Part shown: positions 1 to 64,000 of the stretch, piece by piece
Numbering within the stretch: position 1 is the first letter of the stretch
Layout of the letters: the number at the start of each line of letters is the position of its first letter
Source: Ricordea florida
Lineage: Eukaryota > Cnidaria > Anthozoa > Corallimorpharia > Ricordeidae
NCBI GenBank assembly: GCA_949710005.1
Contig: OX453283.1
Coordinates: 20,245,504 to 20,309,503, forward strand
DNA: 64,000 nucleotides
Reading direction: 5' to 3'
The notes under the pieces: generated by a model
The model's database searches: none
What the model saw: the letters and a program-made list of their open reading frames with translations, nothing else
What the model was told of the DNA's origin: nothing
Program-made: the position numbers and the translations under genes

Positions 1-2080
1 GTCAAATTGTGTGATTGTTAGAAGCCTTTTACATATTTCAGACAACAATAAATATTCAAAAAATGGCTTAAAAATGGTTTGAAAGTTACATCAAAGTGCG
101 TCTCTCAAAGTGTTCCAAAATGAATCAAATTGCACTAGAGCGTGTCTAAATTTTCAAAATTTGCCCCCTACTGGGGATGGGCCTACAGCCAATCCAAATA
201 ATCCCACCCTCATCGCTAACTTTCGGGCCCCCTCACTTTCAAATTCGTTCCTACGGGCCTGCTCTTGTTACTTTTCTGTCCGTCCCTGACTAATTTATTG
301 GAAATTATAAGTCCTGAAACCCAAAGAGAGATCTAGGACGCAACCTGCGTTTTAGTTTGGTGAAGTATTTCCTGCCTTCTGTCTCTTTAAGACTTGTTTC
401 AGACCGCGAACTGTGCTATTTAAAAAAATTAATGCATCTTTTCAAAGTTTCAATTTTTCAGGAAATAAACGAATTATTTTAGACAGGATACAGGACACAA
501 TTAGTGGCGTGATGTCACGCAACACATTCAATGATGTGCGTTAACTCTTTGATTTCATGTTGCCGGTGCAGCCTGGCTGTCAAAGAGCCTGTGGATTTGG
601 CTTGTATTTCGAGGACATTCAAAACCTAGACTGTGTGAAAAGTAACAATAATTATTCTCAAGCTGCTGAGATACGTTCCTGCTGTATTTTCTGGTCTATC
701 TTCATTGTTTTCCTGGTGTTTTGAATGGACAACGACCGGTAGCTTAGGTCGTGCGTAACGGAGTTTGAAAGAGAAAACAAGTGCATCCCAGAAGCAAATC
801 TTTGATTGGAAACCAAACTCTTAATACGTAATTAAGAGTTATTACGTAAGCCTAATTCCTATCGTCAGGCTCATCAGTGACTTTGTTTATATGATGAAGT
901 AACATGATCGGGATCAACTGAACTATCGCATCACAGAGCAAATTACATGAAATTGAGCAAATTGGTCGACTAAATCTGAGGTGCTCGCTGAAAAACCTCA
1001 TTGATCATACATGAAATGGTGAAATATAACATCTCTAGGGCTCAAATCTGATTTTGGGGCTATTTGAAGAATGGCCCGTTATGTAGAATTGGAGTTTAAT
1101 TTTGCCACTAAATCACCCTATTGTCAAGTGCCTACTGAACAAAGCTCTGAACCTTGTAACAAAATCCGTAATTGATCCGGAAATGTTTCTTAGATTACTG
1201 TCAGCTATTTGATTCTTGAGAATTAAGTATAAAATCGTCAGTAAAAAGTTTATGCGGCCGTCGCGAGGCAATTTTTTAGACCAATCAATTTCGCAGTAAA
1301 TTGAGGCCTCAAACGGTCGAAATTGAAAATCTTGATTTCCTCACAAAATTCGATCTAACTCAAAAAATAAACCCTAGAGCCTTCTTAATCTCACTAAAAT
1401 CTTCCTTTAGACTAAAAATAAGGGTAGCTTAGGTTTTGAGTTGTGGCCGCACCTTGCTCGATTTTTGTGTGCATTTGCTCTTAATTGTTATGTGGGTTTA
1501 AGTGGCCATCCGTGACAGTAGTTGATCCACTGGCATTCGACTGCATTTTAGGGGATCATGTAATAATAATAATATACCAGTAGAGCTCTTTGTTATCAGG
1601 CAATGGCAGTCTTTCATCACAAAGTTCATTAGGCCAAAAGAATTAAATCAGAAGGTGAAATAGAACAATCGTACTCTATTAGAAAATATTGAAAATACAT
1701 GTAACTGGATATTTGGAAACAATAATATTTTTGCCCCGGAGACCATGGATTATGGGCATTTCCTACAGATCCTTTTTGCTTAGGTCCCCGCTTAAGGTGG
1801 CAATGTATTAAGCACTTCCATCCTAACCGGGAACACTATAAATAGGGAAATATACTGCAAATCAACAGCAACAAAAAGACAATTATTGGTCAATCTACAA
1901 CCTTTAAAATAGTAATTTTATTCCAGCAGAAAGACAAGAAGTAGAGGAAAGTCAAGTTGGCACCGACGAGGAGGAGAAGGCAGAGGAAAAGAAAAAGGAA
2001 AAGGAAGGACAAGAGAACAACGGCAAAAAAGGAAGAAGGCAAAGGTGGAAAATAACCCAGAAAGTTAATAAAAAGGACTT
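1..2080. other. Intergenic sequence, no gene recognised
   Basis: No open frame here resembles a known protein and no convincing splice-flanked exon was found. The sequence is AT-rich with a few short palindromes, for example a 9-bp stem around 794-818. A purine-rich stretch at 1930-2050 gives only a low-complexity reverse-strand frame. Confidence 0.5.
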
Positions 2081-2101
2081 TTAACCCTTTACCCCCTAGG
2101 A

Positions 2102-2157
2102 GTGCCATATGGCACACCTCCATTATTGCACCGTAATCCGAAGAGTGCCATATGGCA
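2102..2157. repeat. Subterminal palindrome pair in the piggyBac left end
   Basis: The palindrome GTGCCATATGGCAC occurs at 2102-2115 and again at 2144-2157, 42 bp apart, just inside the left inverted repeat. No second pair was found at the right end. Paired palindromes here would suit transposase binding, which is an inference. Confidence 0.8.
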
Positions 2158-2309
2158 CTGTTGTGGTTGCTATGTTCCATCCAGTCAAAAACAGTGTTAT
2201 TATGGCCAATTGGTTGCTAAAGTCTATTAACCAATCAGAGAGGGAGTTAGAACATTGGTTACTCTTGTCACATGGGTCCTTTCCCATATGAAATATCCTA
2301 GCAAATTAG

Positions 2310-3949
2310 TTGAGAAAATTTTGTAGCATGTTCGTAATGGTGGACTGTTCACATTCAGATACTAGTGAATCAGACATTGAAGACGTAAGAGAAAATTACA
2401 AAACTGATGATGAAAGCGACATTTCTATTTCTTCTGTTAATTCAGAAGACTTGTCAGAGTTAGAATTCTCGGAAGATGATGAAGATGGCGAAATCGGATG
2501 GAGTTGAGATCCAGCACCAGTAAATGTGACTTCTTTCACCTCGAGATCTGGAGCTGTAAGCAGCGTTGCAGAAGATGACACAGCCAAAGAATTTTTTCAG
2601 CTCTTTGTGACTGAAGAACTGGTTGACATGGTTGTTGAAGAAACTAACCGATATGCAAGACAGTGTATCACCCGCAAACCCGATCCCAAGTGGCATGATA
2701 CAAACCGCGAAGAAATGAACGCATTCTTTGGCCTCCACGTGCTCTTCGGGTATCACAAGCTTCCAGATACTGCTTTGTTCTGGTCCAAAGATGAAACCCT
2801 TGGAGTTTCCTTCGTAAAAAAAGTCATGCCTAGAGACAGATTTGATTAATTATCCCAATATCTGCACCTTAATAACAATGAAAAGGCAATACCCCGTGGT
2901 CAACCCAATTGCAATAAGTTGTTCAAGATTCGACCGTTCCTTGATGCTATTGTCAAATCCTTCCACAAAGAATATCGCCCTAATCAGAATTTGTCCATAT
3001 ATGAAGCCATGGTTGCCTTTAAAGGACAGCTTAGTATGAAGCAGTTCGTTCCTCTGAAGCTGATAAAAAAAGGCATCAAAGTCTGGGAATGTGCAGATGC
3101 ATCAAATGGTTACGTATGCAATCTTCAAGTTTGCACTGGAAAACAAGATGGCGGCATCACAGAACATGGACTTGGCTGCCATGTTGTGCGAGAGCTGAGC
3201 CAGCCTTTTATTGGAAAGTATCACCATGTTTTCTGTGACAATTTCTTCACTTCAATTCAACTTGCCTGTGATTTATTGCGAGATGAGACATATCTGTGTG
3301 GAACGATTCGCAACAATCGCCGAGGCTTTCCGAATGGATTGTCAACACAAAAAGCCGATGTGAAAGCCTTACGAAAAGGCAAGTCAAAATTTTACTGGCG
3401 TGGAAACCTTCTTGCTTCAATCTGGAAAGACACAAAGTTAGTTTGCTTTCTTAGCACACAATCCAATCTAGTGGGAGACGAAACTGTGAACAGGAAGCAG
3501 CGTGATGGATCTATCGCTCAAGTTCCCACTGTCCCTGCTGCCATTTCGTGCAACAAGAACATGGGAGGCGTCGACCTGAATGATCAGCAAAGACAGTACT
3601 ATGCTGTGGGCCACAAGTTGCGCAAGTGGTGGCGTTATCTGCTGTGGTTTTTAGTTGATGTTAGCATCGTGAATGCCCACATTTTGGAAACAGAAGCAGG
3701 CAATCATCCTTGCAGACCTCAACTGCAGTTCCGAATTGAGTTGGCAAAGACCCTGGTTGGCGATTTTAGTTACCGTTCATTTAGTGTTTCAGAAGGACAC
3801 ATTACAGCTGGACATTGGCCTGTAAGGGCCATTAAAGGACGCTGCAAATGTTGCTTAAAATGAAAGCGATTAAAGTTTTGGCATGTACGTCATGCGAAAA
3901 ACGCATTTCCTTGGAGTGCTTCCCAAATCACTCGGAAACCGATTTGTAA
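2310..3949 (+). pseudogene. piggyBac transposase, inactivated
   Basis: A DDD transposase that would cut and paste the surrounding element. One frame runs from 2310 to 3863: an acidic N-terminus, then the DDE_Tnp_1_7-type core, then a short Cys-rich tail. The frame holds a TGA at 2505-2507 and a TAA at 2847-2849. The expected first catalytic aspartate lies in the motif that here reads SIYEAM (about 2994-3011), where the family has Asp before Glu, so one Asp is a Tyr. The second (FCDNFF, about 3235) and third (GGVDLND, about 3570) are present. The frame ends early at RCKCC, while the rest of the C-terminal cysteine-rich domain (TSC, EC, H) is readable to 3949 in another frame, which marks a one-base shift near 3857-3861. 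Four independent lesions make it dead. Confidence 0.93.
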
Positions 3950-4386
3950 GAATGGCGCGAAATTTGAAATTTCATGATAAAAACTTGTTCTTATCCTCCT
4001 TTGTCATTTCGTTCTCAGAAAGTTAGCTGGCTATCACTTTGCAATGTCAAAGAATTGCTGTTGTAGTTTTAATGATATTTTACTTTTTGAATCTAAATAT
4101 TTATTGTAAATAGAGTGTTTTCACTTTGACTATTGGAAAACATGGAGGGTGACACGAGACTCAGACAATTTTCACAAATCAAGTTTATTTTCTCACTGTC
4201 ATCTGTGAATTTCTTACTTTGCTTAACAGAATTAACTTTTGTCTACATTATGTGGCTGTGTAGTGCTTAATTTTTGCTGTAGCTAACTTTTTCTGGAGGC
4301 TCCTCAATTGCTCTCAAATTTGGCTAGCATCCCCTAGGGAAGAGGAGACCTGTGCCTCTTATCTCCCTTAGGGGGTAAAGGGTTAA

Positions 4387-4975
4387 AGGACCCTAGTATT
4401 TGTTTAGCTGTGGATTTTTCAATATTTTATTTCATGCGTAGCAGGTCCAAATGAAAAAGATTGCAATGAAACTGCTAAGGATAATTTAACAGACGTCCAG
4501 GAACACACCTTGGGACAATGCAATAAAATCTCACTTTGCCATATAATTCAAATATTTTCAAGGTCATCAAAAATGGCAGAGGCTGGTTAGAGTCCTTTAA
4601 AAATTTGTCTTTACAAGCCGCTATGAGGTTAATTATGTAATCTAACTTCATTTTTGGAACATGACCACTGTGGGTGTTACAAGTGACTATTATTTCATCT
4701 GCTATTCATTGGTGAGACGAAGCCTTTTTTGCCATGGGAATATATGTTATAACTGCAAGACAGAGGCTGAAATTTGCATACCTTAAGAATATTATAACAA
4801 ATCAACCAGAGGATGAGATTTTGAAATGACATCAAAGTAATGATATAACTTTCACTCTCCAAGAATATTTTCAGCAGAAAAATAAGGATGCTTATTTGGC
4901 CTGGGCTGGAAAAAGATTGTATTTCTCATATATTCTTTTCTTTTAAATGGTATAGTACCGCCTGAAAGTATTAGG
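4387..4975. other. Intergenic sequence, no gene recognised
   Basis: No supported coding region lies between the piggyBac element and the CpG-rich block that follows. Nothing repeat-like stands out. Confidence 0.5.
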
Positions 4976-5312
4976 CTGCTTAAGATCCGACGACGGCAGA
5001 CGTCTGTGGCGGCGAGCGGAAGTGAAATTACTGCTAGAAAGACTTCCGGCTGCCGTCGTTGCGAAGTTTCCCGCCGTAGCGGCCTTGTCTGTGACGTGAA
5101 GAAGGCCATTTTGCCGTCGCGTGTAAAACGTGAGTAAACTTGATCAAAATAATGCCATGTAAACACATTTTGAGCGAAATTCTTTAGCACTGTTAACAGT
5201 TTATTCTCAGTAGACCATTTTTGTTGAATTTCTGAGCGACTTAAACGATTTGAACACGGTATTTAAATTAAATTTGTTTGCCTTCTCTAAACAGTTTGAC
5301 TCCTTAATCGCC
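4976..5312 (+). promoter_or_regulatory. CpG-rich putative promoter of the Myb/SANT-like gene
   Basis: About 4980-5120 is much richer in GC and CpG than its surroundings and lies 200-330 bp upstream of the first ATG at 5313. It contains an inverted pair, ACGACGGCAG at 4990-4999 and CTGCCGTCGT at 5050-5059. A CpG island start site is the simplest reading. A GC-rich transposon end is the alternative. The role is inferred from position only. Confidence 0.35.
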
Positions 5313-6319
5313 ATGGACTCGGTCAACTCGACAACGAAGGCAACGCGGTAAGTTTTACAAGTTTTTTCTTGTGTTTATTGATGTGTTTATTAACAATTAT
5401 GATATCGTAGATTTGTTTCGGCATTAAATTGAGGTCCAATAGATTATGTCACTTATCTTTTCTCTAAATAGCGTTTTTTTGACTCGGCTTCTCTTACAAT
5501 GTAATTTTAATCAAGAGCTTTCAGTAAGGCAAAACAAATGCATCGTCATTGAGACATGAAACGCTTGCTTCTCGAAACTGCTCAAAATACAACATCACGG
5601 TTAGTTTATGCTTGAATTAGGCGGCATATTGCACATGTACACATGTACACATGTACACAATCATGACTGAGACCGCTTTGATTTGTTTTAGAAAGATCTG
5701 AACTGATTTAACGGTGAATCAATTTAACCGGTTTCCAAGGTCGAGATGAACTCTTCGTTATTTTTTTTCGAATTGCAGGTCTAACATGGAGTGGACGGAA
5801 GACCATGACCTCTGTCTATCTCAAAAAATTTTATCCCTAGAACCTTTTAAAGCGAAAAAGGGAAGTGTTGAGAGAGGAAACATTTGGGACCAGATTGCCA
5901 ATAATCTTAACTCCTTGGAAATTCCAATGTTTAGGGTTTCAAAGCGATCAGTGAGAGAGCGGTACACACTTCTCATTGAAAAGTTAAAGAAAAAGTTAAA
6001 AGAAGAGGAGAAAGCAAGCGGCATTGAGACCAGCATGAGTGATGTCGAAAAAGCTTTGGAAGAAATAATGGAAAAGGAAAGTGATGCTGAAAACACAGTT
6101 GAAAGCAACAAGAAGAAAGCAGACCACGCTAAAGCTGTGGAGATGCGGAAGAGAGCAATGGAGAGCATTCGCTTACTATTTACCCTTTTACCGAGGTTTA
6201 GCCACGGTGGATTCGCAGATCAGCACCGCATTCTCGTCTCAGCGATGACGCGGCATGCTGAAATTTTACTGTGGTTTTACCTAGGTCTGCGCGACACAGA
6301 ATACCGCGGTAAACAGTAA
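5313..6319 (+). CDS. Myb/SANT-like DNA-binding domain protein, 5' exons
   Basis: Exon 1 is 5313-5347 (ATG in context CCATGG, donor GTAAGT at 5348). Exon 2 starts at 5779 after a T-rich tract ending TTGCAG. The join keeps the frame (CG plus G makes Arg) and runs into a second in-frame ATG at 5786. The protein begins MDSVNSTTKATR, then a Trp/Leu-spaced helical region (MEWTEDHDLCLSQK, later RSVRERYTLL) typical of Myb/SANT-like domains common in cnidarian multi-copy genes. A highly charged Lys/Glu coiled coil follows to about 6160. Beyond 6170 the frame stays open to 6319 but its composition changes, so the true exon probably ends or is interrupted there. Downstream exons were not firmly linked; those at 10626-11067 are candidates. 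A DNA-binding role is inferred from the domain. Confidence 0.6.
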
Positions 6320-6325
6320 GACGCG
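6170..6325. repeat. Possible small inverted-repeat insertion in exon 2
   Basis: CTTACTATTTACC near 6172 and the complement of GGTAAACAGTAAG near 6310 match at 12 of 13 positions as an inverted pair. They bracket the stretch where the charged coiled coil of the Myb-like exon gives way to unrelated residues. No clear target duplication was found, so this is tentative. Confidence 0.3.
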
Positions 6326-7113
6326 GTGCAGTTGAATAGGCTAATTAATATACATTGTACGTTTTGTTTCCATTCATTAATTTTACAATGCTTCGGGATA
6401 AATCATGTATCCGTCATATTACCAAAAGACCCCGCTATAACATTGTTAATTTCACAAGACTTCTCTAGATTATATAAATGTCATGTTGTAAAGATGAAAA
6501 AAAAAATGAGAAAGGGAATGAAGGAGATACGTTTGCTTTGTTTTCCGTTAAAAATATGATGCTATCATGACAAATTTAACAAATTCACGTCAGGAGGACA
6601 GACGCATAAAAAACTGACGTCAATTTGTTTTTTACAATAACAAAACGCGAAAAAGGTCAAATGAAGACTTAAATGAAAAGAAAACGCAAGTAAACAGCAA
6701 GTAAACTCGAAAAATGCTGAAATCAGGGCACAACTATTCTCAATAACTTTTCTCGCCTTCTCATTGGCTTGTGACAACACGTAATACAATTTGCTTGGGT
6801 AAAAATCTGACTGTTTGACAGCTCACTTATCACGCGAAAAAAACCTTGCATAAATTAAAATTTTATGTGTCTGTACTCATACTGATGATAAAAATTAGCC
6901 AATCAGCGCGTGAAAATTCACTCAGTTATTGTAAAAAAAATAGTTTGCTGTGCGAAGCTTCATGCGGGCATCTTCGCTTTGAGTATTTTCATCTTTAATG
7001 CGAAAATTTACAGAAACTTCCTTCTAAGAATAAGTGTTACTTCCAAAGAAATTTTCTTCAGAGTCCGTGCCCAGAGTCTGAAAATCCGCCCTCGAAAAGC
7101 GACAAGCGACACA
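6326..7113. other. AT-rich sequence, no gene recognised
   Basis: Short open frames exist on both strands, but none has splice context or recognisable residues. Probably intronic or intergenic. Confidence 0.45.
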
Positions 7114-7345
7114 TTACAATTTTTCTTTGGGGCAGAGGTTACATCTTTTGCTTGAGCTGTTATATGGCGAGTGTGAAGACAGGATGCGCCAGGAAATAAA
7201 GTGTTCAATGTTGTTGTCTTTAAGGGTCCATATGTGTTTGCCGAGCTCGGTGGAGTTTCTGTGTTTAGCGTGGCGGAAAGATGCGGTGTGGTTTCTGTAT
7301 CTTGTATATTGTATATTGTCTTCGAAAAGCCCCCATGGGGAAAGA
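7114..7345 (-). pseudogene. C-terminal endonuclease fragment of a Penelope-like element
   Basis: On the minus strand a frame reads SFRHAKHRNSTELGKHIW, then about 12 residues, then ISWRILSSHSPYNSSSKRC, ending in a CNLC motif and KEKL before a stop. This pattern (RN-TEL-K-IW, then SKRCNLC) matches the end of the GIY-YIG-type endonuclease region in Penelope-like retroelements, in cnidarians and elsewhere. It is truncated on both sides: no reverse transcriptase upstream, and the frame stops before the usual residues after EKL. At 7342-7372, AATAAAG followed by ATGTATGTATGT looks like the tail of a separate retroelement on the plus strand. Family assignment is from memory of the pattern. Confidence 0.6.
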
Positions 7346-8934
7346 TAATAAAGGATGCATGTATGTATGTAAGTCAGTTTCTGTATGTCCGATGTAGGTT
7401 TGGGACGCGTTGTTGTCTTTGCGTGTAACACATGTTGTAGCCCTCTTTTCCGGCACAGCTGTTAATTATTTTTTATTACCTTGTAATTTAGAGTACAATA
7501 GTCAAACTGAAAGGCCACCTGCATCTTCATGTACCTCAACTGAACCACGTGAAATGTCTCTGGCCAATAAAGATTTGTTTTTTGTTATTCCCTGATAGGC
7601 ACTTTGCAGCATAAAGAGTGCCCAAATTTGAATCATAACACGCCTTATTATTGGGTATTATTATTATTGGACGTTTATAGACAAATGTTTTTTTTTTATA
7701 TCATTCCTCGCGATGTCGCCTTCGGTCAAACCAGTTGGCTCGCAAGCCCCAGTAAATTGAGCCAAAAGTTTTTATATATGTATATGTATATGTATCTGTA
7801 TATGTATATGTATATATATTAAAGGTGTCTGTTCGCAGGCCAGGTTACCTGGTAATATTACTTCATATGAATTTCCGCTATTACGAATTTCGTGAATGAT
7901 GTTTTGAAAATAATGTGAATTTTGTGGAAACCGATTTTTCTAATCCTGGAAGTACATCCTAGCAAGAAGATCTCCGAGATGCACAAGTAAGAGTGGCGAG
8001 AGATCATCGACGAGTAAGTTTGAATGCCGCAAAAATCAGCACACTGGAAGCGGCGACTCAAAGCAGAGACTGAGAAACAACGGTTAAGGGACGATAATAT
8101 AATACGAGGCATCGCAGCAAAGACAACAACTGCTCGCTCGAAAAAGGCAAAGGAAACAGCAAGGAAAACAACCAGGAATACAATCAAGTTAGATTGGAAA
8201 CTGAATTTGTTATCGATAGAAACAATGACTCATTTTAGCTATACAGCATTCAGAATTTAAGGAAAATTATGGCAACAGCATACAGACAGAATCAGAAGAC
8301 GAACGACAAAACAGATTGCCATATCGTCGTGAAAAAATGTGCCAGGAAAGGGGAAACAGAAACCAAGTGCAAAGAAATGAAAGATTACAGTCACGTAGTC
8401 TTAATACAGCAAGAGAATGCAAGTAGGTATTTTTCGTACTAAAACGATAGCTATCCCTTTTGAAGAAATTCCCAATACAGAGACCGCAGTTGTGATAGCA
8501 ATTATTTATAATTATGTGATCTGATATCATTGCAACCGTGAAAATATATTGTAGATTTGTCTGTTGTAGCAGTTATGATCACCATTTTAAACAGAAAAGA
8601 TACTTAACAATTACTGACTGGTTCTGCAATATTATCAGTGATCAATGCACTTCTTTGAAAATAAAGCAGACGGTATTTATAACTGACTTATGAGTAGTAT
8701 TTCTCTTTGCTACATATCTTTGCTACATATACCGTATGTATTAAGTAATTAAAAGGGTTTGTTGGTACTGACAAGTTCCATAGCCTTTTGTAAATGGATT
8801 TTTACCTTTGAGTTCCAGGTATCCCTGGGAATTACTCTCTTAGCCCCCACACTTTTCCCACAAATGAAAAATTCCTTTAAGCCTTACTTTGGAAAATTAG
8901 GCATAACGTCTTAACCTTTTTCCTTAATGCTGTT
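7346..8934. other. Non-coding or unrecognised sequence
   Basis: A TATATG-rich simple repeat lies at 7773-7818. At about 8024-8425 the plus strand is Arg/Gln/Glu-rich in two frames, which faintly recalls the basic repeats at the start of Helitron-type helicase genes. No helicase or Rep motif follows, so no gene is called. Confidence 0.4.
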
Positions 8935-9403
8935 TAATTCATTTTTATGATGTCAAATACAAATATTTAATAACAACTGCAATACACAGTTGACCTTTTA
9001 CATTGGGAAGACTAACGTTTGTAATGCCAAAATTTTCACGATCTTTCTTATATAGTCATTGCAAGGGTGCTGTATGTAATAACAAGTCTTTAAAGTTTCC
9101 TAAAAGCCCTGTGCTTTCAATCATGATTTTCCACACTAACTGTATGGACAAATGACTGTATGGACTAATTCATTTTTATGATGTCAAATACAAATATTTA
9201 ATAACAACCACAATATACAGTTGACATTTTACATTAAAAATTCTACAAAGGAGAAACTAAAGTTTGTAATGCCAAAATTTTTATGGTCTTTCTTATGTAT
9301 TCATTCCGAGGTTGCTGTATGTAATAACAAGTCTTTGAAGTTTCCTAAATGCCCTATGCTTTCAATCATGATTTTCCACACTAACTGTATGGACAAATGA
9401 CTG
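8935..9403. repeat. Two-copy tandem repeat, unit about 231 bp
   Basis: Copy 1 is 8935-9165 and copy 2 is 9166-9403. Both start TAATTCATTTTTATGATG and carry the same order of blocks, including TGTAATGCCAAAATTTT, GCTGTATGTAATAACAAG and TTTCAATCATGATTTTCC. By eye roughly nine in ten bases agree, with a short insertion in copy 2. No coding sense is seen. Confidence 0.85.
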
Positions 9404-9898
9404 CACTAGCATGATTGCGACAGGTCAGGAAATGGTCAGGGAAAAAATTCTTCAAGCAAGGGAAAAGTCAGGGAATTTCATTTCCAGTAAGGGAAAGTTT
9501 AAGTCTTTGAGAGAAGTCAGGGAAAAGTGAAATTTAAGAGTTCTAATTTATTTATTGCCAATTCAGCTATGGTTTGGTGTAATTAAGAATGTGACATGAA
9601 ATGTGTTGGAGTGGTAGAATTAAATGACAAGCTGATTTTGGATTGCCTAGAAAATCAATCCTTTTTCCATGACTTTGTTACTTTAAGAAACCATCAATCC
9701 ATATGCACTGTACGTGACTTTCTGAAAGCATATTAAATAAATAGGTGGAGAGGTTGGCTGTGAGGTGAAGATGGAGGCCATTACCAGGACTAATTTGTGA
9801 GTTTTCTTATTTAGTTAGTAAGGGAAATTTTACATTTGTCAGGGAAAAGTAAGGGAATTTCAAGACCCTGTGGCTGTGGCAACCATGACTAAATTCTA
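9404..9898. repeat. Possible degenerate MITE
   Basis: TAGCATGATTGCGACA near 9406 is an approximate inverse of the end near 9878-9895 (complement TAGTCATGGTTGCCACA). The phrase GTCAGGGAA recurs just inside both ends. The match is imperfect and no target duplication is clear. Confidence 0.35.
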
Positions 9899-10080
9899 AG
9901 CCGAAAAGAAGAAATGGTATTGTTCAGAGATGAGTAATTTTTACCACAACTGATACAAACCCTATTCAGAAGAAAACTGTATTGCTTGTAGTAGCAGAGG
10001 AACAATACCTTTACCCAGATTAGGACATAGACCCCACCCCATAACAGTATATTATGTTAAACTTAAAAAATAACCATAAT

Positions 10081-10098
10081 GATAATATCGATACCAGC

Positions 10099-10129
<31 letters not shown>

Positions 10130-10145
10130 GTAATAATACAATAAT
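10081..10145. repeat. AAT/ATA trinucleotide microsatellite
   Basis: A run of AATAAT repeats at about 10102-10130 sits in a broader Asn-coding-like AT-rich tract. The apparent frames across it are low complexity. Confidence 0.8.
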
Positions 10146-10625
10146 AATCATGATAATAATTACAAGAATGGAGAAAGTAAAAAAAAGTGATAATGATATA
10201 ACAATAAGTAAATACATAAATTGGGGTTCTATTCCTCATGGGAAAAACCACCATGAGCCATGAGTTCCTTAAAAACTAGCTTTGCGAGGTTTTGCGGGAG
10301 TCGTATATGTATATGCAAAGTGTTTATTGTGATTAATAACAATTTTTTTTGAATTGCAATTTTTGTTGTAAATCTATGATTTCCATCTGATAGCCAGTCT
10401 GTTTTTAAGGCTCTGTCTGTGTGTTACCAAGGAATTAGTAATGTGTATAGCATGAGTCCCCTGTGTATTAAAACCATTTCAGAGTCAGCATCACAGCTTT
10501 TGACACGGGTTAATGAAGTTAATGCTGTATATGTTGTAGGTCAAACTGCTGTTAATTTGTTGCTTCTCTATCCTTGTATATTATTGAATTTGTAATATTC
10601 AAATGATGTTTTTGCTCCCACACAG

Positions 10626-11067
10626 TCCAAAAAACTAAAAAAAACCTCACAAAACTCACCAAATCCAGAAATCTCTTCAACCTCTACAACTTTGAATCAG
10701 CCACATGGAATGGCCCCTTCAACGTCTGCATCCTATTCTTCCAATCAAGGTTTATTTTCTTGTGTCTGTTTTTAATATCATATCATTTCCATTGAATGAC
10801 ATCTGCAGCTTCTTCATCTTATTTCCTTGATAACAAATCATTTTTTGTTTGTTTTTGTTTTAAGCATTTTCCAACCATCAATTTTTCTGTTGTTTTGACT
10901 CCCACACAGATTCACAGTCAAATAGGCCCTTTGCAGAACATGATCACGTGCTTGGATACTACTTAGCAACGCCTCGCTGGATGGCGAGCCATCCAAGCAT
11001 TCTTTCAGAGAACAAAGCTTTGAGTGCGATCGAACGTAGTCTTCGTGTGTTAATTCAAGCATCGTAA
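10626..11067 (+). CDS. Last two exons of an unidentified gene
   Basis: Exon 10626-10749 follows CCACACAG and ends at a GT donor (CAAG|GTTTAT). Exon 10910-11067 follows a T-rich tract ending CCCACACAG. The phases agree: the single G left by the first exon plus AT gives Asp, and the joined frame runs to a TAA at 11065. The first exon codes a Ser/Thr/Pro/Asn-rich, probably disordered stretch. The second codes a compact segment (FAEHDHVLGYYLATPRWM, later SLRVLIQAS) that I do not recognise. It could be the 3' end of the Myb/SANT-like gene that starts at 5313, on the same strand, but the intervening exons were not found. The function is unknown. Confidence 0.5.
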
Positions 11068-12054
11068 AAGCCTTCTGGTACAGTTATTTCAATAAATATT
11101 CAAGAGGTCAAGCAAAAACATCGTTCTTAAGGTTGAGGAGCACAGATAAAGCGAAAGATGGAAGATATCGAAACATTTACCGTTCGTTTAGCGGGAGCAC
11201 TTCAGGATCACAATGGCATAGTCATCCCAAGAAATCGCCCTCGACTTATACACGAGTCATACACAAAGACCTGACCAGGCAATCCAAGAAATTAGCATAA
11301 CAATTGCCCGAAGTCCGTTACGAAAACCGAGTTTACAAAACCAGTTGTAATTGTGCTCGAGTTTTGTCAGTTTTCGGCACATTTTTCGTCAACAAAAAAG
11401 TGTGAACTCTAAATGTTAAGTGGTTTAAACGCAGACCTACTGGAGATGAATTGTATTGTGTCTTTTGATCTGTAGAGCAGATATTTTTCTTAAAGCTTCG
11501 CCGGTGTTTACGGTGCTGAACTTTCGTTTTCATCAAACAATTGCAGTACCTTAGTGACCTGGCAAATACCGCCATCTTTTCCAAGATGGCGGTGTTTTCA
11601 TCAAGCGATCCTTCGAAGTTCTTCGCCATTCCTCTGGTATTCTAAATCCCCTTTCAAACTCAACATTCAGATAAAGGCTAGTTAAATGCAATGCGATTTA
11701 CAGGTACTTCCAAATATTGTAAAAGAATTCTCTAGAAAATCGAAGTGCTCGAGTGTGCTTAAATCGTGATGATATAAACAAGTCCTAATAAACTTCAAAG
11801 CACATGAGTACATTTCGCTCTGCCTTTTTTAATTTACTGTATTTTCAGTATATTCTTAGGAAGAAAAGATTAACTTTCTTGGGAAATTTCTATTGGACTG
11901 AATTTCACTACTTTAACCAGAAATGATGAAAACTCCGATTTTTGACCTTGAGAATAGGGGTCGACTTATACACGAGTAAATACGGTAATGTGATTTCATG
12001 TAATGATCGCTTTACAGCAAAACTAGATCATCATGAATCTGATTCTGTTTTTAG
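11068..12054. other. No gene; transposon-end-like repeats and a YY1-type hairpin
   Basis: TCGACTTATACACGAGT occurs at about 11235 and again at about 11950 in the same orientation. The second copy continues into AAATACGGTA, resembling the terminal sequence of pogo/Tigger-type elements. At 11569-11592, CCGCCATCTT and AAGATGGCGG form a perfect 10-bp stem with a 4-base loop, which places two YY1-like motifs head to head. No supported gene was found; the reverse-strand frame at 11333-11629 lacks recognisable residues. Confidence 0.5.
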
Positions 12055-12591
12055 GCGCATGTAACCCAACCATGGATTTGACATCTGTTGCCAAACTGAC
12101 CTTTGCAGATGTCGAAGGTTATTCTAAGAAAGAGACGGGCTGCGAGAATATCACGAAAGCATACAAATGTTTTGCCAAGTCAGGATACTTGCATGAGGTG
12201 AAAGGTAAGATTTATTATTGTAGCTTTCACTGAAACTTACATAAATGATATTGCACATTTATGCAAATGACATGTACTTTTAATTTTGTCTATTTTTTAT
12301 CAATCTTACCCTTCACCAGTGTTAGAGACGTCTTTGTCTTTGTCAATTTACATCGCATGTGAATTTTTTTAGTCAAGCATACTAAATTTAATAAAAATTT
12401 TTGGGTATCAATTTTTTTTAAAATCTGTCTTTTCTAGTTTGCTGCAGTAATAGAAAAAACCAGTGTGAGTGCCAAGTGCTTTCGATCAATGAAGAAGAAT
12501 GAATCCCCACATTCTCTTGAAGTCACAGTTAGTATGGACAAAATAGTTTCAGGAGCAAGGTGCAGCTGTGTTGCCGGAGAAAGTGGTTATT
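12055..12591 (+). pseudogene. SWIM/YqaJ-type gene, 5' part, cut by the L1 insertion
   Basis: Exon 12055-12204 (acceptor TTTTTAG, donor GTAAGA) and exon from 12448 (acceptor GCTGCAG) join in phase (K, then V from G plus TA). They encode a helical stretch (KAYKCFAKSGYLHEVK) leading into a SWIM zinc finger whose first half is RCSCVAGESGY. The codon that should hold the third ligand is broken at 12591, where L1 sequence begins. The frame resumes at 35984 with the missing Cys and His. SWIM domains bind zinc and usually contact DNA or protein; in this cnidarian family they precede a YqaJ-like nuclease fold. Earlier 5' exons were not found. The gene cannot make a full product in this state. Confidence 0.8.
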
Positions 12592-12673
12592 ATAGGAGAC
12601 TGAGTCGAGGCATGGCGGCGTGAGGAATCTACTTTTCTCCGCTCGCACAATACATGGTTTTTTCTTCATAATT

Positions 12674-13394
12674 ATGGCGGAATCCCTGTTGAAGTATGTC
12701 TCCAGGAGAAGGAATAGATCTTCAGACAGCTCCACTGAGGGAAAAGGAGACTCTCCTGTTACAAAGAAAGTGAAAAGCACTACTGATCACGATCTCTCCA
12801 CGGCGAGTGACGAACATGGCGAGGAGACCGAAGATAGCAACATTGTGTTGACCGCTCTTGAACTAACGGACGATTTAAGTGGAATTCTAAAAGGCATCCT
12901 AGAAAACCTCAAGAAGCTGGATACCATCGAAAGCGCCGTTAAAAAGATTGAAGGCAGCTTGGACAAATTAGGAGAAAGAACTACGAGACTCGAAGCGCTT
13001 GAGAAATCGGCCAGAGAGGACATTGACCACTTAAAGACAAACCACAGCCTCATTGAAAAGAAACAAGACGACGACAAAAAAGCATTAGATAAAAAGATTA
13101 AAAGCCTTGATGGGAAAATTGCTGAATTGCAAGACAAGGAGAGAAAAATCAACCAAACTCTAGAAGACCTCAACACGAAAGATTTATACTGTACCTTGAA
13201 GCTTATTCGAGGCGTGAGAATATAAAATTCAACAACATTGCCGAGTCACCCTCACCTAGATATGGTTTAGAAGACACCGAAGAAATGCTTCGATTATTCC
13301 TGGAAGAGCAGTTAGGATATCAGGAGGCAAACTCAGTTGAAATTCAGAGAGTCCACCGACTGGGGAAAAAGAAAGCGGATGGAGGAGCGCGGCC
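12674..13394 (+). pseudogene. L1 ORF1 protein, N-terminal two thirds
   Basis: The ATG at 12674 opens a basic, Ser-rich N-terminus, then a long heptad coiled coil (about residues 60-170), then the start of the RNA-binding RRM-like region (YSRRENIKF, later VEIQRVHRLGKKK). The frame shifts near 13190, where about five extra bases (TGTAC) separate DLY from LEAYSRRE. Translation of the homologous frame continues to Gly-Gly-Ala-Arg-Pro at 13394, where the 17.6-kb element begins. The next residues (ILARFLRF) are found at 31024. In L1-type elements ORF1p is the RNA chaperone that packages the transcript. Broken by both the shift and the insertion. Confidence 0.85.
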
Positions 13395-13410
13395 GACACA
13401 GCAGTCAAAC
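13395..13410 (+). repeat. Left terminal inverted repeat of the 17.6-kb element
   Basis: GACACAGCAGTCAAAC matches the inverted right end at 14 of 16 bases. A looser match (GC-rich with CATGC) continues for about 15 more bases. Confidence 0.75.
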
Positions 13411-14035
13411 GCACGCTCATGCACAGCGGGCTCCCGGACATATGGCTAATATGCATTTAATTAGCATAAGTTTGTAAACAAAACGAGTTTAGCCTTGGAC
13501 TGGGCCCAACTGACCAAAGTTTTTCGCAGTTTCTAAGAAAAGTTTAGAGTGTCTAAGGTCAAGAGTTACACTATTTTTTCTCCTATACGTTTTACATAAT
13601 TTACTACTTAAACTCGTCTAACTCTGTTTACACTTTTCGCGGTAGCAGAATGAAGTCGCCCGGTCTCTCGCTGGCGATAGTGGCGATTCTGTTCTATATT
13701 GGATTTGCCGGTAAAATGCCAGGTCCATGCGAAAAAAAGTGCAAAACCAGAGCAACACGGGATGCTTGTGATAATGCCAACTCGCTTTTTGTCACGAACG
13801 TTAGATTGGCAAGAGCAGCAGGGGTAAAGCAAGGTGCAGCGCTTTGTCTTTTTCAACGAAATGTAGCGAACAAGAACAATAATCGATGCTCCTTCCCGTC
13901 TCATTGCCATTCGACCTCACTTCTTCCTCTGCCTGAAAGACTCTTTGAAGCTGTTGATCAACTCGGAAAGGAAATGTCCAGTTGCTATCAGCCTGGCAAC
14001 AAGTGGTGCACTTGTTGCAGAAAAAAAGGGGAGCA

Positions 14036-14156
14036 ACTTCAGAATACCCGTCCACTTCATTTACATGTGTCGGGGGCTTTTGAAGAACGAGGTATATCAC
14101 AATGGACTCTTTTGTTATTCATCAGTATGTAAATAAGTGGACGGGTATTCTGAAGT
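14036..14156. repeat. Perfect 22-bp inverted repeat with 77-bp spacer
   Basis: ACTTCAGAATACCCGTCCAC and two more bases at 14036-14057 are exactly complementary to 14135-14156. This could be a miniature element or a transcribed hairpin inside the first introns of the DUF6589-like gene. No target duplication is visible. Confidence 0.85.
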
Positions 14157-14404
14157 CTAGCCCGATTCTGTTTTTGGGGTTTTTGTTGTTTGTCTACTTA
14201 GTTGTATGTGTAAGTTTGCGAGACTTTTGAGGTTTGCAGCATTTCTCAGTTTTGCTTTTAGTAATTATAACAATAAACATACCAAAAGAATGCTATATTA
14301 ACTTGCAGCACAAATCCTCACAGTCTGTTGACATGGCTGATAGCAAGACTTCCCCAAGGTCCAAACTTTCAAAGGTAAAAAGTTTTCTCCAACTATTATG
14401 GGAT

Positions 14405-14605
14405 TGTAAGGAATTAGTATAGGATATTTCATGCGCCTTACATGATGTCGGAAGGTCACGTGCTCAGGACACGAGGTTCTTAGACTAGGTTTTTCGCCGT
14501 AGGATTGACGTTGTACTCGTAGGCTGTGGGGCGATTAAAAGCGAGTTTAATTTCAGCCAAGAACGTCTCCTGTGTGTGGTTTTACTTCCAGCGAGTTTCA
14601 TTACA
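14405..14605 (+). repeat. Left LTR of the Gypsy element
   Basis: 201 bp, TG...CA ends, 200/201 identical to the right LTR at 19956-20156. It holds no coding sequence of its own. Confidence 0.96.
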
Positions 14606-14642
14606 TTGGTGGCAGCGAACTGGGATTAAAAGTGGAAGTAAA

Positions 14643-15623
14643 ATGAGCCAAACTGCCGAAGGAGTCGAAGGCGGTCTACCATTACCACCCACACCAGAAG
14701 AACAACACTTCGAACCGAAGAAGGTGGTAAAAAGCGAGCCAATCGAAGGCAACAGTGACATTCAACAGCTAGTCCAGGTTCTGAAACAAAGTATGCTGGG
14801 TTCGAGCGAAGTTAGTGAGGCGAGGAGAAATGCACGAGCGCCGCGTGTTTACTCGGTGGGGCAAAATTTCAAGACTTGGCTGTCGCAATTCCTACAATAT
14901 GCGAACCTGGTGCGCATCAGGCCGTCGGATCGACGAGCGTATTTGCTTACACTGTTGGACCAGCCGGCGTATAAAGCAGTGGAACTTCTCAAGCTCCCGG
15001 AATTGCTTGCTTTCGAGGATTTCACGGCACAGTTGGTGCAAAGATTTGATTCGGGGCGAACCAAGGAAGACTACAAATTGCGTTTACGCGCTAGGAGCCA
15101 GAAGCCAAACGAAGACTTCGAAGCATTTGCCGATAGCCTGCTGGAATTGGTAGAAAACGCATACCCAGAGGCGGCCTATCCATTTAAAGCAGAGTTGGCT
15201 AAGGATCAATTCATTCAAGGAGTCATTGTGGGCGATGCCATCCGTGAAAAATTGTTCATGAGCCAACCAGGATCACTCGTAGATGCCGTTCGTGTTGTTC
15301 GTCAGTTGGAAAGCGCTCGTAAAGCATGTCAGTCAGCGCCGTCGGTCGACAAGAAGAAGTCGGTGAATGTGGTCAATTCCTCGATGGATAACCAGAAGAT
15401 TTCGGCCGAAATCAGTGAGCTTAAGGAGCTTGTTCTGGGCATGAATGAGAAAATTCGTGAGCTAGAGAGGAAAACCGAAGCCAAACCTACGACGACATCA
15501 GGACGCCGGGATAACGTGGTGTGTTATTCTTGCCGTAGACGAGGCCATTTTGCGCGTGAATGTCCAAACAAAGAAACGGGAAACGGAGCTCGGGGCCTGC
15601 CAAGGGTCAGCCAGTCCCCTTAG
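14643..15623 (+). CDS. gag: Gag protein of the Gypsy element
   Basis: The ATG at 14643 lies 38 bp after the left LTR; upstream in-frame sequence is inside the LTR, so this start is preferred. The protein (326 residues) has an acidic Pro-rich N-terminus, a retrotransposon Gag capsid-like helical core (about residues 70-210), a Lys/Glu-rich linker and one zinc knuckle of the form C-x2-C-x4-H-x4-C at 15522-15563. Its last 60 bases overlap the protease frame, which lies in the -1 frame. It would form the particle that packages element RNA. This frame shows no internal stop. Confidence 0.88.
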   Translation: MSQTAEGVEGGLPLPPTPEEQHFEPKKVVKSEPIEGNSDIQQLVQVLKQSMLGSSEVSEARRNARAPRVYSVGQNFKTWLSQFLQYANLVRIRPSDRRAYLLTLLDQPAYKAVELLKLPELLAFEDFTAQLVQRFDSGRTKEDYKLRLRARSQKPNEDFEAFADSLLELVENAYPEAAYPFKAELAKDQFIQGVIVGDAIREKLFMSQPGSLVDAVRVVRQLESARKACQSAPSVDKKKSVNVVNSSMDNQKISAEISELKELVLGMNEKIRELERKTEAKPTTTSGRRDNVVCYSCRRRGHFARECPNKETGNGARGLPRVSQSP

Positions 15624-18600
15624 GATCAAGAGGTGTGGCCCAGGCAATCAGTGACTCAGGAATCTATATTACTGGTATGGTGAATCATAGTTTAACTTGT
15701 GTATTGTTGGACACTGGTGCAACTGTTAGTGTACTGAGTGAAGACATGTGGAGGAAAAGTGGTGCTGTTACGAAACTTGGGCCAGTGACAGGAACATTGA
15801 CAACTGCAAATGGCAATGAATTGACTGTCCTGGGAGAAAGTAAAGTAAGGTTTCGAATAGGCAACATGGATTGTTTTTGGACTGTCATGATTGCACAAGG
15901 TCTTGCTCATGATTGTATTTTGGGTTCAGATTTCTTTCAGTACTATGGGTGTCAAATTCAATATGACACAGTATGGTGGTGGGTGATTCTGAAATTCCCA
16001 TCAGATACTGCAAGGTTGTAGGTAGTGTTTGTCAACTTTTTCTGTGTACTGATGTAGAGGTAGAGCCTGGGACGGAACAAGTGCTCAAAGTGAAATTAGA
16101 AGAGGGATATGAGCGAAACAATGGAAGCCCTGGGATCCTAGAGGGCTCAAAGGAACTAGGAGTAATGAAATCAGCAGTTTGTATGGCTCGGTCCCTTGTA
16201 GTCCCAAGGGCAGGGCAGACCCTGGTGCAAGTGGCCAATTTCTCTGACCAACCAATTTATCTACGTTCAGATCTTCCTGTTGCTGAATATCATCCCATAA
16301 GCGGTATGAATGGCAGTGCTATTCCTATTGAAGTTGAACCAGAATCCAAACCTTCATCACACCCTTCCTGTTGAACTATTGGCATGACAAGCAAAGCAGG
16401 AGACAAAGGGAGACTAATTTGCGACCAGCAAAACCTGGAAGGCCTTTCAGAGGGCCAAAACGAACAGTTCGTATCCCTTGTGAGAGAGTACGAGGACATT
16501 TTTGCCATGAACAGTTCTGATTTAGGAAAATCGGATCTTTTGGAGCATGCAATTAACACAGGTGATTGTGCCCCAATCAAGCAACCCCCACGTCGTACTC
16601 CTCCACACCAAAGAGAGATCATAGATCAACAACTGGATGAACTTATAGCTAATGGTGGAGTTGAACCAGCCCAAAGTCCCTGGAATAGCCCGGTGGTTCT
16701 CGTCCGGAAACATGATGGTACTTACCGCATGTGTATCGATTTCCGCAAGCTTAACCAGTACACACAGAAAGATGCTATACCACTACCTAGAACTGATGAT
16801 GTCTTAGAAGCCCTGGGTGGTGCCCAGTGGTTCTCCTGCTTGGATTTGGCCTCTGGGTACTGGCAGATGCAGGTCAAAGACAAAGAGGACAAAGACAAAG
16901 AGGACAGACCAAAGACAGCCTTCTCCTCTCATCGTGGGCAGTTCCAGTGGACAGTCATGCCCTTTGGGCTGACAAATGGACCAGCTAGCTTTACCAGGCT
17001 GATGAATCTCGCCCTCAGTGGACTTACTTGGACCCATTGCTTGGTGTATTTGGACAATATTATCATCTGGGCCCCCACATTTGAAGACCATCTTCACCGC
17101 CTACGGTTGGTTTTTGATAGAATACGGGCGGCAGGTTTAAAGCTCAAGCCTTCCAAGTGTCAGTTTCTGAAGAGAGAGGTCACATTTCTAGGACATGTTG
17201 TTTCATCTGATGGAATCAAGACAGACCCCGAGAAAGTGAAAGCCGTTAAGACTTGGCCAACGCCAGTAGATGTCAAAGAACTTCAGAGTTTCCTTGGTCT
17301 TGCTAGCTACTATCGGAGATTCATCTCGAGGTTCTCCATCATTGCAGAACCACTCTACAAACTATGTAGGAAAGAAACTTCCTTTCACTGGCAACAAGAG
17401 CAGCAGTCTGCCTTTGAAGAGCTCAAGAACCGACTGATCAGTGCACCCATCTTGGCATAACCAGATTTCAGCGCAGGTGCAGGGTCCTTCATACTTGACA
17501 CGGATGCTAGCGAATACCTGGGAATTGGGGCAGTACTGTCCCAGTTACAACCTGATGGGTCTGAAAGGGTAGTTGCATACGGGAGTCGCTCGTTGAATGA
17601 CCATGAGAGAAACTACTGTACTACGCGGCTAGAGATGCTGGCTTTAGTAACCTACACTGGCCATTTTCATTACCACTTGCTTGGGCGGCGGTTCAGACTA
17701 CGAACCAACCACCACTCATTAAAATGGTTGATGTAGTTTAAAGAACCGCAAAGGCAGGTGGCCCGCTGGCTGGAGTGCCTTCAAGAGTATGACTTTGAAG
17801 TAGAGCACCAACCTGGAAAACAGCATTGCAATGCAGATGCAATGTCACGCCGACCAAGACGAAAGCATGGAGAGTGCCCATCCTGTGTTCCCTCAGCCAG
17901 TCCCCAGGTAGCCACTATTGCGGGGAAAATACCAGCGAATCAGAAGTGCGACGAGAATGTGTTGTGGTCACCTGACGCTGTTGCAAAGGCGCAGTGGGAA
18001 GACCCCGATATTGGGCCAGTTGTGAAACAGTTGTCAAGAGAGTGGAAGAAACCGACTATTGGGGAGCTTCAGCCGATGAGTCGGGCCACGCGAGCGGTCT
18101 GGGCGCAGTTTCCTTTGTTGCAACTGAAGGAAGGAGTACTGTATCTTAAGTCACCTAGAAACACTGCTTCAAATAAGCCATGGATGGTTTTGCCACACAG
18201 CTTAATTAAGCTAGCTCTTACCGAAGTTCATGATGGTCCTGCTGGTGCTCATCTAGGAAGAATGAAGACTATGAAGAAGATGAGTACAAGGTTCTGGAGA
18301 CCTGGTTTGACAAAGCAAGTACATCGGTACTGCGATGGTTGTCTTACCTGTGCCAAGTGCAAGTCCCAACCAAGACCAAGGGCACCCCTGCAGCCATTTC
18401 CCTCTGGAAACCCAATGCAAAGAATCCACATCGACATTGTTGGGCCATTACCACGGACTCGTAGAGGGAATCGTTACATCTTAACTGCACAGTGCAGTTT
18501 TACCAAGTGGGTTGAAGCATTTCCCATCCCTAACCAGCGTGCTACAACCTGTGCAAATGTGCTTGTAAGGAACTGGATTTGCCGATTTGGTGTGCCTGGT

Positions 18601-19821
18601 AACGTTGAGTCGAAGGTCTTCGAGGAGATTTGCCACTTCTTACAGATGAAGAAAACCTGTTCAACTGCATATCATCCCGAGGGAAATGGACAGGTGGAGA
18701 ACATACACAAGACCCTTAAGAGCATGCTGCAATCTGGAGCTGAAGACAACCCTAAAAGCTGGCATGAGAATCTGGATTATTGTATGATGGCTTACCGAAG
18801 TAGCGTCCATACCTCCACAGAGCACACGCCTTTTGAACTAGTGTTTGGAAGAGAGATGAGGATACCCTTGGATGTGATGATGGGTGGGGCTCAAAACAAT
18901 GAATGCTCGTACACTGAATTTGTTGCTGATCTTCAGGATAATTTAGATGCTGCATACAGGAGCGTAAGGCAAAATTTGAAGATTTCTCAGCGACGTCAGA
19001 AAGATGCCTATGATAAGGGAGTGAAACATACTGTGTATCACCCTGGAGATCTGGTCTTGCGGTACACTCCACAGGTGAAGCCAGGTAAAGCGAGCAAGTT
19101 TCACAGACAGTGGCAAGGGCCATTCGAGATTGTGAAACAAGTAACGGAAGTTACCTACCTTGTCAAGAAAGTGGGGGGACGCTCAAGGCGGTCCAAAGTT
19201 GTCCATTTCAACAACTTGCGGTTGTATCAGCTGAAGCCTGAAGAAGTAGGAGAGGAAGACGCAGCTAACGTAGTTGGGAGCCCTGGTGGGGTAGAGGCAG
19301 CGGTTGTGGAAGGTGAAGGGGGGCAGGATGATCAAGAATCTGAGGTGCCAGAGGAAAGCGGTTATCAGTCCCACTACACCGATGCTTTTCCACCGGGCAT
19401 GGGGGAAGAGGATGTCCAAAGTAACCTGGTGGTGGATGTGCCACCTGTTCGACGGGATGTTGGAGATGAATCTGGGCTACATTTACCAAGGGGAAACGAT
19501 GCTGATAAAAGAAGAGACATTACTCTACAAGACGATAGAAGTGAAAAGACCCTTCCTGCTCAAAGCAATCAGGCTAACTGTAGTGTTGAAGATGGCGATA
19601 GTAAGCATGAGGTTGAAGAGGAGCAGTCCACCTCTCAGAGTCAAAGACCGGTGAGAGTGAGGAAACCCCCTGACCGGTATGGTGAATGGATTGTAAGTAG
19701 CCTACAGGAAGTTACGGCACGTCTTCAGATGCTCGAGGAGAAGCAGATCATGGAAAAGAACTGGATAAATAAACTGAAACCGAAATTGTTGAGGAAAGCG
19801 AAAGCATTAAGAGGACATTGA
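15560..19821 (+). pseudogene. pol: Pol polyprotein of the Gypsy element, multiply disabled
   Basis: Domains in order: aspartic protease (LLDTGAT, about 15705), reverse transcriptase (16384-17100, FRKLN, LDLASGYWQM, MPFGLTNGP), RNase H (ILDTDAS, about 17490), integrase with HHCC finger (about 18230-18355) and first Asp (HIDIVGP), then a GPF/Y-type module near 19117 and an acidic tail. Lesions: frame shift near 15970; TGA at 16372; TAA at 17458; TAG at 17734. The YxDD motif reads YLDN (17047-17058), so the second Asp is lost. A 15-bp tandem duplication lies at 16877-16906. The integrase has a short deletion near 18594-18612 which removes the segment that carries the second catalytic Asp, so two enzymes lack active-site residues. 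It is unlikely to have mobilised itself. Confidence 0.92.
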
Positions 19822-19955
19822 AAAACACTGCAACATGCGTGAAACAACTTTTCAACATATTTGTCTTACTCATGAACTGAACTTTTGTTGAACTGTTTTA
19901 GTTTAGTGTTCACTGTGAATCAGGAGATTCACGCCCTTTTTAGGAAAGGGGATAG

Positions 19956-20156
19956 TGTAAGGAATTAGTATAGGATATTTCATGCGCCTTACATGATGTC
20001 GGAAGGTCACGTGCTCAGGACACGAGGTTCTTAGACTAGGTTTTTCGCCGTAGGATTGACGTTGTACTCGTAGGCTGTGCGGCGATTAAAAGCGAGTTTA
20101 ATTTCAGCCAAGAACGTCTCCTGTGTGTGGTTTTACTTCCAGCGAGTTTCATTACA
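19956..20156 (+). repeat. Right LTR of the Gypsy element
   Basis: 201 bp, preceded by the purine-rich tract at 19942-19955 and followed by the GGAT duplication. Confidence 0.96.
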
Positions 20157-20184
20157 GGATTGTTTGGGGCAAAGATCTTCAACA

Positions 20185-20220
20185 AATAACACTTTAATAA
20201 TAATAATAATAATAATAATG
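20185..20220. repeat. AAT trinucleotide microsatellite
   Basis: About eight AAT units at 20194-20219 in the intron after the Gypsy element. Confidence 0.75.
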
Positions 20221-21727
20221 AAATTTGCTTGAGTGTCAACTGTATTTAGCACTGACATACTAATTGGGGACACACTAAAGCACAAACGAAATCATGTCAA
20301 ATCATATTACATAAAAATATTTTAAAGGAATAAACAACAAAATCAATTAGTTCTTACTTTCATGTTTCTCTGAAAGAACCTACTTGAGCGACATTTATTT
20401 CTTGATGCTTACTTTACAATATTCATGTTATTTAACACTGTTTTCAGATTTGTGCAACAACTACTTCACCAATTCTCAGGCTCTGTGATTCAATAAAGGA
20501 TGCCCAGTACAGTGTCAACAACAATTCAGCCACTTCAGTGAAGTTTACTACCATACTCTCAAGTATTGAAAGAAACATAAGAATGTTGGAGTACAGAATG
20601 GACTGTGCTTTAAACACATGGCAAGTTTTTGAGACCCTGTATGGCAGTGTCATGATGGATGAAGAAGGAAATGTGCGAGTTGACAGTCGTGTCTGGGAGG
20701 GGATATTTGACGCTATAAATGATGTGAATGGGTCCCAAGGTACATTCTAAGAACAAACTACTCTCCTTATACAGTGATTAATGTCATAGAAATCATACTT
20801 TGAAAACATAAGAGTTTAATTTTGCAAACATTTTCCGGTTGTATGAACATGTAGTTTATAAGGGTGCCTGAGAAACAAATTTTCACACATAAAAATTCAG
20901 GCTCCTCGGTGTAAAAACCTGTTACGTTTACAAACGACGCTTAACAAAGAAAATAAAGGAGAAAAAACAATAGATACTAGGAAAATAATAATGAAGAAAC
21001 AAAGAAAAACTTCACAGGTTTTTTCACCGAGGTAAACCCAAATTTCAATTTCCTTTAACCTAGCTAACAACCTGAAACAGTCTTATCACTATTACAAGGA
21101 TTAAAAAATAATTATGATCCTTAATCACATTGTAATCATCAGCATTTACTTTGCACTTTTTCTCTTTATTCAGGTAGTATTTTTTTTCTCTGCAGATAGA
21201 TCATTTGAAGAACTAATGCTAAAATTTCAGTCAGCACTGTATCAATACTATGAAGAAAATGAAGGGCCACCACTCTACAGTCCAGAGCTCATGAAAGACT
21301 TTGTTGAAAAGTGTGCAAGTGGACTGTTTGAAAAAATACTGCAATACTTAAAGAGGGTACATCAAAAGAGAGAAGGGATCTACAGGAACAAAGAACAGTT
21401 GCATTACTTCACATCATGGCATATTTCAGGTATACAATATGTTTCCAGTCTTAAAGTAATGCCCAATAATTCTGTCACTAACAAGCATTGAATATTCAGA
21501 AAGAACATAAATACAAAAATTAACAAATCTTCCCGGGTTTATCATCTTATTTTTATAGACTGTTTTTATCATTAACAGATCACAAAAGACTTCCACATTA
21601 CAGAAAGATATGGGCTTGTTCCTTCACTATCATGGGGCATCTCGTTCGGCAATAAATAGTGGCCCTGTATTGGGTGAGTAGCACAACAGATATCATTACT
21701 ACCATATGTTACAGTAAATTTTAAGAG

Positions 21728-21759
<32 letters not shown>

Positions 21760-21866
21760 GGTTTATTAGCATTCCACGTAAAAAATGGCTCTTCTATGCT
21801 AAAATATATACAAACAAAATACTATGATATTAAAAGATATATTTATATAATGATTTGAAAAATAAA

Positions 21867-24800
21867 TTATATTGGAAAACTATAGATTGTATATGAATTA
21901 TAAATAGATAAAAAGGAGAAAATTATAGATTTGTCCTTGCCTTGTTGATAAAAAAACTTTTTACAATGAGATACAAACTGTTTATATTCTGTGCAGTTCT
22001 TATATGAGACTGGTAAGCTGTTAAAAACTTTGGCCGCCTGGTCTTGTAATGTGCCTGAGTGTTTTGGCACCTCCAGGCTCACAGCTGCAGATGATCTTAA
22101 AGTCCTGTTTGGATGGCGGACAGTGACCCTGAGATATGCCGGCCAGTTTACATCATACAAGGCTTTGAAAGTAGTCTTGCAAAGATTAAGATCCCTGTTC
22201 TCATTGAAGGGCAACCAGCCAAGGTCTATAATGTCAGGTGTTTTCGCATATCTTTTTATGACAAAACTGGCAGCAGCAAGTTGCACTCGTTGCAGACGAC
22301 GCAATAGATAATTGGGTAGTTGATGGTATACAATGTCATTGTAGTATAACTTTGACAAGATCAAACATTCCGCTAACTGTTTTCTTACATGAAATGGAGC
22401 AAGATTTCTAAGGTTTCTAAGGACAGAAAGAGTGTAGTAACTACATGAGATTTTTGACTGAATGTCTTCATTCCATTTTAAGTTCTCTTGAAATGTTGTC
22501 CCCAGCAACTTGGTAGATGTAAGTCTCTCAAGTTTTTTACCTCCTGCTGACAGATTAGTTGGGTAGGCGTCAAGCTCGTGCACGCGAGAAAGCTGTTTGG
22601 TAGAAAACAATACCACCTTGGTTTTCTTGGCATTCAAGGAGAGGTTACAGCTTGATGACCAAGAAGCAAGACTGTCAAGAGCCTTCTGTAGTTTTTCCTC
22701 TCCGGCCTTTAAGTTAGCAGGTTTCTCATGGATGTATATAGTTGTGTCATCTGCATATTGATAGGATTTAATGGAATCCAAGTTGTCTGATAGATCATTG
22801 ACATAAATATTGAACAAAACTGGCCCAAGTATAGAGCCTTGCGGAACTCCAAAGGTAACGTTTACATAGTTCGAAACCTTGTCATCAATTTGGACAAACT
22901 GTTGTCGTCCGGTCAGGTAGCTAATCAGCCATCTCAAATAGTCTTTTGAAAAACCAATACTGTGCATCTTCTTCAAAACAGTCTCGTAGGCAACAGTGTC
23001 AAATGCCTTAGAATAATCAGCTAACACAGCCATGGTGACCTCACCTCTCTGCATGGCCTGGAGAATATCGTCTCTCATGGCCAATAGCACTGTGGTGGTG
23101 TTATGTCCCTTCCTATAAGCACTCATGGAATCCTTAAGAATACCATTTGTGGGGTTTGAAAGGAAGTCAGCTTTCTGCTTCAAAACAAGGCGCTCGAATA
23201 CCTTTGACAGTACAGGTAGTATGGAGATAGGTCTGAGGTCATTCTTTGATTTGATGTCGTTAACTTTAGGTATGGGGCTGATGCGTGCTATCTTCCACTG
23301 TCTTGGAAAGACTTGCTTAGAAATGCAGTTGTTTAAGATATTTGTGAGTGGAGATGCAAGACTTTCCGCAACCATTTTCACGAACTTAACAGGAATGTTA
23401 TCTGGGCTGCAAGAACAATCGCTCCTCATAAATTTGATTTCTTTAATGACCTCTGCGCATGTCACTGGACGCATACAGAAAGCGTCTTCCTTGTCAACAG
23501 GGAAAGAGTTCACCAAATCAAACAATTTTTCAATGGATTGAGCTTCGGCTCCAGTTACTCTTTCAGCTGTAGACCCGAAAAAGGCATTCAACTCGTCCGG
23601 GTCCGCTGTGAGTGGCTGTGGGCTGGGGTGCAGTATCCTATGTATGACTTGCCAAACTTGTTTTGGTTTTTTGGATGAGAGTGCTTTTTGATAAAATTCG
23701 CGTTTGGTTTTCTTGATATAAGTCTTGAGAGCATTTCTTTTCTCACGGTACGCCGCCCATGTACTTTCACTTTTGTCAGTGCGCGTGCGAGTGCGCAATA
23801 ACTGGCAGTCCCTCTGGAGTTGTTTGATATTAAGTTCTTTGAGCCATGGGGCTGGGGGGCGGGAAACCCTTGTTCGTTTGAGCGGAGCGTGACGGTTGAT
23901 GCATTCGCGACAAAGTTTGCTCAACATTTCTAGCTGTTCGTCAGGATCATCGCTTGAGTAGATGACACTTAGGGGAAGCTCAGCAAAGTCTCTAGTAAAG
24001 GCGTTCTGATCAAAGTTCTTTTCATGACGAATATACTTGTATCGCGGTACGAATCTGTTGACGCGGACATTTAGGCATGCGTACGGAGCATCATGATCGC
24101 TTATCATTAGACCACGAATGACATCAGTGTGTGTCACCTGTCGGGGAAGATTGGTGATTATGTGATCAAGAAGCGTTTCTGACCTTCTGGTAATGCGCGT
24201 TGCTTCGGTAACAATCTGCTTCAAATTTACGGCGTCCAAGAACTCTAAAAATCTTACAGCATCAGGGGCATTTGGTCGCAACAAATCCACATTTAGATCT
24301 CCTGTGAGAGCAAGCATACCGTCCCATGATGAAACAAGATCGGTTACTAGACACTCAAAGAGTTCCAACCAGTCCCTGTAGGGAAGAATTAACTCTGAAC
24401 GGTAAAGGACACCGAAGAGAACTTTGCTGTTTTTGTTGCGTCCTGGTAATTCTAGCCACAGATGTTCAAGAGAAGGATATCTTTCCTCAATGTCAGTGCG
24501 TCGTTTGAACTTAATCGACTCCTTGATATATACTCCAACACCACCCCCCTTGATCTTATCTCTGTTATTAAATGCATGAGTATAACCGGGAATAGTGACG
24601 TGTTGGAGAAGAAGACTGTTGTTTTTGAGCCAAGTTTCACTCATAGATATAATGTCGAAAGAGTAGCGTTCAATTGCTATCAGTAGATGATCGAAGGTGG
24701 AAACCATGCTTTGGGTATTAATATGCACAACGCTAAGATTTTTGCTGTTGCGCTTCAATGCGTCCAAGTGCGGATCTTCAAATTCTACATCAGTTGTATT

Positions 24801-25320
24801 ATTAGACACCCTCGTGAGCATCGGAAAACTCTTCACAGAAGAAGGGAAGTACAGAGATGGTACACTCTTGGCATGTCCATTCTACGGCTTTCGCAGAGCG
24901 CAGATGCTTCAAGTAGCTGAGCTGAACGCAACTTGCATGTGTTGTGTTAAAACAAATATTGCACTGCAAACGCTTCTGATTGCAACGAACAGTCTTCCCG
25001 CACTGAGGGCACACCGGTGCTGGTGTACGCCGAGGTCGCAGAGCTTCCGCTTTTTCAGTTTCGGGACCTGGATTTTGAGCAACATCGCCTGCAATCAATA
25101 GTAGCTGGAACGTTGCAGTGCTATTGCTATAATAGCAGACGCGTGACTTTGTTCTTCGTTTTCGTGACAGCTTTGTTGTCCATGCCTGGCGGCCCCTTGG
25201 GAGGACTTGATTAGGCGACATTCCAGGCATGCAAATTTTGTTTCTCCCTTGACTTTGAGTCGGCTGGCCATGCTGGAAATAACCAAAGGTTTTCGACAAG
25301 GGAAAGGTCGTTTTGATCAA
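21867..25320 (-). pseudogene. LINE protein: 2A-like motif, PHD finger, AP endonuclease, reverse transcriptase
   Basis: Two long frames differ by a single shift near 24836-24850. The upstream frame (from 25320) carries GDVAQNPGP at 25063-25089, a 2A-like recoding motif except that the usual Glu is Ala, then a PHD-type finger (CPQC, CNIC, H, C, WTCQEC). The downstream frame is open for about 989 codons: endonuclease motifs SETWL, GDLNVD and SDHDAP, then reverse transcriptase with GVPQGSILGPVLF and the catalytic YADDT. Aside from the shift I see no stop, so this copy is recent. The 2A would split the N-terminal zinc protein from the enzyme during translation, as shown for related elements. Start codon uncertain; the frame has an ATG-like start only upstream of the 2A. 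Confidence 0.88.
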
Positions 25321-25354
25321 ACGACCTTTCCCTTTTTGATCAAACGACCTTTCC
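25300..25354. repeat. Hairpin plus direct repeat at the LINE 5' side
   Basis: GGGAAAGGTCGTTT at 25300-25313 pairs perfectly with 25319-25332 around a 5-base loop, and the 21-bp block 25311-25331 is repeated directly at 25334-25354. It may be repeated 5'-UTR units of the LINE. Confidence 0.8.
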
Positions 25355-26255
25355 GAGATGAATCAAACTATCATAAAAATCATTATTTAAGATTACAAAT
25401 AAGATAGCTAATGATTAAACAGTGCCTGAACATTACTTCATATATAGCATATGCGGTACACTGCATCTGAAGTGACTTGGTCTTACCATAGCTACTATTT
25501 TAATGTCAACAACAGGGTACAGTGCTGCACCACGTACTGTTGACAGACACATATCAATGCTTAGAAAGAACTATCCATGTCACCTTGAAGACAAAGCGAA
25601 GATTGCAGTTGAAGTAAGCATATCCAATCATTTACATTAATGATGCAAATATGTACACAACAGGTAGAGCCTGCAAACAGAAATTCAATGCGATCGTTCG
25701 AACTCAACAAAATGGAGTGCTATGTTCTGTTGAAGTAAAAGAGAAACAAAGGTGCAAGTACATAGAAAATTACTGAAATTCCACTGGAAACATTTTAGGA
25801 GAGAGAGTAAGTCCTTTTTGAGGTGGCTACTCGCCTATAAAGCTGCAAAAATCACGCTCACAGCCGGGTAATTTTCCCTGCTCCCGGCTTTTATCTACAT
25901 CCCTGATACAATACAAGTTATTACAAGGCCGTGTTATTAAGAACACGTTTTGCTCCACTCGGTGCGAAAGAAAAAATCAACAGAAAAAAAAAATGAAACA
26001 GAGAACCAATGATTTCATGTATTTTTTTCTTTTTCAGAGTGAGTGCTTCATCATGCTTCTTATAGATGACTTCCACAATATATATACTATTCGTATGCCA
26101 CAAAACCACCTGAAGCTTTCAATAGCAACACACATGACATCAGCCCTGTTGGACATTCACCCATCTATAAAAGCAACAAGACTACCACAGGATAGAACTT
26201 TCATACACTGCAGCCCCACTGTGTTGAAAGATGGAGCATACAAAGAATGTGTTAC

Positions 26256-27655
26256 ATACATACATACAGACTTTATTGGAACTCCCTTTAACAGGGCTTT
26301 TCAGTCACAATAAACTAACTATTAAAAAATACTAAAACTTACTTACAATAACAATTTAAATTTAAAATTGAATTAATTGTTATAAAACATATTCTTAAAA
26401 AGAGTCTTCTTAAAACTATTAATTTCTTTGATATTCTTAATGTTCTCAGCTAGCCCATTCCATTCCCTTGGACCCTGATAGGAAAACGCCCTTCGTCCTG
26501 TTGACAGTCTACATTGGGGAACCACAAAATTATTACATCCCCTTGTGTTCCTATTGTGAACTGCTGAACATTTAACAAAATATTTAACTAAATAATCTGG
26601 AGCTAGACCATTTACACATTTGAATGCTAAAACTAAATCATTAAATAAAACTTTCTCTGTAACATCTAACCATCTAAGAGATCTCCGACCTTGAGATATA
26701 TAGTCAAACTTCCTTAACCCTAATACAACTCTGGCTGCAAAGTTCTGCACCAACTGTAGTTTGTGTAGATTACGTTTAGATGTGTTCCCCCACACTGAGG
26801 AACAATAAAACAATTTACTGAAAACGAAGCTATTTATAAGTAATAAAATTGTTTTCTTGTCTAAGAGATGTTTAATTCTTCTGATATGTACCAACTGGTT
26901 CATGCAACTAGAAGCTGTCTTAGAGATATGTACATCATAAGTAAGACAATGGTCAATATATACCCCTAGATCCTTGGCAAACGGAACTGGTGAAATAGTT
27001 TTGCCTAACAAAGACAATGAAATAGGAGGTAGCCTCTTTATAAGTTGTGCTGAGCCAACAACCACTAGTTTTGTCTTGTCAGGGTTTATGAGTAGAGCAT
27101 TTGTTGCGCACCATTTGCTGATATTCCTAAGATCTTGGTTTACAGCTGCCATAGCACTTGATGAAGCTGATACAGAAAATTTAAAGTACAATTGACTATC
27201 ATCAACATACGCAGCAGCTTGACTGTAGGTAATAGCACTAATTAAATCATTAATATAAATTGTAAAAAGCACTGGACCCAAGATTGATCCCTGAGGTACT
27301 CCATTTGTTAAGGGTAACATTTCTGAAACAGAATCTTCGTATCGTATCCTTTGATATCTACTAGATAGATAGCTGCTAAACCAGGAAACCGCCGAAGCTT
27401 TAAGGCCAAGTTTTCGTAGTTTTTCTAACAATAGATTATGATTAAGACTGTCAAAAGCTTTTGACATATCAAGCAGTACAAGTAACGAGGCTGATTTTTC
27501 ATCAATTGCTTTCAAAAGATTGTCTGAAACATTAATGAGGGCAGTTTCTGTTGAATGCATTTTCCTATTACCACTTTGGTAGAGCGACAGTTTATCATTC
27601 GTTGTTAAAAATTCCACAAGCTGCTTGTGTGCCAGTCTCTCACTTACTGGGTAAC
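26256..27655 (-). mobile_element. 5'-truncated CR1-like LINE inserted in a coding exon
   Basis: A minus-strand reverse transcriptase frame (about 27650 to the natural stop near 26373) has FRKNHST-type motifs (SGNRKMHSTETAL), DMSKAFDSLNH, GVPQGSILGPVLF and the catalytic YVDDS, and an intact C-terminus. The first part of RT and the endonuclease are missing. Downstream is AATAAAGTCTG followed by a (TATG)n tail at about 26252-26266. The flanking plus-strand sequence on both sides is coding for the DUF6589-like protein (KDGAYKEC before, ENVNTVVQNLKEW after), so the LINE interrupts an exon. Boundaries are accurate to about 10 bp; no clear target duplication. Confidence 0.88.
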
Positions 27656-30201
27656 GTTGGCGGTATATCCCAAGAGAATGTAAATACAGTAGTTCAAAAT
27701 CTGAAGGAGTGGAGATCAACCTTTTTAGCATCTGTGCCTGAATACTGCAGACTACATGGAGACAGGGTGCAGAGTCAGTTAAGGGCATTCAGAGTATACC
27801 ATGACCTGGCACATGAGGAGCTATGTAAACTAAATAGCTGCCATCTTGTGGATGAATTTGAGCACCCTTTGAAGTCCATGGAGCATTACAAATTTGCCAT
27901 AGATCACACACTTAACAATACTGGCGAGCACCTTCACCCATTTATGGCACAGTTTGCTCTCCCTTTTCCTGGGGATTGGGCTTCTTATCACTTTACCAAA
28001 AAGCTAATTGCCCAAGAAAGCATGAAAAGTACCACAAGCCACTATAAATCCATAATTCCAGAGCAAGGTCCATTCCATGTAAACTTGAATGCTGTTGACG
28101 ACATTATCTCAGTTTATCACTTCTTTTTTTCAACAATATATAATAATGTGTTTGGAAGTGTATTGCCTGGAAAGCCCAAAACATTTCGAGCAAACCTGCT
28201 CCTAATTGGTACCCTGTGCGGCTGGCTCCTAATTAGAGAAAAAGTTTTACAAACATTTAAACTTTGCAAAGACCTGGAGTTTGGCGCATCATACACATCT
28301 TGGAAGAAGTTCTCCCACTTGTTTTCTTTCAATATGGAATTGTTTTCCGATCTGGCAAGCTAGAAGATTATGAGTTTCTTATGTTTAGGTTCCTTATTAT
28401 CTTTATAATATGGAACCGTCACCATTATGACAAGTCTACCTTATCGATGTTAAATGACCTGTGTCACCAAAAGAAACTGTTCCCTGGATATTTTAATTTC
28501 AAGAAGAGATGGCTTGCCCTTATCACTGAAAAGAAGGTGGAAATTTGGCATTCTTTGTTACGTTTCCACATCAGAGACCACTACATTGCCAATGAAATAA
28601 GAGAAGCGGCAATTGGTATAGCAGCATCACATACTGCAAAATCATTCTTTGGCAACTTTATATGACCTTATTTACGTGGTGGCAACTCTGAAAAAAACCT
28701 GAAACTTGTTGCTGGGAGATCAGCTGAGGCAGTTCTGAAAATCTTTGTTTCCATTGGAAAGAATATAGGAAAATCCAAAAAGTTAATGCAGACTTAGATA
28801 TTTAATTATGCAACTTGACAGCACTGTGATACACAACACACTCCCCTCTGCCAAGACTATTGGTGTGGCTGGCTAGTGCTTAAGTGTGCCTTGTTAGAAA
28901 TTGACTGATATTGAATGATCTTTTTTAGTTGCCACAGGAAACAACAAGATCAGGGAAGCCAAGGGGAAAACCCAAATTCCACCTACAAACGTTTGACACC
29001 ACTATTGAGGACAAGGCCTTACCTCTATCATACAAGTTTTCTAATGAATATCCTGGCAGGTTTCCAGATCCAAATACTCCCTGTGATTACAAGAGATGTC
29101 ATGTAGAAACCAAAACTGAAGAAGTCATCCGGCTACCTTGCTTTCACACCTACCACAGGTCCTGTCTAATCCAGTCTGAAAATAGGTGCCCCGATTGTTT
29201 TAAACCATTCTGTGACCATCTTGCAAGCTTAACAAGAACATTTAATAATTCTCTATTAGCATCCACAAACAGCTCCTCCAATTCAAACAGTGCATCATCT
29301 GATGAAAATGTAAACATTGGTGAAGATGATGATGATGAAATTCCAGTAGTACTATGGATCAGAACAGTGGTATACACATATGGACAATGTTCTAGGAGAA
29401 ATACATATTCCACAGCCTGTGCAAAGAACCATCCACACAACACAAACTATTTCTCCAGATCAGCAACAAGCGAGAGCAACCAATACTACTCATACTACTA
29501 CTATTTACAGAGTTACAACTATCAATTTTCCAAGTGGCAAATTTTGGTTCTTTGAAAATCATATCTCACAGTCTACCTTGAATGACCAAAATGGTTCCAA
29601 TGCATGTACATTCATAGCAATTATCTTAAGTAAAGCAATTATTTCTAATTTCGCTTTTATTCCATTACCGCTAAATCAACTTTCACCAGTCTGGGGTGTA
29701 ATTATCACCAACTGCATTACACATGGCAATAATATTCATCAACGTGTCACCAGAGGTAGAGCAATTAACTTAAATGTAGCAGATGCTGCCTCTCATTTAA
29801 CATCACTCGGCCCCTTGAATGTTGAGGAACCATTAGATGTGGACTTCACATCTCAAAATCCAGAAGTTCCCCAATCATCGCTGGCCTTTTATCTACAGCG
29901 ACTAGTGCGGGAACACCATTTAGCAGCAGTAGTGATTATAAACAATATGTCTGTCTGCTTCTTGGGGAGAGGAAATCACCTGATTCTCCTTGACAGCCAT
30001 CTCCATGGACCATATGGTGCTCTTGTTGGAACAACAAGTCTGGAAAATATTGAACAGTTTTTGGTTGAGTGTAAGCAGTGGCTCAGCCCTAATGTTACAA
30101 TGTGCAGTGCAGTCCTTGGTAGCCAACTCTTAATGCAGTTTATCACAAAGGACCAGTTCAAGGTTAGTGAATGTATAAATGTTCCAACAAAGGCGAAGTA
30201 A

Positions 30202-30998
30202 GTTGGATGAAGAGGCACACTTTGAATACAACAGCAATAGCGCCTACGATACATGTGGAAGACCTGAACACATATCACACTCTTTGACAAATTTTGTTTG
30301 CAAAAACGGGTAAGGGAATGAAACGATCAAGTTCAAAACAACTTGTATCAGAAATCAGTTTTAATCAATTTGCTCTCGTTGATTTTCAATTATGCTGGTA
30401 ATGATTGAATTCTATTTAAAACTAACATGCAACCGTAACTACAGAATTCAAAATAATTACCGAGACATCTCTTCACTTGTTTACCTGGCTAAACAAATAC
30501 GAACTTCATTATTTAACGTAACACTAGACAGAAGTCGCAAAGCGTACAGCGTATGATGATTTGAATCGAGAGTGTCGCAAACAGCCGATAAGAATGTGAT
30601 ACTCGCGAATGAAATATTGACATTTGATATCCACAAAGTTCATTTTCCGTAAATTGTAAACTACAAAAAGAAAACCATGTTCACAGTTCCATACATCAGA
30701 AGTTCCATCGGACATCAGACGAGTATCATGGTACAGAGAGACCAGGTAAAAAGACATTTAAAAAAAAAAAAAATTGTCCACTTACTGACACTGGACCAGC
30801 CATGATCGCTCGAGAGTTGGATGTCTTCGTCTTTGTAGAGGCATCGCAGCTTCATGAGATGTTCATGACATGTAAATACTTTTGAAATTAGTATTCTAAG
30901 GGCAAATAGGCAGATCACACTGCCCAAACAGAATAGACTTTTTGCATTCACGTGCTAGAACCCGCCATCTTGGAGAATGAAAGCCACGCATGCGCACT
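30202..30998. other. 3' flank of the DUF6589-like gene inside the large element
   Basis: After the stop at 30199-30201 the plus strand shows no further coding signal. A weak two-exon minus-strand gene is possible (separate entry). Confidence 0.5.
30524..30855 (-). CDS. Possible small two-exon gene at the right end
   Basis: On the minus strand an ATG at 30855 opens 23 codons ending at a strong GTAAGT donor (30785). A TTTTTGTAG acceptor near 30663 leads into a frame (YNLRKMNFVDIKCQYF) that ends at a TAG near 30524. The phases agree and the total is about 73 codons. The protein is not recognised. It would be transcribed from the right terminal repeat towards the DUF6589-like gene. Chance is a real alternative for so short a gene. 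Confidence 0.25.
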
Positions 30999-31015
30999 GT
31001 TTGACCGCTGTGTTA
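30999..31015 (-). repeat. Right terminal inverted repeat of the 17.6-kb element
   Basis: Read inward on the minus strand it begins TAACACAGCGGTCAAAC. The subterminal stretch just inside has a TGCGCATGC motif (NRF1-like), and at 30961-30978 the plus strand carries CCGCCATCTTGG (YY1-like), so this end may also act as a promoter. Confidence 0.75.
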
Positions 31016-31606
31016 GCGCGGCCAATTCTAGCCAGATTCCTTCGCTTTAAAGATCGCGAGCAAATACTCGCTCTGGGCTCCCGTCTCAAAGAAACGAATT
31101 TCCAGATGTTCAGGGATCTTCCTCAAGAATTAGTAACACGGAGGAGTAAACAAATAGAATAGAATAGAATAGAATAGAATAGAATAGAATAGAATAGACT
31201 TTATTGAAAATACATGGCAGCCATTAGGCTGAATTGCGTATTTATGTACAAAATATTAATACTCTAATTACTATTAAATTAATATTTGGCAAACTATAAA
31301 ATCTAAAATTATGTACAAAATTAAGCAAAAAGGCAAACTCTAAAAAATGGACTAAAAAGTATCAACATTAAGACTTGACGATATAATAAAAGTGTTCTTG
31401 GCTCGATTCGTTTTAACTTTAGGGACATCAAAGGTTCTCGTACGCCTTAAAGTGTATCTAGTAGATTTATGTAATGGAGGGAGTAAATAATGCAGCAAAT
31501 GGACACCTTCAAGAAGGCGAAAAGGAACAACATACCCGTATCCTTTAGTAAGTCACAACCCGACAAACTCTATGTAAGAGGCAAACTTTGGCCAGTGGGC
31601 CAGGTG
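31016..31606 (+). pseudogene. L1 ORF1 protein, C-terminal part, split by a LINE tail
   Basis: Continues the ORF1 that was cut at 13394: from 31024 it reads ILARFLRFKDREQILALG, then FRDLPQELVTRRSKQ to 31156, the C-terminal RNA-binding part. A reverse-oriented LINE tail interrupts it. The frame resumes about 31541 with FSKSQPDKLYVRGK, which matches the usual end of L1 ORF1p. The 8-bp duplication at 31016-31023 belongs to the large-element insertion. Confidence 0.8.
31157..31540 (-). mobile_element. LINE 3' end with (ATTCT)n tail
   Basis: A run of AATAG units at 31157-31195 is followed by ACTTTATTG, which on the minus strand is a CAATAAAGT end plus pentanucleotide tail. Minus-strand residues such as RTFDVPKVKTNRAKNTF match the C-terminus of CR1-like LINE proteins. 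Only the last few hundred bases are present. It sits within L1 ORF1. Confidence 0.75.
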
Positions 31607-32002
31607 CTTGACATTTAATTTAAGGACCAGAACTCCACGTAACCTTTTCCTTGTACTATAGGCTTTTTTGCTCTTTACCGCTTTTAGTTAAACCTTTTTC
31701 GTCATTTTAAAGATACTATAGAAGTTTGCGAGTGGAGAGAGTTCTTGCTGTGTAGACCGAACCATGGAACCAAAAGCTCATTCCTCAACTAGCTCTTGTT
31801 TAACTAAGCGTGCCTTTTTGTTGTTGTCGTTGTTTTTATCGCTTTTTTTTTCTTTTTTTGCTACCTATGCTTTCTGTCAGTAACCTATGTGTAGCTTAAC
31901 CTTTTCTCTTTTTCTTTTAAAGATTATTTTTTGATAATTTTTTTTTCTCTGGAGCAAAGATTATGTACTGTTATATGTTTATATCCATGCTAATGAGAAA
32001 CC

Positions 32003-35000
32003 ATGAATCTTAAAATCGCGTCGCTAAACGTCAGGGGAATTGGAAATAACGCCAGAAGAAGAGAGGTGTTTAATTGGATGAGATCTAAACAATTTTCAGT
32101 GTACATGCTGCAAGAAGTCCATTGTTCCGAAAACACTACAGACATTTGGACCTGTGAATGGGGTTATAGAGCGCTGTTCAGCTACTGCTTGAGCAATAAA
32201 GCCGGTGTTAGTATTCTCTTCAACAATAACTTTAATTTAAATATTATCAAAACACTCTTAGACCCAAATGGCCGATTCATTATTTGCGATATCGAGGCAG
32301 ACGGCAAACTATTGACCTTGGCCAATATCTACGCTCCTAATAAGGATGATCCCGATTTCTTTCGCATATTTTTTGATCACCTCTCTAATTTTAAATGCGA
32401 TGAAGTTATAATCGGCGGCGATTTTAATCTAGTACTTGATATTGAAAATGATAAAAAGAATGGTATCGCCAGAACACACCAAAATGCCCTGAAGGTGGTA
32501 CAAGAAGCAATGGAAGATCTGGAGTTATGTGATGTTTGGAGATTATTTAACCCTGATAGCAAACGATTTACCTGGAGACAGAAACAGCCAGAAATTCAAT
32601 GCAGACTTGATTTCTTCTTAGTAAGTCATACTACGTTATGTAACAGTACTCATACAGATATTATTCCAGGTTTCAAAACGGATCACTCCATGATAACACC
32701 TAACCTATCCTTACATTCAAACCCAAGGGGAAACGGTTTCTGGAAACTAAATACGTCCCTTCTTGACGACACCATTTTTGTTGAGAAAATAAAAGAAACG
32801 ATACAAAAAACAGCTAATGAGTATAAAGATGATGAACTCGTCAGCCCCGCACTACTTTGGGAGATGATAAAATTGAAAGTGCGCCAAGAATCCATCTCTT
32901 ACTCTGAGTTTATAAAAAGAAAGAAAAAGAAAAAGGAAGATGAGCTAGAAAAAGAAATTGCATTTTTAGATAAACAGCTGGATAGTGCAATCGGCTATGA
33001 TCCCTTAATCCAGAATGTTAAAGAGAGAATTAAGATCCTAAAAGAAGAAATTGAAAAACTTATTGAATACCGAACTAAAGGAGCTATTCTTCGATCAAAG
33101 TCAAAGTGGTATAATGAAGGCGAAAAAAACACTAAGTACTTTTATAGCCTTGAAAAGAGACACTTTAAACAAGGCATGATAAGCCAGTTAAAATGTAATG
33201 ATAATACTTTCGTCACATCAGATAAGGACATTTTATCTGAATGTAAAACTTTCTATGAAGATCTCTACGCCTCGAAAATAGAAAACTCCCCTCATTTCAA
33301 TTTTTTTTAAGCAAGAAAATGAAACTCTTTTAAGCCCTGAAGATCAAGAGATGTGCGATGCTATCTTGACCGAAGCAGAATGCGCAGAAGCCTTAAAATC
33401 AATGGACTCAGATAAAACACCTGGCACAGACGGTCTACCAGCTGAATTCTATAAATTATTTTGGAACTATATTTCTACTTTTTTACTCTCCGCTCTTAAC
33501 TTTGGCTACGAGTCTGGCTGCCTTTCTATCACTCAAAGACGTGGAATTATTAAACTTATTCCAAAAAAAGACGCAGAACCCTTTTATATAAAAAAATTGG
33601 CGTCCTATTACCCTCCTCAACACGGATTATAAAATTGCAGCAAAGGCTATTGCAAATCGTTTTAAGACCGTGCTTCCAAAACTTATAAACAATGACCAGA
33701 CAGGTTTCATGAAAGGAAGGTTCATTGGTGAAAATACACGACTTATTGATGGTATAATCCAATACGCTGCACAGCACAAAATTCCAGGTCTTCTGCTTTT
33801 CATAGATTTTGAAAAAGCCTTTGATTCACTTGAATGGCCCTTCATTCAGGATACACTGCGCTTCTTTGGCTTCGGCCCATCAATCATCAATTGGGTACGG
33901 ACATTTTACTGTAGAATTGAAAGCTGTGTTCTCAACAATGGTTAGTCAAGCAGTTTTTTCCAACTGCAAAGAGGTGTTAGGCAAGGCTGCCCCCTTTCGC
34001 CGTATTTGTTCATCCTCACAGCGGAGGTATTGGCCAAGACAATCCGAAATAAAAGGAGCATAAAGGGTTTCTATGTTGGTAATAACGAAGTTAAGATAAG
34101 TCAATACGCGGATGATACTACTCTTATCCTAGATGGGTCAAGGGAGTCCCTTCTCGCAGCTCTGCAAACTTTAGACGATTTCATCAAGATATCCGGCCTC
34201 AGGCTCAATGCCGGCAAAACGGAAGCTCTTTGGATCGGCTCTAAGATTGGACAAGAAAAAATTTCTGTGCCAGAAAAGGACTTAAAATGGCCAAAATACA
34301 AGGTTAAAACACTTGGTCTATGGCTGTCAACCGATCCGGATCTAGCGAAAACCTTGAACTATAAAGAGAAAACTGAAAAAATTAGAAAGTTATTAAGTTG
34401 TTGGAAATACCGTAGGCTCACGCTGCTAGGGAAAATCACCGTGCTTAAATCACTGATCGCATCACAATTGGTTTACTTATTTGTGCCATTGCCTTCTGAC
34501 CATTATGCTATAAAAGAATTAAACGACATGTTTTATTATTTTTTATGGAATGGTAAGGGCGATAAAATAAAGAGAAAGGTTATGATTAATGAACCCGGAA
34601 ATGGAGGTCTGAAAATGATAGATCTCTGTTCTTTCAACAAATCTCTCAAAACAACATGGGTGAAAAAATACTTAGACACGACAAACAATGGAAAGTGGAA
34701 GCTCCTCTTCGATGATGAACTTAAGAACTATAGCTGCGAAAATCTTTTCCGCTGCAACCTTAATGTTAAAGACGCAAAAGAAGTGATTAAGGTCACGGAT
34801 CCCCTCCTTAAGGAGATATTAGAATACTGGACCGAAGCAAACTTTGAATGCCAGATAACTTCTGAAATCAATTTTAGAGAACAGGGACTATGGTTTAATT
34901 CGTTAATAAGAATTGCTAATAAGCCAATATTTTTTAAAGTCTGGTCGGAAAAAGGTATAACAAAAGTTAAAGACCTTCAAATGACAGGAACTAACAGATT

Positions 35001-35772
35001 TTTGCCTCTGAATGCTCTTGCCTCAAAATATGACATAAAGCCACGTCCTCTCGGTTTTTACGGCTTAGTATCAGCTGTAAAATCTCCTCGTAAATCCGTC
35101 ACCGAAGTTGATGAGAGCAGAAATCAAAACCCTGAAACACTCTGTGACAGGATTATGAAAAGCCAAAGACCAGGTCCATTAATCTATAAAAAGTTTATCA
35201 AAGCTAATAGTTTAACTCCAACTAATCGCCAAAACAAATGGCTTCAAGATTGCAACTATTTAGAGGAAGAAAACACTTTTAACTGGAAACATGCGTACCT
35301 CTTGGCACCAAGCTGCACCAAAAGCACCAAACTGATTGAGTTTCAGTTCAAATTTTTGCATAGACGCATACCAACCAACAATTTTCTGTTTAAAATAGGA
35401 AGAAAAGAAAACGAAAACTGCACTTTTTGCCACAGCGCCTCAGAGACATTGATTCACCTTTTCTGGTCATGTCATGTAACATCATCCTTTTGGGAAAGGA
35501 TGGTTGACTGGCTTCAAGAAAATCTTTTGATAAGCAGTGAATACACCTTATTGAATATCACAGCATTGGGCCTGAGGCCAGATCCTCATCCAAAATATAC
35601 GCTTCAATTAAACTATGTTTACCTGCTAGCACGTTATCATATTTGGAAGGCCAAGCTAGAGGAGACATCACCAAATTTCGTGCACTTTTTACATCTTGTA
35701 AAGACACAATTTACAATAGAGACAACAGCGGGTGACACAAAAAAATGGACTCCTCTTGCAGATTGTTTATAA
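32003..35772 (+). pseudogene. L1/Tx1-type ORF2: endonuclease, reverse transcriptase, zinc knuckle
   Basis: The ATG at 32003 starts an AP endonuclease (SLNVRGIG, LQEVHC, GGDFNLV, DHSMI), then a Lys/Glu-rich linker, then reverse transcriptase (DKTPGTDGLPAEFY, FIDFEKAFDSLEW, RQGCPLSPYLF, SQYADDTTLI) and a C-terminal C-x2-C...H...C knuckle near 35420. Lesions: a shift in the T run at 33301-33308, a shift in the A run at 33590-33596, and a TAG at 33943-33945 where relatives have Trp. Two of three lesions are homopolymer slips and could be assembly errors. It would nick target DNA and copy the element RNA. It belongs to the LINE split by the 17.6-kb element. Confidence 0.92.
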
Positions 35773-35983
35773 TGTTTTTATTTCCTCTTCCTCTGACTGA
35801 CGTAAAAAATGTGAACAATTTTGTAAGCTGCTTTAAAGTAATATACATGTGATTATTATAATTAAGGTCTGTTTGGCTACACCCTTTCTGTATTTCTTTT
35901 TTTGTGTCCATTTCCTCGTCACTTTTAGTATTGTGCATTGGTAGTTGTCCTTTAAAAAAAAAAAAGAAAAAAAAGTGGTTATT

Positions 35984-37157
35984 GTCATCACGCGATTTGT
36001 CTATTGTTTTATGTAGCTCGCTGCAAACAGCTAGGCCTTAAGGCACTCCCTGACGAATTGACATGCACTAGCATGCCCCAGAGATGGCATATACCTCGAA
36101 TCAAAAAATTGAGCAGAAGGAGGTTCAAGACCTTCTTGTCAAGAAACCACAGCCTGGTGCAGACTACACCTAGTATATCAAGAGTACATTGTACTCATCT
36201 GCCAAAATGTACAGTGTGCTGACCAAGTCTCAGTTTTATTGGCTGGAACCTAAGCCTCTGATGGCAACCTTGGCCCCTAAAGAGGAGCGGATGACAGGAA
36301 TTTCTTTCTCAGCCTCACGATTTGGGAATGTCCCTAAAGGGAGTGTTCTGTCCTACCAACGAAAGTTATCACAGGAATGTGTAATCAATGACTATTCTTG
36401 TAGTGGTTTCCCTCAACTGCCCTTGGAAACTGCAGGGAGCAGGTATGAAAACAATGTTGCTGTATGTCTTAGCCAGGAAAAGGCTGCCATTCTGTAGTCT
36501 CTGACAGTCACAAGAGATAATTCCCTTGACATTGAGGCCAAGACTGTCACTCAAAGTGCTAATGACTTGTGGCATTGTTTGCGGAAAAAGAGAATTACTG
36601 CAAGCAAGTTTGGCATTGTTGCAAAAGGTTGAGTGGCTTTGAGAATCTTGTCTCTCAGCTTAATCCCAGCAGACGTGTTGTCACTGCAGCTGTGAGGAGG
36701 GGAATAGAGCTGGAGGCCAGGGCTGCTATGGTATAATTATGCAAGTGCTGCAAAAGGGAATCCAGTCAACCCTCTCCCATCAGGATTAATCATTGACCCT
36801 AAAAGTCCTTGGCTTGGCTGCAGTCCAAGCAGGAAGGTTTATGACATCGCTGAAGCTTTAAAAGGTAATAATCCTTTTGGGCTACTTGAGATTAAGGTGG
36901 CCAAGGAAGGAGAAACTGATTTGAAGAATGTTCAATATTTGATTGTTGATCCAGTTACTAAAGAACTGACTTTGAAGAAGAATCATGAGTATTATTTTCA
37001 AGGGCAATGTCAACTTGGTCTTACTGGGCTTGACTGGTGTGATTTGTTTTGTTACTTAAATGATACAACACTTTTGTGTGTTAGGATTAATTTTGACGAC
37101 TTTTTTCAGTCTGCCAAAGATAAGGTAGATATGTTTTTCTTTAATTATTACTTATAA
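35984..37157 (+). pseudogene. SWIM/YqaJ-type gene, 3' part
   Basis: Resumes the gene cut at 12591: the first codons supply the missing SWIM ligands (CHH) and continue through SMPQRWHIPR. Then a YqaJ/lambda-exonuclease-like fold is readable: LRKKRITASKFGIVAK, RRGIELEARAAM, IDPKSPWLGCSP, LLEIKVAKEG, and a C-terminal helix to a stop at 37155. Catalytic carboxylates: Glu in GIELE and the E-x-K of LLEIK are present, but the Asp expected after GCSP is Ser. Lesions: a shift in the A run near 36105, TAG at 36171, TAG near 36495, shifts near 36628 and 36728. Such nucleases cut or trim DNA in phages. The role in cnidarian genes is unknown. Confidence 0.8.
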
Positions 37158-37337
37158 AGTTCATTGTAAACATGACATTCCCATGAGTTTCAGTATTTAT
37201 TTCAACAACACAAAGGCAACGTGTTAATCTAACATTTCTTGTTGATTAAAGATTTCAGTTTCAATGTTTTACTTCGAGTTCATGGTTTCTTCTTATTCAA
37301 ACAGTTTTGCTTTGTATTATTTTTCACTGATGGACAG

Positions 37338-38490
37338 CTAAGTGCCATTTCCAGCTGTTTTCATAATTAGTGGACCTTGAAAATTTGTTAATAAGCAGGC
37401 AACTGTAAACATCTGATTTACAGAACCCAAAGATGACAATGAAATATCAGAATCAAAAATATGAAATTCTTTGACCCTGCGGATTGCCCGCTCCACATGG
37501 ATTCTCAGTTTTGCAATTGTTTTGGTCTCATGCATCTCCCGCATTGAGAACTGCCCTTAATTGCCAAGGTATGGTGGGAGATTCAGAACAACACCCCTTT
37601 CCTCAAGGAAATCTTCAATATCAAAGCATTTGTCAGCCATTACTGAGTCATTTCTTTCTAGATGGTGAAGAACCCCAGAACACCTTGTGATCTCCTTATC
37701 AGAAATTGCTCCTGTATACAGAGATGACAGAAAAATTATGGCACCATGAGGCGCAATACCAATCAGGCACTTAAGTGTAGTGTTACTCTTGTAACTTGAA
37801 TACAGTTGAGATTGTAATAAGAGTGATGAAGGCAGTTGAATGGAGTCTAATATGACCCGGGTACCAGGGTAAAGCTGCCTAAACTCATGTGGCATGCAAG
37901 CCTCAATCTCTTCCCTTGAGGGCCTAACAAAAAATACAAATAGTTCACCCAAGTGGTCAGCTTCCTGCTGACAGTTGAAATTTGTAGCTGAAACCAAAAT
38001 GCAAAATCATGAACAAAAAGCCCCAGCATAATCCGAACAAGGAACATAAACATTTCATCAATAATATGCATCATGTGGGTACTCCTTTGATATTCCTCTG
38101 CCCTTGTCGCATAACAGTACGTCATATTTTCTGCACTTGGCTTCACAAATTCATAAAAAAAAGGATGTGCTTATATGTTGGGAAGCCTGTATACAATTTG
38201 ATCAGCTCATTATCGGTAGAGAATTGTTCTAGGCCAAAGTTAGATAAAATTAGACGTTCGGCATCCAGCTTTTGGTACTGATCTCTCTCTAGCTTCACTT
38301 TATCAACTTCCCTCTTCAAATCTTGAAGTGAATTCCCTGCATCAGCTTGACACTTGACTAGGTCAGTTTTGGTTGCCTGCAACTCTGCTTTAACTGCTTC
38401 TAGCTCTTGCTGCAAGCTGGTCATGTGGTGATCTTGCTGGTCAGCAGCAGGTTGATCTTCAACATCACTCTCATCAGTCTGGGTTCCACT
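37338..38490 (-). pseudogene. DDE_Tnp_4 (Harbinger-type) transposase
   Basis: Minus-strand order: an acceptor-like CCACTAG near 38488, a Gln/Glu coiled coil (LQQELEAVKAELQATKTDL), a helical region (IDEMFMFLVRIMLGLF), then the DDE nuclease: VILDS (first Asp), MADKCFDIEDF (second Asp) and HVERAIRRVKEF (Glu). The three catalytic residues appear to be kept. Lesions: a shift near 38145, a shift near 37955, and an in-frame stop between PPYLGN and GQFS near 37545. The usual N-terminal THAP or similar finger exon was not found; a LINE 3' end lies directly upstream. Harbinger-type enzymes work with a Myb-like partner. A Myb-like pseudogene lies at 54.8 kb, but linkage is not shown. Confidence 0.8.
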
Positions 38491-38774
38491 AGTGGTATAA
38501 GCAAAGTTAAACCAATAACTATTAGTGATGTTAGAAAAACTCACAAAAATCAGGAATACCGTTGCAAACCTATTTGCAAGATGTAGCTCTTTAAGGGGGA
38601 AATTTTTTTATCATCATCATCATTTATTAGCCACTTTTAAATTAAACTACAACATTAACAATTATGTGAGGGCGAGGAGACCTCCAAGAAACCACCAGGC
38701 TTATAGGGGAGGCCACCTCAGTTAGCAATACATTCATAAATTTGTTGTGGAAATGCGGCTAGGTCAATTCAGAC

Positions 38775-41700
38775 TCAATTCATTAAAAATTCAATCATTT
38801 TTTTCTTAAAAATAGAAAAGTTAGTCGAACCAGTAATCGATATTGGGAGAGAATTCCAAATTTTTGGTCCCTGGTAGAGAATTGTAAACTGCTTAAGATT
38901 ATTACGACAGTGATGTGGCCGATAAGACTTGGCTGTTCTTGTGTCATAGCTATGTATTTGACTACTTGTAGAAAACAAACTAAGAAACATTGGAGGCAAT
39001 AATTGCTTGTGATAATAAAACATAAATTTGGCTATTTGCAATGCATTGACTTGGAAAATATCTAAGATGCCCAGTTTAGCAAATAAGGGAGCAGTATGTT
39101 CTTGATAGCCTAAATTGGCAATAGCTCGCACAGCTCATTTTTGTAAATAAAAAATTCTATTTAAATTAGTAACATATGCAGACGACCAGGCTGAATTACA
39201 GTAAGTAATATATGGATAAATTAACGTGTAATACAAAGTAAGTTTAGTATTAGAGGATAAACAGTGTCTAGACCTAAATATTATACCAACTGACTTAGAT
39301 ATTTGTTTACATACAAAGCTAATATGAGGTTTCCATGTAAAATTCTCATCAATATAGACACCTAAGAATTTTGTTTCGCTTACTTGTTTCAATAGTTGAT
39401 TTCCAAACTATAGAGAAAAAGATTTACTAAGTTTCTTCTGCCTCGATTTAAAAATAATGCAATTAGTTTTCTTAACATTTACTGAAAGCATATTACATTT
39501 CATTCAAATGTCAAGATTACACAGTTCATTATTTAACACGGATTCTAAACAATTAGGATCTGAATGAGAATAAAAGATGCTGGTGTCATCAGCAAAGAGC
39601 AAAGTCTGTGTAAATTTGCATGCATTGGGAAGATCATTGATATATAATATAAATAACAAAGGATCTAAGATAGAGCCTTGGGGGACACCACACTTACTGG
39701 TTTGCTTCGATGAGCAAGCTTGGTTAAACTGTACAAATTGTTGACGTCCAGAAAAATAGCTTTTGATCCACTGAAGCGCCATACCATGGATACCATAATG
39801 TTCCAGTTTGGTAAATAAAATTTCATGGTTAAGAGTGTCAAAGGCTTTTGAAAGGTCTAAGAAAACGCCCGCGGTGATTTCACGTACATCAATAGCAGAA
39901 GAAATTTTGTTAACAAGGTGATTTAACGCAAGTGAAGTCGAATGATTTTTACGAAATCCAAATTGACAACTATATAATATATTGTACATTTCAGCAAATT
40001 CAATGAGTCGGTTGTACATAACTTTTTCAAAGAATTTCGAGAAATTGGATAATAAAGAAATTTGTCTATAATTTACGAAAAGATTGGGATCCTCTACTTT
40101 ATAAACAGGGATCGCTTTAGCTAATTTCAATTTGTCCGGAAAAACACCTTTGTGTAAAGAAAGGTTAATAATGTTCACCAATAGAACACAGATGAGGTGA
40201 AAGGAATTTTTGATCACATGCAGTGGGATGTTGTCATAACCGGGGACCTTCCCCGATGAGAATTTATTGCAAATCTCTTCCAGTTCTTCTGTATTAGTAG
40301 GTCTTAAAGTTATAGGTGTATTATTGTTGTCGGGCAGGAACGAACGAAAAGAATAGTTAACCGCAGGTATAGCTTTCGCCAGGTTGGGACCAAGATTGGA
40401 AAATGTTTACAGAAGCTGTCTGCGACCTCCTTAGGGTCTGTGATTGTCCTGCCTTCCGATTTAAATGACGTAGGTAAAGAGGTCTCAGTCTTTCGCTTGT
40501 TGATAACTTTGTTAATCAACTTCCACGTTAATTTGAGGTCATTTTTCGCGCCCTTAAATCTATTGTCGTAATGTAATTGCTTTGCAGTCCGTATTAAATG
40601 ATTTAGTTTGTTCTTGTACATTTTATAACGCAATTTGCAGGACTCGCTGGATGATCTGACCGATTGCTTATAAAGCCTGTTCTTTTTATTAATGGATTTT
40701 AACAGACCTGGTGTTAACCAAGGAGAATAAAACTTTTTTAGATTTTTACCTTTGATGATATTAATGGGAAAGCAGTCTTGAAAAATTCTGATATATTGGT
40801 TTACAAAACCAGCATAGGATTCATTGGGGTCTTCCTCATTAAGAAACATGGACCAATTTGTCTGGGAAAGAAGATCATTGAATTTATATAAGTTGCGTTC
40901 ATTGAAAGATCGATTGAAAATTTTCTTTTCTCTGGCCGAAGGCAAAGGTTCATCGTACAAATATGCAAACACTGGAAAGTGATCTGATAGATCATTTAGC
41001 ATAATACCGTTGTAAACATCTTTTGGTAGGTGATTAGTAAATATATTATCTATAAGTGTCGCAGAGTAAGAGGTGAGGCGTGTTGGATTGGAAATTAGTG
41101 GAAGGAACACGTGGGAAAATAAGCTATCAATAAATTCCTGCGTGGGCGAATGATGATTGTATTGAAGTAAATCAAGATTAAAATCGCCCATCATGTAACA
41201 GTGCTTGTTATCTTTGGAAATTTTGGAGAGAATATCATTAAATTTCTCTAAATACATAACAATGTTTCGATTTGGTGGTCTATAGACAGTTCCCACAATG
41301 ATGTTTTTTGCATGTGGGATTATAATTTCCACAAAAAGTGTTTCGATCACCTCAGGGTCAGATAAATTACAATCCGATCGAAGTTTGTATTCAAGATCAT
41401 TTTGTGAATAAATGCCAACTCCGCCACCAGATTTAGACTTGCGATGGTTAGAAACAAAATTGTATCCAGTGATATTTACCTGCTCTCCAGTGGTGTCGCT
41501 TAGCCAAGTTTCTGACACGCCAATGACAGAGAATAACTTTCGCAGATTTCCTAACATTAGTTTAAATTTATCCAAATTTCCTAATAAGCTTCGCGCGTTC
41601 AAGTGTATAATAGAAAAGTTGACATTATTATTGACGTAATCTAAACAATCATTGAGTTCTTCCTCAACTACGTAGTTACTAGTGGGCAAACGAGTAACAA

Positions 41701-41911
41701 AATTAGAGTCAGGATCGAGATAACTCGAAAATGGATTACAAAGCTCGGGGCGCTCGATAGGATTAAATAAGAGCATTTTGAGGCGTTTATAGTCGCAATT
41801 TAAGGAGCCATGAGATAGCTCATAAAGCACCAAATGAAATGCGCTTTCGTCTAAATTATTAAATGGAAAAACAGATGACAAATGAGTAGAATAAATGTCA
41901 TTAGACATCAC
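38775..41911 (-). pseudogene. LINE ORF2: endonuclease and reverse transcriptase
   Basis: From 41911 the frame gives an N-terminal extension, then AP endonuclease (IIHLNARSL, VSETWLSD, MGDFNLDLL, LSDHFPVFAY), then a linker. The frame shifts near 40380. RT follows with GFRKNHSTSLALN, FLDLSKAFDTLNH, GVPQGSILDPLLF and the catalytic LLFADDTS. After RT are in-frame stops at about 39504 (TGA), about 39411 (TAG) and about 39133 (TGA). The last part, including SYDTRTAKSYRPH and IWNSLP, reaches the natural end at 38775. One shift and three stops mean it is inactive. Confidence 0.9.
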
Positions 41912-41984
41912 GCATAACGAGTGACATGATATACTGGTAATAAATGGACAAAGTACTTAGCTCAAAGGAAGTCCCTCTTGTTGA

Positions 41985-42747
41985 GCAAACGCCTCTAGGT
42001 CTTGTCAAGACTTAATCAGAATTGGGCGAGAGGTGCCAGACTGGCAAAGATACACAACGAAATTCTTTGACCAGCACAACATGAAGCCATTTCTGTTTTG
42101 AAACTTTTTGACATCCGCCAGGAGTTGCTAGACTTGGGGCGTAAGATGGTCAAATAATTTAACTCCCTCCATCGAACTTTCAGCTGGCAATCCAATAGCA
42201 GTAGCTTGAACCTTGCAAGCATCCTTTCTTCCTTTCATGACTAGTTCTTTGGCGATCCTTCGCGTAAATTTACATATCACTGGCTTCGGGCCGCATTTCT
42301 TCTGGTTGGTGTGCGATGAGCAATGTCAATATCTTGGCTACAGATATCGATTCCTACGGCATTGAAGAGGCTGAGACACAACGCAGCTGTGGTTGAGGCT
42401 GATTCGTGCACGTCAGTTTCTGGTAGACCAATAATCTTGATGTTGTATTGATAACTGTAGCGTTGAATCTCTTCGATGGTAATTGCAACTTTCTCTACCT
42501 GGCCAGACAGCAAATTAAGTCGGGACCAAAGCTTTTCGATTTCTTTGTTGGCATTCAGTCGGAATTGGTTTAAATCATCATATGACTGGCTATAGAATTG
42601 TAAGGAAGTTGAGGTCTTTGGGTCAAGTGAGCTCGAAGTTGAATGGGCGCCATTACTCGGCAGTTCATGTAAATGAAGACCGGTAACTCTCTGCTGTTTC
42701 AATCTACTGTGAAATTTCGTATCAACACAGTCTGTCAACATCAACAC
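41985..42747 (-). pseudogene. LINE ORF1 (coiled coil plus RRM-like)
   Basis: From 42747 the frame reads a short variable N-terminus, a coiled coil (ANKEIEKLWSRLNLLSGQVE), then the RRM-like start (NIKIIGLPE, later DIDIAHRTPTR). A shift near 42280 ends the first frame; the homologous sequence continues (CKFTRRIAKELVMKGRKDA) to about 41985 with a TAG near 42135. This is the nucleic-acid chaperone of L1-like elements. It lies 5' of ORF2 in the same orientation. Confidence 0.8.
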
Positions 42748-42799
42748 TTAAACCAAACTAAAGTTTTCAAGTGTAACCGAATCTGCTTTCTCACCGTTT

Positions 42800-43089
42800 T
42801 CGTTCTAAAAAGTATTGAGTGACACGCAAGTCGTAAACTAAAAAGATTGGCATGCATCTATTAGCCTTGAGTGCCGATCACCACAACGGTTGTTGTTATA
42901 AACAAAAGGGTACTTTATATTGTGCTTAATCAATTAAATACTGTTACCTTCATTAAAATTTTTATTTTACTCCTGTAATTGTTGGAATAGCTTTGAATTT
43001 GTGTGTGCAGTGAAACCAACAGAAGGGCGAAATGCGAATGGTCCGTTAATCTCTGTTATAATTGTGTAACACTTTATCGCGCACGAAGG
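42800..43089. other. Sequence between the LINE and the long-TIR transposon
   Basis: No coding signal. Includes the uncertain 5' edge of the LINE. Confidence 0.4.
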
Positions 43090-43096
43090 GGCCAAC

Positions 43097-43373
43097 TATG
43101 AGGGCCCGTTCTGGTAAAAATTGCATTAATTATTTTTACCTATACTGAATTAATAAAACGTTTTGTTCAGTTTTTTTTGTGGTGTCTTATAAATAATTAT
43201 ATCTACTCTTCGAATTATTTTTACATATTGTACATTTTACTTTGTACTTCTTCTAAGTCTGGAATTAATTTTACCTGTCTGGGAATTTTTCATTCCTTTC
43301 ATCAATTATTTTTTCCTATGCACGAATTTCTTAGCAAATCCCATACGCCATTGCGGACTGAGTCGAATCCCAC
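43097..43373 (+). repeat. Left long terminal inverted repeat
   Basis: About 96% identical, by eye, to the inverted 46366-46642. The plus-strand gene starts 26 bp inside its inner end, so the repeat probably holds that promoter. Confidence 0.93.
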
Positions 43374-43398
43374 AAGCCAGTGCTCGCCCTTGTTCAAC

Positions 43399-44023
43399 AT
43401 GGCAGCTAGTGCATCGGGCTCCACGTGGAACGATTCTCAGAAGGATGAAATTATCAGAATTGTAGAAAGTGCAATCGAAACTATAACTCAACTTTCCAAT
43501 GTAGTGGGAAGATCAAACCCTGCTCCTGTGACAGCTCCAAGTAACTCGCGTTCAGAAAACCCCCGTCGATGAACTTCATCGCAGGTTTCCAACTGCAGGT
43601 TCAAGATTTTCTGGAGGTTCAAGGTCGATACGTCCTGCGCCGTATCCTTCTCGGCGTCCCGCTGGACGACCTCGTGAGTCACCGACTGTGTCAAAAGATG
43701 TAATTGTTATTGAATATGAGCATGATAGAGCTTCTTCTAAAGCAGAAAAGATCGAACTCGAGAAATCCAAACGAGTAATCTCAGGTTTTGAAGTTAATAG
43801 AGAGTGGACTGCTAAAGAGCTGGAGAGAGAGTTGTCAGCGTTGTTGAAAGGCACTCAGATGGAAGGATTCTGCCACTCACCTTTTTTTCATCGTAAATTT
43901 CAAAATCTCCCCCAACTGGGTATGGATATTTTCGTGTATCATTCATGGTTCTTGTTTCTTCTTGTTCCTGTTTGTAGTCCCATTTCTGTTGAGTTCAGTT
44001 TAGCTACATGTTCAAGATGGTGA
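43399..44023 (+). pseudogene. Second gene of the long-TIR transposon, function unknown
   Basis: The ATG at 43399 follows the left repeat directly. The frame reads MAASASGSTWNDSQKDEIIR and a helical segment, then changes frame near 43565 into an Arg/Pro/Ser-rich linker (GRPRESPTVS) and a charged segment (KDVIVIEYEHD, later RELSALL). By memory this last segment resembles the region before the HECT domain in some fish and coral proteins labelled G2/M-phase E3 ligase-like, but no HECT domain is present here. The frame stays open to 44023 with decaying similarity. It converges with the transposase. A regulatory or target-choice role would be a guess. Confidence 0.5.
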
Positions 44024-44794
44024 CAATTGTAATTTAATATTTACAATAAAAGTTTGAAGTTTGGTACAAACAAAGGAATAAAGAATGTTGGGAGTAAAGG
44101 TCAGTGTTTAATCAGGCAAACACAACTTCTGTGGGAGAATTTTTGGTCAATAATAGCAAGTCGAATTAACCAAACTGCATTTTTGTCAAATTCTCATCTG
44201 CACTGGCAAAGTAGAAGTTGTTACAAAATTTTATATGGAAGAAGTCATCACCAAATTCAAAATTGGACAATATACATAGTAACCCTTGAAAGCACTGCCT
44301 GATAGACACTGTGAAGTTTTTACATCTTGGCTCTGAAAATACAGAGTTCATATTTCTCAGACAATAAAAGGAAACATGTTAGTGAAATCCCGTTGCCTGA
44401 CAATGACCAGGCATAGTTGAAATATATGTTGTGGTTCAATATTATTCTATTTCCTCTTTTTTTTGTATAGTTATGTATGATATTAAGTTTTAAAATTGAC
44501 CCAAAGCAGACACTGTGAGCCTCTATGGGAACTGATACGGGTACAGAAATCTGATATTGAAATAGTCTAATGTTAAAATGCTGTCCCTTGTGTGCTTGAG
44601 GGGTCTCCCTGTGACAAGTAAAATAGTCTGGCTTAGCCAGAGTAAAATCTGTAAAGACACTATTGGGGTTTAAAGGGTTAAGGAGATAGCTTTTAAGTGG
44701 TTATAAACTCAACACATATCTAATGCCTACATCCACATATCTTCCATCTGCTCATTATGCTGTCAATGTTGCTAAATTTACATGGTGTAAAATT

Positions 44795-46377
44795 CTACCT
44801 AGAGAAAGAATGAATTAACTCTACACATTGCTTGAAAATATTAACTCCACAATTCTCATCATTTTGCAGTGGACTTGGCACTTGGGTTACCTGTTGGTCA
44901 GTTAACTCAATTGTTGGAGGGATAACATTAACCTGGTAATCTTGTTCTTCAACTAACAGTGCACCCTCTAAATCCACCCCAAAGTTCTCAATTTCTTCTG
45001 GTGAAAGCACACTGTGCCCAGAATGCATGTTCTCTAACATTCCCCGTTCCCACATCTGTAAGGGTGATTGATTGTCTTCAGTTGAAACTGGGTGATTGTT
45101 CATTTGCTGAATAAACTCATTCAAAGATCTATTGATCCTGGAAACATAGACATGGTGAAGGCTGAATAAATGAACATCATCCAATATGTCAAGAATGCTT
45201 TCATCTTCCATTGCCTCAAAAATACGTGCATAAAAGGCAAGCACCACCGAGTAAACATCTCGATGAGCTCTTTCAACTCTGGAGTTGTGCACTGAGGATC
45301 CAGTGATGATGCTTCCTCTGCCTTCTCCACGGTGTTCTATCATGTATTGGCCAACATAAGAGTTTTCCATTCCATAGTCACAGCGAACACGTGAAGGTAG
45401 TCCCCACTGTTCCACTCCATTTTGGAACAAAGAGAGCACTGTATCAGCCTTGTTGTTGTTGCAGCAGGAAACATAAACTAACAATCTGGTCTTGCCATCG
45501 ATGCAAACATGAGTGATCAATTTGTATCGTATAAGCTTGTGCCCAGAATCTATGTGCCAAAGGCTGTTAGGAGTTGGAACAAAATATTTTCTACGATGTA
45601 TTGTCATTCTCCATCGCAAAGCAGTGCCAATGGGATCAACACGGCGTAAACATTCACTTACTCTCCATCTTTGAATTCGTAAACCACCGCTTCTCAAAGC
45701 ACCAATGAACCTCCTCCTTCCCATATTAGGGGTCAGGGGGCCTTCACGTGAGTTACCTGTTACACTTGCATAAATCTGATCTAATTCATCATCTGTTGAG
45801 TCTGAATATCGTTCAAATTTATCACTGAGCCCAAACTCCCTGCGCCTTCGCTGGATGGTAGAAACACTCACCTGCAGCATATTTGCTATTTTTTGCCAAG
45901 AGAAAAAAGTGAGCGCAAGTGTTCCAGCTGGTCCCTAGAGATGTCATAACGTCTCCGTCCAGGTCCAACCTGCGTTGTAGTCACAGATGTAGAGTAAGCA
46001 GTGCCCTGATCAGAATTTTCAGCCTGCTGTCTACTCTCTATCTCAACTGGCAACATGTTAATCATTTGAGCCACAGATTCGTTTAAATTCTGAAGGGGTG
46101 CTTGTATAGTACTTGTTGGTAACCCTGATGGGTTGGGGTCACCTCGTTCCAACTCAGCTAGCAACAAAGGTAAAGTCCCTCTGGCATCTAGCAGATGATG
46201 TCTTGCTTCAACTATAGTATCGGTTGTTAAATTTCCATTCCCAGGAGTCAGGAAAAGCCGAAACACTGCCTTCAAATTTTGCAGAAATTTACGAAAACCG
46301 CGCTCATTTCTCTCTCGAACAACAACGCTTCTGGCCGCCATCTTGGAATTACCCTCAGGGGCAGTATGGGACTCCAA
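44795..46377 (-). pseudogene. Integrase-core (rve-type) DDE transposase of the long-TIR element
   Basis: The N-terminal frame (46377-45886) is a helical region ending in a helix-turn-helix start (RYDISRDQLEHLRSLF). The main frame (45880-44795) continues it (ML-QVSVSTIQRRRREFG) and holds the catalytic core: LWHIDSGHKLI (Asp), VRCDYGMEN (Asp) and RVERAHRDV (Glu), then an acidic C-terminus to a stop at 44795. The frames meet in the T6 run near 45895, where one base seems lost, so a single homopolymer slip is the only lesion I see. The fold is shared by retroviral-type integrases and Ginger-like transposons. It would cut the element's own inverted repeats. Confidence 0.85.
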
Positions 46378-46642
46378 TCAGCCCGCAATGGCGTATGGGA
46401 TTTGCTAAGAAATTCGTGCACAGGAAAAAATAATTGATGAAAGGAATGAAAAATTTCCAGACAGGTAAAATTAATTCCAGACTTAGAAGAAGTACAAAGT
46501 GAAATGTACAATATGCAAAAATAATTCGAAGAGTAGATATAATTATTTATAAAACACCACAAAATTAACTGAACAAAACGTTTTATTAATTCAGTATAGG
46601 TAAAAATAATTAATGTAATTTTGACCAGAACGGGCCCTCATA
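46366..46642 (-). repeat. Right long terminal inverted repeat
   Basis: Inverse of 43097-43373. The minus-strand transposase gene starts at its inner edge (ATG of MAARSVVV near 46341, or the in-frame ATG at 46377 inside the repeat). Confidence 0.93.
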
Positions 46643-46649
46643 GGCCAAC

Positions 46650-47593
46650 CCACCCCCTATATGTTTCGAGGCTTGGGCCCTAAAATTCAAGATGGCGGTC
46701 AAACAAGCGCGCAGAGGCCTCTGGGTGTTTTGGCCGTGTGATGGGGGCTTACAAAATGCTGTTTTTTGGCGGCCTGGTAACGAATGCATGGAAAAGGCGG
46801 GCATTTCTAAGTTCTTCAGTTCACAAGCTTTCCAATGGTGTGTCATGAAGTCGTATTTGTTATAGCAGCGGCGAAAAATTTAAAGCATGATTGGAGGCGA
46901 ATGCACCGAATTTGAGGTTCCGGACGAGTCCCCAAGGTTAGTTTTTACTTTAAAGTTTTCTTTGTTTCTCGGAGTTTAAACGAAAATCAAAAACCATACG
47001 ATTTTAGTTCGACATCTGTTCTAAATGTCTGTGTATTTATGCCTGTGCTTTGTCCCCGTTCAACTGAAAAAAACCAATGGTCTTTTAGGGCACATTCAAC
47101 GAAACGCCTCCCATTGGGACTGTACAGTCGCCTTATTGCTTAAGAAGGAGCGAATGCACGAAGAACTGAAAAAGAAACTAGATTGCAAAGAGAAAATTAA
47201 AGAAATTAAGTCTCAAGTGCAAAACAAATCTCTCAAACTTCAAGAGTTCTTCTTGTAATCTTTTACTTTACCATGGATAAATCGCAAAGAAGGATTGCTC
47301 GACTTTCACATTTAAATGAAAGCCTTGTGTCCAGGATTTGAAGGCAATTGCATGATGTGTGCTCAAGAGACCTTCAAGATCGCCCTATTATACTATTCTG
47401 AAGACCCGGTGCAGTTGTGAAATGTGACGAGAGCAAGTTTAATCACAAGCCGAAGGTAAACTGGCTTACTGTTCTTTGTGCTCTCACTGTATTTAAGTTT
47501 TAAGAGAGTAAGAAATCATCAACGGGCAATTGCAGTTTTCTGAATTTATTTCGGCTCTGTTGTTGCATCTGTAAGCTGAATGATGAATAAAGA
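46650..47593 (+). other. Possible 5' exons, uncertain, then LINE-like 3' sequence
   Basis: An ATG at 46887 opens 16 codons before a GTTAGT donor at 46937, and an acceptor (TCTTTTAG) at 47088 precedes a charged frame (NASHWDCTV, KKERMHEELKKKLD) ending near 47256. The phases do not agree, so no gene is called. Sequence before the microsatellite (GTAAGCTGAATGATGAATAAAG, split here as 47570-47592) is typical of a LINE 3' end. Confidence 0.3.
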
Positions 47594-47906
47594 ATACATA
47601 CATACATACATACATACATACATACATACATACATACATACATACATACATACATACACGCATACACGCATACACGCATACACGCATACATACATACACG
47701 CATACACGCATACATGCATACATACATACATACATACATACATACATACATACATACATACATACATACACGCATACATACATACATACATACATACATA
47801 CATACATACATACATACATACATACATACATACATACATACAATACATACATACATACATACAATACATACATACATACATACAATACATACAATACATA
47901 CATACA
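47594..47906. repeat. Long (ATAC)n microsatellite
   Basis: About 310 bp of ATAC units with scattered ACGC variants and three single-base phase slips near its right end. It directly follows AATAAAG, so it probably grew from a LINE tail. The open frames across it on both strands are artefacts. Confidence 0.97.
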
Positions 47907-48308
47907 CTCCTCTCGGATTACTCTCGGATTTTAGAGTAGCTTATGCAGCTTATATCTCCGAGCATTTAACCATCAGATGAAAGATAGGCCACAAAAAATA
48001 ACGGGCTTAAATGAAAAATCAGGAATAATAACTAACACATCCATATCAATGGAATAATGAATATTGCTTTTTCGTGGTTCATTTTCAACAGAAGCTTTAT
48101 ATTCATAGTGACATTGACATTGATGAGGAACTAAAAATAATGAATGACCGAGGTCCAATTATTCAGCTTGCACCCCTGACTAGATGATGTACTGGTGCTG
48201 AGGCACCATAATGCTTTGAGCTTATAGGTCTGAGATTTTCATTTAAATGATTACTGTGAGATGGTGAGTATTGACCTCAGTTATTCTAATGCCCCTTTGA
48301 TTTTTCAG

Positions 48309-48679
48309 TACAACAGGGGTCGAAGAACCAGGTCAGATGTCTGGGTTTTTGGTGTCATCACCACCCAATTTACCCAACGAGAGGTTATTTCAAGGTTGTT
48401 GACAGGAGGGATGCTGCCACGCTTCATCCCATAATGTCAAGGTACGTTCTGCCCGGAAGCGAGATTCATACGGACGACTGGGCAGCGTACAGAAACCTTG
48501 ATCTCCTCCTCATTAACGTCGCATGGCACAGAGTTGTTGTTCATGCCGCTCATTTTGTGGACCCCCAGACTGGACTGCATACACAGGAAGTCAAGTTGTC
48601 TTACGGAAACCTCGAGTTGGGCCACAAAATGCGCAGGGGCTTGAGGAGAGAAAACGTACAGTCATACCTTGACGAATGA
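48309..48679 (+). pseudogene. ISXO2-like (Merlin-type) transposase exon
   Basis: The exon follows TTTTTCAG at 48301-48308. It reads NRGRRTRSDVWVFGVI, shifts frame near 48380, then continues FKVVDRRDAATLHPIM, YVLPGSEIHTDDWAAYRNL and HFVDPQTGLHTQ to a stop at 48677. This order is the ISXO2-like transposase core: the Asp in HTDDW is present. The position where relatives have a catalytic Glu in an E-S-x-W context reads V-K-L-S-Y, so the third residue seems lost. No inverted ends were found. A decayed Merlin-type element or a host copy of one. Confidence 0.75.
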
Positions 48680-49758
48680 ATGTGCCGATAGTAGAGGGGC
48701 GGGGCACACCAGCACATAATGCAAAGCTTTCTGAACATTTTCCCTTTGCAGTTTGCGAATACACCAGTGCTCTGACTATTGTTACTCAGTTTGCTTTTCG
48801 TGCTCCAGTAATACACGCCTCCCTCAATTATTCCTGCAGCAGATTTTTGGAACTTAATTTTGGGCTCTCCGAGTTAATTTTTCCTTTTTTGGTTTTGGAA
48901 ACAATATCGATTTGATCAAGGCAATACTGTTAAGAAATAACATTGTGGAATTTGTTCTGCCGAAATAAAATTACTTTTGACCATACATTCTATTTAGTGA
49001 GGGTAAGAATCGCTTGCATTGTGAAAACAATGACATGTACGAAGGCTGTTAGGCTTTTTAAGGGATTCATATAGGTTTAGAGTAAACAAGACGTTTACCT
49101 ACGTTGGTTTAGAGTTTTAAAAACCTCGGGGGAATTTCTGTCCATCTACACCAATTATTCACAGTTAAAGTTCAAAACACAAATGTCTACTATATCCTCT
49201 CGAAGTTAAAAGTGTGCAACCTTCGATTCGATTGTCGTCTTGCCAGTTGGACATGTGATTGGATTTTCGCACATTATCACCTCTGCGCGCAAAAAAACTT
49301 ATGTTATTTTCTGTTACATGAAAATTTGTTGCAATTGGACAATCACAACTTGCCACGCAAAACTGGAATGCGAAGGGTTGAAGCGAAAACGTTGGCGTAT
49401 TACCCCACCATAAAAGTGGCTTCAGCTGCAAAAACTTAAAGATAATGAATGATAATATCTGGTGCCCGTCTACAAATCACAACGAACGGCTTACAGAAGA
49501 AACACAAAGTTGGCCCAGCTGGCAAGGTGACCCACCTGGCGGAGTCGCCCTCCTGCATACTCCATCGATGCTTGCGTGCATGATGCACATGTGTTAGTTT
49601 TTGTATTATTATTTTTAATGCTTCAACACACTCACAACGTATTACAAAACAAGACACTGAATAAAGAAAAAATAAATTAAACTATTACCCACATTAACAA
49701 ACAGAAAAGAAATCTCAATGTACATAAAAGGACCATGGTGACTATAATTGTTTGAAAC
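48680..49758. other. No gene recognised
   Basis: Short frames on both strands lack recognisable motifs. Part of 49430-49660 may be the 3' end of the Penelope-like fragment that follows on the minus strand. Confidence 0.4.
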
Positions 49759-50022
49759 TTAAAGTAAACACAGGAGAGGCTTCCATTGAGAGGGGAACTT
49801 GTTAATTTGCCCTTTGGTATGAAATATACATACAATTAAATTGTCTTTAAAAAATTTTTTTTCACAGAAACTGATAACGTCAGAATAGTCAGGGAGACTA
49901 AAATGCCGCGCGACTGGTTTAGATGGGTCTTTGTCATCTTTCCCCACGTCTCGTAGGATTCTCAGAATTGGTCGCCTGGTCATCTTCCTGTCTCGCCAAT
50001 GTATAGCTGCAACCAGCTTTTC
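49759..50022 (-). pseudogene. GIY-YIG endonuclease fragment of a Penelope-like element
   Basis: On the minus strand one frame has QLYIGETGR, the GIY-YIG signature region, near 49986-50012, and the next frame continues LRDVGKDDKDPSKPVARHFS and a C-terminal segment ending about 49759. A frameshift lies between the two parts, at about 49985. No reverse transcriptase was found upstream, so this is an orphan fragment. It differs from the fragment at 7114-7345, so at least two Penelope-like lineages are present. Assignment is from the motif pattern. Confidence 0.6.
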
Positions 50023-50945
50023 CTAATTAAAAAGAAGGAATTGTCATCCACTGTTTACCTGCTTTTTTCTGCATTTTTCTGATCCAAGCATATTGCAAAT
50101 GTTTGGGCAAATCAAGTGCGCCTTGATTGTTTGAAACTATACGGGTGTCGCTCTTAAGTTTTGGCTAACTTCCATTCCAGACAAAATTAACAAAACATGT
50201 ACTAAAACCATTTGCGATATTTTAAAATGCACTTTCTGGTAAAAATAAGATAAGTCGTTACTATTTGTGTCTAAAAAAAAAACACATCTATGACACTAAA
50301 CATTTTGCATGGTCATTTTTTTTTACCTGAATGGTTTAATGTATGTAGAAGGTTCTTTTTTTCTTTGGGTTTATTGCCAACTTTTACGTCACGAGCTACT
50401 TCCCATTTTCCTGCAAAAATAAAAGGGTTGGAGGTTTTTTGGGGGCATTAAACATCATCATTCGCAGTTTACAGAACATTTTAACAGTTCAGATACATTT
50501 GGCAATGATTAGAAAAAAAGGGAACAAGAGATCAAGAATTCTCTCTTATCCTTCAGCTGGAGTAAGCAGAAGGAATGACAAACCCCAACCCTGAAAGGTC
50601 GCGTTGTGGCCAAATATTAAAAACGTGTTTTCAGTTTGTTTACTTTAGGGGTGAAGTTTTCCAGCTCGCAAAGTTTATAATTGTGTAAAAACATGACCCT
50701 AGAGAACAGATAGGTCAGTGTTTCCTGGTATTTCATTTCAAAGGGAGTATCATATCGTGTACAGGTGGAAAGTGATTCTACAGCTAAACGGTAATCCCGA
50801 CAAAGGACATTATCATCGGCTAAAACAGAGAATTAACTCTGAAGTGTAAATTTGATTGCTTGGTTAAACCCCTGACAAACCCACTAGGCGTTAGCCCGAG
50901 TAAAGGGAATCAAGGAGGCCACCGAGGTAAGTAACAAATTCTTAT
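50023..50945. other. No gene recognised
   Basis: AT-rich sequence without supported coding or repeat structure; the right part may belong to the SINE. Confidence 0.4.
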
Positions 50946-51018
50946 GACCTCGGAGGAAATCAAACCCACAACCTCCGGATCAGATCTACCAGCGCTCTGC
51001 TGCCTAAGCTACGAGGTC
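50946..51018 (-). repeat. tRNA-derived SINE head
   Basis: A 73-base minus-strand block has a perfect 7-bp acceptor stem (GACCTCG with CGAGGTC), a D arm that pairs (GCTT with GAGC, one G-T), four of five anticodon-stem pairs, and a T loop TTTGATT close to the B-box consensus. The base before the anticodon is G instead of the required T, and the T stem has a mismatch, so it is not a working tRNA. Polymerase III A-box-like and B-box-like motifs are at the right spacing. The extent of the SINE body is unknown. Confidence 0.65.
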
Positions 51019-52208
51019 AGACAGAGAAAGTTGGGCACAATTAAGGTACATATAAATGTCTGATGCCACGTTCTAATTTTAATCAAGTGGATGCATATCC
51101 ATCATTAATTGTGCAGCTTTAAATGTTTGAGTAAAGAATTTTTACCAAAGTCATACACCAAAATCACTTAACATTTGGTAATAGCTTTTTGTTCTTGCAC
51201 TGTTTTTCAAGGATCCTATATTGAACTCCGTTGTCTCGTTTCAAGCTGGTAACTCATTTGTTCTCGCAATTCCTTTTTGCAATATTGAAAAATTATTTGG
51301 AGGTTTGTGCTCCAAAGTAGTGCCATCTTGCATTGGAGCGAATGCATGCGCCTCTGGATAAGCTCAAAGGAATTCTTTTTGATTTTTGATCTAACAATAG
51401 CCAGTGCTCATTGATGTGCTCAGGTGTTCATTGCCTGTCCATCAAATTTTGCAGTCTTTCACCTTGTTTAGTGAGGAATTTTTCTTGGTCTCATTTTTTT
51501 TTTGCTTTTGTCTTAGTGAAGCTGATTGTCAAAGACCTTGTTTCCATTTAAACCATTTCCCAGGGCAACCCTTGGTCTTCCAAAAGGCTTTGTCAATAAA
51601 CTGTGGAATGTTTTTCTTCTAATCAGTCTTGTAAAAGAGTGGAATGAAATTTCCAAAAGCTTGGTCCTCTTGGTTGTGCTACTTCCTTATCTTCTTTAGA
51701 TAAAGGAAGCTCTAAAGTTAGAGTCGTTTCCTAGAATAATACTCTCACTAGAAAACTTTTGTACAGTATTATTAAATTGTAAATAAAATCGTTGCTGAGC
51801 ACCGGGATCGTTAGGTACATAAATGCTAGCATAAACAAGCTTCATATCATCAACAACCACCTCCAAAACAAAGATTGCAGGCGGTTATTGATGCTGGTTA
51901 GAGTTAGTATCTAACATGAGTTCAGCTAATCTAAGGATGGTACCTCCTGATTGTAAAGAGAATTTGTCCAGTTGATGACTATACAGGAAAAGTAGTTCTA
52001 TTTGAGCATACAAATTTTTGGGGAGATAGTTATGCTTCAATACGGAAAGATGGTGGTGATGCCGTTTTTCAAAACTGAACAAAACAGAAAAGCAACAATG
52101 ATTCTAGAACGTTATTAGCACATACATGCCCCTTTTTGTCCCTTCTTGTAGGACAAAAATTCATACCGTGAAATATCTTTGAGTGAAACCAAACAAAATA
52201 GGCTTACT
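51019..52208. other. No gene recognised
   Basis: No supported frame, repeat or RNA was found here. Confidence 0.4.
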
Positions 52209-52393
52209 GCAGCGTTAATTTCAAAAGATGAGATGGGGTCACAGTGCCTTTTGAACAGTTGTATTAGTTTTCTTGTCGACATGTGGTGTTTGATATGTTT
52301 TTCTTTTTTTGCCCTGGTCTCTCTCTGGTAAGTCAGATATTTACGTCTCTCCTCCTGGTTCAGCTTCGTGCTCCAAGTTTTTTTAAGGGACAT
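52209..52393 (-). CDS. Possible 5' exon of an unidentified gene
   Basis: On the minus strand an ATG at 52393 opens about 62 codons of basic helical sequence (MSLKKTWSTKLNQEERRKYL) ending at a GTAAGC donor at about 52208. No partner exon was found on the minus side. The product is not recognised. Confidence 0.3.
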
Positions 52394-54130
52394 CGCTATT
52401 AGTTACTCATGAGTTTGATCTACTAGTTAGTGTTAAACTTTTACTATATTTATTGATTATTGAAGTTAAGGCGAGGTCTTAACAGATGCCAAAAACATTT
52501 ATGACACGGTCACTGTACTGCGGGAATACAAATTTTGAACATTTATCTTTGCAAATGCGCTTCACTGTATGCATGGATGTGTTACTCTATGTAACATTTT
52601 GGCCATTGGCGTGGGAATGCCAAAAAGCACTTCCTTGTACTCTAGTACGGTAGCTTGTGGTAATATCAAGCTATGTTCAGCCTCTAAAATAGCCCGTGGC
52701 CATGACCTTACTAAATTTTCTCCACAACGCAATTTTACATTCCTGAAGAAAGGAATCCAATTGTCTCAGAGGGAACTCCCATATAAAAGTGACGGGGTGA
52801 TCGTAGGAAATTTGAAAATAATCCCTAAAAGATGAAATTTAATTTCGTGGGCGTTGTCCAAATTCGTTTTCACCCTGACGAGGTATATGAATAAAAATCA
52901 GTTGACAGACAAAGGTCGTTTTTATCAGCTCCATACCCTACTCTGATAACTCTATCGGTGGTGTTTCGTTTCATTCAGTAAGCAGTACTTAATCACAATG
53001 TTAGCCCATAAGTCGTACCTCTCAGAGGGCAAAGTGGGAGTGCCCCGGGATGATTGTCTCTAGCTCTAGTGATTAAAAAAATTTTTCTCAGAGCAGCCAG
53101 TGAAGAGGATGGAAAATGCAAGTGTTTCACGCCATACGGAAGGTGATGTTCTACTTAGTTTTCCAAAACCTCACAACAACAAGTAAACCAAAGTATTTTG
53201 CAATTTACTTTCAATGCAGCTTGCCCATCAACTTGACCTGGGTCGCGGAAAGAACTTGTCAGTCAGAGCAGACAGTTTTTTCCTCCTATATAAAGCCAAA
53301 CCACTGACTTAACTACATGTAGCAAACATAGTTGCAGAAACATTGTTTTTGGATAAATGGGTCCCTGAGTTTGAACAACAAGAAGCTATATCTGACGAGA
53401 ATCTGATATGCTCATTTATAAAGAACTTTCACGGGAGGTCCCAAGCAGTCAAGACAGCGATTCAGCCATGTAGCAAAAATCTTTTTGTCTTGATACCCCA
53501 TTCACCCCCATTTACACCAGGTTTTGCAAAATGAAAACCATTACTAGTAACAGAAAACCGGAACACAGTCTTTTTTAGAAGGGTTTAATTGAAGTTAAAC
53601 ATGCTCTGTAATTTGCGCCTGACAAACATTGTTAAACATTAACAAAGAAAATAATTTAAACCGTGTTTAACTAAACAGCTTTTAATCATGGTCGGGGCAT
53701 AATGATTTTTAGTTTGGGCTCCTGAGGTGGTACATTACTAGTTGATCAAGACGCACTCTTTGTTTTGGGCTATAATTCATACTGCAATTCATTGTAAACC
53801 CGCAAAGTAATTTAAAAGCGTAAAATAATCTCAGAGGAGTATATCAATTCTGATACTGTAAATCACAGGTTGTATTAAACAGGGATGGTAATGTTGATCA
53901 GTGATGCCTTCGGGGGCCGATAATGCTCACATGGGCCTTCAGCTCAGTGGAAGCTCGCATAAACGTGTGAAAGCTGATACTCTCAGGAAACAAAAGACTC
54001 TTTGTTGAAGTGCCTGACATGTACCAATTTGCATTTGCATTCTTGGGCGTCATCAACTTATCATGATGAACAGAGATAGTGCGAGCTCTAGCGAATAAAG
54101 TGATCATGGATCACAAGTAGAATATTCCAA
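52394..54130. other. Mostly unrecognised sequence
   Basis: A frame at about 53335-53530 (DKWVPEFEQQEAISDENL) could be exonic but lacks clear splice sites and similarity. The rest is AT-rich without signal. Confidence 0.35.
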
Positions 54131-54330
54131 GAGGGCATTTGTTAGGACATTTGTTCATTTGGAAAGGCAACCCAAGGCTGCTCCAAACAACAGCCAGTTT
54201 AAGAAGTTGAAGGAAGCTGGCTGCGTGAAACAGATTCCCTTCACGAAAAATCATTCAGGGGAGGACATAAAGAGCCTTCTCATCGCAAGCTTTCCCATGT
54301 TAGCAGGGCTTGGTCTCTCTTGCTTCTTTT
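54131..54330 (+). pseudogene. Possible exon of a cnidarian multi-copy gene
   Basis: A plus-strand frame reads VHLERQPKAAPNNSQFKKLK, then GCVKQIPFTKNHSG and IASFPMLAGL. By memory this resembles the segment that precedes a HECT domain in fish and coral proteins. The open frame then runs into a hydrophobic, intron-like stretch. No neighbouring exon was found. Tentative. Confidence 0.3.
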
Positions 54331-54815
54331 TTCCTTGCATCGTATTGCTTACATTTGCATGTACATGGGGTTTGGCATGAGAGTCAATACTGGAATATGT
54401 ATTAAAGAAATTTATAGAAGAAGTAGAAATTTATGAGAGATTTCAAAGTGATGGAGCGGTGCAATCCAAGGGGCATTCTGTCCATGAGAAAGCGGGTAAG
54501 AAATGAATTATTACTTGGGTTCACATTAGACCACTAAGTCTGATTTAGTAAGCTCTTAAGTCGACTTAATGAAAATGACAGGTGTGAACCGCTAAGTCAC
54601 AGAAGCGTGATTTCTGTCTTAGTGTTGGCAAACTCAAACAATCTAAGCCGTTTTTAAGTCTGTTTCAAACATGACTTAAGGCTGACTTAAGAAACCTGAT
54701 AGCAAAAAAAAAATTCAAAATCGTGGGTTTTATCAGATAGAGATTCCCGCATTAGGCACGAAAACCAAAGAAATCATGACACAGGTTCTCGCAAACAAAA
54801 TTAACTGAAGATGCA

Positions 54816-55630
54816 TTGCCGAGAGGACGAAACATTAGGCAATTACACAACCGACTTTTCACCTTATGCGACGTACAGCTGAGCAGCGACCCAAGTCTCA
54901 ATTCAGAAGGGTCTAAGCACACAAGGGCAGACTGCACCAGAGATGAAACTAGCATATTGCTGGAGATTTGGGGTGCCCTTTACGATTCCCTGATAATCGC
55001 TCAAAAAAAGAATCTGTGGAGTCAAATTTTACAAAAATTTCAAGACAAGTGCTGCGATCTGGGGATGTCATCAAACAAAAACCTGGGTCAACTCAAGAAA
55101 AGAATAAAGAACATGGAATATGAATACCGATACTGGAGAAGAGGAAGTTAAGAAACTTCAAAGTAACTGCGCGTTCAATGAAAAACTAGATAATATTCTA
55201 GGGACGCAGGACGCTATTAACCCCGATCGAATGACCATAAGTTCTTCAAAGGTCATTCCAAAGAAGAAGTCTCCCTCAGCAGGACCAGTCATGAAAGAGA
55301 GGGAAAACTCATCAGCCGTGAGTTCCGATTCTCAGCAGCTTAGCACAAGTTCGGCCTCAGATGAATCACCACCGAAGTCGCAGCAAGTCCCACAAAAGAC
55401 AAAAGGGAAAGCACCCCAGCGCAAAAGAAAGGGAGCCAAATGACCAAGATGAAGAACCCTACATGAAGGGAATATGTGACATGTGGCATCTTTCCATGGA
55501 AAAGCAAGGCGAACGCTTCAACTGCAGCATGGAACTTCAGCAGGCTGCTATACAAAGCCAGACAGAGCAGACCAAGGCTCTTGTGCCAGGCCTAAGAGAC
55601 ATTTTAAAAGACTGTTTAAAAAGTGACTAA
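54816..55630 (+). pseudogene. Myb/SANT-like DNA-binding protein, Harbinger-partner type
   Basis: Three frames in succession give one protein: an N-terminal SANT-like domain (TRDETSILLEIWGALYDSL, later LGQLKKRIKNMEYEYR), a Ser/Pro/Lys-rich linker (KKKSPSAGP, SSDSQQLSTSSASDESPP), and a C-terminal coiled coil (MWHLSMEKQGERF, later LRDILKDCLKSD) before a TGA at about 55628. Shifts lie near 55125-55140 and near 55435. The layout matches the Myb-like partner protein encoded by Harbinger-type transposons, which helps the nuclease enter the nucleus and find ends. No transposase lies beside it; a candidate is at 37.3-38.5 kb. Possible transposon-end-like sequence is seen at 54537-54600. Confidence 0.65.
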
Positions 55631-55716
55631 AAAGATGTTGCGTGCATTGCCGATTAATTTGACCATTAAAATGATCTGTTGTTGTTAACTAGGTGGCTTT
55701 GCAGAAGTTTCATTTT

Positions 55717-55749
55717 TACCTCATGGTATGTATGTCATACCATGAGGTA
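55717..55749. repeat. 14-bp perfect hairpin
   Basis: TACCTCATGGTATG pairs with CATACCATGAGGTA around a 5-base loop (TATGT). It could be two abutted miniature-element ends. Confidence 0.85.
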
Positions 55750-55830
55750 TAGTAATTGTTGGATTTGTCACTCCATTCCCGTTAGACAATATAAAAACAC
55801 TTAAAAAACATCATTTTTTGGTGAATTTAA

Positions 55831-56500
55831 ATGTCAAACAAATTGATTTTATGGAGAGGCCAGGCTCGTACCAAACTTTTCAAAACTACAGGAAATTTAA
55901 ATTTTGATCTCACAAATACAATAATGGATATGACAAGACCTCTAGTTGAGATGAGGTCAAGAGTTATTCAATCCTCTTCACATTTGGTTTACAAAGGTGA
56001 TGGACAGCGACGGGAAGAGAACGTCTTTTCTTTGTGTTTGTCATGCCAAGTCTTGGGATAAGCAAAAATTAAACATTGAAGAGGATTTCAAGTCTGATGG
56101 AGTAAAGAGGGTCATCATTGCCACCTGTGCTCTCACATGGGCATAAACGTTCCTCAAGTTAGATATATTGTCCAGTGTGGCCCAACAATAAGCAAAGTTA
56201 ACCTTATGCAACAAGCTGGTAGAGGTGGAAGGGATGGTAGCCATGCATACTGTGTCACAGACTACATCAAACATCAATTGTTCAGGTACTCCAAAGACGT
56301 CAAATCAGTTGTCAATGCAAAAGAATGTCAAAGACAAGCATTATACAACCATTTTAGTGACACTGTTTTGCCACTGTCCCCAAGTCATTTGTGCTGTTCA
56401 AATTGCAACAAGAAATGTGCATGTGACCATGGAGGTGACCTTTTAAAACATTTCTTAACATTTCCCTTCCAGCAGTATTTTTGTAATATCAATTTGTTTT
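55831..56500 (+). pseudogene. RecQ-type helicase fragment
   Basis: The plus strand encodes helicase motif V (KRVIIATCAL, then MGINVPQVRYIVQCG after a one-base shift near 56133) and motif VI (QQAGRGGRDG), followed by a Cys-rich tail (CCSNCNKKCACDH) like the zinc-binding region of RecQ proteins. An N-terminal piece at 55831-56060 is less certain. Motifs I-IV (ATP binding, DEAH) are absent from the window, so only the C-terminal half of the helicase core is present. Such fragments are repeated in coral genomes. A functional product is unlikely. Confidence 0.7.
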
Positions 56501-56712
56501 CAGTAAAGGTCACAAATAAAATGAATTATCTGATGTGTCCAGAGGTACATGACTAATGAATTTCTTATAAAGCTTCACAGGGCAGCGCTCTCTTTTCTCA
56601 ACATTTTCATATGCTCTTACAATCTTATTTTTGAGTTGTAAATGAGCCAGGCCTCCATTATCACATCTTCCACATATTGCAAATACTCTGCACCACACTC
56701 ATCGGTATATAC

Positions 56713-56844
56713 AGGAATATATTGCCAAACTACAAGAGCATTGACAATTATACTTGCCATAGAACCCCGTGATACAATGCACAGGAAAAGATCAGGCCAG
56801 ATCCAGAATTTACCTGTAAATCTGACATCTATGAGATAAGAAAA
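56713..56844. repeat. Dispersed duplication, copy 1
   Basis: 132 bp that recurs at 57991-58121 in the same orientation, with a handful of differences. It begins AGGAATATATTGCCAAACTA. No coding function was recognised. Confidence 0.92.
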
Positions 56845-57990
56845 TATATACGGTATATACATCGTCGATTATCGCTTGCATTACTTTTGGACAATACTGT
56901 AAGGATAACTGAGAATTCTTCATTCTTAGGTTTCTGTGTTCTTGCCCTGCTCGCAACGCAAAGCAATTTCCCAAAACAAAAAGTACAGTATTTCTAAGTA
57001 TTGGGGCATGTCACAAAAACCGCCTTTTGTCTCAAATATTCCATCTGATCTGGAGTTATGAATTCTGCTTGACAAGTAATCCTACCCATTCCTTCCCTCG
57101 CCCTCTCTTTTAAGACATAAGTTAAGGCCAAATTAAAGAATACAACCCTTCTTATGAATTAAAAATAGGGGTCCCTAACGTTGGAAACGAAGATAACTTT
57201 GTAAACTACATATCATTTCATAAATGGCCTTGCCAGGGTGTTCTTATCTGTCTTCCTTCCTTCCTTACTTCAGCCACAAACTGAGCCAAGAAAAATCAAG
57301 ATCCTCATCGGACATCTCGTCAATGGGTTGGTTTAGCACAGTCTTGGCACTGTTCTCTACCTTTAACACAGCTTCATTTCTCGTCATTCTTCAAAGATAT
57401 TTAGCGCCCAATTCCACTTGCTTTGACTAGCACCAGAAACCCAGCTGTCTTCAAACCTCTGACATTCATCAAATGAGATTGGTGCACAAAATCTTCCACT
57501 CCCTAATAACAATCAATTCTCCTGGTTACACAATAAATAAAAACTAAAAACAACAAAAGAACTCACTTCCTACAGAGAGAATCAGAAATTTCTCTCCCCA
57601 TCAGCTAGCGAAACAATATAGGAGCAACTGACGAGGTTCACTATACAACTGAAACTGCAGTATTGCTTGAGAATTACTATGGAGAACATACTAACTAGCG
57701 ACGTTAACCTCTTGCTGGTTCCATCACCAACAAAAAAAAAGCAATAGCGATGTAGAACTGAGCTAGGAAGAGACGAACCTGCCAGGAATGTCGAGCTTCA
57801 GAAATAATACAAAGTTCTCATGGAAGCATCCCTAATGCTCAAATGCCAAGAGAAAGCCGTAAACATAACCGTGAAACGCGGGAAGAAAAAGCTCACAGAC
57901 ATGACAGTAGCAACAGCAATTACGGTTGACCCAGAAAGCGCCAACGCTCTGACAAAAAGACCACCCTGTAGATGTCAGTAACAAAATGTG
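56845..57990. other. Spacer between the duplicated blocks; no gene recognised
   Basis: No supported gene. Frames on both strands are short. Confidence 0.4.
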
Positions 57991-58121
57991 AGGAATATAT
58001 TGCCAAACTACAAGAGCATTGACAATTATACTTGCCATAGAACCCTGAGATACAATGCACGGGAAAAGATCAGGCAGATCCAGAATTTACCTGTAAATCT
58101 GACATCTATGAGATAAGAAAA
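57991..58121. repeat. Dispersed duplication, copy 2
   Basis: 131 bp, the second copy of 56713-56844, with one base missing and a few substitutions. Confidence 0.92.
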
Positions 58122-59051
58122 GATGCAGAACATAAACTGCTAGGAGCGTTAAAGAAATTCCACTACCGCAGCATAGAGAAAAAACAAACCAAAACTTAGA
58201 GAACTTGAGCGAAAATGGCATTCTAGAATTGTATCTAGTACATTGAATATCACTGATGTAAAGTGACACCATGTTGAGAATAGAGAGATCAGTGTGACAG
58301 CTAATGTACAAAGGTCAGCCAGCAACATCCAAGCACAAATAGACCAGCTTAAACAAATGATGGAAAACCTAGAAAAGAAAAAAAGAATAAATAGAGTGAA
58401 TCTTACCCTTGCCTGCTGTCTAAGTGTACAGAGATCTAAGAGGGGGATTAATACTGAAAAACAGAAAATAAGAAATAAGAAACACAATACACACACAAAA
58501 ATAGCATGCCAGGGGTGCCATAGAAGTACACGAGTCGAACAAAGAATACATAAAGAACCTCTGAAATATAAAAGTCACAACTCATCAGACCAATGTACTT
58601 TCAATGGGGCTTAAGTTTATTCCTACACCCGTGACAAAAGAAAATAACAGGCATCAACTGGTGCAACATCATTTTACGAGACGAATGCATCTCTAACATA
58701 TCAATCACAGTGAGGGTAACAAACCACACCCCTTCCATGTTAAATCAAACTGGAACCCACCAGTTCAACCATCAGTTACACTAGAAAGCTACCCAGAAGA
58801 GGTTAAAGGGATACTCTACACTATATTTCAACTTTTGCTCAAAATGTAGCATATGCACTATAAAAACTTATGAGAGACAGAAAAAGCGGGAGAAATAAAT
58901 TCTAACAACTGAAAACTGCACTAGAAAAGCGAAATTTCGCTCAATTCGAGGAATGGAAGTGAAACGGACAACTTTTCAGGCACATGATCAATGACGTAGA
59001 AAGGAGAACTCGATTAGTGCCATCGCTTGTTTCACAAAGGTTATAGTTAGC
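58122..59051. other. Sequence before the P2X7-like gene
   Basis: A Gln/Lys-rich frame at 58294-58614 is not recognised. The stretch just upstream of 59052 is probably the promoter and 5' UTR of the next gene. Confidence 0.4.
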
Positions 59052-59949
59052 ATGGAGTCGGGGGATTCATGTAGTTCTTCTGTTTCTTCTCAAGAACACT
59101 CTACAGAAGACACAACCTGGGAAGGATGTCAAGGAACGCAGCCATATCTCTTTGAGCCTTACAACAGTGAGGCTACCACAGATACGGACTCCCCAAATGA
59201 GTCCGATGAAGAAGAATTCGAACGATTGCAAAACACAGACTGGTAAGAGATCAATCTACTTCTTGTGGCGAGTTCTCTTTACAACCCGTAATTTTGTAAC
59301 TTGATTTTTTAAGCGAATAAATGAGTTCAAGATGACAACAAAGTTATCTTGTTGTGGTCTTTATGATGGAATTGTTCTACGTGTATTTTCGTGCGCAGAT
59401 ATCCACAATATCGATGTGTGATTCACAATATCGATGTGTGAAATAATTCTCGGCTGGAATGTGTTTTTGTGTTCATATGCATAGCTCATAAGCTCTGGGT
59501 CATAAGCGAAAATCTCGATTGGAAATTGTAGGTGTAAGTGTGGAAGCTGCCAGAGACTAAATCGAGTTGTAGAGTGCATTTGTTGTGCTGAAATTGACTG
59601 CGTCGTAGCCAAAAACAAACAAGCTGTTGAGGCAGAAGGACTGGCCGAACCTCCCATTTGCATCACACGGCATCCAGGGTTCCACACCGTTTGTTTGAAT
59701 CGCTGGGTTCTGCAGACGGCATGGTACCAGTACAAGCAACAATACCAAGATTCTTATGAAGGGCCATCTCACAAACAAAATAGACACATAGCCTACAGGC
59801 AGTTGGCGAGGTGGTGCTGGGGTCTCTTGGGAAAGGAAGTGCGAGTGGTTCTGCCATCATGTGCTGTGTGTTTCATACGAGCACACTTCCCTCCTCTAGG
59901 GCTCGAAGAAGACTTCGTATTTGAAGGATTTCACTTTCCAGACGAGTAA
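59052..59949 (+). CDS. P2X7-tail-like cysteine-rich protein, two exons, intact
   Basis: Exon 1 is 59052-59242 (ATG, donor GTAAGA); exon 2 is 59532-59949 (acceptor TTGTAG, stop TAA). The join splits the Trp codon (TG plus G) and the 202-residue frame is uninterrupted. The N-terminus is Ser/Glu-rich with YLFEPY and a DEEEFERLQNTDW lead-in. Exon 2 gives CKCGSC, VECICC, PPICITRHPGFHTVCL, RQLARWCWGLLG and VVLPSCAVCFIRAHFP. This is the cysteine-rich cytoplasmic tail of P2X7 receptors, which binds zinc and GDP in the rat protein. Here it stands alone, without channel membrane segments, as in many cnidarian and fish gene families. Its role is unknown. It is the only multi-exon gene in the window with no lesion. 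Confidence 0.88.
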
Positions 59950-60727
59950 TTGTTTTAATACTGTGTAGTATTTCAACTGAGCTTCTAGTTGACCCTACTA
60001 GTCTGTTGGGGTTTTCCTTGAAATTATAACTGATGAAATAATCGCATCTAGGGTGATTGGATAAGATACTTTGAAGAACATATTTATATTGTGAAGATGG
60101 TAAACATTCTAAGACCCTCATTTAATGTTTTATTTTCCATTTCACTTTGTGTCACTGAGGCAGTCTACTAAGACTGATCGAAGATCCTTGCATTTATGAG
60201 ATCAGTGGAGTATTACTAACAACAACAGGGACTGCAGAGGGGGAGGGGCTGGCAGGGCTAAAGCCCTACCACTTTTATTGCTGGGATTTATTTTCTAGGG
60301 CTTCAGATGATGTGGACAAAATTTGGATTTTTCTACTTGAAAGTAATATTGACCAGTAGTATTGGCCAGATTTTTTAGCCCTACCACTTAAAAATGGTCT
60401 CTGCTGTTCCTGAACAACAACAACAGCAATACTCTTTATTTTCTTTCATTTTAGTATATAATTCTAATGAAATTAATTTTGACTTCAGTTTGACTATGGC
60501 TAGATTTCACTAATTGTATGGCTGTTTGTTTAACAATATATTGCAATGTGAACAGTGAATTGATCAAAGTCATCATCATTCACCATCTTTATTCACCTAT
60601 CACTATTCCTGACACTTTGACAGTGCTGATCTAGCAGTATGCAGGACACCTGTCAAATATGAACTCACTTTACTTCAACTTCTGCTACGGTCCAGTGACT
60701 TATAAGAGAACTCTACTAAAGCCACCA
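59950..60727. other. 3' flank of the P2X7-like gene, no gene recognised
   Basis: A phrase AGCCCTACCACTT occurs twice, near 60262 and 60380. No supported coding region. Confidence 0.4.
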
Positions 60728-60860
60728 TATACAGTGGAACCTCAAATTAACAAAGTCGCTGGGGACCTGCCAAATTTGCTCATTAAAGCGAGGGTTTGTT
60801 ATATTGAAAACCTCAATATAACGAATGTGAGGGGAAATGAGCGAAATGTTAGTTAATGAT
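60728..60860. repeat. Tigger/pogo-like terminal fragment
   Basis: CAGTGGAACCTCAAATTAAC at 60732 resembles the end of Tigger-type mariner elements, and an internal TATTGAAAACCTCAATATAACG echoes it. The other end was not found. A degraded miniature element is likely. Confidence 0.4.
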
Positions 60861-61318
60861 TGATTTGTAACACAGGGTGACTTCTGTCATGCAATTCAAT
60901 ACAATGCAATGCAATTCGTTACGTATGGTGGCTTTCAGTAGATATTATTTTCACTTTTGAGCAGACGTACAGTTTTTGTTTACAAAAGAATGACACTTTC
61001 AGAGTAGAGTAGCGATTTAAAAATGTTGCAACATGTAGGTTATCAAAGAGGGAAGTCGCAGATTATGGGTCACGTGCCATTGACGCGTCACGTGTATTTC
61101 ACTTGTTTTTAAAACACGGAGGATGTCAAATCTCAGTGGAAGTGACTAGCAAACGGAGAAACAGGGGCATTGGAATTCTTGGTTTTCACCTGACGTCATT
61201 GGAATTTCCATATTTGGGCATCGGCCATGTTGGTGCCCCTCGTGCGTGAAATTTATGTTAAGTAGAAGGCCAGTTCTGTATAGCTGGTTAGTTTTCTGCG
61301 CAATAAATCGGTTAGGAC
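60861..61318 (+). promoter_or_regulatory. Putative promoter of the SWIM-YqaJ-PHD-protease gene
   Basis: Two CACGTG E-box-type motifs (near 61072 and 61088) and a more GC-rich stretch lie within 260 bp of the ATG at 61319. Function is inferred from position. Confidence 0.35.
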
Positions 61319-64000
61319 ATGGAATTAGCAGAAGAAGAAGCTTGTGATGACTTGGAAAGTCTTGCTGCTAATATTCCCATGCTTTCTGAGTACGTGAAAG
61401 GCCTTGAAAGCCACGTAAAGTCGCGATATCTCCAGAAGATAACCCTCGTTAGAGTGGACCTGGCGAGCATTCCAAGTGATCAATTCGACCCAGAGTGTTT
61501 ACCCCCAATAGAATCCACTGATTTGCTGTCATATTTAGTGTTGGAGACCAGTCACTACACAAAAGAGCAGTTCAAAGCTTACAAAAGTTTGGAAGCTTAC
61601 AATCAGATGGTATCCGGATTTGTAACGTCGGTGCGAGGACTAGTGATTTCCGGAAAATTTGTTGTTGTCGCCAAAGTTCGTCATTCACAATGAATGAATG
61701 ACCCACTCGGATCATAGCCGAGGAAGATGGGACGATTCTTTCAGCGCACTGTCTAAATTGTAAAGCAGGCCTCGCTGAATCGTGCTCTCACGTTGCTAGT
61801 GTCCTTTTTTACATCGAGGCATGGAACCGAATACACGGCAAATTAGCTTGCACCCAAGTTAAATGTTCGTGGTTGTTGCCGACATATGTAAATGATGTCG
61901 AATATAAAAGGGTGAGAGACATTGATTTCAGATCTCCTAAAAATCTGAAACAAAGCCTCGACGAGAAAATCGACTCATTATCAAATGCCACTACGCCACC
62001 ACAACAGCATGCCACTGAACAGGGAAGGAGAACTCCTCTGAATTTTGATGCTAGACCTTCTTCAACCGCAGAAACTGCAGAAATGTCAGCCCTCTTGGAA
62101 AAACTTAATCGGTGTAATGTAAAACCTGTGGCATTGAGCCTTACCAAAGATTATGCTGATCAGTTTGTAGCTAAAAGTAGGAGTGTACCTGTTGTTTCAG
62201 ACTTAGTTGAAACTGTAAATCGTGAACTGCTGTACCCAGATCTCTTGAGGAAATGTGTAAATGTGCAGCTAGACATTTCAACGGAAGACATTAAGAACGT
62301 AGAACTTGACACAAGGTCCCAAGCAAAAGGGTCAGGATTTTTTAGACACCACGCAGGCAGAATTGGAGCTTCTGTGAGTGGCGCTGTTTGTCATTGTAAT
62401 CTAGCACAGCCTCCACAGTCCCTTATAAAGAGTATTTGCTATCCTCACTTGTTTAGTACAAAGGCAACACGGCATGGCTGCACTCATGAAGATGATGCCA
62501 TCAAAGCATATGAAGCTGAAATGAAAAAAAGTCATGTAAATTTCCAGCTGACAAGGTGTGGACTGTTTATCAATGAACAGCACCCATTTCTTCATGCAAC
62601 ACCTGACTTCCTGACCTCCTGTGATTGGAGAGGTGAAATGCCCAATCTGCATTGGTGAGGACTTTGACTTTGACAACATGCCTAGAAAAGGTAAATGGCA
62701 ATTTTCAGCTGGTACGAAGCCACCATTACTATTTTCAAGTACAGCAGCAGCTCTTTACTTTAAAGGAAAGAAAGTTCTGTGACTTTGTAGTTTGTGGAAT
62801 TGACAAGAAGGCACACATAGTAAATGAGCGTATTTATCCTGATGTTAAACACTGGGAAACTGCTTTACCCAAGCTGGAGTCTTTCTGGAGGATCTGCATT
62901 CTGCCAGAGATTCTTGGTCGTTGGTACACAAGGAGGAACACTTTACCAGTGCCTACAGCTGACGTTAATGGCATCTGTTTTTGTCGAGTTCAGCAGGATG
63001 AAGAAGTTATCTCATGCAGCAATAACAATTGCCCTTTTGTCCAATTCCATCGCTCATGTTTAGCTCTAGATTCAGTGAAAATTTCCAAAAAATGATACTG
63101 TCCTCACTGCAGCAGACTGCCACAGTTTAAGCGTGGAAAGAAAGCAAAGAAATCTGCCAAGTCAACTTCAGTAGTACAAGGTGCCTTGAATTGTGACACT
63201 ATTTGCACTTGTCAATCCAAACCAAATTCAACAGACAAATTGTTAGAATGCCATGGTGCAACATGTAGGAGTGGCAAATATTTTCATCTTCATTGTTTAA
63301 ATCTTAAAAGGATGCCAAACAATGCAAAGACTACCTGGAAATGTGCTGGATGTAAGAAAGCTAATGCAACTGCTCCAGCTACTACCACATGTGCTTCTTC
63401 TGCAGTTTTGTCTCCTGAATCTTCAAAATCAGTTGACAGTGCAAGTGCTTTCAGTAATGAGGATGATGTTACATTTGTTAAAGAGAAGAAAGGAAAAACC
63501 AACAAACAAAGTCCTCTGGCTAATTTAGAAGAGTCTGATTATCAGATCATTTTTTATCCCCTTGGATGGCTTAATTGTGACATAATACACATGGCTCAAG
63601 TACTTTTGCATGAGGCAAAGCCTTCCATTGAAGGTCTTCAACAACCTACACTGGGCCCTGCAAGAAATTTTGATGTGGTATCTTCTGAGTTCATTCAAAT
63701 TCTGCATACAGGGAATGATCATTGGGTCTGCATCAGCTCCATAGGATGTGTACCTGGCTATGTAAATTTGTATGATAGTCTCTTTGATGACATTATCAGT
63801 GAAGAGGTTGAAGATCACACAAGTGACTTGTTGGGTGGTAGTTTAGTGGGACTTAATTTTGTTCCTGTTCAACAACAATCCAATGGAAGTGACTGTGGTG
63901 TTTTTGCCATAGCTTTTGCCACTTGCCTTGCTCTGGAAACAGACCCTAGGCAAGTAACTTTTGATGTCAATGGAATGAGACAACATTTAGCTTCATGTTT
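61319..64000 (+). pseudogene. SWIM-YqaJ-PHD-PHD-Ulp1-like protease gene, damaged, runs off the end
   Basis: Order of regions: N-terminal helical part (from ATG 61319), SWIM finger ([16 protein letters not shown], about 61748), YqaJ-like nuclease fold ([38 protein letters not shown]), then a first PHD finger (ICFCRVQQ, HRSC, YCPHC), a second PHD finger (ICTCQS, FHLHC, WKCAGC), and a C48/Ulp1-type cysteine protease (HWVCIS, NLYDSL, QQQSNGSDCGVFA: His, Asp, Gln and Cys all present). Lesions: TGA at 61691; shift near 61712; shifts near 62626 and 62676; TGA at 63093 where the first PHD needs Trp. From 63096 the frame is open to the last base. Such proteases remove SUMO or similar tags. One-exon structure hints at a retro-copied or transposon-borne gene. 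Confidence 0.78.

What the first reader, a model, noticed from the sequence alone, without database searches (positions are those of the whole stretch)
13387..31023. A 17.6-kb inverted-repeat element inserted in L1 ORF1, carrying a DUF6589-like gene
The sequence shows an 8-9-bp direct repeat (GCGCGGCC), inverted 16-bp ends at 14/16, and exact frame rejoining of L1 ORF1 (GGARP then ILARF) when the element is removed. This is strong proof of a precise single insertion. Its one long gene joins a DUF6589-like region, a RING-like cluster and a peptidase-like end. I know no described transposon superfamily with that protein, so this may be an undescribed large DNA transposon. That the gene encodes the transposase is inference.
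Basis: partly seen in the sequence, partly recalled or inferred. Interest (0 to 1): 0.95.

Follow-up and report, generated by a model that had tools for sequence, protein, structure and literature searches.

The report
Coral-type DNA transposon carrying a deubiquitinase
This looks like the worn-out remains of a cut-and-paste jumping gene, probably from a coral or sea anemone, whose single protein seems to join a DNA-cutting transposase to parts that attach and remove the cell's ubiquitin tags.

Summary
An element at 13395-31014 has 16-bp inverted ends (14/16) and a flanking 9-bp direct repeat, AGCGCGGCC; removing it rejoins one reading frame of an L1-like element.

It is not natively 17.6 kb: a Gypsy retrotransposon and two LINE pieces are nested inside. 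What remains is one intron-containing gene running nearly end to end, broken by two apparent frameshifts and a stop. All 11 exon pieces tested match one protein family, whose named members are corals and Nematostella.

Best reading: an undescribed lineage of TIR transposon whose DDE transposase is fused to a ubiquitin-editing tail. Other copies with these ends could not be sought, because the own-genome search did not complete. Superfamily rank and activity are unproven.

The parts
13386..13394 (.). left target-site duplication AGCGCGGCC
31015..31023 (.). right target-site duplication AGCGCGGCC
13395..13410 (+). left terminal inverted repeat
   Evidence: 14/16 to the right end
30999..31014 (-). 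right terminal inverted repeat
13650..14091 (+). exon 1: hydrophobic start and Cys-rich N-terminal region
   Evidence: 3 family proteins match (P0004 E 5e-11); donor GT follows
14309..14374 (+). tentative small exon, splice-like borders only, not compared with relatives
14405..20156 (+). nested Gypsy-type LTR retrotransposon, 4-bp repeat GGAT, LTRs 200/201 identical
20448..20739 (+). exon 3
   Evidence: P0087 (E 1e-6) and P0084 (E 7e-6)
21197..21429 (+). exon 4
21604..21673 (+). exon 4b (QKDMGLFLHYHGASRSAINSGPVLG region)
   Evidence: 75% identity to P0063 in one of three frames tried
21867..25362 (-). nested LINE (endonuclease and RT; full borders not fixed)
   Evidence: N-terminal ORF
25515..25640 (+). 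exon 4c (YSAAPRTVDRHISML region), 3' border not fixed
   Evidence: weak: E 2e-4 to P0087 in one of three frames tried
26039..26250 (+). exon 5, first part: strand with the proposed first catalytic Asp (LLIDDFHNI)
26251..27679 (-). nested LINE fragment with RT (coding 26373-27788) that cuts exon 5; borders approximate
27680..28259 (+). exon 5, second part: proposed second Asp (PFPGDW) and the IIPEQGPFHV.LN stretch
28261..28794 (+). exon 5 continued after an apparent frameshift; proposed Glu (KKVEIWHSLLR); stop at 28663-28665
28929..29345 (+). last exon, first part: RING-H2-like motif CDYKRC...CFHTYHRSC...CPDC
29350..30201 (+). last exon after an apparent frameshift: viral-tegument-like deubiquitinase domain (SNAC, DSHLH kept)
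   Evidence: fold from relative P0003
12596..13394 (+). left half of the host L1-like ORF1 (changes frame near 13190)
31024..31158 (+). right part of the host ORF1, in frame with the left half after removal (approximate end)
31997..35772 (+). host L1-like ORF2 (endonuclease, RT, zf-RVT; broken)

Best explanation
A cut-and-paste DNA transposon with short inverted ends jumped into an L1-like element; a 9-bp staggered cut was filled in to give AGCGCGGCC on both sides (the repeat and ends are seen directly; the cut is inferred). Its one spliced gene runs from 255 bp inside the left end to 813 bp inside the right end. It encodes an N-terminal Cys-rich, possibly zinc-binding region; an RNase H-like DDE transposase core of the P-element/hAT/RAG1 shape with a helical insertion before the Glu helix (predicted from relatives); a RING-H2-like motif; and a viral-tegument-like, papain-fold deubiquitinase (predicted fold plus motif). 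Inferred mechanism: the core binds the ends, cuts the element out and joins it to target DNA using D142 or D143, D308 and E492 (P0003 numbering); the RING and deubiquitinase tail edits ubiquitin on the transposase or on host factors, for example to keep the transposase from being degraded. The window copy is dead: three nested retroelement pieces, two apparent frameshifts and one stop.
Confidence: 0.82

Rival explanations
1. A non-autonomous element moved by some other transposase that has captured a host gene (as Pack-MULEs do); the gene is cargo, not the transposase.
For: No sequence match to known transposases; only one copy seen; a tail with RING and deubiquitinase is unusual for a transposase.
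Against: The gene spans nearly the whole element; the core models resemble transposases above all other folds listed with a plausible DDE triad; the family has large clusters.
Confidence: 0.1
2. A deep, unrecognised branch of a known superfamily (P, hAT or KDZ), not a lineage of its own.
For: Closest folds are Hermes and P-element; the residue order follows the P signature; the duplication could be 8 bp.
Against: No Pfam match to any of them in 8 long members; 9 identical bases at the duplication; Gly in place of C/D in the [C/D](2)H motif; Kyakuja has 7-bp duplications and CA..TG ends (PMC12730594, passages).
Confidence: 0.4
3. A domesticated anthozoan gene, no longer mobile, that lies between chance inverted ends.
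For: Relatives are annotated as ordinary genes in corals and Nematostella; only one bounded copy seen.
Against: Ends and duplication are unique among 10,496 pairs and the frame of the host element rejoins exactly; a host gene would not be expected inside an L1-like ORF1.
Confidence: 0.04
4. A DUF6589 protein in a transposon.
Against: No Pfam DUF6589 row in the complete lists of 8 long members or of the window pieces.
Confidence: 0.12

Closest known systems
P-element superfamily (DmTNP, THAP9)
   Different: no Pfam match; 9 identical bases at the duplication against 8 for P elements (recalled); Gly in place of C/D in [C/D](2)H; wider spacing of the first two Asp (165 against 73 residues); RING and deubiquitinase tail
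hAT superfamily (Hermes)
   Different: no Pfam hAT match; 9-bp duplication; tail domains
KDZ (Kyakuja-Dileera-Zisupton)
   Same: DNA transposons that may carry accessory enzymes; Zisupton has TIRs and 8-bp duplications (PMC12730594 passages)
   Different: no Pfam KDZ match; Kyakuja shows 7-bp duplications, CA..TG ends and no TIRs (same passages)
Viral-tegument-like deubiquitinases (VTD) of Helitrons, insects, fungi, cnidarians, bacteria and herpesviruses
   Different: the vehicle: the majority of non-viral VTDs in the paper's first search lie in Helitrons; here one is fused to a DDE-type core in a TIR element. The paper does say that corals and sea anemones have VTDs fused to 'several transposon-associated domains' (PMC9741609 passages)
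DUF6589
   Same: loose motif resemblance, recalled only
   Different: no Pfam match in 8 long members

Membership tests
TIR (cut-and-paste) DNA transposon | terminal inverted repeats flanked by a target-site duplication | tested here: met
   14/16 ends, 9-bp duplication, 1 of 10,496 pairs
TIR (cut-and-paste) DNA transposon | several copies with the same ends, and empty sites | not tested
   The genome search failed in 16 of 16 attempts; the joined flanks only mimic an empty site
TIR (cut-and-paste) DNA transposon | gene with an RNase H-like DDE core inside the ends | tested here: met
   as a prediction on relatives only; triad proposed from order and conservation; plain Foldseek weak
P superfamily | match to P transposase models in Pfam | tested here: not met
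   no such row in 8 long members
P superfamily | signature D, D, [C/D](2)H, insertion, E | tested here: inconclusive
   order present, but Gly335 in place of C/D (signature from PMC8230255 passages)
P superfamily | 8-bp duplication (recalled) | tested here: inconclusive
   9 identical bases; 8 possible if one is chance
hAT superfamily | hAT dimerisation or BED domains by Pfam | tested here: not met
   no such row in 8 long members
hAT superfamily | Hermes-like core fold | tested here: met
KDZ | KDZ transposase by Pfam | tested here: not met
   no such row in 8 long members
DUF6589 | Pfam DUF6589 match | tested here: not met
   also not among the 25 of 42 families shown
Viral-tegument-like deubiquitinase | papain-like fold of the M48/VTD type | tested here: met
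Viral-tegument-like deubiquitinase | catalytic Cys and Asp-x-His | tested here: met
   5 of 5 proteins that hold both motifs; kept in the window copy
Viral-tegument-like deubiquitinase | cleavage of ubiquitin chains | not testable with these tools
   needs an assay
RING-H2 finger | eight metal ligands in the order C-C-C-H-H-C-C-C | tested here: met
   window pattern; 5 of 87 proteins match a like pattern, P0002 does not; Pfam RING rows stay below their cut-offs

The most novel reading that the evidence does not exclude
This element founds a new superfamily of eukaryotic TIR DNA transposons (9-bp duplication, RACACAGC ends), named so far only from Anthozoa, whose transposase is a P/hAT-shaped DDE enzyme carrying its own RING ligase and tegument-like deubiquitinase. 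It would be a cut-and-paste transposase that edits ubiquitin itself, and a DDE vehicle besides Helitrons by which the tegument-type deubiquitinase spread.
Probability: 0.55. Interest if true: 0.8.

Novelty: new variant of a known kind. Interest (0 to 1): 0.7.

Why it matters
If true, a group of jumping genes in corals and sea anemones carries both ubiquitin-adding and ubiquitin-removing parts on its transposase. That makes it testable whether a transposon defends its enzyme from the cell's protein disposal, and it offers a second carrier, besides Helitrons, for the enzyme class that herpesviruses carry in their tegument.

Tried and rejected
DUF6589 membership: not supported by Pfam; no profile-profile test was possible. 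A native 17.6-kb element: rejected because of the nested retroelements. Relatives in phages (one piece of the gene), IMG/VR viral contigs and GTDB species genomes (alignment A4): none. NCBIfam: only weak rows far below cut-off. PDB by sequence: nothing for P0002 or the window's last exon; for the family profile only large-T-antigen rows at E 0.1 or worse, taken as chance. Pfam and PDB did not name the rejoined L1-like ORF1 (PDB rows at E 0.75-0.78 taken as chance). Foldseek against viral predicted structures again gave tegument proteins for the tail. Plain Foldseek with the P0001 model found nothing at E 0.001 or better. Known families that VIA did not list are not thereby excluded. Ten paper searches gave no description of this element; the library holds only open-licence PMC papers, and Repbase could not be searched. 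Papers: passages of PMC12730594, PMC8230255 and PMC9741609 (abstract and outline); the rest as search listings only. A first pattern for the second Asp was mistyped (0 of 87) and corrected (77 of 87). Of 87 proteins held, 14 (mostly short or weak hits) were left out of alignment A4 and 20 out of A5. The last homology search scored only the 7,992 candidates sharing most words.

Full report
What was checked. The finding claims a precise single insertion at 13387-31023. The sequence bears this out: a 9-bp direct repeat AGCGCGGCC (13386-13394 and 31015-31023) encloses 16-bp inverted ends alike at 14 of 16 positions. Of 10,496 pairs of identical 9-mers 3-30 kb apart in the window, 1 has such ends; none occurs in 15 shuffled versions (5 of letters, 10 of blocks). 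Taking out the element and one repeat leaves one open frame through the junction. The host looks like an L1 element: its ORF2 region at 31997-35772 has endonuclease, RT and zf-RVT domains, while the ORF1 name was not confirmed by Pfam or PDB. That ORF1 itself changes frame near 13190.

Nested elements. A Gypsy-type retrotransposon at 14405-20156 has LTRs identical at 200 of 201 positions, TG...CA ends and a GGAT repeat, with Gag-like, RT and integrase matches. Two minus-strand LINE pieces follow, coding 21867-25362 and 26373-27788; the second cuts an exon (alignment). Their borders were not fixed, so I give no exact native length.

The gene. A composite translation found two relatives; alignments built on these gave 45 and then 86 hits. 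One hit is called 'Transposase' in UniRef; I give that label no weight. P0002, found first, was not re-found later and is the most distant long member. Eleven pieces of the window gene were compared with the 87 proteins held and 11 of 11 match, two of them in one of three frames tried, the weakest being the piece near 25515 (E 2e-4). Nine of the eleven had been in the opening query; the pieces at 21604 and 25515 had not. The closest relative over the core is P0048, 66-74% identical. The pieces lie in order on the plus strand from 13650 to 30201, that is from 255 bp inside the left end to 813 bp inside the right end, with splice-like sites, chosen by eye, at most borders. A small exon at 14309-14374 is tentative. 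The copy is broken: apparent frameshifts near 28260 and 29346 and a stop at 28663-28665, besides the nested elements.

Proposed catalytic residues (P0003 numbering; inference). D142/D143 end strand 135-145; D308 follows strand 303-307; H338 follows strand 330-334; helices 336-481 form an insertion; E492 lies in helix 489-500. Aligned residues: D142 8 of 11, D143 9 of 11, D308 70 of 70, H338 71 of 72, E492 60 of 67. The order equals that given for P-element transposase: D230 in b1, D303 in b4, [C/D](2)H after b5, insertion domain, E531 in a4 (PMC8230255, passages), but the C/D position is Gly here. The matching residues are kept in the window copy.

How it works. Shown: ends, duplication, rejoined frame, one gene filling the element, kept motifs. 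Predicted: transposase core and deubiquitinase folds, on relatives. Inferred: cut-and-paste movement by the core, and ubiquitin editing by the tail, perhaps to protect the transposase. Not shown: any second copy, any empty site, any activity.

Novelty. Ten paper searches of an open-licence library showed no description; Repbase was out of reach, so a deposited consensus may exist. The lineage works like a DDE transposon of the P/hAT/RAG shape; membership of P, hAT or KDZ is not met at the level of Pfam models. I file it as a new variant of a known kind, with a new superfamily as the bold reading (0.55).

Noticed in passing
window 24802-25362 (-): The N-terminal ORF of the nested LINE holds GDVAQNPGP, which looks like a 2A ribosome-skipping motif (recalled), followed by a PHD-like region (Pfam E 0.002, below cut-off).
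   Followed up: partly
window 13650-13715; N-termini of P0004 and P0035: The three N-termini compared all begin with a hydrophobic stretch like a signal or membrane anchor, odd for a nuclear transposase.
   Followed up: partly
window 2919-3863 (+): piggyBac-type transposase domain, DDE_Tnp_1_7, E 5.9e-53.
   Followed up: no
window 44795-45880 (-): Integrase-core protein, rva_4, E 1.8e-73, of an element not identified.
   Followed up: no
window 61873-62658 (+): YqaJ-like viral recombinase domain, E 5.7e-8.
   Followed up: no
window 39504-41911 (-): A further LINE with endonuclease and RT domains in two ORFs.
   Followed up: no
P0063 (Nematostella, found): The gene model begins with a stretch that looks helicase-like (recalled, not searched) before the transposase core; a gene-model error or a fusion.
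   Followed up: no
window 25311-25356: Two tandem copies of a 23-base unit (TTTTGATCAAACGACCTTTCC..) at the 5' side of the nested LINE.
   Followed up: no
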